From positions 1-42,758 of the IMG/VR virus record IMGVR_UViG_3300025141_000218: DNA of 42,758 bases; one strand, given 5' to 3'. Source of the DNA: a virus. Below the pieces are notes generated by a model, which ran no database searches, had not been told where the DNA came from, and was given only the letters and a program-made list of their open reading frames with translations. Every line of letters begins with the position of its first letter. The stretch's first letter is position 1. The position numbers and the translations under genes were made by a program. This document shows, piece by piece, positions 1 through 42,758 of this stretch.

Positions 1-21
1 TCCCACCAGAGGAGAACGACG

Positions 22-444
22 ATGTCAGCCTACATAGTGTGTAAACCGGATGACCTTACCAAAGAGCAAATTCTGCAGACCCTGGAGCTACTCGGCTACA
101 CGACAGTGGAGGTTGGGAAGGATATCAACCTTGTTGGGTACCGTGGAGATACGCGGCAGCAGACCGCGGATATCGTTGTACGCCGAAGGTACGTCGGTGG
201 GTCGAGTAACGATCTCGGGTTCAAGAGGTTGGAGAATGGGAAGTACCAGATCATCGTCTCCCAGTACGACAACAGCCACCTCGTCACCAAGCACAACGGG
301 GTCCGCGGCATGAAGTTCCAGGAGCTCTTTACCCAGGCAGCCTCTACTTCGAAAGTGATAGAGAACGCGAAGAAGAGAAATCTTCGGGTAGAAATGCCTA
401 AGAGCCTGAGGTGGGGAGAGCCTGTGAAGCTGAGCTTGGGCTAA
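22..444 (+). CDS. DUF1257/Ycf35-like protein
   Basis: A 140-residue protein. The order of elements matches the DUF1257 (Ycf35) family known from cyanobacteria, plastids and some large phages: an N-terminal alpha/beta segment with a leucine-rich helix, a V-G-Y-R-G-D-T turn near residue 38, an A-D-I-V-V strand near 49, a D-L-G-F-K-R segment near 64, a G-K-Y-Q-I-I-V strand near 72, and a basic C-terminal half. The family has no firmly established biochemical role; in phages it often sits near AAA ATPases. The start is supported by AGAGGAG eight to ten bases upstream. The gene is convergent with the next one, with a single base between the stop codons and no room for a classical terminator. Family assignment is from memory of the pattern, not from a search. 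Confidence 0.6.
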   Translation: MSAYIVCKPDDLTKEQILQTLELLGYTTVEVGKDINLVGYRGDTRQQTADIVVRRRYVGGSSNDLGFKRLENGKYQIIVSQYDNSHLVTKHNGVRGMKFQELFTQAASTSKVIENAKKRNLRVEMPKSLRWGEPVKLSLG

Positions 445-445
445 C

Positions 446-1252
446 CTACAGCGGAGTAAGGGAAGCGTCCGAAGACATCCCGAATTCGGCCTGCTGGTTA
501 GGAGCTGCGGTAACCAGGCTAACTGCGTTGGTGTTAATCGGGACAATCTCACCAGGAATGATAGTGATCGTTTCCTGGATGATCAGACCCTGGGAATCCA
601 CCGCCATAGTATGAGTCGGAATCATGCACTGCTCGAGGTAGTAAGCCCCGACAGTGTTATCTTCCGTGTCCCGCATAAGCAACATGAGTCCAGTCGGGAC
701 GCGGAAGATATCCGACGCCAGGTTCAACCACAGGTTCTCGTACCCGGGCTGCTTGAATACTGCCGGGAGCTCATCTGTGAGGGAAGGCCCGTACTCACTA
801 CCGGTACCACCAGTGGTGAAGGGCTGCAAGTACGCGGGGACCGAGCCACCAAACATATCTTTGATGGCATCGATTCCGCCTACTTCGCCACCACCGGCAG
901 TTGCGCCAGTGTAGTACCACGAGTACATAACCCGAAGCAGGGAAGGTCCGTGATAGACAATTCGGCCCAGAGTTACCTGGCGCACAGTTCGGCCACGGAA
1001 GAAGTAGCATTTCTCGCTACCAATTTCGTGAAGCTGCTGGACTGCCGAGTTCTGCGCTACCGCGAAGTTCTGTGCCAACCCGATGGGATACACATTGCTG
1101 GTCGCGGCATTCCCCAGAGCACTAAGGAACGGGGGACCCACGCACAGCAACGTATTTTTACCTGTGAGGTAGTTGTTGTCGCGGAGGCCACCTTGGACAT
1201 GCTGATCCCACGGGTTCCAGTTTGAAGTTCCAAATACTTTATCTTCAGCCAT
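446..1252 (-). CDS. Virion protein, possible tail tube
   Basis: A 268-residue protein, the last gene of the minus-strand structural block and two genes downstream of the sheath. It has no signal peptide, membrane segment or low-complexity region. The middle (about residues 78-110) has a C-Y-F-F-R-G-R-T-V run, then G-P-S-L-L-R-V-M-Y. Near residue 176 there is N-L-W-L-N-L followed by F-R-V-P-T-G-L. The C-terminal part alternates strands ending in E-Q-C-M-I-P-T-H and I-I-Q-E-T-I-T-I-I-P-G-E, a pattern reminiscent of the beta-rich tail-tube/Hcp fold, where a strand entering the lumen is followed by a long hairpin. Myoviruses usually place the tube gene near the sheath gene, which supports but does not prove the call. 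A strong SD (GGAGG) precedes the ATG. It lacks the EKxA signature found in the head proteins. Confidence 0.45.
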   Translation of the reverse strand: MAEDKVFGTSNWNPWDQHVQGGLRDNNYLTGKNTLLCVGPPFLSALGNAATSNVYPIGLAQNFAVAQNSAVQQLHEIGSEKCYFFRGRTVRQVTLGRIVYHGPSLLRVMYSWYYTGATAGGGEVGGIDAIKDMFGGSVPAYLQPFTTGGTGSEYGPSLTDELPAVFKQPGYENLWLNLASDIFRVPTGLMLLMRDTEDNTVGAYYLEQCMIPTHTMAVDSQGLIIQETITIIPGEIVPINTNAVSLVTAAPNQQAEFGMSSDASLTPL

Positions 1253-1278
1253 CTGTTAGGTCCTCCGTTAAAGGCTAA

Positions 1279-2361
1279 TTACACCAGGGTGTAGTTGATG
1301 GTAACCAACAGGTCTTCCAGGTTTGGCGCGGCGGCAGCACCCACCAGGCTGAAGGAAAGTACATCGCCCGTAAGAATATCTGTCAAATTCTGATCCAGAC
1401 CCAAGTCATCCATGGTATAGGCGGTGATGTCTATCCCAGCGGTGTATTGTTTTGCTGCCAATTTAAGGGTCTCGCCTGCCTGGGTCTTGTTGATGATGTT
1501 GATCGACCAGATGTTAGCGACGTGGCCCGTTAGACCATTGCTGCATGTGACGCCAACGGAAGTGATGGTGCAGTTGGCCGGTGCAACCCAGCAGGGGATG
1601 TCGTGCGGAGATCCCGCAATATCGCGGACCGGGTCAGACCAGGTGTCGGTCTTAGTTGTGTGCTTAGCAGCCAAGGTGACGACACCAGCGTTAGTCATCG
1701 TAACATCGTTGCTCAGCGAGAATGCTGCAGCTGAGGTACCGTCACCAATCATAATGTTAGTGTCGGCAAGGGGAATCACTGTGGCGGTAGCTGCATCACC
1801 GATGAGCATACCCCCGACGACGCCCATGTCGAGCTTCGCAGCGGTAGTGCCATTCCCAATGAAAATCTCTCCGACACCCAAATTTACCGCGACAGCCGAG
1901 GTAGCGTCCCCTACCAGGAAGTCTCCGGCGGTGCCGATTGTAATCGCGGTTGCGGTAGCAGCATCCCCAACGAGGACTGCGCCAACAGCACCCATATCGA
2001 TTTTGGCCGCTGTAATGCCATCGCCGAGGAAGATCTCACCAACGGCTAGGTTGACGGCTACAGCCGAAGTAGCGTCACCAACGAGGAAATCCCCCGCGGT
2101 GCCGATGGCTACGGCTGACGCAGTGGCAGCGTCCCCAACCAGTACGTTACCAACACCCTTCATCACAAGTTCGGCCGGTAGGCTAGCGGCACCAATAAGA
2201 ATGCTGCCAGTAGTCAGACCACCGACAATTCCGCCCAATGCGGCTTCCAAGAGAACAAACGCAGCATCTACGTCTGAACGTAGGTCACGGACAATTTCAC
2301 TTCCCCGTTCCAGGTGGGGAATCGAAGCCACCTGGCCTCCAAAATAAGTGCTAGATCCCAT
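1279..2361 (-). CDS. Repeat-rich beta-structured virion protein
   Basis: A 360-residue protein. After a 70-residue N-terminal region there are eight consecutive repeats of 18-19 residues (about residues 71-219), each of the form hydrophobic-L/F-(V/I/L)-G-D/N-(A/G)-x-T-A. They group into a 56-residue higher-order unit of three repeats. Such Gly-Asp/Ala-Thr repeats are typical of elongated beta-helical or beta-prism shafts in phage fibres. The C-terminal 130 residues look like a globular beta-sandwich, with alternating strands and two cysteines near residue 270. The gene sits between sheath and the possible tube gene, so a tail or collar fibre, or a decoration protein, is the natural inference; I cannot choose between them. 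AAGGAGG precedes the ATG. The repeats are compositionally biased, so any homology hits in this part should be treated with care. Confidence 0.5.
   Translation of the reverse strand: MGSSTYFGGQVASIPHLERGSEIVRDLRSDVDAAFVLLEAALGGIVGGLTTGSILIGAASLPAELVMKGVGNVLVGDAATASAVAIGTAGDFLVGDATSAVAVNLAVGEIFLGDGITAAKIDMGAVGAVLVGDAATATAITIGTAGDFLVGDATSAVAVNLGVGEIFIGNGTTAAKLDMGVVGGMLIGDAATATVIPLADTNIMIGDGTSAAAFSLSNDVTMTNAGVVTLAAKHTTKTDTWSDPVRDIAGSPHDIPCWVAPANCTITSVGVTCSNGLTGHVANIWSINIINKTQAGETLKLAAKQYTAGIDITAYTMDDLGLDQNLTDILTGDVLSFSLVGAAAAPNLEDLLVTINYTLV
1705..2151 (-). repeat. Intragenic tandem repeat, 168-base unit
   Basis: This is the DNA behind the eight short protein repeats of the beta-repeat protein. 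The higher-order period is 56 codons (168 bases). An identical 20-residue stretch beginning I-G-T-A-G-D-F-L starts at residues 86 and 142. The DNA copies differ at many third positions, so the repeat is kept at protein level and is not a recent perfect duplication. Confidence 0.75.
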
Positions 2362-2394
2362 CTTACTACCTCCTTAGAATCTCATTAACCTTAA

Positions 2395-2412
2395 CTTGCC
2401 CACCCGGGCGAG
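2395..2412. other. Intergenic hairpin between sheath and repeat protein
   Basis: CTTGCCC and GGGCGAG flank a four-base ACCC loop. The stem is 7 bp with one internal mismatch. On the plus strand it is followed by TTTATT. On the minus strand, which is the transcribed one here, the 3' side is AAGTTAAGG with no U-tract. It lies between the sheath stop and the SD of the next gene. It could be a weak or bidirectional terminator, or an mRNA-stability element. Confidence 0.35.
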
Positions 2413-2431
2413 TTTATTAGGCACTAGTTAC

Positions 2432-5400
2432 CTACACAACCAGCGTAACCTTAATCTGGTTAGCTGGGTAGTACGGTGTTACTGAAATATCGACATACAT
2501 AGTATCTGGCACCTGCGGGTCAATCCGAATTGAAGTAACCCCGATGTTCGAAACAATGCTACCACTCATCCCGTCAATGATCGTACTGACCAGGATGCCG
2601 ACATAGTCGAGGAAGGCCTTGGTAAGGTTGAACTTACCCGCCAATCCCTGCATCGATACCCGCAGGCGCTTAGTAATGTAATCAAGCACGTGCGTGACGG
2701 AAGCTTCCCGGGTCTGCAAAGAAGTCACGTCGGTAGTCAACTGGTGCCGGTTCTCCACTGCGGAGTACTGGTCCTGCTGAATCAGCCACCAAACTCCACC
2801 GCCGGCCGCAGTATCCATATCAGCCTGGGACAACAGATCCCAAGAACCGGAAATACTCTCGAGCCCAGCCAGAGTCAGTGTGCTGAAAGACTGCTGCGGG
2901 GGAGTCGAGGAGCAAAGGCCCGCTAGAGCTGCGCAAGCATACATGCCGTGGATCGACGTGGAAGCACCGTTCTGCAAGTAAGTTGCGGAGTCAGGCTGTA
3001 CGTACCGAACTCGGCGGTATGCGTAAGACGTTGCTTTCGAGGCCAGAGCAGCAGCAAGCTGCGCGCGGCCAGTCGAAGTTGTAGTGTCGATAGCTGCCTG
3101 ACGGATGTACAGAGTAACTGTCTCATCGTCGGCATCCCACGCGGCCGAAACGGACGGGAGTGTAGTTGAGTAGAAGTTGTCGTCATTACCGGAGGTCCCT
3201 GGTCCCGAACCCGGAGCAAACCCGGTAGTGCGGAACTTCAGGATGTTCCCAGCGATAATCTCGGAGACGGAATACTTAAGAGCGTCGCCCTCACGAGTGC
3301 AGTACAGGCCATTGGCAATAGTCACTGAACCAAGGATCGGAACCGTGGCGCCAGTGGCATCCAATTCGCCGGACAAATTCGCTGCAATGTCGAAACCAGT
3401 AGTGAGATCCACAGCCAACTTGAAGGTATCAGCTGTAACATCGTAAGGATCGTCCTGGCCGGGAGCGGAACCTACAGTCGTAGGTACTTGCTCCGTTGGG
3501 GTATCTTCACAAACGAAGCATACGCGCTCACTCTTACCAGTAGTCGGGTCGGCCATGGCGGTGACGTGCGCATCGAGTAGGCCGTGTACAGCCGGGCTCT
3601 CGGACATCGGAGCGATAGCGTACACATTCGCCGACTGGATAAAGTCGAAGGCAGTTGCGTAGGCAGCCATGGTGCCATTGGGCATCAGCGTAGAAGTAGC
3701 ATCTACACCAAACGCTGATACCTGGATATTGGGTGCGTTCAGCATAGCCAGGTAGACACCGAGCGCCAGTGGGTTGCTCGAGCTTACCGGGCCGATTGCC
3801 GTATTCATCTCGGCGTAAGTCGAGTAGACCTGCACTGCTGGGCTCGCGCCCGAAACGGTGATGTCGGTACGCAGGGCAGTGTAGCCTGCGGCCAGATTGG
3901 CAGTGCTGTTGGAATACTCTACCCCACCAGCGTCGCGGTTAAGACCACCCTTCAGGGTAACCAACTGCGTGTTGTCGTTAAAGATAGCCTCGGGCAGCGG
4001 CTTCGCTACCGTAGTATTGAGGAGTGTCCCATCGGTGGCTGCCCCGGTAATTCCCTGGGAACTGATGTACCAGGTACCCAGAGCAGTGCCCACCGTCGCG
4101 TTTTTCTCGGTTAGGTTGATATAACCATTTGTCATCGACTGCGCCCCAACGGCTGAGTCGGTCCACGTGACATTCGAGAAGGAGCTGATATCCCCAACGT
4201 AAGTACCGGCGTTGTACACCTTATCGCCAATCTGGGAGCGCACGGGATCACCCCGGAAGATGCGCCCCGTGTAATCGGTAGTCGCTGTGGAGTATGGTCC
4301 CCGGAAGAGCATGTTAACCGCGTCTCCGCTAAACTCGATGCTGGAGTCGAAACCCGCTAGGGTGCTGCACATAGCTGAGTCCAACGCACAAGCGAGCACG
4401 TTACCTGTCGTTACTAGCAACCGGTACCCAACAGTTAGTGGCCCTGCGCCGGCCAGATTGGAGGCAAGGGTGATAACTCCGGTGCCTGCCGCGATCCCCG
4501 TTACCACTTCGTATACTCCGAAACCACTCCCTGCCGGAGCAGCAGCCCCGCCAGTGGGCCAGATCTGCACGTGCATCGTCCCCGCCGCTCTTTCTGCTTC
4601 GGCAAACGTGTGGGCTGGTACGTTCAGGGTACCATCGGTGAGCAGTGTGTTCACCAGAGTTCCCGTACCTGCGTATACTTCAGACCCATACGTAAAGGCG
4701 TCGTTTGAGGTGAAGGCGAAAGGAGTACCGCCCGGGACCAAGGCATTGAGGGCTGTCGCAATATTAGCCTGCGAATCGCAAGTTGAGCTCGGCACGCCGC
4801 CGCCTACAAAGGTGTGCGAACGCTCCGGGCCGCCATTGACTCGTACTGTGAACGTACGGCCGGCGAGCGACTCGTTAGCGATCAGCGGGCCCGCGTCAAC
4901 CGTAGAGGATTCACTCATTACATACGGATAGCCAAAGGTAGCCGAGGTCGCAGCGTAATTGTTGGGGTCTGCTCCGAAGTTGAGGAAGTACCGTTTATCA
5001 TCAAGGTTGCCCCCCAGAATTGCAGTGCTCGTCCCTGACAAGTAAGAAATGGCTGTCCCGCCTACGGTAGTGTTTGGTCCGAAGAAGGACTCGATGTCTG
5101 CCTTCGCCAGCATAGCGGTATTGAGGCCAGCTGCTGTAACAAAGGAAGGAACATCTAGTGCCACCAGAGGGTCCCAGTCATTAGTCGCGTCAGATGTTGC
5201 GTATTCTATGTAAATAACCGGCTGAGTCAGAGCGAGTGGATCGGCTACTGGTGTGTGCACGTAGGGCAACGTATACGCACCACCGAGAGCGAAGGCAGCC
5301 AACTCAGTTTCGTTATCCGCGTCACTCATAGTCCAGCTAATAGAAGTATCGTCCGCCGGGGCAGCAAGACCGAGAGCTACAGCGGCGGTCGTTTGTAGCA

Positions 5401-6745
5401 CAGCCCCATCTTCACCGCCAGGGCCCGTACCGGCGGAAATGGCGGAAATTAGATACCATCCCTGCTCCCAACCTTTGGACCCAACTGCACCATCGTGCAG
5501 GTAAATGTACTTCCCGACGTCCCCGCCCGGACCGGCCACGAAGTCTCCGGTGCCGTGGACCCCGGCGGCCCCGCCTGTGCTGTAGAACGTGTCAGGATTC
5601 GAAGCAAAAGCAATCTGCCCATCATTAAGTACGGAATTTCCACCCCCGTCGAGGTCTACTTCGATGAACTTAACGGACACGAGGTTACCGAAGGCCCCAC
5701 GAACCGAACCCGGTGTTACCGACTGGTCGGTAACATACTTCTGATAGCCGTGCCCCTCGAAGTGGTAATACGCGGAAGCAGTAACACCATCGGCCGACAA
5801 CTGTACATCGGCGTAAGCATGGCGCCCAGTCTGCAGCAATTGGTTCGATGTTGAGCCAGAACCAATGGGCCACAATAGCTGGTTGTTCGGGGAACGGGAG
5901 AGGTCCCACTCATTACCTGTTAAGGGAGTTGCGTTATACAAGGGCTTAGCGACCCCCACCGTAGTGGACCCGGAGTCGATAACCTCTCCGCAAGCCATAT
6001 AGAAGTTCTCGGCTCCCAGGTAAGTGTGCGCGCTAGCTGAAAGAGCCCCGCCATTACCTCGGTTGTACGCAATCCCGACACGGTTGTACCGATTGCGGTT
6101 AATGGCGCTAGTGTCGCTCAAGGTAACGATGGTTCCCGCCCAAATACGTGCGATGTTGATGTTGTCGCCGTCGAACGTAAGGTAGCTAATAATCCCGCGG
6201 GTATCCGGAAGTGAGAGATACGGGAAGACAATGGGGTTATTCTCGTAGTCCCCATTCCCGTAGTAGCGGATGCTCTCAAAGGTGTTGAACGCAAGGATGG
6301 TATGCAAGTCAGTAGCGAGTCCCGTGCGGAACATGATACTGGCGGCGTCACCTGAGGAGACCGTTCGAACCGCGAGCTGCGTCGCTGATGGAGAGCTCCA
6401 CACGGCGTACCCGGCGAAGCCCTCATTCAACTTCGAGACCATCGTAGCTGCCGACAGAGTACCGTAGGAGGTAAATGTGTACTCGCGATTAACACCGTCA
6501 ATCTCAAGGTACACACTGTCCTGCGCGGCGCTGACGACGAAAGTCGCGCCTACAGCACCACTGGCAATACGAGCCGGTAGCGACAGCGATGCACTGCTGT
6601 TGAGCGAACCATCGGAATCCTGCATCTCGATGATCTGGTAACAAGGTCCGACGATGCATGCCGGAAAGGTGGGACTGAAGATCGTAGGTGTTACCGTCGA
6701 CAGTACCTGCTGTATTTGAAGTCCGGGCTGTGGGATCGAAGCCAT
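2432..6745 (-). CDS. Contractile tail sheath protein, very large
   Basis: A 1437-residue protein, roughly two to three times the usual 450-700 residues of a sheath. The N-terminus has the P-G-(L)-(Q)-I-Q-Q-V opening followed by a short strand ending I-V-G-P, typical of sheath subunits. The last 220 residues match the conserved sheath C-terminal domain: a G-M-Y-A-C-A-A-L-A-G-L helix, an L-T-L-A-G-L-E segment, a G-G-G-V-W strand, an L-T-T-D-V turn, a long helix with D-Y-I-T-K-R-L, and a final strand pair ending in P-Y-Y-P-A-N-Q-I-K-V-T. The extra length lies between these ends and is Gly/Ala/Thr/Asp-rich and beta-like, so it probably forms domains on the sheath surface. GGAGGG precedes the ATG. 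No EKxA head signature was found. The tail-sheath call is strong on the C-terminal pattern; the middle is unassigned. Confidence 0.82.
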   Translation of the reverse strand: MASIPQPGLQIQQVLSTVTPTIFSPTFPACIVGPCYQIIEMQDSDGSLNSSASLSLPARIASGAVGATFVVSAAQDSVYLEIDGVNREYTFTSYGTLSAATMVSKLNEGFAGYAVWSSPSATQLAVRTVSSGDAASIMFRTGLATDLHTILAFNTFESIRYYGNGDYENNPIVFPYLSLPDTRGIISYLTFDGDNINIARIWAGTIVTLSDTSAINRNRYNRVGIAYNRGNGGALSASAHTYLGAENFYMACGEVIDSGSTTVGVAKPLYNATPLTGNEWDLSRSPNNQLLWPIGSGSTSNQLLQTGRHAYADVQLSADGVTASAYYHFEGHGYQKYVTDQSVTPGSVRGAFGNLVSVKFIEVDLDGGGNSVLNDGQIAFASNPDTFYSTGGAAGVHGTGDFVAGPGGDVGKYIYLHDGAVGSKGWEQGWYLISAISAGTGPGGEDGAVLQTTAAVALGLAAPADDTSISWTMSDADNETELAAFALGGAYTLPYVHTPVADPLALTQPVIYIEYATSDATNDWDPLVALDVPSFVTAAGLNTAMLAKADIESFFGPNTTVGGTAISYLSGTSTAILGGNLDDKRYFLNFGADPNNYAATSATFGYPYVMSESSTVDAGPLIANESLAGRTFTVRVNGGPERSHTFVGGGVPSSTCDSQANIATALNALVPGGTPFAFTSNDAFTYGSEVYAGTGTLVNTLLTDGTLNVPAHTFAEAERAAGTMHVQIWPTGGAAAPAGSGFGVYEVVTGIAAGTGVITLASNLAGAGPLTVGYRLLVTTGNVLACALDSAMCSTLAGFDSSIEFSGDAVNMLFRGPYSTATTDYTGRIFRGDPVRSQIGDKVYNAGTYVGDISSFSNVTWTDSAVGAQSMTNGYINLTEKNATVGTALGTWYISSQGITGAATDGTLLNTTVAKPLPEAIFNDNTQLVTLKGGLNRDAGGVEYSNSTANLAAGYTALRTDITVSGASPAVQVYSTYAEMNTAIGPVSSSNPLALGVYLAMLNAPNIQVSAFGVDATSTLMPNGTMAAYATAFDFIQSANVYAIAPMSESPAVHGLLDAHVTAMADPTTGKSERVCFVCEDTPTEQVPTTVGSAPGQDDPYDVTADTFKLAVDLTTGFDIAANLSGELDATGATVPILGSVTIANGLYCTREGDALKYSVSEIIAGNILKFRTTGFAPGSGPGTSGNDDNFYSTTLPSVSAAWDADDETVTLYIRQAAIDTTTSTGRAQLAAALASKATSYAYRRVRYVQPDSATYLQNGASTSIHGMYACAALAGLCSSTPPQQSFSTLTLAGLESISGSWDLLSQADMDTAAGGGVWWLIQQDQYSAVENRHQLTTDVTSLQTREASVTHVLDYITKRLRVSMQGLAGKFNLTKAFLDYVGILVSTIIDGMSGSIVSNIGVTSIRIDPQVPDTMYVDISVTPYYPANQIKVTLVV

Positions 6746-6748
6746 GGT

Positions 6749-7402
6749 TTAACTCCCTCCATTCAACAAAGTTTCCATGCGCATTGTAATATACTGGATC
6801 ATGGGTTGAAAAGCCTCCTCGCCTGCGGAACCTAGATATAAGGTATCCTTTATCAGGAAAGGAGCCTGTATGACGACCATTTTCCATTCAGAGGCTGAAG
6901 ACCCCTGAACGAGTGCTCCGGCAGAAGTTTCCTGCCCTATCACCATATTGTTGACAACGCCGTGGATCCCCATCTTCTGGAGAATCTTCTCGAAGACGGG
7001 AACCATGCGGAAGATGAAGTAAGCGAGCCTGCGAGCCTCGGCCCCCTCGCGCGCAATGCAATTAATGGAGAAGGAAGCGCTGATGAGACCCTGGAAGTAA
7101 ATCTCGTTCTGATTGAGGAAGTTCCCGGTCGTCAGCTGCTGCGACATACCAGACCCGGTCCAGGTGCTCGACCCGAGTTGGGTTACGAGCATCGGGCGGG
7201 TATTCGGCGATTCCATGTTCTGCGGCGCCTGGTCAATAATGATGATGTCGGTGTCTGACTGGTTGCTAGTCCAACGAAAATCCCCCACCGGCCGAGCGCT
7301 AAAGAGCGACTTCAACCAGGATACCCAGGCGCGGACCGCGTCATTCAACACGTCCGGGATCGGGTCGTTAAAGGGGTGATACGCTGGCATCGCACTACTC
7401 AC
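6749..7402 (-). CDS. Neck/tail-terminator-like virion protein
   Basis: A 217-residue soluble protein directly upstream of the sheath gene, a position where myoviruses commonly encode the tail terminator or completion protein. It has a helical N-terminus, a D-I-I-I-I-D-Q-A-P-Q strand-turn near residue 50, an alternating hydrophobic middle and a helical C-terminus with F-Q-P-M-I-Q-Y-I-T-M-R-M. No catalytic motif is visible. The start is a GTG: AAAGGAG lies 5 bases upstream of the GTG at 7402, whereas the next ATG (7390) would be 17 bases away. The previous stop codon abuts the GTG with no gap. The role is inferred from position and size only. Confidence 0.4.
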   Translation of the reverse strand: MSSAMPAYHPFNDPIPDVLNDAVRAWVSWLKSLFSARPVGDFRWTSNQSDTDIIIIDQAPQNMESPNTRPMLVTQLGSSTWTGSGMSQQLTTGNFLNQNEIYFQGLISASFSINCIAREGAEARRLAYFIFRMVPVFEKILQKMGIHGVVNNMVIGQETSAGALVQGSSASEWKMVVIQAPFLIKDTLYLGSAGEEAFQPMIQYITMRMETLLNGGS

Positions 7403-7948
7403 TTACTCTCCTTTCTTAGGATGGTAGCCGTACTTCTTGTCCATGTGGACGCCTAGAAGGCCGAGCCCAGCGCCACCTACACCCAACCCCAGCGCTGCAA
7501 GAAGCCTACGGGATTTCGGCATCCGCCGGATTCGTGCAGATACTCGAGGAAGAAGCATCTTGGCACCCGTCGCCCCAATTCCACCACCTATGGCTACAGC
7601 CAATGCTGCTTCGTGCTTCGTCAATTTCCGACGACCCTGAGTCTGCTGCGGTTGTCTAACAGCGGCAACCACGGTTTTGCCCGCGGAGGCAGGAGCAGGT
7701 GCACGCTTAAGGACCCGGTTATATGAACCGAGACTTCTCGCCAAATTCTTGTTGTCAGCCATGGGGGGTGCTAAATCCTGCCCGGACCCAATGCCGGCTG
7801 CTTGCTCCGGGTTGTCGCCCTGTTTATTCTGGGCTTGCATGTCCACGCGAGTCTCGGGGGTGCCAGAGCCTTTGTATCCGCCATGGAATCTGCGGAAGCT
7901 AAGCTTCACCAATGTCTCTTCCAGCACTTGTTCCGGTGTAAGACTCAT
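7403..7948 (-). CDS. Basic glycine-zipper protein with KLS leader
   Basis: A 181-residue protein of unknown function. The N-terminus is a short amphipathic stretch ending V-K-L-S at residues 14-17, the leader type seen in several proteins of this block. The middle (about 25-105) is polar and Gln/Pro/Ala-rich. The C-terminal part has two short Gly/Ala-rich hydrophobic segments (about 112-126 and 147-165), too small and glycine-rich for ordinary transmembrane helices but like glycine zippers, separated and followed by Arg/Lys clusters. The same layout occurs in the 198-, 160-, 278- and 299-residue proteins nearby. It overlaps the previous gene by ATGA. It may be an internal virion protein that contacts DNA or membrane on ejection; this is inference. 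Confidence 0.5.
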   Translation of the reverse strand: MSLTPEQVLEETLVKLSFRRFHGGYKGSGTPETRVDMQAQNKQGDNPEQAAGIGSGQDLAPPMADNKNLARSLGSYNRVLKRAPAPASAGKTVVAAVRQPQQTQGRRKLTKHEAALAVAIGGGIGATGAKMLLPRVSARIRRMPKSRRLLAALGLGVGGAGLGLLGVHMDKKYGYHPKKGE

Positions 7949-8841
7949 AATCGGTATGCCCCCCGCAATGCATCGTACGTGGGATCCTTGTCGTTGCCAA
8001 CATCCTGAGGATTCGTGAAGAGTCGCTGGGGACCTGGGAAGAGCGCGATCTGCTCCGCATCGGTCAGGTTGAGCGGCAACTGGTACTCAATGTCACCTTT
8101 CGGGATCGCATGGAGAGGGAAGTCCTGACGGATGAGCCCACGACCCTTCTCCACTTTCCGTATACCCTCACCTACCCGCCACCTACGATTCTCGGAATCG
8201 ACCACCAGCCACTTAGGGTGAATTTCCGGGTAATTTGCCAGGCGACCGGTAGCGTTGATGTTCTGCATCTCTCCGAGGTCCGCGGAAGTAGTCGCCTCCG
8301 GGGGAGTAATGATCTGGAGGTAAAGCTCCATAGGTTGGTGGAATCCACCAACCCAGCTGGTGTCGTAGCAATTCAAGCAACGTGACTTCGTCTTCCGGAG
8401 GGTCACGCTATCAGTGCAGACCGAGCAACGCTGGCCAAAAGTACGTGAGGGGAACACCCAGGCTAGTCTACCAACAAATTCCTGGAGCCGGATCTGGAAG
8501 TTCCTCGCCATCTCCATAGCCATGAGGTCCAGCTCAGCTCGCATGGTAACGCCACCCTGCGGTGGGAAGTAGAGGGTGTCTGCACGCTTCTTATCTACTA
8601 CCCGAAGGCGGTAGAACCATTGGCGGTATTGGGACTTCTGGCCCCGCAGTGTGCGATCTCGGAACCGGAAGGCATCCGTGAAAGGACCCGCGAGGGTAAC
8701 GTAACCACTGTGCTCGTGGTCACTGCGTTCAATGTAAAAATCATAATCGAATAAATCTTCAGAGGTGGGGGCAATCTCCCAGTGGAGGTCAAGATAGTCC
8801 AGATCGAAGCTCCGGACTTTCAAATTTACAACTTCTAGCAT
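7945..8841 (-). CDS. Connector-region protein with zinc-ribbon
   Basis: A 298-residue protein. The first 90 residues read like a fibronectin-III/immunoglobulin-type beta-sandwich, with aromatic strands such as L-D-L-H-W-E-I and W-F-Y-R-L-R-V-V-D. This is followed by a helix and then a C-x2-C-x12-C-x2-C zinc-ribbon at residues 139-158. The C-terminal half is beta-rich and ends in a Tyr/Arg tail. Its place between neck-type genes and glycine-zipper proteins suggests a head-tail connector or neck component. The four cysteines are the clearest feature; zinc binding is a prediction. The ATG lies in a short 25-base gap and the stop overlaps the next start by ATGA. Confidence 0.5.
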   Translation of the reverse strand: MLEVVNLKVRSFDLDYLDLHWEIAPTSEDLFDYDFYIERSDHEHSGYVTLAGPFTDAFRFRDRTLRGQKSQYRQWFYRLRVVDKKRADTLYFPPQGGVTMRAELDLMAMEMARNFQIRLQEFVGRLAWVFPSRTFGQRCSVCTDSVTLRKTKSRCLNCYDTSWVGGFHQPMELYLQIITPPEATTSADLGEMQNINATGRLANYPEIHPKWLVVDSENRRWRVGEGIRKVEKGRGLIRQDFPLHAIPKGDIEYQLPLNLTDAEQIALFPGPQRLFTNPQDVGNDKDPTYDALRGAYRL

Positions 8842-8866
8842 TGACCCTTCCCTTCATCGTCCATTA

Positions 8867-9463
8867 CTACTTCGCCTTCGAGGCGTATTTCGCATATGCC
8901 GGTTGTTGCTTTTTACGGCCAAAGAGCAACTTTGCTCCACCCAGGCCTGCAAGAGCTCCACCACCCGCTACACCGAGCGCCGGGTTATCCTTCACGGCAG
9001 CCTTAGCTCCGTGGAAAGCCTTGGTCAACATGTTCCCACCGCTTGCCGACCCGGTTCGGTAGCTGCGCTGGATTCGCTTGCCCATACCTTTCAGGGCCTT
9101 GGTGCGATCAACAACTGCTTTACCAGACTTACCGGTAACCAGGGCCTTCAGAGCTCGGAGACCTTTACCCAGGTACGGCTTCAAGGCCTCGGACCAAACT
9201 CCGGCTTCCTTCACCATCTCAGGACTGATTCGCTCGTTCGCCCCGACACTCATGATAAAGGCCACCTTCACCAGAAGGTCTTCACTGAGTTCTCCTTCGG
9301 GAAGCTCGGTAACTTCGTCAGGGGTAAACACTGCGGCAGACTTTACCATCTCCAACTCGTCGCGGGTCATTGAGCCAACCAGCGCCGCCAGTTTCGTTTT
9401 ATGGTTAGAGTCCTGCTGTTGGTTGACCTGGCAATCGTTAAGGTATTGGCTAAGGATATCCAT
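8867..9463 (-). CDS. Internal head-type protein, EKxA/glycine-zipper class
   Basis: A 198-residue protein of unknown function. The N-terminal 80 residues are helical and include V-K-S-A, V-K-V-A and V-K-E-A elements. The middle (about 95-145) is strongly basic, with repeated K-A-L and G-K motifs. The C-terminal part has a glycine zipper (G-V-A-G-G-G-A-L-A-G-L-G-G, about 171-183) followed by G-R-K-K. This is the same arrangement as the middle of the 299-residue scaffold-like protein: basic helix, a D-N-P or H-P element, a Gly-rich hydrophobic stretch, then Lys/Arg. It overlaps the preceding gene by TAATG. Membership in the head-associated group is inferred from the signature and its neighbours. 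Confidence 0.5.
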   Translation of the reverse strand: MDILSQYLNDCQVNQQQDSNHKTKLAALVGSMTRDELEMVKSAAVFTPDEVTELPEGELSEDLLVKVAFIMSVGANERISPEMVKEAGVWSEALKPYLGKGLRALKALVTGKSGKAVVDRTKALKGMGKRIQRSYRTGSASGGNMLTKAFHGAKAAVKDNPALGVAGGGALAGLGGAKLLFGRKKQQPAYAKYASKAK

Positions 9464-10080
9464 TAGGCTTCTCCCTTCTTGTCGCGCAGTACGTCTACAG
9501 GCTTCACTTTCCGGTTCATGTTCACTTTCGGCTTAACAGCCGCAGGGACCACTACCTTAGGCAGCTTTCCGGTAGTCGGTACCTTCGGCGGGCGGTACTT
9601 AGTCTGCAGCGTAGGCTTCAACGTCTTTGTCGCCGTGGTCTTACTACCGGCCGGCGTCTTCTTAAGCTTCGGCAATGCCGTTTGCGGGAAGGAAATCTTC
9701 GGAGTCTTCTTAGGGGCCTTCCCACTAGCGGCTGTCTTTGGCAAACCTTGTTGCGGATTCCCGTCCGGCGGAGCAGTCGGTGTATCCTCTGCTTCCTGCG
9801 GCGGCTTCTTCGAGAAGAGCGCGACTACTGGAGATTTCTGCAGGTTATCCAGTACTTGCTGCAGAGCAGCTCGCTTGCGCTCAACACCCTGCGCATCTGG
9901 TGACGTAGGGGGAGCACCCGACTCAGCACCCGCGGTCTGCTCGGGAGGTGCTTGCACATTCATATCCTGGGCAGTTGCGGCCGGCTGCGCCGTCTTCAAG
10001 TGGACGAAGTCGAATGGAGCCGCGAGCTTCTCCCGCATCTCCTCTTCCAGTAGAAATTGCTCGCGTAAGTAGCGTTCCAT
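9463..10080 (-). CDS. Pro/Lys/Thr-rich disordered protein with EKLA leader
   Basis: A 205-residue, low-complexity protein. Residues 1-20 form an acidic amphipathic leader ending in E-K-L-A (17-20), and a second K-T-A follows at 29-31. The rest is rich in Pro, Lys, Thr and Ala, with many K-x-P and P-K-x elements and a net positive charge that increases toward the C-terminus. It resembles DNA-binding internal or scaffold-like disordered proteins rather than an enzyme. TAATG overlaps link it to both neighbours, so it is co-translated with the 128- and 198-residue proteins. Function unknown; packaging inside the head is an inference from the leader and the basic tail. Confidence 0.5.
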   Translation of the reverse strand: MERYLREQFLLEEEMREKLAAPFDFVHLKTAQPAATAQDMNVQAPPEQTAGAESGAPPTSPDAQGVERKRAALQQVLDNLQKSPVVALFSKKPPQEAEDTPTAPPDGNPQQGLPKTAASGKAPKKTPKISFPQTALPKLKKTPAGSKTTATKTLKPTLQTKYRPPKVPTTGKLPKVVVPAAVKPKVNMNRKVKPVDVLRDKKGEA

Positions 10081-10466
10081 TAGGCCCTCGTCTTGGTGCC
10101 AAGGTAGTTGTCGTTGTACATGCGAATGATGATAACCATATTGTTCGCTACGGGCGCCTTCACTGTGTATGCAATGATCAGAGGGATCGCCAGGCCCTTA
10201 GTGTAAAAGAGCGCGCCGGGGCCAGTAAGCTGGTCAGCTGCTGGGATAGTCCCGTCGGCTGCTTCCCCTACCAATACGTGAGTAGCTGCGACTGCCGGGG
10301 TAAACGAAGCGTACAGACTAATCTTATCGCCCGCGATATTGCCTTCGGTTACCTGGATTATCGCTTTACTGAAGCTCTCAGAGTACGGGATGGTATACGT
10401 GCCAGTATCCGACGGCGCATATGTAATCTGAAGCATTGATCTGGGGACTGCGGTTACTGAGGTCAT
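10080..10466 (-). CDS. Small beta-rich structural protein
   Basis: A 128-residue protein of unknown function. It has alternating polar/hydrophobic strands throughout, a Y-S-E-S-F-S-K-A-I-I-Q-V strand near residue 27, an I-P-L-I-I-A-Y-T-V strand near 94 and N-M-V-I-I-I-R-M-Y near 108. It has no cysteine and no EKxA signature. It overlaps the neck-type gene upstream by ATGA and the disordered-protein gene downstream by TAATG, so it belongs to the connector cassette between the major capsid and sheath. Size and fold would suit a head-tail joining or decoration protein. Confidence 0.45.
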   Translation of the reverse strand: MTSVTAVPRSMLQITYAPSDTGTYTIPYSESFSKAIIQVTEGNIAGDKISLYASFTPAVAATHVLVGEAADGTIPAADQLTGPGALFYTKGLAIPLIIAYTVKAPVANNMVIIIRMYNDNYLGTKTRA

Positions 10467-10939
10467 TCGTCAGTTCTCCCTGAGACATCGTTGCCGAAGT
10501 TCGGTTCGTAGAAGTCGCTCGATACACCACCACCCATTGCTTGTTGGATGTTGAGGCGCACAATCAGCTTCTCCTTCTTACGCTCCCACTCAGATGTCAG
10601 CCGATTTATTATGTTTAGATAAATTGGGGCTTTGTCCGATTCGTTTACCTGGACACCCTGCCCGTCGGAGTACGTCACATGGTTCCGAGCTTGTAGGAAC
10701 ACCAGGGATTCGAGTAGGTACTTAGCAGCCCCCAACTTGAGCAATGAAAAGGAAGGGAAAGATTCCGGCACGTAATTCCCGAGGGGGGAGTCGAGGTTGA
10801 AATCCTCAACGGCGTCGATGATAGCTGTGGCGATGGAGCGCTTACTCGATTCTTCGTCGGCAATGAGACGATTCAGTTCGGGGTAATCACGTAGATACGC
10901 GCGTACCTGCTCGACCATCTGCTCCAGCCGGGTTGCCAT
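10463..10939 (-). CDS. Head-tail connector-like protein
   Basis: A 158-residue, mostly helical protein. The pattern matches the small adaptor proteins that sit below the portal in many phages: an N-terminal helix with V-R-A-Y-L-R-D-Y-P, then A-I-I-D-A-V-E-D-F-N-L, a short loop, S-L-L-K-L-G-A-A-K-Y-L-L-E-S-L, a polar segment with the T-Y-S-D-G-Q-G-V turn, and a long charged helix with E-W-E-R-K-K-E-K. Its place downstream of the capsid gene and upstream of the tail genes agrees. TAATG overlaps the upstream gene and ATGA the downstream one. The family was recognised by pattern only. Confidence 0.5.
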   Translation of the reverse strand: MATRLEQMVEQVRAYLRDYPELNRLIADEESSKRSIATAIIDAVEDFNLDSPLGNYVPESFPSFSLLKLGAAKYLLESLVFLQARNHVTYSDGQGVQVNESDKAPIYLNIINRLTSEWERKKEKLIVRLNIQQAMGGGVSSDFYEPNFGNDVSGRTDE

Positions 10940-11250
10940 TAGGATTCATCCTTCTTCTTCTTTCGTGCCTTACGCTTCTTTTTGACCGGCTTCACGTCTA
11001 CGATATCGTCAGGTGTACCGAGTTCCCCGTCAGGCCCAGGAGTCACGGTAACTTCCATGATACCCACTTTCACCTGGACCTTCTTCTCTTCCTTCTTTAC
11101 TTCGGGGGCGGAAGTAGTTAGGAAACCAATCGAGATAAGGTGCTGTACCTGAGGAGACAGCTCCGGAATGCTACGCGTAGCTCCAGCCGGAACCTTCCCT
11201 ACCTGCGGCACAGACACGTCGAAGTTAGTTACATTCCATACCTGGATCAT
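10939..11250 (-). CDS. Small protein with lysine-rich C-terminus
   Basis: A 103-residue protein of unknown function. The first 45 residues contain a small beta-type unit, with V-W-N-V-T-N-F-D-V-S-V followed by a P-A-G-A-T turn and an S-P-Q-V-Q-H-L-I helix. This resembles short capsid-associated or connector proteins. A linker rich in Lys/Glu/Pro follows, and the protein ends in a strongly basic K-K-K-R-K-A-R-K-K-K-K stretch. The start overlaps the stop of the upstream gene by 4 bases (ATGA type), and the stop overlaps the next start by TAATG. Confidence 0.45.
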   Translation of the reverse strand: MIQVWNVTNFDVSVPQVGKVPAGATRSIPELSPQVQHLISIGFLTTSAPEVKKEEKKVQVKVGIMEVTVTPGPDGELGTPDDIVDVKPVKKKRKARKKKKDES

Positions 11251-11678
11251 TTCTTCTTCCCTTTCTTACCAGACTTCTTTTCGGGCTTCGGCTTGGGCTC
11301 GGGTTCCGGTTTAGGTTCGGGCTTGGGCTCAGGTTCGGGTTCCGGTACAATCTCCAACTTGGGTTCGGGTTTGGGTTCCGGCTTGGCTTCGGGAGCTGGC
11401 TTGGCAGGTGCGGGTTCGCCGACAACTTCGGGACCGTCTACGTCTTCGGCGGTCTCCAGGGAGAACAGGCCAGCGTCGATGCCAAGGTTGATGGCTGCTG
11501 CGTATCGGACGAAGGTGGCTCCATCCAAAGTAACCGCTCCACCAGGACCCAATTTCTTTGCGCCAAATTTCATAATGCCAGATTCGAACAGTTTACGGAG
11601 TTGGGGATGCCGCGACCGGGCGATCAGCCATTGTCTGGAAAAGGCTTTCGGAGCCCGAAGCGTGTATTGCGTAGCCAT
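11247..11678 (-). CDS. Connector-cassette protein with Pro-Glu-Lys repeat tail
   Basis: A 143-residue protein. The N-terminal 75 residues are a compact basic/hydrophobic domain. The second half is a repeat of P-E-P and P-K-P units followed by a Lys-rich end (K-K-S-G-K-K-G-K-K-K). The ATG at 11678 is chosen because TAGGAG lies about 6 bases upstream; an in-frame TTG 30 bases further upstream has no such support. This is the first gene after the major capsid gene, separated from it by about 98 bases that contain a strong hairpin. The alternating charged proline repeat is an extended spacer. The protein may sit on the head surface or neck; function unknown. Confidence 0.45.
   Translation of the reverse strand: MATQYTLRAPKAFSRQWLIARSRHPQLRKLFESGIMKFGAKKLGPGGAVTLDGATFVRYAAAINLGIDAGLFSLETAEDVDGPEVVGEPAPAKPAPEAKPEPKPEPKLEIVPEPEPEPKPEPKPEPEPKPKPEKKSGKKGKKK
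11281..11400 (-). repeat. Pro-Glu/Pro-Lys coding repeat
   Basis: A run of six-base units of the type GGTTCG/GGCTTC (plus strand) that encodes alternating Pro-Glu and Pro-Lys in the C-terminal half of the 143-residue protein. It is an intragenic low-complexity repeat, not a regulatory or mobile element. Confidence 0.7.
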
Positions 11679-11722
11679 AGTTACTCCTATCAAACAGGTG
11701 AATAGCAAAGCAGCGTTTCTGG

Positions 11723-11755
11723 AGGGCCCCCAGTCCGAAAGGAGCTGGAGGCCCC
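11723..11755 (-). other. Strong intercistronic hairpin after major capsid gene
   Basis: On the minus strand GGGGCCTCCAG pairs with CTGGGGGCCCT over 11 bp including two G-U pairs, with an 11-base loop. It starts about 20 bases after the major capsid stop codon and precedes the next gene's SD. No poly-U follows, so it is not a canonical host rho-independent terminator. It may slow or stop transcription, or protect the 3' end of the capsid mRNA, helping set capsid protein above downstream connector proteins. Confidence 0.5.
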
Positions 11756-11776
11756 AAGGTTACGGCGTACCAGGGC

Positions 11777-12928
11777 TTAGTATGTCCACAGACCCGGGTA
11801 GGTGTATCCATCTGCCATCTGATTATTGACTGCACCAAGTGCGGTCTCAGCGGCAGGTGTCGTTGCAGCACGGGCGGTAGCATCAGTCATGGTATCACCA
11901 GTGATCAACTCGAGGCGGTTAACTGCCGCGATGTTGGCGAGGCCCATTCCAATGTTTTCCCATGCCCAGAAGGAAATGCTGCGAGCTTCCTTCTTGACGT
12001 AGAACTTCACGTTATCCAGGATGTAAGAACGCCCGAAGAACGCAGGATCGGTAAAGCCATACACGAAACCGTCGTGCAACAGGTTACCCTTGAGGGTAGT
12101 CAGGATCTGGTAGCCGAGTACGGTGTTGTACTTGTAGCCCTTGATCATGACGTCCTTGGTCAGTACGTGGCCAAGGTCGGCAGCAGTGAGCTGGCCGAAG
12201 TCTGCGAAGGTATACTCAGTCATGAGGACCTTCGACATACGCAGAGCGCGACCATCGAGCGTAAACAATTTCGCCAGGGACGAAATGTCCTGCTTCTGGA
12301 TCGCATTCACAACAGCGCTGGTATCGCCAAGGGCGGAGACCATCGCCAACTCACTCTTGACCGTGGCGTCCTGGACAACGGTACCGGCGGTAACAGCTGC
12401 ACGGCCATTGTTGGTCCAGCCCGCGGGAACTGCGGGATCGTCGCCATTGGCGAGGGCCTGACGTGCTTCAATGCAGGACTCGACGTGGACGAGGAAGTAA
12501 CGGTCTTCAACTTCCTGGATGTCTTTCACAATGTTATTCTTGATGACATCGGAAATCGGGTAAGTGTAGGTGCGGAGTTCTTCGGTGTAACCTTCCCATT
12601 TCAGGGAGCTAACGGTGAAGAACGCAACAGCCATCCGACGTCCCTTGATGAGCTGAGGATCCGGCTCGCCGCGGAACGAGATCGACATTGCCCGGGAACC
12701 GGGTTCGATATCGACGATCTTGTAGACGGTGTCGTGGAAAAGGGACCGCTGACATTCAGCAACAGTCACAGGTTTAGGCGGAAGAATCTTCCGACAGAAG
12801 GACATCTCTCGCAGCTTATCACGGACGTAAGCGGAACCGGCAGCAGCCAATTTCTCTTTTTCGCCACTCGTGTCATCAGCCTTGGAGATGAACAATTCGT
12901 TTAGCACGCTCGCGGGCATGTTTTCCAT
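11777..12928 (-). CDS. Probable major capsid protein
   Basis: A 383-residue protein with the size, position and composition of an HK97-fold major capsid protein. It follows a protease, three scaffold-like genes and a decoration-like gene, and precedes the connector cassette. It has an N-terminal helical segment with an E-K-L-A element at residues 25-28, a possible propeptide cleavage point. Next come a basic stretch (K-I-L-P-P-K), a beta/E-loop-like region with R-R-M-A-V-A-F-F, a long central helix around residues 130-160, then alternating strands and helices with F-V-Y-G-F-T-D-P near residue 295. AAGGAGG lies close before the ATG, and a strong hairpin follows the gene. No other ORF here fits the role better; the 222-residue neighbour is too small and looks like a decoration protein. 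Confidence 0.65.
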   Translation of the reverse strand: MENMPASVLNELFISKADDTSGEKEKLAAAGSAYVRDKLREMSFCRKILPPKPVTVAECQRSLFHDTVYKIVDIEPGSRAMSISFRGEPDPQLIKGRRMAVAFFTVSSLKWEGYTEELRTYTYPISDVIKNNIVKDIQEVEDRYFLVHVESCIEARQALANGDDPAVPAGWTNNGRAAVTAGTVVQDATVKSELAMVSALGDTSAVVNAIQKQDISSLAKLFTLDGRALRMSKVLMTEYTFADFGQLTAADLGHVLTKDVMIKGYKYNTVLGYQILTTLKGNLLHDGFVYGFTDPAFFGRSYILDNVKFYVKKEARSISFWAWENIGMGLANIAAVNRLELITGDTMTDATARAATTPAAETALGAVNNQMADGYTYPGLWTY

Positions 12929-12939
12929 TTTGTTCCTCC

Positions 12940-13608
12940 TTATGTGATGGTGACAAGGTACGGGGTTGAGTAAATTTCGGCCTGGAGAGTACCAGCGTTA
13001 GCTGTGGCGGCACCAGTGGCAACGCCAACACACCAAACCTTGTCTGCGGCAGCAATGCCCAAATCGTCGAGAATCAGTGCAGTTCCGCCAACAACGCCAG
13101 TACCGATCGCGTACAGAATACCTTTGGTACCAGTGTAGTTGCTCAAGGTGGTAAGAAGTGTTCCGTCGACCGTGTCATCGCCCTGGATGTAAACGACGCC
13201 CAGGCGATCCCCAACGGAGATTCCCTGCGCGGCTTCGGCGATCCACATACCGAAGGTACCTTCTACGGATCCGCCACCTTCAATGATTGGCATCTTTTCA
13301 GCAGCCTGGACATCCGTACCACCGCGCTCAGACCATACCAACTTCGGCATTTCCGGAGCACTGGATCCACCAGCGGCGTGGACGATACCAGCAACCTCGG
13401 GGGTTGCTAGAACGACGGTTGGACGGCTCACCGATGCTGCTCCCTTCTGTACCCACTCGCCAACGTCAGCAAACTCGGCGTTGTTCGGGTTCAGCGAAAT
13501 GGACGTGGCGACCGCGTGATCACGCACACGGATGTTGTCCTTAACGATGGAAGTCAACAGCGTAAGAGACCGGCCTTTATCTCTGTAAATTCCACAAATA
13601 GCAGCCAT
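12940..13608 (-). CDS. Probable capsid decoration protein
   Basis: A 222-residue, Gly/Ala/Thr/Val-rich beta protein encoded 11 bases upstream of the major capsid gene. The middle has I-S-V-G-D-R-L-G-V-V-Y-I, then G-T-L-L-T-T-L, and the end reads W-C-V-G-V-A-T-G-A-A-T. This sequence of short beta-hairpins with G-D and G-V-A motifs is like DUF2190-type capsid decoration or cementing proteins. No EKxA element, signal peptide or membrane segment is seen. An A-rich SD (GGAGG) precedes the ATG. Decoration genes commonly sit next to the capsid gene, which supports the assignment; the precise family is uncertain. Confidence 0.5.
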   Translation of the reverse strand: MAAICGIYRDKGRSLTLLTSIVKDNIRVRDHAVATSISLNPNNAEFADVGEWVQKGAASVSRPTVVLATPEVAGIVHAAGGSSAPEMPKLVWSERGGTDVQAAEKMPIIEGGGSVEGTFGMWIAEAAQGISVGDRLGVVYIQGDDTVDGTLLTTLSNYTGTKGILYAIGTGVVGGTALILDDLGIAAADKVWCVGVATGAATANAGTLQAEIYSTPYLVTIT

Positions 13609-13620
13609 TGTATTTCCTCC

Positions 13621-13959
13621 TTAACTGTTTGTAAGAAAACTAGCCAAAGCATCGCTAGCATCTGCTGAAGAATCATCTACATCTGTAGAGGACAGGTCCC
13701 CGATTTGGAGCTGCACTGCCTGAGCCAGAACCTCCAGATCATCATTTGAGTCCAGAAGAGCAGCGACTTTCTCATGACGCGGAACGTCAGGGTCTACAAG
13801 TCCCTTTTCTTCCATCTCAACTACTAGAGCTTCAGCCTTAGCACGCTTTTCCAGATCAGCAGCCTGCTCACGAGACGCAGACACTTCTTGGGCAAGAGCA
13901 CGAAGCACTGACGGGATCTGCTGAAGGATCTCAGCAACTTTTTCCATTTCTTTACTCAT
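13621..13959 (-). CDS. Small helical scaffold-like protein
   Basis: A 112-residue acidic, almost entirely helical protein. It opens with M-S-K-E-M-E-K-V-A, so an EKxA element lies at residues 6-9; a second H-E-K-V-A is near residue 62. Residues 10-50 form a coiled-coil-like helix with a Leu/Ala heptad pattern, and the C-terminus is a Ser/Asp-rich tail. These are ordinary properties of phage scaffolding proteins, which are helical, charged and often removed by the prohead protease. It overlaps the previous gene by 8 bases (the ATG lies within the end of the upstream coding region). Lies between scaffold-like genes and the decoration/capsid pair. Confidence 0.55.
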   Translation of the reverse strand: MSKEMEKVAEILQQIPSVLRALAQEVSASREQAADLEKRAKAEALVVEMEEKGLVDPDVPRHEKVAALLDSNDDLEVLAQAVQLQIGDLSSTDVDDSSADASDALASFLTNS

Positions 13960-14443
13960 CGGTACCTCCCATAAGGTCGAGCACCGACTTCACCGAGGCC
14001 GGGGAAGCGGCGGGAGCATCTTCTTCCACCTTAGCTTCCTTGATCTTGGCTACCCACGATTCCAGGGTAGCTTTGACCTGGTTGTCGGCATCAGTTGTTT
14101 CTTCCGTCTCCTGCACCGGTACGGTCTCCGGGGTCAGGTGGGCCAGTTTCTGAAGGACTTCTCCGCGGAGTTGCTCGGTGTCCTGCTCCACTGCCTCGGT
14201 TGTCGCGGTCTCTTTGACCTGGGCAACCTTCTGCAGCAGATAGTCACGGACGTCGAGTTCTTCTGCAGGAGCTTCCGGCTCAGTTTCGAGGCCAGCAAGC
14301 TTCTCGAGAACACCCTCTACGGACTGGGCCACCTTCTCCACGAAACCGAGGTCGAGCTCGGAGACCTGAGCAGATTGCTCCCCATCGTCCGAAAGATTTC
14401 GGGACTCAAGGTCGCTAACTAGCAGGTCATGGAGTGATGACAT
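13952..14443 (-). CDS. Acidic scaffold-like protein with multiple EKxA sites
   Basis: A 163-residue, strongly acidic and helical protein. It has four close variants of the head signature: V-E-K-V-A, L-E-K-L-A, L-Q-K-V-A and L-Q-K-L-A, spaced through the first two thirds. The linkers are Glu/Thr/Pro-rich. There is no catalytic motif or membrane segment. Such a protein, encoded between the prohead protease and the capsid gene, is most likely a scaffold or prohead core protein that is cut several times during maturation. That is an inference from composition, position and the repeated signature. It begins 12 bases after the 299-residue gene and overlaps the next start. Confidence 0.55.
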   Translation of the reverse strand: MSSLHDLLVSDLESRNLSDDGEQSAQVSELDLGFVEKVAQSVEGVLEKLAGLETEPEAPAEELDVRDYLLQKVAQVKETATTEAVEQDTEQLRGEVLQKLAHLTPETVPVQETEETTDADNQVKATLESWVAKIKEAKVEEDAPAASPASVKSVLDLMGGTDE

Positions 14444-14455
14444 TATCAGTCCTCC

Positions 14456-15355
14456 TTATTCTGCGTCCTGAAGGGCTTCGATCATCTCTTCTACCGGGTA
14501 ACCGGCTTCTGCGAGCTTCTCGAAAGCGTGGACGGTAACGGCGTCGTCGAGTTCTTCATCTGCAGCAACCTTCTCATGGCCTTCCCCGAAGAGACCGAGG
14601 ATTTCCATGGCGCGGTCATCAGCAAGAGCGTCGAGGGCCGAGGCGTTCTTCTTCTTGCCGCGCATCAACATGGCTCCGCCACCAAGAGCAGCAGCACCAC
14701 CACCATACAGACCACCAGATTCAAGTGCGCCTCTACCGAAACGCTTGAGGCCGGACTTCATCTGCGACTTAGCCTGGGCAGTAGTCTTATGCTTTGCGCC
14801 ACGCTTCATTTCGGTGAGACCGGCACGCAGCTTGGTACCCTTAGCAGCACCCTTCAGGGACTTAAGGGCAGCGCCGCCTTTGGCAGCAGCCTGGCCGGTC
14901 AACTTGCTCAGCCACGCGGGGATGCCCATGGCTTCTTTTTCCATCTCTTCGACTTCAGCGGCGGAGTATTCGTTGCCGTCGTCGTCGACATAGATGTATT
15001 CTTCTTCGTCGCCGGCTGTCTTTTCCAGCTCTTCCATGAATCCATGGGCCATTACGCGACCAAACGCGTCATAGGCAGCAGCCTGCTTTTCGAGATCTTC
15101 CTCGGTAAGCTCGTGCACTTCGCCTACTTCCACTTCTTCAGTCTCGACTTCTTCACCAGCTTCTTTCTCAAGCTGTCCCTGCTCTTCGAGGTCAGCAACA
15201 ACTGCCTGCTCGAGCATTTCGAGTTGCTCTGCATCCAGATCGCTCACGTCGACTTCGTACTCAGACGCCAGCTTCTCGATGAATTTGGCCTGTGCCGCCT
15301 TCTCAAGAGCTTCCGTCCCATCTGTGCCATACATTGATTCGAGAATGTCACTCAT
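14456..15355 (-). CDS. Prohead core/scaffold-like protein with eight EKxA sites
   Basis: A 299-residue protein with three zones. Residues 1-145 are very acidic and helical. Residues about 148-235 are basic and Gly/Ala-rich with a glycine zipper (G-L-Y-G-G-G-A-A-A-L-G-G-G) and a G-K-K-K end. Residues 236-299 are acidic again. Eight E-K-x-A elements are present, with x being A, L, E, Q, T, E, V and L, at least six of them in the first zone. The number and even spacing argue for multi-site processing by the protease encoded just upstream. It is the likely main scaffold or core protein. It starts with AGGAGG a few bases upstream and is preceded by the 143-base intergenic region with a putative promoter. 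Confidence 0.55.
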   Translation of the reverse strand: MSDILESMYGTDGTEALEKAAQAKFIEKLASEYEVDVSDLDAEQLEMLEQAVVADLEEQGQLEKEAGEEVETEEVEVGEVHELTEEDLEKQAAAYDAFGRVMAHGFMEELEKTAGDEEEYIYVDDDGNEYSAAEVEEMEKEAMGIPAWLSKLTGQAAAKGGAALKSLKGAAKGTKLRAGLTEMKRGAKHKTTAQAKSQMKSGLKRFGRGALESGGLYGGGAAALGGGAMLMRGKKKNASALDALADDRAMEILGLFGEGHEKVAADEELDDAVTVHAFEKLAEAGYPVEEMIEALQDAE

Positions 15356-15423
15356 CGTTCGTTCCTCCTAAGGAAATACAAGTGTACACCGATAGTTAAC
15401 TAGGTTTGTCCGTGGGGAGTAGC

Positions 15424-15441
15424 GGGCTTCTTGCGAAACCC
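15424..15441 (-). other. GCAA-tetraloop hairpin in protease-scaffold gap
   Basis: On the minus strand GGGTTTC pairs with GAAGCCC (7 bp, one G-U) around a GCAA loop, a stable GNRA tetraloop. It lies between the protease stop and the scaffold start. No U-tract follows in either direction. The 143-base gap otherwise holds only a putative promoter and the SD of the next gene. Confidence 0.45.
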
Positions 15442-15485
15442 TGGTGGGCCTGCTTTCCAGCTTTTCCGACCCATGCAAGCCATAG

Positions 15486-15513
15486 TGTATACGCATTCCT
15501 ACACGAATGGCAA
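15486..15513 (-). promoter_or_regulatory. Putative sigma70-type promoter before scaffold gene
   Basis: On the minus strand, TTGCCA (15513-15508) is followed after 16 bases by TATACA (15491-15486); with 18-base spacing the -10 would be TACACT. The -35 lies in the very end of the protease gene. It would drive the scaffold-decoration-capsid cassette separately. Spacing is suboptimal and the call is tentative. Confidence 0.3.
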
Positions 15514-16980
15514 GCGGTTGAAAGCCTTTTTTATTGCTTCTTGATTTAGACCAGCAGCGAGCAGACCCGAGGAAGTAAGGACCGGGTGCTTCGCTATGAA
15601 GCGCTGAAGCAGGTTAGGTTTCATGCCTGCCCGCTCACGTTTCCGCAAGTGAGCGCTGTACGCGTAGACTAGCGGGATAAGTAGCGCCCAAGCAGGAACC
15701 GACTTCAAAGTGCCGGCTAACCCGGCTACTGTAGCCGTCTTCTCCAGACCACCGTTCGAAACTACATCGTCCAAACCGGCGAGTGCCTGGTTACGGTAAT
15801 CAATGTAAAGCTTACCTAGAAATTCTTCGTGCTCCCCACCAAGTGGGGTTTCAACGTCGATTGGCTGGGCTGTGGCCAATTTCTCTAAGCGCTTGTAACT
15901 GTGCGGGCAGAACATCGACCTGGTGCCGGAGTCGATATCCATGGGCAACGGGGCCCCGGCGAAGCTCATATTTATCGGGGAGGTACCAGCACCCCGACTC
16001 TGCGGGCGGAAGACAATATTACGTTTGAATAAATGCGAAGCTGTAGGAGCACCGACGGACTTCACAAGTACGATGCGCTGGAATTCCGAAGGCTTCAGGA
16101 TAATACCTTTACCCAGGAGTGCTCCCAGAGCAGCGCCAAGCGGGCGCTCCGACAAGCGCTGGAGTGCCTTCTCAGGGAGGGACTCTTCTGCTTTAAACAA
16201 GGGATCCAGGTGGTTAGCCATTCCTGGGACATCCTTGAGGATAGTAGCACTCTTGCCCTTGGTCGCTGTTTTCACTGAAGCTACTTTCTCAAGTGCGAAG
16301 CCTGTACGATCCGCCCCTACCAATACAAAAGAAAGATCGAAGAATCGGGGGTTGGGGTTGAAGAGGAATACCTTGCGGCCGTCTGGATACGTCTTCCCAA
16401 GTTCGTTCTTCCCGTGAAAACAGTAATCGGAGCGAGTGCGGGACCTATGTCCGCAGATGCTACATACGTCGTAGGCAACTCTGCATCCCATGGATACAGG
16501 TACGTTTTCTCCTGCTTCGAGGCGAGCCACCAGCGATCCGTGTCCTTCATCGCGACCTTTCTTCATGTTGATCTCGATGACCAACTCTACGCGGTGCATT
16601 TTCCGGTTATAGACCGAGAGCACCACTTTCCCGAAACTCTTCTCGATATCTTTGTTGACGTGGTGGCGGTAAGTGCCGGCATTGTAGAAGCTCTTGTACC
16701 CGTACATTGGGGCCTGCGGGTGCAACAGCTGCTTCTCTTCGAAATAGTCATTGTTGATATTTGCACCGTAGTACTCCCCGGCGCCCAGAGCGGAGATCAA
16801 GATGTAGATGAACCCAGGCTTCTTCTTGACCCCTTTGATGTACTTATTGACTTCCGGGTCGTAGTCACGCTTAGTCTTCGCCGTCTTCTCGAACCCCGAA
16901 GCATTGGGATTGTAGGTCTCTACAAAGATCTGCCCGGTTTCGGGATCGATGCCCTGGAAGTCTAGTCGTTTTTCAATCAT
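15499..16980 (-). CDS. S78-like prohead maturation protease with zinc-knuckle and C-terminal extension
   Basis: A 493-residue protein. Residues 50-170 match the herpesvirus-assemblin/HK97 type protease layout: a strand pair, a histidine at 106 or 107 (R-H-H-V-N), a G-K-V-V-L-S-V-Y-N strand, a long E-L-V-I-E-I strand, then G-E-N-V-P-V-S-M-G with candidate nucleophile Ser163. A Cys cluster follows directly (C173, C176, C187, H189), and an F-F-D-L-S-F-V-L-V-G-A-D segment closes the domain. Four signature sites lie in the protein itself: E-K-T-A at 31-34, E-K-V-A at 231-234, E-K-L-A at 366-369 and E-K-T-A at 413-416. These would separate a propeptide, the protease core and C-terminal pieces by self-cleavage. 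The C-terminus has a hydrophobic stretch near 430-442 and a K-H-P-V-L-T-S motif at 464-470. Protease assignment is fairly secure; cleavage specificity is inferred. Confidence 0.68.
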   Translation of the reverse strand: MIEKRLDFQGIDPETGQIFVETYNPNASGFEKTAKTKRDYDPEVNKYIKGVKKKPGFIYILISALGAGEYYGANINNDYFEEKQLLHPQAPMYGYKSFYNAGTYRHHVNKDIEKSFGKVVLSVYNRKMHRVELVIEINMKKGRDEGHGSLVARLEAGENVPVSMGCRVAYDVCSICGHRSRTRSDYCFHGKNELGKTYPDGRKVFLFNPNPRFFDLSFVLVGADRTGFALEKVASVKTATKGKSATILKDVPGMANHLDPLFKAEESLPEKALQRLSERPLGAALGALLGKGIILKPSEFQRIVLVKSVGAPTASHLFKRNIVFRPQSRGAGTSPINMSFAGAPLPMDIDSGTRSMFCPHSYKRLEKLATAQPIDVETPLGGEHEEFLGKLYIDYRNQALAGLDDVVSNGGLEKTATVAGLAGTLKSVPAWALLIPLVYAYSAHLRKRERAGMKPNLLQRFIAKHPVLTSSGLLAAGLNQEAIKKAFNRLPFV

Positions 16981-16982
16981 AA

Positions 16983-17549
16983 CTAACGCTCGCTTCGTTC
17001 GCGATCCTTGTGCTTCAGGTACATCGAGAGCGGGAGAGTACTGGCGGCTACTGCGTTCCGCGGGGCATTAGCCCTGTCGGAGTCGATACGCGCCTGGATG
17101 GCTGCGGCCGCGTCTGCTCTCTGCTGGCGAATCTTAGAGTTGTAGGTAGTTCGGAACTTAGGATCATCCCGGAGCATACGCTTGGTAATTGCCCGCTTTG
17201 CTTTTGACTTAGAGATCGCCGGCCAAATGCCTGCGGTCGGGATTCCCGTCAGCAGTGGGTGCCGCATACCAAAGCGCTTACTGCGTTGCCGTGCTATCAG
17301 ACTCCGGACCTTATCCTCGTCCTTACCACCGACGAACGCCCCGAGTTCGTCTTCTATATCGCCGACGCGGAGCTTAGCTTCTTTCTGCAGAGACACGTTG
17401 GCAGTAGGAGCGCACTTAGTGTGGTCATACTGGAACCGCTTAATCTTCGGTTCGTCGCCCTCTTCCATGTCGACATCCCACAGTGGGTTGCCGTAAGCGG
17501 ACAACTTTTCGAGTTCATCTTCAAATGCTGCCCAAAATATGTTTTCCAT
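16983..17549 (-). CDS. Small basic head-type protein with WAAFEDE leader
   Basis: A 188-residue protein. Residues 6-17 read W-A-A-F-E-D-E-L-E-K-L-S, almost identical to the leaders of the 127- and 116-residue proteins further upstream in the operon. After the leader comes an acidic section, a Q-K-E-A-K element near 56, and from residue 85 a strongly basic C-terminal half with an R-H-P-L-L-T-G motif (96-102) and many Arg/Lys helices. It sits just before the protease gene, the two separated by two bases. The leader suggests targeting to or processing in the prohead; the basic domain would suit DNA contact. Function unknown. Confidence 0.5.
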   Translation of the reverse strand: MENIFWAAFEDELEKLSAYGNPLWDVDMEEGDEPKIKRFQYDHTKCAPTANVSLQKEAKLRVGDIEDELGAFVGGKDEDKVRSLIARQRSKRFGMRHPLLTGIPTAGIWPAISKSKAKRAITKRMLRDDPKFRTTYNSKIRQQRADAAAAIQARIDSDRANAPRNAVAASTLPLSMYLKHKDRERSER

Positions 17550-17561
17550 TGTCAGCCCCTA

Positions 17562-17580
17562 AATATCACGTTTAGATATT
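17562..17580 (-). other. AT-rich inverted repeat upstream of a leader-protein gene
   Basis: AATATC and GATATT are separated by seven bases just 5' of the SD of the 188-residue gene. It is weak but could influence ribosome access, or be an operator-like site. Nothing else is visible in this 31-base gap. Confidence 0.2.
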
Positions 17581-18063
17581 CTACAGCTTCTTCGAGAGAC
17601 CCACACCCTTGCCGGTGGCGCCGCGAATAGCATCTCCGACACCCCGAGGACCACGGGAACCCTGAATGCGGCTAAGGGTCTCAACGTCCTGTAGCGGGAA
17701 GCCAGCATCTTTAAAGTCGTGCATCCGCTTCACGAACGAACCAGCGGCAAGCGGATCACCCGCGACGTGTGGGGAGAAGTGCATCAATGCCCGGAAGTAA
17801 GGCTTAATGGAGCCCCGGTGCTTCTTGAGATCTGGGTGCGATTTGAGCATTCGCTTGAAATTGCGCTTCGCCTTGTATTTCTCGGTGGCGGCGTCAAGCC
17901 CTTGTGCTGCAACTGCCCCACCCGTAGCGAAGCCCATACCCAGAAGACCCAACTTCCCAATAGTCTTCCACATGGGAGAGGAAGGCAGTGGAGGTCTAGC
18001 AGCTTCCTTCGTCTTACCAAGAAGCTCCAATGTAGCGCGTGTGTTTTCGAAGTTACTTCCCAT
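17581..18063 (-). CDS. Basic glycine-zipper head-type protein
   Basis: A 160-residue protein of unknown function. The N-terminus holds a helix followed by L-L-G-K-T-K-E-A-A (about 14-22), a variant of the head signature. Residues 35-52 form a Gly/Ala-rich hydrophobic segment (L-G-L-L-G-M-G-F-A-T-G-G). The rest is basic, with K-A-K-R-N-F-K-R-M-L-K-S-H-P near 63-76; the same K-R-M-L-x-x-(H/D)-P pattern occurs in the 188-residue neighbour (K-R-M-L-R-D-D-P). The C-terminus is Gly/Arg-rich. Its start overlaps the stop of the gene upstream as TAATG. The shared pattern with the neighbour suggests a paralogous family of internal proteins. Confidence 0.45.
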   Translation of the reverse strand: MGSNFENTRATLELLGKTKEAARPPLPSSPMWKTIGKLGLLGMGFATGGAVAAQGLDAATEKYKAKRNFKRMLKSHPDLKKHRGSIKPYFRALMHFSPHVAGDPLAAGSFVKRMHDFKDAGFPLQDVETLSRIQGSRGPRGVGDAIRGATGKGVGLSKKL

Positions 18064-18584
18064 TAGAAATTACCCCCGGAACTTGGAAGTGGTTGGTAGT
18101 ATGGTTGCATCTGCTGCTGCAAGGCAGCCATCTCGCCGCGGCCTGCAGTCGGACTTATGAACTTAGTGCGTGACTTGCGTAACTCATTCAAAGCTAAGAG
18201 CCCACCACCGGTAATGAACGGGTGACGCTGTGCTGCTCCGGCGACACCACCAAAAGACGTCTTACGGATAGCGGGTACTCTCTTGCCTCCAATCTTGAGC
18301 CAGGATACCCGGGCTCGTTTGGCCTCCGGGAGTGCTGCTAGCTCAGCTCTGGAAATTTGCTTGTATCCCTTGAGAGAGGAGGCATCCCGGACTTTCCATC
18401 GCAGGCGGGTATTCTTCAGCGGACCCGTGAGGTTCTTCACCCCAATGGCGGCATCCTTTAATCCCTTTGCCGCGGGCCGAATAGTTCCCTTAGTAAGCAA
18501 CTTGCCGAGCATATGGATTGGGTTGAGAGGACCACCTACCTTAACGATCCCACGGGAGACCCGAAGCGGATTACCTTGCCGCAT
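18063..18584 (-). CDS. Basic head-type protein with HPFITGG motif
   Basis: A 173-residue, strongly basic protein with net positive charge along its whole length. An R-H-P-F-I-T-G-G-G-L-L motif (120-130) resembles K-H-P-V-L-T-S-S-G-L-L near the end of the protease and R-H-P-L-L-T-G in the 188-residue protein. The last 20 residues are Gln/Pro-rich. There is no EKxA element. AAAGGAG lies seven or eight bases before the ATG, which is inside the end of the preceding gene (14-base overlap). It belongs to the internal-protein cluster between terminase and protease. Possibly a DNA-associated internal protein; no enzyme motif is visible. Confidence 0.45.
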   Translation of the reverse strand: MRQGNPLRVSRGIVKVGGPLNPIHMLGKLLTKGTIRPAAKGLKDAAIGVKNLTGPLKNTRLRWKVRDASSLKGYKQISRAELAALPEAKRARVSWLKIGGKRVPAIRKTSFGGVAGAAQRHPFITGGGLLALNELRKSRTKFISPTAGRGEMAALQQQMQPYYQPLPSSGGNF

Positions 18585-19347
18585 GCAGTAACTCCTTTAC
18601 TCGGGGGAGGGTTTCCTTCTTCTTCTCCATGTACTTCTTGGTAGCCGTAGCGCACTCGGCAGCCTTCTGGAGCAGAGGATGCTCCGGGTTCGGGACCGCA
18701 GATACTTCGGGGGCACCCGCCCCGCGACACACGCCAGTACCGGCGCAAGCAACCTTCACAAACTCAGGAGTAGCGCCAGAGAGGCCCAGAGAACGCTCCA
18801 CCTCGCCGATGGTGAGCTCACCCGTCTGCACTGCTTCCGCAATGTACGCTTGAAGAGCAGCTACCTTAGTTAGCGCCTGCGTCTTCTCATCTTCCAGAGC
18901 GTCAAGCAGGTGGGAGACCTCCTGCCGCAGCGCGACAGTGTTGACCTCAACGGAAGCTGTTTTCTCCTTCTCTTCCGGAGTTCCGAACAGAGCTGAAGCA
19001 AGCTTCTCGGTAGTTATGAACTCTTCCCCAGGAATATAATCTGCGCGAGCTAACTTCGTCTTCACTTCGGCACCCCCACATCTATCTGCGTCAGCCACGT
19101 CGAAGGTAACGTACCCGGCCTCCTTCTCCATGAGCAGATTGAATGCTGCATTGTTTGCTGCTTCAACTACGCGTTTTGTCTGCTCTCGGTTTAGAGAGTT
19201 CTCCTTCACAAACCCGGCGATGCTGGTGTTCATATCCGCGTCAGAACTGACCAACCTACTTGCGGCGGTTTTGCCTAAACCTTCCAGAAAGTCTTTGGTC
19301 TTATGGGACGGACCACACGAAGTTAGGAACTGAACAATTGAGTCCAT
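18571..19347 (-). CDS. Helical head-type protein with many EKxA sites
   Basis: A 258-residue protein. I choose the ATG at 19347 because GGGAGG lies nine bases upstream and a good promoter lies just before it. The ORF extends a further 21 codons to 19410, through the promoter region, so that part is unlikely to be coding. The body is helical, with G-K-T-A near residue 26, then M-E-K-E-A, T-E-K-L-A, K-E-K-T-A, L-T-K-V-A, V-K-V-A and L-Q-K-A-A. A coiled-coil-like stretch lies around 155-185. Two Cys occur near C-A-G-T-G-V-C at about 201-207 and the C-terminal 40 residues are Lys/Glu-rich. This dense pattern of signature sites suggests a prohead core protein or cargo processed by the protease. 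Confidence 0.5.
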   Translation of the reverse strand: MDSIVQFLTSCGPSHKTKDFLEGLGKTAASRLVSSDADMNTSIAGFVKENSLNREQTKRVVEAANNAAFNLLMEKEAGYVTFDVADADRCGGAEVKTKLARADYIPGEEFITTEKLASALFGTPEEKEKTASVEVNTVALRQEVSHLLDALEDEKTQALTKVAALQAYIAEAVQTGELTIGEVERSLGLSGATPEFVKVACAGTGVCRGAGAPEVSAVPNPEHPLLQKAAECATATKKYMEKKKETLPRVKELLHAAR

Positions 19348-19374
19348 AAGCGGAGACCTCCCTTGACTGTGTAT

Positions 19375-19404
19375 ATCGTAAAGAGAATACGCGACATATG
19401 TCAA
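19375..19404 (-). promoter_or_regulatory. Sigma70-type promoter for head-assembly genes
   Basis: On the minus strand, a perfect TTGACA (19404-19399) is followed after 18 bases by TACGAT (19380-19375). It lies between the terminase stop and the ATG at 19347, about 20 bases before the SD. It would start a head-assembly transcript (internal proteins, protease, scaffold, capsid) independently of upstream genes. Confidence 0.5.
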
Positions 19405-19418
19405 GGTCACTTACAGTG

Positions 19419-21062
19419 TCAATCGCGTTGCATAAAAGCAGCCCCGGCGCTCATTAGGTCCGGCCTCGGGTGGCTAAGCATGCTAGCGAGGAGACAGTAA
19501 ACGGAGGAGTGGAACGCGTCATCGGTGCCATCGACCAATTTGTCGTACACCATTGTGTGCCTATCCTCGCGGTACTCGGAGTAGATGCTCAGGAAGTCCT
19601 CGGCAAAGGGTTCGAACTCCTCCCATCGAGGGAAGCGGATGTGCCCATTCTTTACGGCATTGAAGAACCGACTCATGATTTCTGTACGATTAACCATGAA
19701 ACGGGATAACGCGGGTTCCCACTTAACAACCGTCTTGGAATTGACATACTGGTACTTCGCTATCTTGCGCGGTCCGTATCTCGTAGTCAGTGCGGCGTTT
19801 TGGACAAACCCGCCGCCATAGTCAGTCCCCACCACATCTACATTGCGGGTATTTCCGTAGATCGAATCAATCTCGGCTATCTGGCGGTCCGGCTCTGAGA
19901 GCTCGCCCATAAACTTCTTGTAGTTGATGAAGGTGAACTTCCCGGTGAGGTACGCACCAGTCGACAGCACAGTGTAGCTGTTTTCCGCCGAACCCCAGTC
20001 GATGCCGAACCACTTGGGCTCCCGCGACTGCGCCCAAAAAGATGGGCCATAGGGATATTGGTCGCTGTACATGGAGACCCGTGGGTCGCAAGCCTGCCGC
20101 AGCTCCTCCTTCGTGATGGGGGTTGCGCCTACGTCGTGCGGAATGCCCAACACTTCGTTAAGGAATTGTGCCCGGGGGTACCGCTTCCGCTTATCTAACA
20201 GCTCGGGCCACGATACTCGTGGGGAAATGATCTGCGGGATGCGGAAACCCTCGAAGGGAATCTCTACCCCTGGGTCCGGATTCATAGAGACCCACTGTGA
20301 GGATTTATGCATTGGGAATATTTCTTTCCCGCATCTTGCGCATACCAGGCAGTCGGCCCCAATGTTTTCCTCACCAGGTAGATTCCAGTAACGGTAGTCA
20401 CCTCCCCCGCAACCATCGCAGGGGATCATCCACTCATTCTGCGTTGAGAACTTATTGTACGTGCGGGAGAGGGTATTCGACTCTGTTAGTGGGGTGCCGG
20501 CGTAATGGAATTGTTTGTACTCCGAAGAGAAGGTGCACTCCTCGATGACCGGCAGTAGGGTGGCGAGCACATTCTGCAGTTCGTCCACAAAGAGGAGGTC
20601 AGCCATAATCCCGCGGATAGCATCGGCCGTCAGATAGGCATACCCGAGGCGTATCTCGGAACCCGAGACGAACTCCTTGTACATAGCGTTATCCTTGGCA
20701 CCTTTGTTCAATTGCAAGTTACCAAGAACCTCCGACCAAAGGAGGGGTTGCTTGAGCCTATCTCGGCTAAACGTCTGGGCTTGGCCTTGCCGCGGAGCAA
20801 CATAGAGGATCTTGACGAAGCGATGCAAGGAGGCCGCCGAGAGCATCTTATTGCCCTGTGAAGTTGATTTTTCAACTTGTCTGCCGCACATAAGGACGGT
20901 CTTTTGCGCTGGGGTGTCGTACACCCGACGAAGGTACCTTCGGCCCTCGAAGGAGAATGGCTGCAGCTCACCCCGAATGGGTAACCGGAAAACTGACTCT
21001 ACGAAGTTGGATAAAGTTAGGCTAGCTTTAGATTGCGTCCCGGGTCCTGCGACCGGCTGCAT
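19419..21062 (-). CDS. terL: Terminase large subunit
   Basis: A 547-residue DNA-packaging motor and headful/end nuclease. The ATPase has a Walker A of G-R-Q-V-E-K-S-T (60-67), a Walker B L-L-F-V-D-E (156-161) and an A-G-T-P coupling segment (188-191). A cysteine cluster (C215, C218, C238, C241, C244) is inserted between ATPase and nuclease, as in lambda gpA-like or other zinc-bearing terminases. The RNase-H-like nuclease shows F-G-I-D-W-G-S with D355, T-D-Y-G-G-G with D414, and D-G-T-D-D-A-F-H-S near the end. The Glu in place of the usual Gly before Lys in Walker A is a mild deviation that I believe occurs in other phage terminases. There is no EKxA signature outside the Walker A E-K-S. It is encoded just upstream of the head-assembly promoter. 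Confidence 0.9.
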   Translation of the reverse strand: MQPVAGPGTQSKASLTLSNFVESVFRLPIRGELQPFSFEGRRYLRRVYDTPAQKTVLMCGRQVEKSTSQGNKMLSAASLHRFVKILYVAPRQGQAQTFSRDRLKQPLLWSEVLGNLQLNKGAKDNAMYKEFVSGSEIRLGYAYLTADAIRGIMADLLFVDELQNVLATLLPVIEECTFSSEYKQFHYAGTPLTESNTLSRTYNKFSTQNEWMIPCDGCGGGDYRYWNLPGEENIGADCLVCARCGKEIFPMHKSSQWVSMNPDPGVEIPFEGFRIPQIISPRVSWPELLDKRKRYPRAQFLNEVLGIPHDVGATPITKEELRQACDPRVSMYSDQYPYGPSFWAQSREPKWFGIDWGSAENSYTVLSTGAYLTGKFTFINYKKFMGELSEPDRQIAEIDSIYGNTRNVDVVGTDYGGGFVQNAALTTRYGPRKIAKYQYVNSKTVVKWEPALSRFMVNRTEIMSRFFNAVKNGHIRFPRWEEFEPFAEDFLSIYSEYREDRHTMVYDKLVDGTDDAFHSSVYCLLASMLSHPRPDLMSAGAAFMQRD

Positions 21063-21064
21063 AC

Positions 21065-21433
21065 TTACCCCCTAGCATTGCGGATCTTCCAGGCAAGTTC
21101 CTGGGCCCTCCTCTTAGCTTTTACACTACCTACTACCCCGGCTTCCAGACTTTTCTTACTTAGGCTGAGAGCAGAGAGTACCGGGCGGTAGGGGTACCTC
21201 ATGAACCAGGGGATCTTTGGGGGTCGCGGTTCAGGTACCAGGCTAGCGCCAATTTTCTGCAGGGTATTCATCTTCGGGGGAGGGGGCACCTTCGGTGGGG
21301 ACTTGAGTTTAGTCGGTAGGGGTTTCAGCCCTTTCGGTTTTTTCAAGTGACCCAGAATGGTATGCGGGTTGTTAGCCCGAGTTTGCTGCGGGTTCTTTGT
21401 TATCTGGTTCTTCGGGTCAAAAGGATTTGCCAT
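21065..21433 (-). CDS. Small Pro/Lys-rich protein
   Basis: A 122-residue protein of unknown function. Residues 1-75 are rich in Pro, Lys and Asn and probably disordered. Residues 76-95 contain W-F-M-R-Y-P-Y-R-P-V-L-S-A-L, similar in position and style to the H-P motifs of neighbouring basic proteins. The C-terminus is a basic helix ending R-N-A-R-G. It is two bases from the terminase start and three from the preceding gene. It lacks the leader signature of its two upstream neighbours. Probably another small internal protein. Confidence 0.4.
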   Translation of the reverse strand: MANPFDPKNQITKNPQQTRANNPHTILGHLKKPKGLKPLPTKLKSPPKVPPPPKMNTLQKIGASLVPEPRPPKIPWFMRYPYRPVLSALSLSKKSLEAGVVGSVKAKRRAQELAWKIRNARG

Positions 21434-21436
21434 TGC

Positions 21437-21820
21437 CTATTTCCCAAAGAAGTTATCGTGCGCCCGGAATTGGCGCTTGGTTCCTGCAAAGCCACCGAAC
21501 CCGGGTGCCTTACCCTTACTCTCGAAGCGTTTTACGTCGGCAGGCTTAGCTGGTGCGTAGCGGGGTGCCGGCAATTTAGCTGGTTTGAGCGTTTTCCCCG
21601 CCCTCGCCTTAAATGCAGGAGCTACCCTCGCCTTTGCGGCGTACTGCTGAGCGGCGTCCTTGCTTCCGTACGACATGCCGGACGTAGCCTTATCTAGTTT
21701 TCCGCCCATAGCCTTATGCTTTGGTGCCCCTCCGTAGTACCCCTGACTTGCTGGGTCCGCTGCCAATTTCTGGATCTCATCTTCAAACGCTGCCCAAAGA
21801 ACTTCGTTCATGTCAGTCAT
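21437..21820 (-). CDS. Small basic protein with WAAFEDE leader
   Basis: A 127-residue protein. Residues 9-20 read W-A-A-F-E-D-E-I-Q-K-L-A, closely matching the leaders at 16983-17549 and 21831-22181. The codons differ at most synonymous positions, so the similarity is kept by selection on the peptide. Past the leader the protein is Gly/Ala/Lys-rich, with K-A-R-V-A-P-A-F-K-A-R-A-G and many Lys-Pro pairs, and probably disordered. Function unknown; the leader plus basic tail fit an internal head protein that loses its leader on maturation, by analogy with T4 internal proteins. This is inference. Confidence 0.5.
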   Translation of the reverse strand: MTDMNEVLWAAFEDEIQKLAADPASQGYYGGAPKHKAMGGKLDKATSGMSYGSKDAAQQYAAKARVAPAFKARAGKTLKPAKLPAPRYAPAKPADVKRFESKGKAPGFGGFAGTKRQFRAHDNFFGK

Positions 21821-21830
21821 TGTCTTCTCC

Positions 21831-22181
21831 CTACTGGTATTGGTCCATCTTTCCGGCTCTGGGGTTTGCTACGCCCCCTGAAGTACTTAGTGGAGTCACG
21901 GGCTTGCTTGGGTTAAAGCCAAACCGCGGCGTTTTCCCGGACTTCTTAATCCAGGGGTCTTTACCTCCCCAACTTCGGGGCGTCGGCGAGGGAGGTGTTG
22001 TCTTTAGCGTCTGCACGGGCGTCTGCGCCGCAGGGCGCGGGGCCTTCCGTCCCTTTGGGGAGTATGGGTTACTATCGGCTAACCAGCCCTTTGCGCGTAT
22101 TCTGGCTGCTGCGCGCGACCCAGTGTCAAAGCTTAACTTCTGCAGCTCGTCCTCGAATGCTGCCCACAGTATGTCTTGCAT
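21831..22181 (-). CDS. Small basic protein with WAAFEDE leader
   Basis: A 116-residue protein. Residues 6-17 are W-A-A-F-E-D-E-L-Q-K-L-S. The rest is rich in Pro, Lys, Gly and Arg with a short A-A-R-I-R-A-K-G-W helix; it has little hydrophobic core and is probably disordered. TAGGAG lies before the ATG. The gene lies immediately downstream of the SNF2 helicase (eight-base gap) and is followed by the second leader protein, so two leader proteins are encoded side by side. The bodies of the leader proteins do not resemble each other, which points to the leader as a transferable signal. Confidence 0.5.
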   Translation of the reverse strand: MQDILWAAFEDELQKLSFDTGSRAAARIRAKGWLADSNPYSPKGRKAPRPAAQTPVQTLKTTPPSPTPRSWGGKDPWIKKSGKTPRFGFNPSKPVTPLSTSGGVANPRAGKMDQYQ

Positions 22182-22189
22182 CGTAACTC

Positions 22190-23845
22190 CTAGTGTTTAG
22201 GGTACTCATAAACCCACTCACCATTCCTGGGGTTTCGCCACTTACGTAAATACTTGTGCGTGCGTATCCCTTTCGGGGTCTTCTGCTTCAGCACAGTACG
22301 CATGCTCTCGTTCAACCGGTGCTTCCGGCGAGCTACATTGTACACCCACTCATCGACTGTGGCACCCGGCTTACGATTGAAGAACCGGCCCTTGGGGTAC
22401 ACACTCTCGTACCGCTTAACCACCACCTTGCGGTTTTCGGGGGCACGATGCTTCTGACCACCCAACCTGCGAACCCGGGCCTCTGCCTGGTGTACCCGCT
22501 CAGGGTTCCAATGGCCGTCCATAGAGAAGAAGCCGGTAGCATTCTTCAAATCCAGACCTTCGGCCCCGGCCCCCGAGATAAGCACTACTTTCTTCTTACC
22601 AGCCTTGAAGTCTGCAATATCCTGGTCTCGGCTGGCGTGCGTAATCTTCTTTCCGGCTATGGTCCTACCAGTACCGGCAAAGATGCCGAAGGGAACACCT
22701 CTTGCCTTCAAGCCCGCAGCTGCTACGTCGAGGCCACCCTGGATTAGATTACTGTAGACTACTGCTTTGCCGTCTGAAGTTGTAGCTAGATGCTTTTGCA
22801 CGTCACCCAGGAGTCGTTGGACCTTCGGGGTGCGCGCGGCGGCCTCTGCTTTGGGCACCTTAGACGAGGATGCAGAAGAGATATCGTTAAGCGCGCGACG
22901 CGCGTGGATGATCTTACCGAATACGTGCTGCAGCTGCTGGGGAGAAAGGTTGGTCTCACCTGTAGCAATCATCTTCTTGATGGGCCCCAACTTATCCATG
23001 ATGTAGTCGTACTGGAGCTTCTGCTCGGCGGACATCGGAACCTTTACGTTCTCCACTTCCTTCCGCGGCATACTCTTTCCAAGAGAGTCGCTGGTCTGGA
23101 CGTCCACCACGGGCTTTACGTAATGGGCTACCTCTCCCGGATTGACGATTGCTTTGATCTTCTTAGCTCCGCCCCAGAACCCCTTCTGCTTACCAACTGT
23201 TTTCAGGTAGCGCTGCTTGAACAGGGACTTATTCATGAACTGGCCGCCAGTGGCGATGTTCACGAGGGTCGCGATCTCCGCGGGGTTGTTGTTTACCGGG
23301 CTTGCTGTAAGGCCAATGAAGTTCTTAGCGTACTCCCGAGCTTGCAAGGCAGCTTTGTGGGTAGTTGACCGCTCGTTGCGGATCTTATGGAACTCATCGA
23401 AAATCAAAGTATCCGAGCCGCTGCGTTGTAACAGCCCTACCGGATCCTTACGGAACATCTCATAGGACACCACGGTGTAGTCCGAAGTTGGCGTGGCGTC
23501 GGATATGTACCGGATGTGATCGTTGGGGTCCTTTTGCGCGCTACTCTTAGAGCCTACTAGCTGGTAGGTGGAGTTCGTAAACTTCTTGATTCCCTCTTCG
23601 AGGAAGTTAGTCTTCAACCCTGCAGGTACAACAACGAGGGCACGGTTAGCTTTCCCCGCAGCTTTGGCTTTCTCGAAGGCGAAAATAGCAGTGGCGGTCT
23701 TCCCCGTCCCAGTTGAATGCGCAAGAATTACCTGGCCCCGCTCGAAAAACTTATCTACGGCAGCCTCCTGATGGGGGTAGGGGCTAAACCCCTCCTTCAC
23801 TCCACCAGTCTTCTCGAGACCCAGGTATTGTGTGAAGCTACTCAT
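22190..23845 (-). CDS. SNF2-type helicase/ATPase with head-type leader
   Basis: A 551-residue superfamily 2 ATPase. Motifs in order: Q-like P-Y-P-H-Q (22-26), motif I S-T-G-T-G-K-T (44-50), motif II D-E-F-H (150-153), motif III L-T-A-S-P (179-183), motif V G-A-E-G-L-D-L and motif VI Q-A-E-A-R-V-R-R-L-G in the C-terminal RecA domain. These are SNF2/DEAD-like remodeller or translocase features. The N-terminus (residues 1-14) ends L-E-K-T-G, a variant of the head signature. The C-terminus carries a T-H-K-Y-L-R-K-W motif and a W-V-Y-E-Y-P end, similar to short tails seen in some phage virion proteins. The gene lies among structural genes. A DNA translocase carried in the particle or acting at packaging is an inference; it overlaps the preceding gene by eight bases. 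Confidence 0.75.
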   Translation of the reverse strand: MSSFTQYLGLEKTGGVKEGFSPYPHQEAAVDKFFERGQVILAHSTGTGKTATAIFAFEKAKAAGKANRALVVVPAGLKTNFLEEGIKKFTNSTYQLVGSKSSAQKDPNDHIRYISDATPTSDYTVVSYEMFRKDPVGLLQRSGSDTLIFDEFHKIRNERSTTHKAALQAREYAKNFIGLTASPVNNNPAEIATLVNIATGGQFMNKSLFKQRYLKTVGKQKGFWGGAKKIKAIVNPGEVAHYVKPVVDVQTSDSLGKSMPRKEVENVKVPMSAEQKLQYDYIMDKLGPIKKMIATGETNLSPQQLQHVFGKIIHARRALNDISSASSSKVPKAEAAARTPKVQRLLGDVQKHLATTSDGKAVVYSNLIQGGLDVAAAGLKARGVPFGIFAGTGRTIAGKKITHASRDQDIADFKAGKKKVVLISGAGAEGLDLKNATGFFSMDGHWNPERVHQAEARVRRLGGQKHRAPENRKVVVKRYESVYPKGRFFNRKPGATVDEWVYNVARRKHRLNESMRTVLKQKTPKGIRTHKYLRKWRNPRNGEWVYEYPKH

Positions 23846-24674
23846 CGTACCCCTGCAGCAAGGTTATCGTCCGCGGGAAAGCTACCTTCTTCTTCCCCTT
23901 TGGCTTCTTCAGTAACTTAGCGAGCACTCCACCAAGCACAGCTGTTCCGAAAGCTCCAGCCACTCCGCGGCCCACAGTCTTCGGCAACCACTTCTTCGGC
24001 TGTTTTATCATACTACGATAAAACTTGGGGTCAAAGGTCTGCTTACTTCGCCGAGCATCGGAGAGCATCGTCTCGGACAACCCCTTTAGTCCACCAGCCA
24101 CACCACCAAACGCAGCAGCCACGGGCAATATGCTCTTCGACTTCTTACCCTGCTGCGTCGCCTGCTGATTCTTCTTCATTTTGTGCGCCAAACCAAGGGC
24201 TAGAGCTGAGGCCATAGCTGTGGAAGTTACCCCTCGAGCGAGGCCCCTGGTGCCGAAGTGCTTCTTCCACTTGGGCTTCTTCTTAACGTAGGCTTCCCAA
24301 GCGCCTTCAATTCCGCCCTTCCCGTATCCATACGCTGCTCCGGAACCTACGACCTTGGCGATCCCTTTGTTGCGCTTATCCTTCTCACCGGACTTTAAGT
24401 CTTTGATGCCACTGGCAAACACAGGGAAGGTAGCTGTTCCCGCGGTGATCCCGCCAAGTGCCCTCCCGGAGGCCCGAGCCTTAAGAGCGCCCTTCACATT
24501 CTTCCAGGCAAATGCGGGGCGAATCGACTTCTTAGCTAAGGCACGGGTAGTGGCGTCCTCGGCAACAGAGTCGACGGCCCCTTTTGGGAGATCACCAATT
24601 AGGGACTTAGCAGCCCCCGCGCCTAAAGTAGTGAGCAAAGCATTCCGCTTTGTGTTCTTTTGCTTATTTGCCAT
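23838..24674 (-). CDS. Basic glycine-zipper membrane/DNA-associated virion protein
   Basis: A 278-residue protein with high Lys/Arg content and several Gly/Ala-rich hydrophobic stretches (about residues 12-25, 70-90, 165-180, 200-215, 240-260). None is a long uninterrupted transmembrane helix, but together they resemble glycine zippers that can insert in membranes. The end has K-K-K-V-A-F-P, a signature variant near the C-terminus. It overlaps the upstream gene by 11 bases and the helicase start by eight. Candidate internal or ejection protein; no enzyme motif. Confidence 0.45.
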   Translation of the reverse strand: MANKQKNTKRNALLTTLGAGAAKSLIGDLPKGAVDSVAEDATTRALAKKSIRPAFAWKNVKGALKARASGRALGGITAGTATFPVFASGIKDLKSGEKDKRNKGIAKVVGSGAAYGYGKGGIEGAWEAYVKKKPKWKKHFGTRGLARGVTSTAMASALALGLAHKMKKNQQATQQGKKSKSILPVAAAFGGVAGGLKGLSETMLSDARRSKQTFDPKFYRSMIKQPKKWLPKTVGRGVAGAFGTAVLGGVLAKLLKKPKGKKKVAFPRTITLLQGYDE

Positions 24675-25512
24675 CAGGCAACTCCTTTGTCTGCTCCGCC
24701 ATGCGAATCACCTTCCCGCCGCTGGCTTCCAACTCGTTGATGGTCATGGGAGCATCACCGGAGAACTTGAGCATTATCATCTCCAGCATCTTCAAAGCGG
24801 TATCTGTAGAGGAACGCTGCTTATCCTGGAGGTCGACACCACGCAGGGCTATGTCGGCCCAAATCTTAGCGGAGGCGGATACTCGCTGGTCCGTCGGGTC
24901 TGTCGCGGCGATAGTACGGAAGTTCGTGTAGGCCTGGTCCGTCATGTACTTCAGCATGTCCTCAGACTTCAACTCCAAAGGTTCCCCGATAGCGAGTAAC
25001 GCGGAGTTAGGGTCCGAGGCTACGTATATGGACCACAGCCCCCCGCCATGCGGGTACCCGTCCAGGAACTCTTTACAGTCATCAAGTCCCAGTAGACCAG
25101 TGTTCCAGAAGTAGTGGCGGTAGTAGTCAACAACCTCGGAGTCCACTTCCTTACCAAAGTACTTCAAGAGTACCTGAGTGATGGTCTCGTTGGGCACTTC
25201 GCCGATAAGCATCGCTTCAAGCTTCTGGCGCAGGTTACCAGTTCCCAGGAGGGCTGAGGCCGCGATTACTTTAGGCCGGCGAACCACGAGGTCATACACC
25301 TTTTGGTCCCGCAGCCAGCGAATACAGTGCAGTGCGTTTGGGTCGAAGGGACGTGGCTTAGTCTTAGCCATCTCTGCGCGTAGTACCTCAACATACACCG
25401 GATCCGGCTTCGGGTACTTGCGCAACATAACCGCATTCTGGATGTCCTGCGTAGAGAACGGCGGTTCCATCGCCAGTAAGGCACGTAACCAGTATTCGCA
25501 CGGTTGGCGCAT
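24664..25512 (-). CDS. Helical protein with HTH-like region, possible small terminase
   Basis: A 282-residue soluble, mostly helical protein of unknown function. Around residues 92-140 there is a helix-turn-helix-like order: L-E-A-M-L-I-G, P-N-E-T-I-T-Q-V-L, a glycine, V-V-D-Y-Y-R-H-Y-F-W. DNA-binding small terminase subunits and related packaging proteins in large phages can show a short recognition helix followed by a Y-x-x-(Y/L)-F-(W/F) element. It lies a few genes upstream of terminase large, which fits but does not prove that role. There is no EKxA signature. It starts three bases after the 660-residue gene and overlaps the next start. Alternative: an unrelated regulator. Confidence 0.3.
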   Translation of the reverse strand: MRQPCEYWLRALLAMEPPFSTQDIQNAVMLRKYPKPDPVYVEVLRAEMAKTKPRPFDPNALHCIRWLRDQKVYDLVVRRPKVIAASALLGTGNLRQKLEAMLIGEVPNETITQVLLKYFGKEVDSEVVDYYRHYFWNTGLLGLDDCKEFLDGYPHGGGLWSIYVASDPNSALLAIGEPLELKSEDMLKYMTDQAYTNFRTIAATDPTDQRVSASAKIWADIALRGVDLQDKQRSSTDTALKMLEMIMLKFSGDAPMTINELEASGGKVIRMAEQTKELPDGK

Positions 25513-25515
25513 GCC

Positions 25516-27498
25516 CTACGCTACCTCCTCTCTACTCTTCAACTGCAACAACTCCAGGCCAGCGGTAATAGCTTCCATTGAAGCCAGTGCGCGGACAGCA
25601 GCATCTTCCGGTATGTCAGAAACACCCAACTGGGCCGCTACGAGCAACTCACAAATCTTTGCCGTAGCCTCTTCCAGGACTGGTAAGTAGTCAGCGAAGA
25701 TAGCGAGATTCTCCGGGGTAATGAAGTTCAAACCGAGGACGGCATCCACGGTACTCTCTTCCTGAAGGGCTGCAGCGATCTTCAATAGGGAGTAGTCTTC
25801 TTCCGGGAAGTACGGCATGGACTGCGCCGCGGCTACTTTAGCCATCTCTTGCTGCTTCTCGTACGTTGCGATGGTTCGGTGGGTGCGTACCTGGGTGCGG
25901 CCAAACACCTGCGCTTCGGCTAGCTTGGCTTTACCAAGAACTGGTGGAACACCTGCGAGGCCCAGGAAGAAAGTAGCTTTCGGCTCACCGATGAAGGAAG
26001 CCGCGCCGCCCAATGACTGTACCGCAGGCCCATCCAGAGTGTACTCACCGCCGGAATGGGTAATGTTAAGCTCACTTCCACGCAGATTTGCACTTGCGAG
26101 TTTAACAGCGAGATCCTCGGTACCCGCCAATGAAGCTTTCTTGCCGAGGGGCATAAAGCTAACCAGGGTACGCGGGTTAGCTGCGTAGAGACCGGAGGCG
26201 AGCTTAACCACACCTGCGTCATGGGGGACTCCCTCGGTTACATGAATTTTCCCGGAAGACATTCCCGACTCGTAGTGGGCATATGTTCCGTCCGATTCTT
26301 CGTAGAACTTGATATCGACGGGAACGGAAGCCACTGCACCAGCAGAACCTTCCTTCACGAAAAATCCTGCCCCTCGAGGCATCTCTTGCCAGGTAAGATC
26401 AGTAAGCGTGGGTGGCACATTATCGGTGGGTGTCCCGAATACTTCCTCTGCGTACGCGTAACCCGAAGCAGTTTTGACCAACACACCATCCACAGCGTTC
26501 CCGTCCAGGTCCCGCACATGCGTGAACACCAACGCGGGCTCCACTTGAGCTGAGGAAGTTTGGATGTTGTACGCACCGGATGTCTTCACCTTCTGGGGAG
26601 GGTTACTTTCCTCGGGAGGCATAGCCAGGTTGCGGATACGTATGCTGTACCCCTTAGCATCGGCCTCTTTGCGCAACTCCGGTGGAAGTGCTGTTTGGGC
26701 TTTGCCTGTGAGTTCCTTCGAATCCGGGAAGTACGCGCGGGTACAAGCAGACGTAAACATGTAACCGTCTGCAGTCTTCTCGAGGAGGATAGCGTCCGTG
26801 GGCAGGTTGGCCTTCACTGAAGCGGCGATGGAACTTGCGCTAGCAGACTTAGCCTTCATAAACCCAACAAGGTGCGTCCGGAACGCATCGTTGTGCTCGA
26901 TGCCGTGAAGCAATGTGGGATCCGCGGAGACTACCGCTGCAATCTTTTCCTTACGCGCAGGGGAGATAGTGCGCCCTACTACAGAACACAAGGAGGCTGC
27001 CTTTTGTATTCCCTCACCCGGAGTTTCGGGATACATACCCGAGCCCGACAGCGTGGGCGACCCAACAGCAGTGCTCCCTGCCACAGAGAAGGTGTCGGGG
27101 GTATAGAGAATCCCATCCACGCGTCGCTGCGACAACGGGTAAAACTTCCCGTCTGCCAGGTTGATGAAGGTGCTCAAGGCCTTCAGCTTCTTCTTCTCAA
27201 CAATGAATGGAATGCGTAACCCGGTCTGGGGCGTCTCCGGGACATTGGGTCCCATGTCGGAGGGGCGCATGTCCGGAGCTCCTTGCTGGGATACGAGGTA
27301 GTACCCGTAGGCGTACCCACGCTTTTCGTCCTGGTCCAGAGTGGTTTGGTCTATTCTGTATTGGCCAAGATATCCAGCCTGTTCCAGTAGCGCGCTAATC
27401 AACTCCTTCGGCCAAAGGGAGACATCGTCGCTAAGAGTCTTCTTCGGTGCGGCTGTCTTTTCCTTGGCAGGCGGGGTCGCAGTAAACAAAGACTCCAT
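25516..27498 (-). CDS. Large internal/head-type protein with many EKxA sites
   Basis: A 660-residue protein of unknown function. It opens with a short leader and E-K-T-A at residues 13-16. Further signature variants follow throughout: I-Q-K-A-A, L-E-K-T-A, L-R-K-E-A, V-K-T-A, V-K-L-A twice, A-K-L-A, M-A-K-V-A and L-K-I-A. Between them lie small beta-rich domains, with repeated G-Y or G-L-Y hairpins following V-K-T-A-S or V-K-L-A-S. The C-terminal 90 residues are helical and acidic. The spacing suggests a polyprotein-like precursor cut into several pieces. It lies between the baseplate spike gene and the possible small terminase, so it may be a head core or ejected protein rather than a tail part. 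It was not matched to a known family. Confidence 0.45.
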   Translation of the reverse strand: MESLFTATPPAKEKTAAPKKTLSDDVSLWPKELISALLEQAGYLGQYRIDQTTLDQDEKRGYAYGYYLVSQQGAPDMRPSDMGPNVPETPQTGLRIPFIVEKKKLKALSTFINLADGKFYPLSQRRVDGILYTPDTFSVAGSTAVGSPTLSGSGMYPETPGEGIQKAASLCSVVGRTISPARKEKIAAVVSADPTLLHGIEHNDAFRTHLVGFMKAKSASASSIAASVKANLPTDAILLEKTADGYMFTSACTRAYFPDSKELTGKAQTALPPELRKEADAKGYSIRIRNLAMPPEESNPPQKVKTSGAYNIQTSSAQVEPALVFTHVRDLDGNAVDGVLVKTASGYAYAEEVFGTPTDNVPPTLTDLTWQEMPRGAGFFVKEGSAGAVASVPVDIKFYEESDGTYAHYESGMSSGKIHVTEGVPHDAGVVKLASGLYAANPRTLVSFMPLGKKASLAGTEDLAVKLASANLRGSELNITHSGGEYTLDGPAVQSLGGAASFIGEPKATFFLGLAGVPPVLGKAKLAEAQVFGRTQVRTHRTIATYEKQQEMAKVAAAQSMPYFPEEDYSLLKIAAALQEESTVDAVLGLNFITPENLAIFADYLPVLEEATAKICELLVAAQLGVSDIPEDAAVRALASMEAITAGLELLQLKSREEVA

Positions 27499-27509
27499 TG
27501 TGTTGCCTC

Positions 27510-28721
27510 CTATGAAATTTTGGTGCTCCCAGCGAGCATGTTATTCAAGTTCGTTATCCATTCCGGTGTTGGGACTCCAGTAAAGTTCTTAACCCCAACT
27601 ACGTGTTCATGTGCCGCCAAAAGCTTAATCAACTCAAAACCCAACACAGCGGGCTGCACGGGCCCTCTGCCCAAGTTTATAGTCTGGTAGTCTATGGTGC
27701 AACTCGCCGTTTGGGAGTTAGACGACATAACGATACCCGCGAGTGCCTTCACCACCAACTCCTGCACTACAATATCGAGCCCGTTATCCGCCGCTCCCGT
27801 GATCCGACCAGTACCACCGAATTTGAGGTCGAAACCGCCTGCAGCGTAGATGTGCGCGGACCCCACCTCCCAATGCACGTCCCCCGTAATCTTCGAAAAG
27901 ACGTTACCCTCAGTGTCGATCTGGAACACGTACGTACACCCTGTATTCTCGGGATCCACGCAAATGGATACCAAAGTAGTCTCTTGCGGGTCATGCGGGT
28001 AAGCTCCGCTGAAGAGATGTGACTGCGTGCGAGTGGCTCCAAAGAGCTCATCCTGCTTGGGGGAGAACTGTTCATCACCAGCTCTGCCCGCCCTAACATT
28101 GATCGTCACGAAACTATCTTCTACATCCTTCTTCATCCCCCAATACATCTGGGCGGAAGTCATCTCTTCCCCGGTCTTAATCGCGCCGTGCTTCCAGTAG
28201 AGATTGCCCAACAAAGACTTGGCTTCGTAATTCTGGAAGAAGTGACGGATGAAGTTATCTATTGGGATATAGACGGTTTGCGCCAAAGGAGAGCTCCCGA
28301 TCTGTAGGGTCCCGCCCTTACGGAGGAGCACCGTCGCACCCCGGGAATTGTAGAGTGCGATGTCCCCAGGAGCTAGGCCGAGCCGGCCACCCATGAAGTC
28401 ATCCTCAGGTTCCTCGGCGTCATCAGCGGCAAAGGCGCCATGCCGTGGAGCACTAACCCACCCCACAACCACCGGATCAGACCCGTCGGAGAGAGATAGG
28501 ATTAAGCACTTAGCACCTACTTCGGGGACGAAATCGATATGGGTACCAGTTGACACGTTGGAGTACATCGTTCCGTAGGCGATACTGCTGTGGATGTCAG
28601 ACTCCCCAGAGAGGTCCACTTCGACATCTATTGTTCGAGTCTCCGGGTAGACTGCGACAACAGTACCAGTCGCGACCGCGGCTGCTGATGAAGTACCACT
28701 TCCTTGAGGCCCACTAACCAT
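27510..28721 (-). CDS. Baseplate spike-like protein (gpV/gp5-type)
   Basis: A 403-residue protein. After a Ser/Ala-rich N-terminus, residues 15-95 have the strand order of the OB-fold of gpV/gp5N spike proteins: G-T-V-V-A-V-Y-P-E-T-R-T-I-D-V-E-V, a loop, K-C-L-I-L-S-L, then D-P-V-V-V-G-W-V-S. A G-D-I-A-L-Y-N-S-R-G-A strand pair and a middle domain follow. From about 285 to 355 the sequence becomes strand-turn repeats (G-N-V-F-S-K-I-T-G-D-V-H-W, G-G-F-D-L-K-F-G-G), typical of a spike shaft, and the end is a helical H-E-H-V-V-G segment. This would be the cell-puncturing device at the baseplate centre. No lysozyme or peptidase motif was identified. No EKxA element. Confidence 0.55.
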   Translation of the reverse strand: MVSGPQGSGTSSAAAVATGTVVAVYPETRTIDVEVDLSGESDIHSSIAYGTMYSNVSTGTHIDFVPEVGAKCLILSLSDGSDPVVVGWVSAPRHGAFAADDAEEPEDDFMGGRLGLAPGDIALYNSRGATVLLRKGGTLQIGSSPLAQTVYIPIDNFIRHFFQNYEAKSLLGNLYWKHGAIKTGEEMTSAQMYWGMKKDVEDSFVTINVRAGRAGDEQFSPKQDELFGATRTQSHLFSGAYPHDPQETTLVSICVDPENTGCTYVFQIDTEGNVFSKITGDVHWEVGSAHIYAAGGFDLKFGGTGRITGAADNGLDIVVQELVVKALAGIVMSSNSQTASCTIDYQTINLGRGPVQPAVLGFELIKLLAAHEHVVGVKNFTGVPTPEWITNLNNMLAGSTKIS

Positions 28722-28742
28722 GTAAGTATCCTGTTGTGATAA

Positions 28743-31700
28743 TTAGTAAGTAGTTCCTTCCTTCGCCCCAAACTCCGAGCCGTACACAATCCCAGGAATA
28801 GGGTGGTCCCCGTGTATATGGGAGATGGCCTGCTCCGCCCCCGCCTGCTTTAGCACGTCACGTAGATGCTTGTAGTTCAGCTTGGTGACCCAATCATCGT
28901 ACAGGTGGAAGGGTAGCACATTCGTGCCACGAAGCACCGGCTTGAATTGCACCTGACTCTCTTTCTTATTCTCTGAGTTCCAGGCTTGAATAGCTCGGGT
29001 GGGTACAATATCCCCCGGTAGGTACGTCGGGTGCTTACCCGCGTCCCCTACCTCAGCGACATCCGTCAACGCTCGGACAATAACCTCCAGGTGCCGCCGC
29101 TTGGTGCCTTCTGGGTCGTATAGCTTCGCCAACTCCCCTACCAGGTAATTCTGGACTGTGGAAATGTTGGTCTGCTCTAACAGCTCACGGGGGTTAACCG
29201 GCCCACTACTCAGGGTGTCTCCCTTAGAGACCTTCGATCCCCGGACAACTGTTAGCCTCCTACTGGCCGGGACGTGGTGCACCTTATGGTTGATACTGAC
29301 ATCCCACCCGCCGACCTGACTCTTGTTTACGGAAGATACCGGTCCTGAGGCAGTAGCCAAAATTGCCGAACCCTTCAACTTCTGGGGCATTTGGAGTACC
29401 TGCCGCAAACGCTCGATACCGTCCACCAGGCCTGCACCACCCGCGGAAGCAGCACCGCCCATATGGAAGACTCGCATCGCGAGCTGAGTAGCCGGCTCCC
29501 CAATGGACTGCGAAGCCAGCACTCCGATGTTGGTGCCCATGGCAACCTGGCCACCGGCTGGGGCGGTACCGTAACATTTCTGGCAGATGCCTTTCTTTAA
29601 CTGGCACTTCAAAGGGCTGCGGACCAGGATTTTGGAGATCTTAGCCTGCCGAATCTTAGCTACGACATCGGGAGTGATGGTACTTCCCGCGGAAAGAACC
29701 TCACCCTTCACCTTAATAGCTTGCGCAAGAGTTCTATCCAGCGCCCCCAAATCGCTTGTCGGTGTGAGCACACCCTTAGAGGTCTTACAGTCGTTGCCGC
29801 CGATCACGAAGCCCATGGTAGTCTTAACCACCTGCTTAGTGATCGCCCCCGGGTCCTGCACCTCTTGTGTCTTGGAGATGATACCCCGCCGGATACCACC
29901 GGAAGAGACCCAGAAGTCATGCAGGGAAAGACCTGACCCATACGCCCCCGAGATCGCCGCGGGGATGGGGTTCCCCTTTGCGTCGCTAACCATCATGCGG
30001 GCCAGCACTATCTGCTTAATCTGCTCCCAATTAGGTTTAACACCCGCCTCGGACATGATCCACAGGGGATTGTCGTCTTTACGGAGTTGGGCCAAAGCGT
30101 CCTTCTGCATGGCCGTCGATGCCTTGTGGTACAGGTCTACAATCTTTGCGTCCCGAGCGGCCTTTGTAAGACCCCGCTGTAGCTTGATCGCCGCAACCTT
30201 AGGCTCCACCTGCTTGAGCACCTTATCCCGAATGCCATCAAGGGTCTTAAACGCCTTGAGGCTGAAAGAGAAACCAGCCTTGTGCGCGTGGTTGAACCCC
30301 ACGTCCTTCAGGACTTGCGCGAGGAGGGGGTACTCCTTCGGGCTGTTCTTCCCAACGTCAAGGAACATCTCCTTCAGGGACTTCTTATTCAGAACCCAGT
30401 CGTCCCCACTGCCAACCCTGCTACGCATGTTCTTCGGTAGCGCCTTGCGTAGGAACTCTCTACCAGCAGTCGTTTTCTTTCCGGCTACTTGCGTTGACAT
30501 GTCCCAGGGGATGGTCTTCTTCTCGGCAGCCGCTATCAATTCCTCGGGCGTAGCGAACTTCTTGGACGACTTCCCACGCACTCGACTCAGTAAGTACAGA
30601 CCAACCAGACTTTCCTTCACAGGTAAGAACATAGGGCGACCCGAAGCTGGGCTAATCAAGTGCCGGCTGGGGAGCATATCGTAAGCTTCTTTAACAGAAG
30701 CTTGCGACACCGGGACAAACAAGGAGACCTGGTCCCCATCGAAGTCCGCGTTGTACCCGCTACACACCAGGGGATGTATATGGATTTCCTTGTCTCCGAG
30801 GATCCGAGCGTTAAAGGCCATAATGCCGTACTTATGGAGAACCGGGTCACGCTTCATCAGTACTGGTCTTTCTTTTAGAACCTGCCCGAGGGCAATGCGG
30901 GCCTCCGGCTTCCCATCCCGAATAGCATCTCTGGCCTGCAGGGGCTTCAACCCACCACGCACCAGGTTCTGCACAACAAACGGCCGGAACAATTCCATAG
31001 CGGTACCGGCAGGGATACCTATCTCATCTAGCTGGAGGCTCTGATCGGGAACGATAACACCGCGGGCTGACATGTCTTGCTTCCGCTTAACCAACTGCTC
31101 CATGAAGTAACCGGTCTTCGGTGACTTCCCGGCGATGATGTCGAGGATACCCTTGGGCAGATCCAGCCGCTCACGGTCAGGACCGATGAGCCCAGCTAGA
31201 GCTGTAATGCCGTTATAGACCTCGGCGCGTAGCTTGACCAACTCCTCCTCCGGTGTCTCCGGAGGCATTTCCTTTAACCGCGAGTTGCTAAGACTCAACT
31301 CTTTGTATAGCTGGTTCAAGTCACCCCGATTCAGGTTACCGTCGTCCAGCACAGTGATGGGCCGGAACTGGGGTGGGAGTACCAACACGGACTTTTGCAT
31401 GTAGACGTCCGCTTTGTTACCTGATCTCTTCAAAGCCCGGAGGTAACGGACTTTCTTGTTGAGGCTGTTGCGTGTCGACTCTTTGGCCGAAGACAATGCT
31501 TTTTCTGCTGCGGCCAACTCCTTGTCGATGTCGAGCTCCCGAAGCGCCCTTCCCACTGTTGCCGCTGGTCCAGTCCGCGTGGCCTCGTCGGCGGGAACGA
31601 TCTCGCCTTTCGAGTTCATGCCCTGCTCCCCCGAGATGAGCGCCATAAGCGTATCGTGCTTCATCCCGAGTAGCGCAGCAATAGGCCTCTCGAACATGGG

Positions 31701-34700
31701 ATTCGGGAACGACTCGGAAAGAGAGAAGTGGGAGAAGTGCCGGCCACCAACGCCACCTGTAATCTTCTCATCGAATAGGCCACCGGGTTCTGGGCGTAAA
31801 TCCTTAGCCCGTAGAATCTTACCGGGATCCTTGAGTTCGCCATTTGAGGTGCCTTTGACCTGCTTCTCCGTGAAGGGTAACACGGTTAGGACATCACCTT
31901 CGCGCTCCACGTCCAACCCAAGCACATTAAGGTACGCCAGGAACTTACTGAAGGTAAAAGGAACCTTAGGGCGCGGCAGAGGATGGTTGAGTTGCACAGC
32001 AGTCCATATGTCGTCCTGGGACGCATCTGACTTAAAGGTCTGTAATTCCTGTATGTTATGCTTAGCTCCGTGGGCCAACATAGCAAAGAGGCCGAGCTCC
32101 CCGATACGTTGTGCTCCGTGCTTCCCGCCACCACGAGGCTCCATGTTTACCGTGTACTCGTACCCCGGCCCCCAGGATCTCGCGGCTGCTTTCTTTTCCG
32201 CTTGGTGGTTCAACTTAAGGATGTATTGCTTACCTACCAACACCTTCCCGAGAGACTTGCCGTTCTCGTCAAAGACCTCCTCTTCCTCGGAAAGCCCACG
32301 CTCCTTAAGCATCCGGGCGACTATCTCGCGGTAGTCTCGCTTATACTCGTAAGGTTCAATCCAGACCTTCTTCTTACTTTCACCTTTTGGGCCTGTCTTC
32401 AGGGTACGCCAATGGCCCTTGACTTTAATGATGCGCACATCAGGATCGGCCTGGAAGTTTCGGACGGCGATAGGTGACTTCTCGTAGTCAGCAACCAAAG
32501 ACAACGAAGTCTCCAGCACCTGACCAGCGTTCATACGGCCGCCAACGCCCAGGGGATTCATAACCAGGTCTACAGAGTTTCCTTCCCCATCGCGAGGCAT
32601 CTCATCATCCGGCAGCACCATAGTGATGACGCCTTTATTCCCATGCCGGCCCGATAACTTGTCCCCAGGCTGGGCAGCAAAGTCGGCCCGCACATGGACT
32701 TCAATAGTCTTACCGCGGCGCACGACGTCTACCACCTCACCGCGTACGGACTTGTCCCAGACCACAGAGCGATCTGAGTACTCCCTAACCAGGCTGCGGT
32801 GAATACCACGAAGCATTGCTTTCTCGGGGGACATGGTCCCCTTCTTAGCTGCGGCGATGAGCGAGTCGCCGGGTTCCACAGTTTGGCCGATCTTAATGAC
32901 ACCGTCGTCGTCCAGCTTAGCTGTATTCTCCTTGGTAAGACCTTCGGGGAAGAGGGTGCTGTACTTCTTCTTATTCAGGACGTAATCGCGATCCATGTAC
33001 AACGAAGGCTTGAGCATGTGCTGGGAGGTCAACTTCTTAGAGGCCGTCTCCGATATCAGTAAGCCATCCTCGAACACCAACCCTTTATAGGGGACATACG
33101 CGACACGTAGGTTAGTGCCGATCGCCAGTACTCCGTCTTTGGTATAATTGGTATCGGCGATTATCTGCCCCTTCTTGACTGTATCCCCCACCGCTACAGA
33201 GGGGGTAGAGGTCACGTACGCCTGCAGCTCGTTAAGCGGGAAGTTGTCGTAGAGCTGGATCGTCTTCTTCTCTTTCCCGGTGTCTACGGTGATGCCGTCT
33301 TTAGTTACTCGGGTAACCTTACCATTCACAGGGCTCGCGTGTGCAGCAAAGGAGGCCCAAACCCTTTCGTGCGTCATAGAGGGATCGTCCATGGACCGGC
33401 TATGTGTTTGTACAAGCGGAGCTTCCCGGCCTTTCAACGGAAGCGCCTGCTCCATGTGCCGAACCGCCATCTCTACACGAGTACCGTCGTCATTCTGCAG
33501 GAAGGGGACGAGGTTAGTCATAGGGGAGAACATGGCTGTAGACGAAGGGAGGACGTAGTCAACCTTATCCGCGGTAACCACTGCCTTCAAGTCAGTCGCT
33601 GTCTGCGCGGTAACGTGCTTCGTTACTGGAGACCACTTGCCCTTCTTCTGGATGAATTGATCCGGGAAGGATACAGTAGCCTGTGAGAGCTGGAGCGGTG
33701 TCACCAACTCCATCTTCCCCTTCTTCATGTTATACGCTGGGATGTACACCGCCCCATCTTTCCGGCGAGCATCCGTTGTGAGCTTCAAGGAGATTCCTGC
33801 TCGGTCTCCTTCTGGAGTATGTACCGGGTCCAGGACGCCGAGCTGTGTGGGGTCAGCCGCTTTCGCCGAGTCCGTCACACCAAAGGAAGAACCGATGGCC
33901 CCAACGTCGCCCCCCAGCAATGTTGTCCCCAAATACTTAGAGACCATTGATACCGGGTTAGTCTGGGGAGTCTGGTTGGCTACAGCCGACTCCCGGAAGA
34001 AGGACAGCAATGGAGCAGCGAAAATATCAGAAGAGAATATTTCGCGGACAGTATCCCGCCGATCCAGGTTGTTACGTATCTTCCGCATTATCCGGGTTCG
34101 GGAACGGTCCAACCGGTCAGGGAGTAGATCTTCTACGCCGAGCAAATCTTTGAAGGGCAGGGCATCTCGGTTGTCTGTATCGCGCTCCCCGCGGTGTATC
34201 TGCAATAGGTTTGTTGACGCTGTAAGCAGCGCTTCGGAGTTCACTGTGTCGTGCGGCTTGCCGAGGGTGAGGATAGTGGAGTCTGGTCGGAGCTCTGTGC
34301 CCGCAAAGCGCTCCCGTATAGCGGAATCCATTTGCTCAGGAGTCTCAGGTATGGGGTCCTTAAGCGAGGTGAGTAACTTTTTGAGTGCCGAAGTTTTCTC
34401 TTTGGGTGTGGTCTTCACCGCATTGAGGATATCCTTACCCCATGCTTTCTCCATGGCGCCGTCCGATACACCCAACGCGTTAAGCACCGGATACAGCGGG
34501 ACCCGGGCAGAACCATACTTGAAGTGGAAGTTCTTTTTCTTCGTATCTAGCGAGAGGCGGAAGCCACGACGGTTGAACCCACTTTTGAGGTTGAACATAA
34601 CCTCGGGTTCTCCAGTGGCCGCGATACGCGAGTAGACCCCAGATTTCAAACGCCACACGTGGTCCGTCTGGTATTCCTTCCCGTCGAGGATAAAGCTATA

Positions 34701-34997
34701 CCGCCGGGTTAAATTGGGCAAGCCTACGATCTTGGTCTTCTGCGAGCGGCTAAGAGTCTTCCCGGTCTTGTTGTCTACCAGAGAGAAATCACCAAAGATA
34801 CCAACAGACCAGGTTCTCCCGTTCCGCTTAGCAGTATCCTGGCTCTTGATATCATCGACGGACTTGGGATCCGCTAGGACAACACTGTTGAGCTTTAGGG
34901 TATGCTTGGAGCCCACTACCGGAAAGAAACTTTCTACCTTGTCGATTACGCTTTTCTGGATGTCTTCAGTAAGAGTCTGCGGATTGAGGATTAGCAT
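28743..34997 (-). CDS. Single-chain beta-beta' DNA-directed RNA polymerase
   Basis: A 2084-residue protein containing both catalytic subunits of a multisubunit RNA polymerase. The beta part (about 1-1080) shows a P-M-T-N-L-V-P-F-L-Q-N-D-D-G-T-R fork-type motif, G-R-H-G-N-K-G (783-789), N-P-L-G-V-G-G-R-M-N and a C-terminal G-A-Q-R-I-G-E-L-G. The beta' part shows a short clamp start, V-L-P-P-Q-F-R-P, the R-K-Q-D-M-S-A-R-G-V zip/lid region, N-A-D-F-D-G-D (1416-1422) with the three Mg-binding Asp, a bridge/trigger region, and A-S-Q-S-I-G-E-P. The four cysteines equivalent to beta' zinc module 2 are kept (N-D-C-K-T; C-Q-L-K-K-G-I-C-Q-K-C). Module 1 seems absent. The gene has its own sigma70-type promoter and AAGGAG SD. 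No alpha, omega or sigma partner is in the window. It may transcribe phage genes in the cell or be packaged; it has no EKxA leader. Confidence 0.93.
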   Translation of the reverse strand: MLILNPQTLTEDIQKSVIDKVESFFPVVGSKHTLKLNSVVLADPKSVDDIKSQDTAKRNGRTWSVGIFGDFSLVDNKTGKTLSRSQKTKIVGLPNLTRRYSFILDGKEYQTDHVWRLKSGVYSRIAATGEPEVMFNLKSGFNRRGFRLSLDTKKKNFHFKYGSARVPLYPVLNALGVSDGAMEKAWGKDILNAVKTTPKEKTSALKKLLTSLKDPIPETPEQMDSAIRERFAGTELRPDSTILTLGKPHDTVNSEALLTASTNLLQIHRGERDTDNRDALPFKDLLGVEDLLPDRLDRSRTRIMRKIRNNLDRRDTVREIFSSDIFAAPLLSFFRESAVANQTPQTNPVSMVSKYLGTTLLGGDVGAIGSSFGVTDSAKAADPTQLGVLDPVHTPEGDRAGISLKLTTDARRKDGAVYIPAYNMKKGKMELVTPLQLSQATVSFPDQFIQKKGKWSPVTKHVTAQTATDLKAVVTADKVDYVLPSSTAMFSPMTNLVPFLQNDDGTRVEMAVRHMEQALPLKGREAPLVQTHSRSMDDPSMTHERVWASFAAHASPVNGKVTRVTKDGITVDTGKEKKTIQLYDNFPLNELQAYVTSTPSVAVGDTVKKGQIIADTNYTKDGVLAIGTNLRVAYVPYKGLVFEDGLLISETASKKLTSQHMLKPSLYMDRDYVLNKKKYSTLFPEGLTKENTAKLDDDGVIKIGQTVEPGDSLIAAAKKGTMSPEKAMLRGIHRSLVREYSDRSVVWDKSVRGEVVDVVRRGKTIEVHVRADFAAQPGDKLSGRHGNKGVITMVLPDDEMPRDGEGNSVDLVMNPLGVGGRMNAGQVLETSLSLVADYEKSPIAVRNFQADPDVRIIKVKGHWRTLKTGPKGESKKKVWIEPYEYKRDYREIVARMLKERGLSEEEEVFDENGKSLGKVLVGKQYILKLNHQAEKKAAARSWGPGYEYTVNMEPRGGGKHGAQRIGELGLFAMLAHGAKHNIQELQTFKSDASQDDIWTAVQLNHPLPRPKVPFTFSKFLAYLNVLGLDVEREGDVLTVLPFTEKQVKGTSNGELKDPGKILRAKDLRPEPGGLFDEKITGGVGGRHFSHFSLSESFPNPMFERPIAALLGMKHDTLMALISGEQGMNSKGEIVPADEATRTGPAATVGRALRELDIDKELAAAEKALSSAKESTRNSLNKKVRYLRALKRSGNKADVYMQKSVLVLPPQFRPITVLDDGNLNRGDLNQLYKELSLSNSRLKEMPPETPEEELVKLRAEVYNGITALAGLIGPDRERLDLPKGILDIIAGKSPKTGYFMEQLVKRKQDMSARGVIVPDQSLQLDEIGIPAGTAMELFRPFVVQNLVRGGLKPLQARDAIRDGKPEARIALGQVLKERPVLMKRDPVLHKYGIMAFNARILGDKEIHIHPLVCSGYNADFDGDQVSLFVPVSQASVKEAYDMLPSRHLISPASGRPMFLPVKESLVGLYLLSRVRGKSSKKFATPEELIAAAEKKTIPWDMSTQVAGKKTTAGREFLRKALPKNMRSRVGSGDDWVLNKKSLKEMFLDVGKNSPKEYPLLAQVLKDVGFNHAHKAGFSFSLKAFKTLDGIRDKVLKQVEPKVAAIKLQRGLTKAARDAKIVDLYHKASTAMQKDALAQLRKDDNPLWIMSEAGVKPNWEQIKQIVLARMMVSDAKGNPIPAAISGAYGSGLSLHDFWVSSGGIRRGIISKTQEVQDPGAITKQVVKTTMGFVIGGNDCKTSKGVLTPTSDLGALDRTLAQAIKVKGEVLSAGSTITPDVVAKIRQAKISKILVRSPLKCQLKKGICQKCYGTAPAGGQVAMGTNIGVLASQSIGEPATQLAMRVFHMGGAASAGGAGLVDGIERLRQVLQMPQKLKGSAILATASGPVSSVNKSQVGGWDVSINHKVHHVPASRRLTVVRGSKVSKGDTLSSGPVNPRELLEQTNISTVQNYLVGELAKLYDPEGTKRRHLEVIVRALTDVAEVGDAGKHPTYLPGDIVPTRAIQAWNSENKKESQVQFKPVLRGTNVLPFHLYDDWVTKLNYKHLRDVLKQAGAEQAISHIHGDHPIPGIVYGSEFGAKEGTTY

Positions 34998-35032
34998 GGG
35001 CGCTCACTCCTTGGGGTGGCACTTTCGGGTCC

Positions 35033-35062
35033 ATGATATTGGATTGGGTTCAATGGCGTCAA
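35033..35062 (-). promoter_or_regulatory. Sigma70-type promoter for the RNA polymerase gene
   Basis: On the minus strand, TTGACG (35062-35057) and TATCAT (35038-35033) are separated by 18 bases; each matches consensus at five of six positions. The predicted start would be near 35026, giving a leader of about 30 bases with AAGGAG before the ATG at 34997. It implies that the host polymerase transcribes this gene. Confidence 0.55.
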
Positions 35063-35142
35063 CCTATTTACCATAACGGGTATAAGGGAAGTACACAGAG
35101 CACTAGCTACTTTCTACCAGATCGAACCCAAGGAGGGGAGAA

Positions 35143-35154
35143 ATGAACAGATGA
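35143..35154 (+). other. Three-codon leader ORF coupled to small acidic gene
   Basis: AGGAGG at 35131-35136 is ideally spaced from an ATG at 35143 that encodes Met-Asn-Arg then TGA. This stop overlaps the ATG at 35151 (ATGA). The SD thus best serves the mini-ORF, and the acidic gene would be reached by termination-reinitiation. The same SD could also serve 35151 directly with longer spacing. Confidence 0.35.
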
Positions 35155-35270
35155 CCTGTGACTACGACCCGTGGGATGATGACGATGACACATCCCTCGA
35201 CCAATTCTCGGATGGTCTCGCTGAAGACCTAGATGATGACGATGACGGCTTCGACCAGGAAGACGACTAG
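35151..35270 (+). CDS. Tiny, extremely acidic protein
   Basis: A 39-residue ORF that encodes mostly Asp/Glu with two D-D-D-D-D runs. The DNA segment GATGATGACGATGAC is repeated exactly at 35175-35189 and 35232-35246, 19 codons apart. There are two aromatic positions (Tyr, Trp) near the N-terminus and two Phe later, and no basic residue. A clear SD lies upstream and an AT-rich stretch with TATAAG is at 35081-35086. The gene is divergent from the RNA polymerase gene. Acidic mini-proteins in phages can mimic DNA or bind basic surfaces of host enzymes; no such activity can be shown here. Small size keeps the confidence moderate. Confidence 0.5.
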   Translation: MTCDYDPWDDDDDTSLDQFSDGLAEDLDDDDDGFDQEDD

Positions 35271-35272
35271 CA

Positions 35273-35413
35273 TTGTTTGGGCTGCTCGTGGTCAGCCATG
35301 TAGTGTTAGCGGCTGGCGCAGAAATCCTCAGAGAGTCACTGGTTCTGGCCTTTGAGATCAGCCCTTTGAAGTGGAGACGAAAGAAAAAGCTTTCAAGAAA
35401 GACTTCTTGCTAG
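35273..35413 (+). CDS. Possible small membrane-anchored basic protein
   Basis: A 46-codon frame opening with TTG two bases after the stop of the acidic gene; GTG at 35288 or 35303 are alternatives. The N-terminal 20 residues are hydrophobic (F-G-L-L-V-V-S-H-V-V-L-A-A), then a short acidic helix, then W-R-R-K-K-K and a basic end. This positive-inside layout suits a one-pass membrane protein. An AGGA lies about 12 bases upstream. The frame length alone could occur by chance, so composition and coupling are the only support. Confidence 0.3.
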   Translation: MFGLLVVSHVVLAAGAEILRESLVLAFEISPLKWRRKKKLSRKTSC

Positions 35414-35426
35414 AAATTGTCCGGTA

Positions 35427-35448
35427 GCCTGGGCCTTCGGGTCCAGGC
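35427..35448. terminator. TTCG-capped hairpin between convergent genes
   Basis: GCCTGGGCC and GGTCCAGGC pair over nine base pairs (one G-U) around a TTCG tetraloop, closed by C-G. It lies between the small plus-strand genes and the portal stop. No U-tract follows on either strand, so intrinsic termination by a host polymerase would be weak. It could terminate the plus transcript, mark the portal mRNA end or be recognised by the phage polymerase. Confidence 0.45.
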
Positions 35449-35465
35449 CAATCCGGCCTATCTTG

Positions 35466-37391
35466 CTACTTACCTGGGGCGAATTTATTTACCTGCAACC
35501 GATCAAGCTCATCCAGGATCATGGGATAGAGCCCGGGCATCTTATCTCGCAGACGTATTAACGCTTTTGGACGCTCGAAGGCGGAGAGACCAAATAAGCT
35601 CCGCGCCGCTTGAGTCGCAAGCAACTGTTGCTCGGGACCGGAAGGAGGTGCGGGCGGTTGCTGCGTCTGTAGACGAGGCGGCATAGCCATCTCTTCTGGA
35701 GCGCCTACCCCTGAAGCTTGCATCTCCTGCGGAGTCATCCCCTCAGGTCCAGGGGGTTGGCCCCCTTGCTCAGGAGGTGGCTGGCCCGGTTGCCCGGGTT
35801 GACCAGGTTGGCCAGGTTGCGGCGGTGGTTGAGGCGCATTCTCTTGCATCACCTTTTGCTGCTCAGCCTGGTACTTCGCGGAAATCACGCCGGCCTCGCC
35901 GTTGATCTCAGCCCCATCCTCAGCGAGCTTCTCCTGCACCTTACGTTGCTGCTCAAGCCCATCGAAGATCTTCTCTTGTTCATCGTCCCAATTAAAGTCC
36001 CGGCTCTTCATCAAAGTCTCGGGGCTAAGGAACTTACGGTCCACCAACTGTAGGTCGTAAGCTGCCTTCTGCAGATCATCCGCCATACGGAAGGGCTTCT
36101 GCTTAATTTCGCAGATAGGGAGCCCGAAAGCATTTGAGATATCCCGAACGATGAACTTGACGAGGTGCTGAATATCCTCCCGCATACGCAGGAAGGTATT
36201 CTCTAAGGTACGCATGGATACGCTAGATCCCGACCACTTCAGACCACCAAATACGAATTCGGAGGGGACGCCCAGGCCCGCCAGGATCTGCTCCTGCAGA
36301 ACTTTGATTTCGTTGTGGAGCAGCAACATCTTGCCCTGACCACCGACTACCTGGTGGCCCACGGGATACGGCATCACAGGCATGTAATTGGAGTCCTTGC
36401 GCCACATGGTAATCTCGGACTTTACATGGTCCTGCCAGTCCAGGAGATTATACGTAGTGTAAGGGTCGGCCTTTGGGTCAGCTGCCTGCGGGAAGAAGAT
36501 ACGCATGGGGACGATATGTTCTAGGGCTATCGCTTCCTGCGCCTTCAATAAGATCCGGTAGAAGAACGCTGTCTTCATCACCGGGGTGATCAGAGGAAGG
36601 CCCCAACCAGCATCGTGCCGCGAGATGGAAGTACGCTTCAAGTGGAAGATGGTGCCCGTCTTGAAGACCAGCCGTTTGCCGCGGGAGACCGCATTGATGT
36701 AAGCCTGCGGAATCGTGCGGAGCGTATCTTTCCGCCCAGTAGTAATGGCGTTCGCGATACTCGGGGGAATGGTGTACGAGTAGATCGTTCGCCCGGTAGC
36801 CGGGTTATGCTCAATGTCCATGTAATTTGGATTGACCCGGATCAACCGCAGATCCTTGATCGACTTAATGTACTGGTCCTTTACTTTGGCGTAACCCATG
36901 TGCCCGCACTTCGGGCATGTGAACATAAATTGGTACGCCGTCCAGGTGTAGTCTGTAGACTCGACTGGGGACAACGCTTTGCAGTCACCACATTCGAGCA
37001 TCTTTCGCAAGGGATGGTGGACGTAGACGAAAGCATTCCCGTATGTGTGGTAGTCAAGAAGTACCTCGACCAGAGCGGCTCGGATCTGGAATACATCCTC
37101 GAAGATGTACTTGTACGTTTTGTTTAACCACTCGTTTTTATCTAGGAAAGATAGGTCAGTAATTGGGTAAGCCGAGATCTTCGAGATGGCCGCGTGGATC
37201 AACGGGTCCATCACGGAAAAGTACTCACACCAATTGAACTGTGACTTAACCGACTTCGGCAAGTACAGGTTTGACACATCCGCGAACACATTGGCGTACG
37301 GAGCGTAGTCTGTGCTCCCTGCGCGTGAAGCGTATCCACCGAAGCGATTCCCCGACCCTGGCGCTATATCATATGGGTTGCTACCAAACAT
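35466..37391 (-). CDS. Portal protein with zinc-knuckle and Pro-Gly-Gln tail
   Basis: A 641-residue ring protein through which DNA is packaged and which joins head and neck. Portal features: an N-terminal domain with N-W-C-E-Y-F-S-V-M-D-P-L-I-H-A-A-I-S-K-I, a V-L-L-D-Y-H-T-Y-G-N-A-F-V-Y core near 109-123, S-R-H-D-A-G-W-G-L-P-L and a long helix, then G-G-L-K-W-S-G-S-S-V-S-M-R-T-L-E near 390. Inserted after the core is a C-x2-C-x21-C-x2-C set at 134, 137, 159 and 162, an unusual zinc-ribbon. The C-terminal 130 residues are Gln/Pro-rich with P-G-Q-P-G-Q repeats and a Q-E-K-L-A element near the start of that tail, a possible processing site. A promoter is not visible directly upstream. The portal call is strong. 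Confidence 0.8.
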   Translation of the reverse strand: MFGSNPYDIAPGSGNRFGGYASRAGSTDYAPYANVFADVSNLYLPKSVKSQFNWCEYFSVMDPLIHAAISKISAYPITDLSFLDKNEWLNKTYKYIFEDVFQIRAALVEVLLDYHTYGNAFVYVHHPLRKMLECGDCKALSPVESTDYTWTAYQFMFTCPKCGHMGYAKVKDQYIKSIKDLRLIRVNPNYMDIEHNPATGRTIYSYTIPPSIANAITTGRKDTLRTIPQAYINAVSRGKRLVFKTGTIFHLKRTSISRHDAGWGLPLITPVMKTAFFYRILLKAQEAIALEHIVPMRIFFPQAADPKADPYTTYNLLDWQDHVKSEITMWRKDSNYMPVMPYPVGHQVVGGQGKMLLLHNEIKVLQEQILAGLGVPSEFVFGGLKWSGSSVSMRTLENTFLRMREDIQHLVKFIVRDISNAFGLPICEIKQKPFRMADDLQKAAYDLQLVDRKFLSPETLMKSRDFNWDDEQEKIFDGLEQQRKVQEKLAEDGAEINGEAGVISAKYQAEQQKVMQENAPQPPPQPGQPGQPGQPGQPPPEQGGQPPGPEGMTPQEMQASGVGAPEEMAMPPRLQTQQPPAPPSGPEQQLLATQAARSLFGLSAFERPKALIRLRDKMPGLYPMILDELDRLQVNKFAPGK

Positions 37392-37399
37392 CGGCTCTC

Positions 37400-38065
37400 C
37401 TACTTGGGTGCTTTCTTACGAGTTAATGCTTTACCGAGAGCACCACCAATGGCTTCCCCGGCACCCCATGTTACCATTGAAGGGAGCATCTTCATACGGG
37501 CACTTGCTAACCACCCCAGTGTTCCACCGACTCCACGACCTATGTGCATCCCCCGGTTCTCCTTCTTACCTTTGATAGCGGCTCTACCTGCCTCTAGCGC
37601 CGAGCCAACTAACATTGCACGCTGGAGGCTGGGTGCTAGCCGGGAAGGGATCTTCCCTTTGGGGGAACGGAGAATCCTCTTCCCTGTCTTCGACACCCGA
37701 GCAGGAAGCTTGCCTGCGACCGACTTAAGTATCTTCGGGGAACTCTTTAGCTTCCTACGGGATACTTCCCCGGAGCGCGAGAACACTAATTTGGGCAGCT
37801 TCCCTTTACGGGGTTTCACCCCTACCAGCTCTCGCTTAGGGCCTATTGCTGCCCAACTCTTACGTAGGGACTGCAAGGGACGCTTGGCGTATCCTACGGC
37901 GGCCTGGGGTAGCGTTTGGTACTTATGTCCACCAGGTAATTCCCCGCCATGGAACTTAGGCTTCGTCGAATATAGCCCCTCCAACTGACCGCGGTACCAC
38001 GGCGACCTATTACCCGCGGCGTACTTAGTTAGCAGCGAGCTTGTGCGCGAGAACGAGATGTTCAT
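37400..38065 (-). CDS. Strongly basic head-type protein
   Basis: A 221-residue protein, using the ATG at 38065, which has a GAGG element about seven bases upstream; an in-frame GTG at 38107 would add 14 residues. It overlaps the preceding gene by 41 bases. The N-terminus has S-L-L-T-K-Y-A-A, a weak form of the head leader. Lys/Arg/Pro/Ser-rich segments follow, with many K-L-P and G-K motifs, and near the C-terminus a Gly-rich zone (G-R-G-V-G-G-T-L-G-W-L) and A-L-T-R-K-K-A-P-K. It lies between the portal and two unknown genes. Likely an internal DNA-associated head protein; no enzyme motif. Confidence 0.45.
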   Translation of the reverse strand: MNISFSRTSSLLTKYAAGNRSPWYRGQLEGLYSTKPKFHGGELPGGHKYQTLPQAAVGYAKRPLQSLRKSWAAIGPKRELVGVKPRKGKLPKLVFSRSGEVSRRKLKSSPKILKSVAGKLPARVSKTGKRILRSPKGKIPSRLAPSLQRAMLVGSALEAGRAAIKGKKENRGMHIGRGVGGTLGWLASARMKMLPSMVTWGAGEAIGGALGKALTRKKAPK

Positions 38066-38657
38066 CTTGGAGCCTCTTATACGCCAGTAAGTAGTTTTGG
38101 AGGTCACGGTGCTTCAAAACCTGCGCAGCCAGGATCGCGTCCTTGGGTAACGACCTATCCGCTCCGGAGAGGATGTTCTTAACCCGGGAGAACATATCAG
38201 GAGAAACCGCATCTGCAATCCGGCGGCCCAGGAACTCCAATTGCTTGGGGGGTACCACGAAGCCCTCAGCCAATAAGAGCCCCGCAAGGTATTTCTCTAT
38301 ATCTGTGGAGAAGGGCCTACTACGCAACTGCCCCATCACCCCTACCCCGTGAGTAGCTACAGCCACCGAGGGCTTCTGGAGGACGCCAAATTGCGGAATG
38401 ACGAAACCAAAGGGGAGAACTACCTTCTCGAAAACGTACCAATCGTTGAAGGGAGCCTCTCCTGTGTGCGTCGCCTTACAGGCGTTAATTTTGGATTTGT
38501 TCAAGCTACTGGGTGTTTTCCCGAATACGCGGTGTAACTCCTGCCACACAGTCGCGGGCTCCCAGTCGATGTACTCAGTCCCGAAGCTCCGTAAGCAAAG
38601 AACATGCAGAGCAGTAGGGTGTGTAGTAGGGGACGTGAGGAAGTCGGACGCGTTCAT
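38025..38657 (-). CDS. Unknown head-region protein
   Basis: A 210-residue soluble protein, mostly helical in its second half. The middle contains W-Y-V-F-E-K-V-V-L-P-F-G-F-V-I-P-Q-F-G-V (about 73-92), a hydrophobic stretch that is interrupted by Pro and Gln and not clearly transmembrane. The end is a long amphipathic helix finishing H-K-L-A-A-N. No catalytic or binding motif was recognised. It begins three bases after the 310-residue gene and overlaps the basic gene downstream. It is the second gene of the rightmost minus-strand transcript. Confidence 0.4.
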   Translation of the reverse strand: MNASDFLTSPTTHPTALHVLCLRSFGTEYIDWEPATVWQELHRVFGKTPSSLNKSKINACKATHTGEAPFNDWYVFEKVVLPFGFVIPQFGVLQKPSVAVATHGVGVMGQLRSRPFSTDIEKYLAGLLLAEGFVVPPKQLEFLGRRIADAVSPDMFSRVKNILSGADRSLPKDAILAAQVLKHRDLQNYLLAYKRLQDEHLVLAHKLAAN

Positions 38658-38660
38658 CCA

Positions 38661-42758: not shown

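What the first reader, a model, noticed from the sequence alone, without database searches (positions are those of the whole stretch)
28743..34997. A phage encodes a complete beta-beta' RNA polymerase on one chain
One ORF of 2084 residues carries beta motifs (G-R-H-G-N-K-G, N-P-L-G-V, the fork-like P-F-L-Q-N-D-D) followed without break by beta' motifs (N-A-D-F-D-G-D, bridge/trigger region, A-S-Q-S-I-G-E-P). Known phage multisubunit enzymes (phiKZ- and AR9-type) are split over several genes and strongly diverged, and YonO- or crAss-type enzymes are minimal. This one is close in sequence to cellular polymerases but fused. It lies next to the portal and baseplate spike genes. It suggests a host-derived, streamlined polymerase, with promoter recognition left to an unknown factor or to a domain of the fusion.
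Basis: partly seen in the sequence, partly recalled or inferred. Interest (0 to 1): 0.92.

Follow-up and report, generated by a model that had tools for sequence, protein, structure and literature searches.

The report
One-chain cellular-type RNA polymerase in phages
This phage carries the two big halves of the RNA-copying enzyme that all cells use, joined into one 2084-residue protein; the joined form turns out to be widespread in a little-studied group of large phages, a relative carries it inside the virus particle, and it probably starts transcription as soon as the phage DNA enters the cell.

Summary
Confirmed: one intact ORF (28743-34997, minus strand, 2084 aa) encodes a complete beta plus beta' with all catalytic residues. 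It is not a curiosity of one genome. A relative (77% identical, 182.7-kb contig) has the same single ORF. Among 119 RNAP-complete phage loci (window and two isolates included) the beta/beta' boundary is never broken: 82 are one-chain, 26 split later inside beta' (as in Salmonella phage Arash), 11 split twice inside beta'. Trees of both halves agree: one phage clade apart from Bacteria, with the splits derived. So this is an old phage lineage (very probably the published 'mReC' phages), not a recent host capture; identity to bacterial RNAP is only 27-29%. The main text of the mReC paper does not mention this fusion. In Arash the homologous pieces are among the most abundant virion proteins, with a helicase and a sigma factor (published mass spectrometry). 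Relatives lack alpha; many encode sigma factors. Most likely: an alpha-free, single-chain virion RNAP steered by a phage sigma. A promoter-like motif, GGTATAAG, sits upstream of non-structural genes in many relatives. Open: activity, packaging in this phage, which RNAP reads the motif.

The parts
28743..34997 (-). single-chain RNA polymerase, beta fused to beta', 2084 aa
31875..34997 (-). beta part (residues 1-1041)
28743..31874 (-). beta' part (residues 1042-2084)
   Evidence: structure model m7a07fe6d163c, pLDDT 86.6, TM 0.84 to bacterial beta'
31818..31889 (-). junction, residues 1037-1060; motif P-[LFM]-T-[DE] followed by S-x-G-E, recognisable across the family, including the split forms
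32631..32651 (-). GRHGNKG, beta active-site motif (with Lys780 just before it and Lys788)
30732..30752 (-). NADFDGD, catalytic aspartates of beta'
29574..29789 (-). four-cysteine zinc site (C1737, C1798, C1805, C1808)
29493..29513 (-). SQSIGEP, start of the trigger-loop region
31194..31322 (-). helical hairpin (residues 1226-1268) in the place of the beta' clamp helices that bind sigma region 2 in bacteria
   Evidence: helices in the model, alignment; sigma-binding role inferred from bacterial RNAP
35007..35012 (-). AAGGAG ribosome-binding site of the polymerase gene
35466..37391 (-). portal protein (homologue of Arash gp204, 31% identity, E 8e-79)
27510..28721 (-). possible baseplate spike/OB-domain protein
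   Evidence: sub-threshold Phage_base_V, E 0.0085
22190..23845 (-). SNF2/RapA-superfamily helicase, homologue of Arash virion helicase gp217 (27.5%, E 2e-39)
35079..35086 (+). GGTATAAG, the only copy in the window of the promoter-like motif of these phages; it faces away from the polymerase gene
35151..35270 (+). small Asp-rich ORF (39 aa) downstream of that motif
19419..21062 (-). terminase large subunit
11777..12928 (-). major head protein

Best explanation
The ORF is the whole catalytic core of a cellular-type (two-barrel, beta-beta') RNA polymerase as one polypeptide. It belongs to an old phage RNAP clade in which beta and beta' became fused, most simply once; later some branches cut beta' again into two or three genes. 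Proposed mode of action: the chain is made late with the portal and head proteins, packaged in the virion together with an SNF2-type helicase and a phage sigma, and ejected with the DNA. Being one chain, it refolds or assembles without alpha and without having to find a partner subunit. Phage sigma on the clamp helices directs it to phage promoters (candidate: GGTATAAG in front of non-structural genes). Shown: fusion, catalytic residues, predicted fold, clade, synteny with portal and helicase, no detectable alpha and frequent sigma in relatives, virion location of the Arash homologues (published). Inferred: packaging in this phage, activity, sigma partnership, promoter assignment.
For: Intact ORF and motifs. 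Same fusion in a 77% relative. Census: 82 one-chain, 26 beta-beta'N | beta'C, 11 three-piece whose first ORF still carries the first ~100 residues of beta'; no break at the subunit boundary, against 77 of 78 scorable bacterial loci broken there. Congruent trees of the two halves. Confident models: beta' half TM 0.84 to bacterial beta'; core spanning both barrels and the joint pLDDT 87.5, its beta part matches bacterial beta. Arash virion proteomics: gp206 is the most detected protein (3516 spectra); gp216, helicase gp217 and sigma gp10 also present (PMC10585845); gp204, gp206/gp216 and gp217 all have homologues in this window. No alpha in 25 large relatives, controls positive. Sigma regions in the closest long relative and in most of the first set. 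Motif GGTATAAG 22-42 copies on one strand in many relatives against 0-4 for the reversed control, mostly 22-35 nt upstream of start codons in Arash.
Against: No experiment on this protein. Arash is only 32% identical and has the RNAP in two pieces; high spectral counts could reflect carry-over, as its authors say. Sigma homologues were detected by Pfam in only 7 of 14 one-chain relatives at E<=0.001 and are poorly conserved (24-31% local identity to the Arash ones). GGTATAAG is absent from several deep one-chain branches, and host RNAP could read it. The window holds only part of the genome, so its own sigma is not seen.
Confidence: 0.7

Rival explanations
1. The one-chain RNAP is not a virion enzyme but a non-virion (middle/late) polymerase made after infection, early genes being read by host RNAP.
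For: The gene lies in the late structural block; GGTATAAG contains a TATAAG -10-like core that host sigma70 might read; virion counts in Arash could be carry-over.
Against: Arash gp206 has the highest spectral count of all 116 virion proteins, with gp216, helicase and sigma also found; expression with the portal and head genes fits packaging.
Confidence: 0.2
2. The gene was captured recently from a host and fused in this phage.
For: It aligns over most of its length with bacterial beta and beta', and beta-beta' fusions exist in some bacteria (NCBIfam best match is a fused beta/beta' model, far below its cut-off).
Against: 27-29% identity to bacteria, flat distribution over bacterial groups, deep phage clade in both halves with 100 SH-aLRT, same joint motif in the whole family.
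Confidence: 0.03
3. The chain is cleaved after translation into pieces, so that the mature enzyme is multisubunit like its split relatives.
For: Relatives are split at two sites inside beta'; large phages often process virion proteins with a prohead protease, and a head-maturation-protease-like ORF is at 15499-16980.
Against: The natural splits are never at the beta/beta' joint; the joint is short, conserved and under strong selection. Cleavage inside beta' is not excluded.
Confidence: 0.12

Closest known systems
mReC phages (multi-subunit RNAP-encoding Caudovirales; Weinheimer & Aylward 2020, PMC7481178)
   Same: phage contigs with cellular-alignable beta and beta' in a clade apart from cells; NADxDGD motif; RNAP among structural genes
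   Different: the main text describes beta and beta' subunits and does not mention their fusion; here beta and beta' are one chain and the fusion is family-wide. The Pfam families of their MCP/TerL (PF07068, PF03237) were not matched by this window
Salmonella phage Arash gp206/gp216 (PMC10585845) and Vibrio phages D69, D148, D181
   Same: homologous RNAP (28-32%), portal and, for Arash, helicase; virion-located in Arash
   Different: two pieces: Arash gp206, annotated 'subunit beta', is really beta plus the N-terminal half of beta'; gp216 is the rest of beta'
phiKZ/AR9 virion and non-virion RNAPs
   Same: phage two-barrel RNAPs; one is packaged
   Different: at least four or five separate core polypeptides, highly diverged; two enzymes per phage (PMC7598289)
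crAss-like phage phi14:2 gp66, P23-45 gp64/gp96, YonO
   Same: single-polypeptide two-barrel RNAPs
   Different: little or no sequence similarity to cellular beta/beta' outside the catalytic motif, different architecture (PMC10770324, PMC7481178)
fused RpoBC of Helicobacter and Wolbachia (own knowledge; NCBIfam PRK09603 and PRK14844)
   Same: beta-beta' on one chain
   Different: cellular, about 2840-2890 aa (NCBIfam model lengths), part of an alpha-containing enzyme; independent event

Membership tests
mReC phage RNAP | phage ORFs of at least 800 aa matching beta and beta' models, with NADxDGD | tested here: met
   2084 aa; TIGR02013 rpoB 328 bits and TIGR02386 rpoC 527 bits (NCBIfam instead of COG models; below NCBI's equivalog cut-offs), NADFDGD at 1416
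mReC phage RNAP | RNAP clade separate from cellular RNAP | tested here: met
   both half-trees, 100 SH-aLRT against Bacteria; Archaea and eukaryotes not included
mReC phage RNAP | MCP of PF07068 and TerL of PF03237 where detected | tested here: not met
   MCP no Pfam match, TerL matches PF05876 GpA_ATPase; in the paper only 8 MCP and 17 TerL of 97 contigs were so assigned, so this is typical rather than defining
mReC phage RNAP | contig is in the published set of 97 | not testable with these tools
   supplementary lists could not be opened
bacterial RNAP core | separate rpoB and rpoC plus alpha | tested here: not met
   one chain; no PF01193 in 25 large relatives
phiKZ-type split phage RNAP | beta and beta' each split over several genes | tested here: not met
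   one ORF
crAss/YonO-type single-chain RNAP | no recognisable similarity to cellular beta/beta' profiles | tested here: not met
   PF00562 E 1e-49, PF00623 E 3e-29
virion RNAP | present in mature particles | not testable with these tools
   shown for Arash homologues only (PMC10585845)

The most novel reading that the evidence does not exclude
A large phage clade runs on an alpha-free, single-chain, cellular-type RNA polymerase that is packaged with its own sigma and an SNF2 helicase and reads a phage-specific promoter (GGTATAAG). It would be the minimal natural holoenzyme of the bacterial type (one core chain plus sigma), with the beta-beta' fusion ancestral in the clade and the splits derived.
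Probability: 0.45. Interest if true: 0.8.

Novelty: new variant of a known kind. Interest (0 to 1): 0.62.

Why it matters
A natural one-chain version of the bacterial core enzyme would show that alpha and separate subunits are dispensable, would give a single-gene sigma-dependent polymerase for biochemistry and synthetic biology, and would help explain how a large enzyme can be threaded through a phage tail and work on arrival. It also corrects annotations ('subunit beta' in Arash) and offers a clean marker, the fused joint, for a deep phage lineage.

Tried and rejected
(1) First thought that CTTATACC, conserved upstream of the polymerase in many relatives, was its own promoter; the annotated Arash genome showed that the motif reads GGTATAAG towards genes on the opposite strand, so this was dropped. 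(2) A TTGACG-18-TATCAT sigma70-like match upstream of the ORF: the scan as a whole finds no more such sites than chance (8 found, 8.5 expected), and the conserved half of the site is the upstream part of the divergent motif. (3) Recent host capture: rejected by trees and the genome scan. (4) A longer pattern, GGTATAAGN5TNT, was too strict across genomes, and AA-N15-GGTATAAG recovers only part of the sites. (5) The single-query viral scan found only 2 loci; alignment queries were needed. (6) The late-promoter-like CTAAAATA seen in Arash is absent from the window.

Full report
Observation. The window's minus strand carries one uninterrupted ORF from 34997 to 28743, 2084 codons, with an AAGGAG ribosome-binding site. 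Pfam places Rpb2 domains 3, 6 and 7 (residues 379-1000) before Rpb1 domains 1, 2, 3 and 5 (residues 1167-1892). NCBIfam's best match is a fused beta/beta' model (PRK09603), though far below its cut-off, with rpoC next and rpoB among the top matches. All residues expected at the active site are present, and the only five cysteines are C1412 plus the four of the second beta' zinc site. The N-terminal zinc-binding domain of bacterial beta' is missing.

It is not a chance or assembly fusion. A 182,719-bp viral contig (L005) carries the same fusion as one 2094-aa ORF, 77% identical, and the genes around it are collinear with almost all of the window. Comparing the two polymerase genes, synonymous differences are saturated while dN is 0.175, and 0.08 across the joint.

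Family census. Alignment-based scans of IMG/VR gave 63 and 80 loci. With profile searches of every ORF, RNAP-complete loci (the window and two isolates included) fall into 82 with one chain, 26 with beta-beta'N plus a separate beta'C, and 11 with three pieces. Two further loci with an apparent break inside beta are the same contig (L004, L166), a near-copy of L005. In the three-piece phages the first ORF still runs through the beta/beta' boundary and about 100 residues into beta'. No family member breaks at the boundary; 77 of the 78 bacterial loci that could be scored do. The joint itself...P[LFM]T[DE]... followed by SxGE, is recognisable throughout. Many loci are redundant or partial, and the scans favour relatives of the window, so the proportions are not population frequencies.

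Trees. Trees of the beta and beta' halves (IQ-TREE, LG+C20, quick search) agree: Bacteria and phages are separated with full support and long stems; window, L005 and L167 group with full support; the split forms make one well-supported group, and the four states need three changes, the minimum. With unsplit bacterial beta' as outgroup, the simplest account is one ancestral beta-beta' fusion in the phage lineage and later cuts inside beta'. Archaeal and eukaryotic RNAPs were not included. The nearest bacterial genomes kept by the scan are all at 26-32% identity without a preferred group.

Structure. A model of residues 1000-2084 (pLDDT 86.6, pTM 0.80) matches complete bacterial beta' chains (TM 0.84). 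A model of residues 420-1600, spanning both barrels and the joint (pLDDT 87.5, pTM 0.77), matches bacterial beta over its beta part. Among the best sequence matches to solved structures all are bacterial subunits, and in BFVD the best two matches are unnamed viral proteins, followed by giant-virus subunits.

How it probably works. The best physiological evidence comes from Salmonella phage Arash. Its gp206 (annotated 'subunit beta', actually beta plus the N-terminal half of beta') is the most detected protein of the virion, with gp216 (rest of beta'), helicase gp217 and sigma gp10 also detected (PMC10585845). This window has homologues of the Arash portal, RNAP and helicase. Alpha was not found in 25 large relatives while 13 of 14 control genomes rang. 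Sigma region 2 was found in 9 of 12 relatives of the first set and sigma region 4 in 7 of 14 of the second, among them the closest long relative. I therefore propose an alpha-free, single-chain virion RNAP used with a phage sigma; packaging and activity in this phage are inference. A review of jumbo-phage RNAPs notes that packaged RNAP subunits may have to pass the tail unfolded and find each other in the cell (PMC7598289); a single chain would ease this.

Promoter lead. GGTATAAG is the most enriched intergenic 8-mer of the L005 phage, 27 copies on one strand and 2 on the other. In Arash it is 30 to 1, and mostly 22-35 nt before a start codon with a ribosome-binding site. Whole-record counts are 22-42 on one strand in most split-form relatives, about 8-13 on the commoner strand in the window's wider clade and two further one-chain branches, and near zero in several others, against 0-4 for the reversed pattern. 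It faces genes on the strand opposite the polymerase and structural module; in the window the single copy (35079, plus strand) precedes a tiny acidic ORF and points away from the polymerase. In Arash a second motif, CTAAAATA, precedes several genes on the structural strand. Which polymerase reads them is unknown.

Relation to known work. Weinheimer & Aylward (PMC7481178) described phages with a deep-branching beta/beta' RNAP. Their main text uses 'fused' only for crAssphage, and I could not open their supplements. Chaban et al. (PMC10770324) mention 'derivatives with fused DPBB domains' in the cellular clade without details in the text. The clade is thus known; its consistent one-chain organisation, the derived splits, the inteins and the promoter-like motif were not found described in the papers I could read.

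Noticed in passing
L010, L202, L184, L228, L012, L015, L016, L053, L054, L178, L182, L197, L211, L218, L222: Intein-like inserts of about 320-540 aa at catalytic motifs of the polymerase (near GRHGNKG, NADFDGD, the trigger-loop region, and other beta sites); several carry LAGLIDADG or intein splicing domains. L010 has three in one 3259-aa chain.
   Followed up: partly
L062:2791-3231: A GNAT acetyltransferase-like domain is inserted inside the beta part of the polymerase.
   Followed up: no
window 35079-35086 and relatives: GGTATAAG promoter-like motif shared by two deep clades of these phages, strongly strand-biased.
   Followed up: partly
Arash (L256-L259), upstream of plus-strand genes: CTAAAATA, resembling T4-type late promoters, about 27-39 nt before start codons; its 7-mer CTAAAAT is 54-fold enriched there. 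Arash also has two annotated sigma-like genes.
   Followed up: no
window 35151-35270 (+): Tiny Asp-rich ORF (39 aa), divergent to the polymerase, preceded by a good ribosome-binding site; possible DNA mimic or regulator.
   Followed up: no
window 41254-41988 (+) and 39921-41282 (+): Uracil-DNA glycosylase-superfamily gene next to a second helicase; Arash also has an annotated uracil DNA glycosylase.
   Followed up: no
L004:12080-12118: Near-copy of the L005 phage in which the polymerase ORF is interrupted inside beta; natural break or assembly error not resolved.
   Followed up: no
window 2432-6745 (-): 1437-aa protein with a tail-sheath/TssC-like C-terminus and a very long N-terminal extension.
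   Followed up: no
phage GenBank records such as OR844998 and AFYI01000006: Several records in the phage collection contain what look like ordinary bacterial rpoB/rpoC, i.e. probably host sequence.
   Followed up: no
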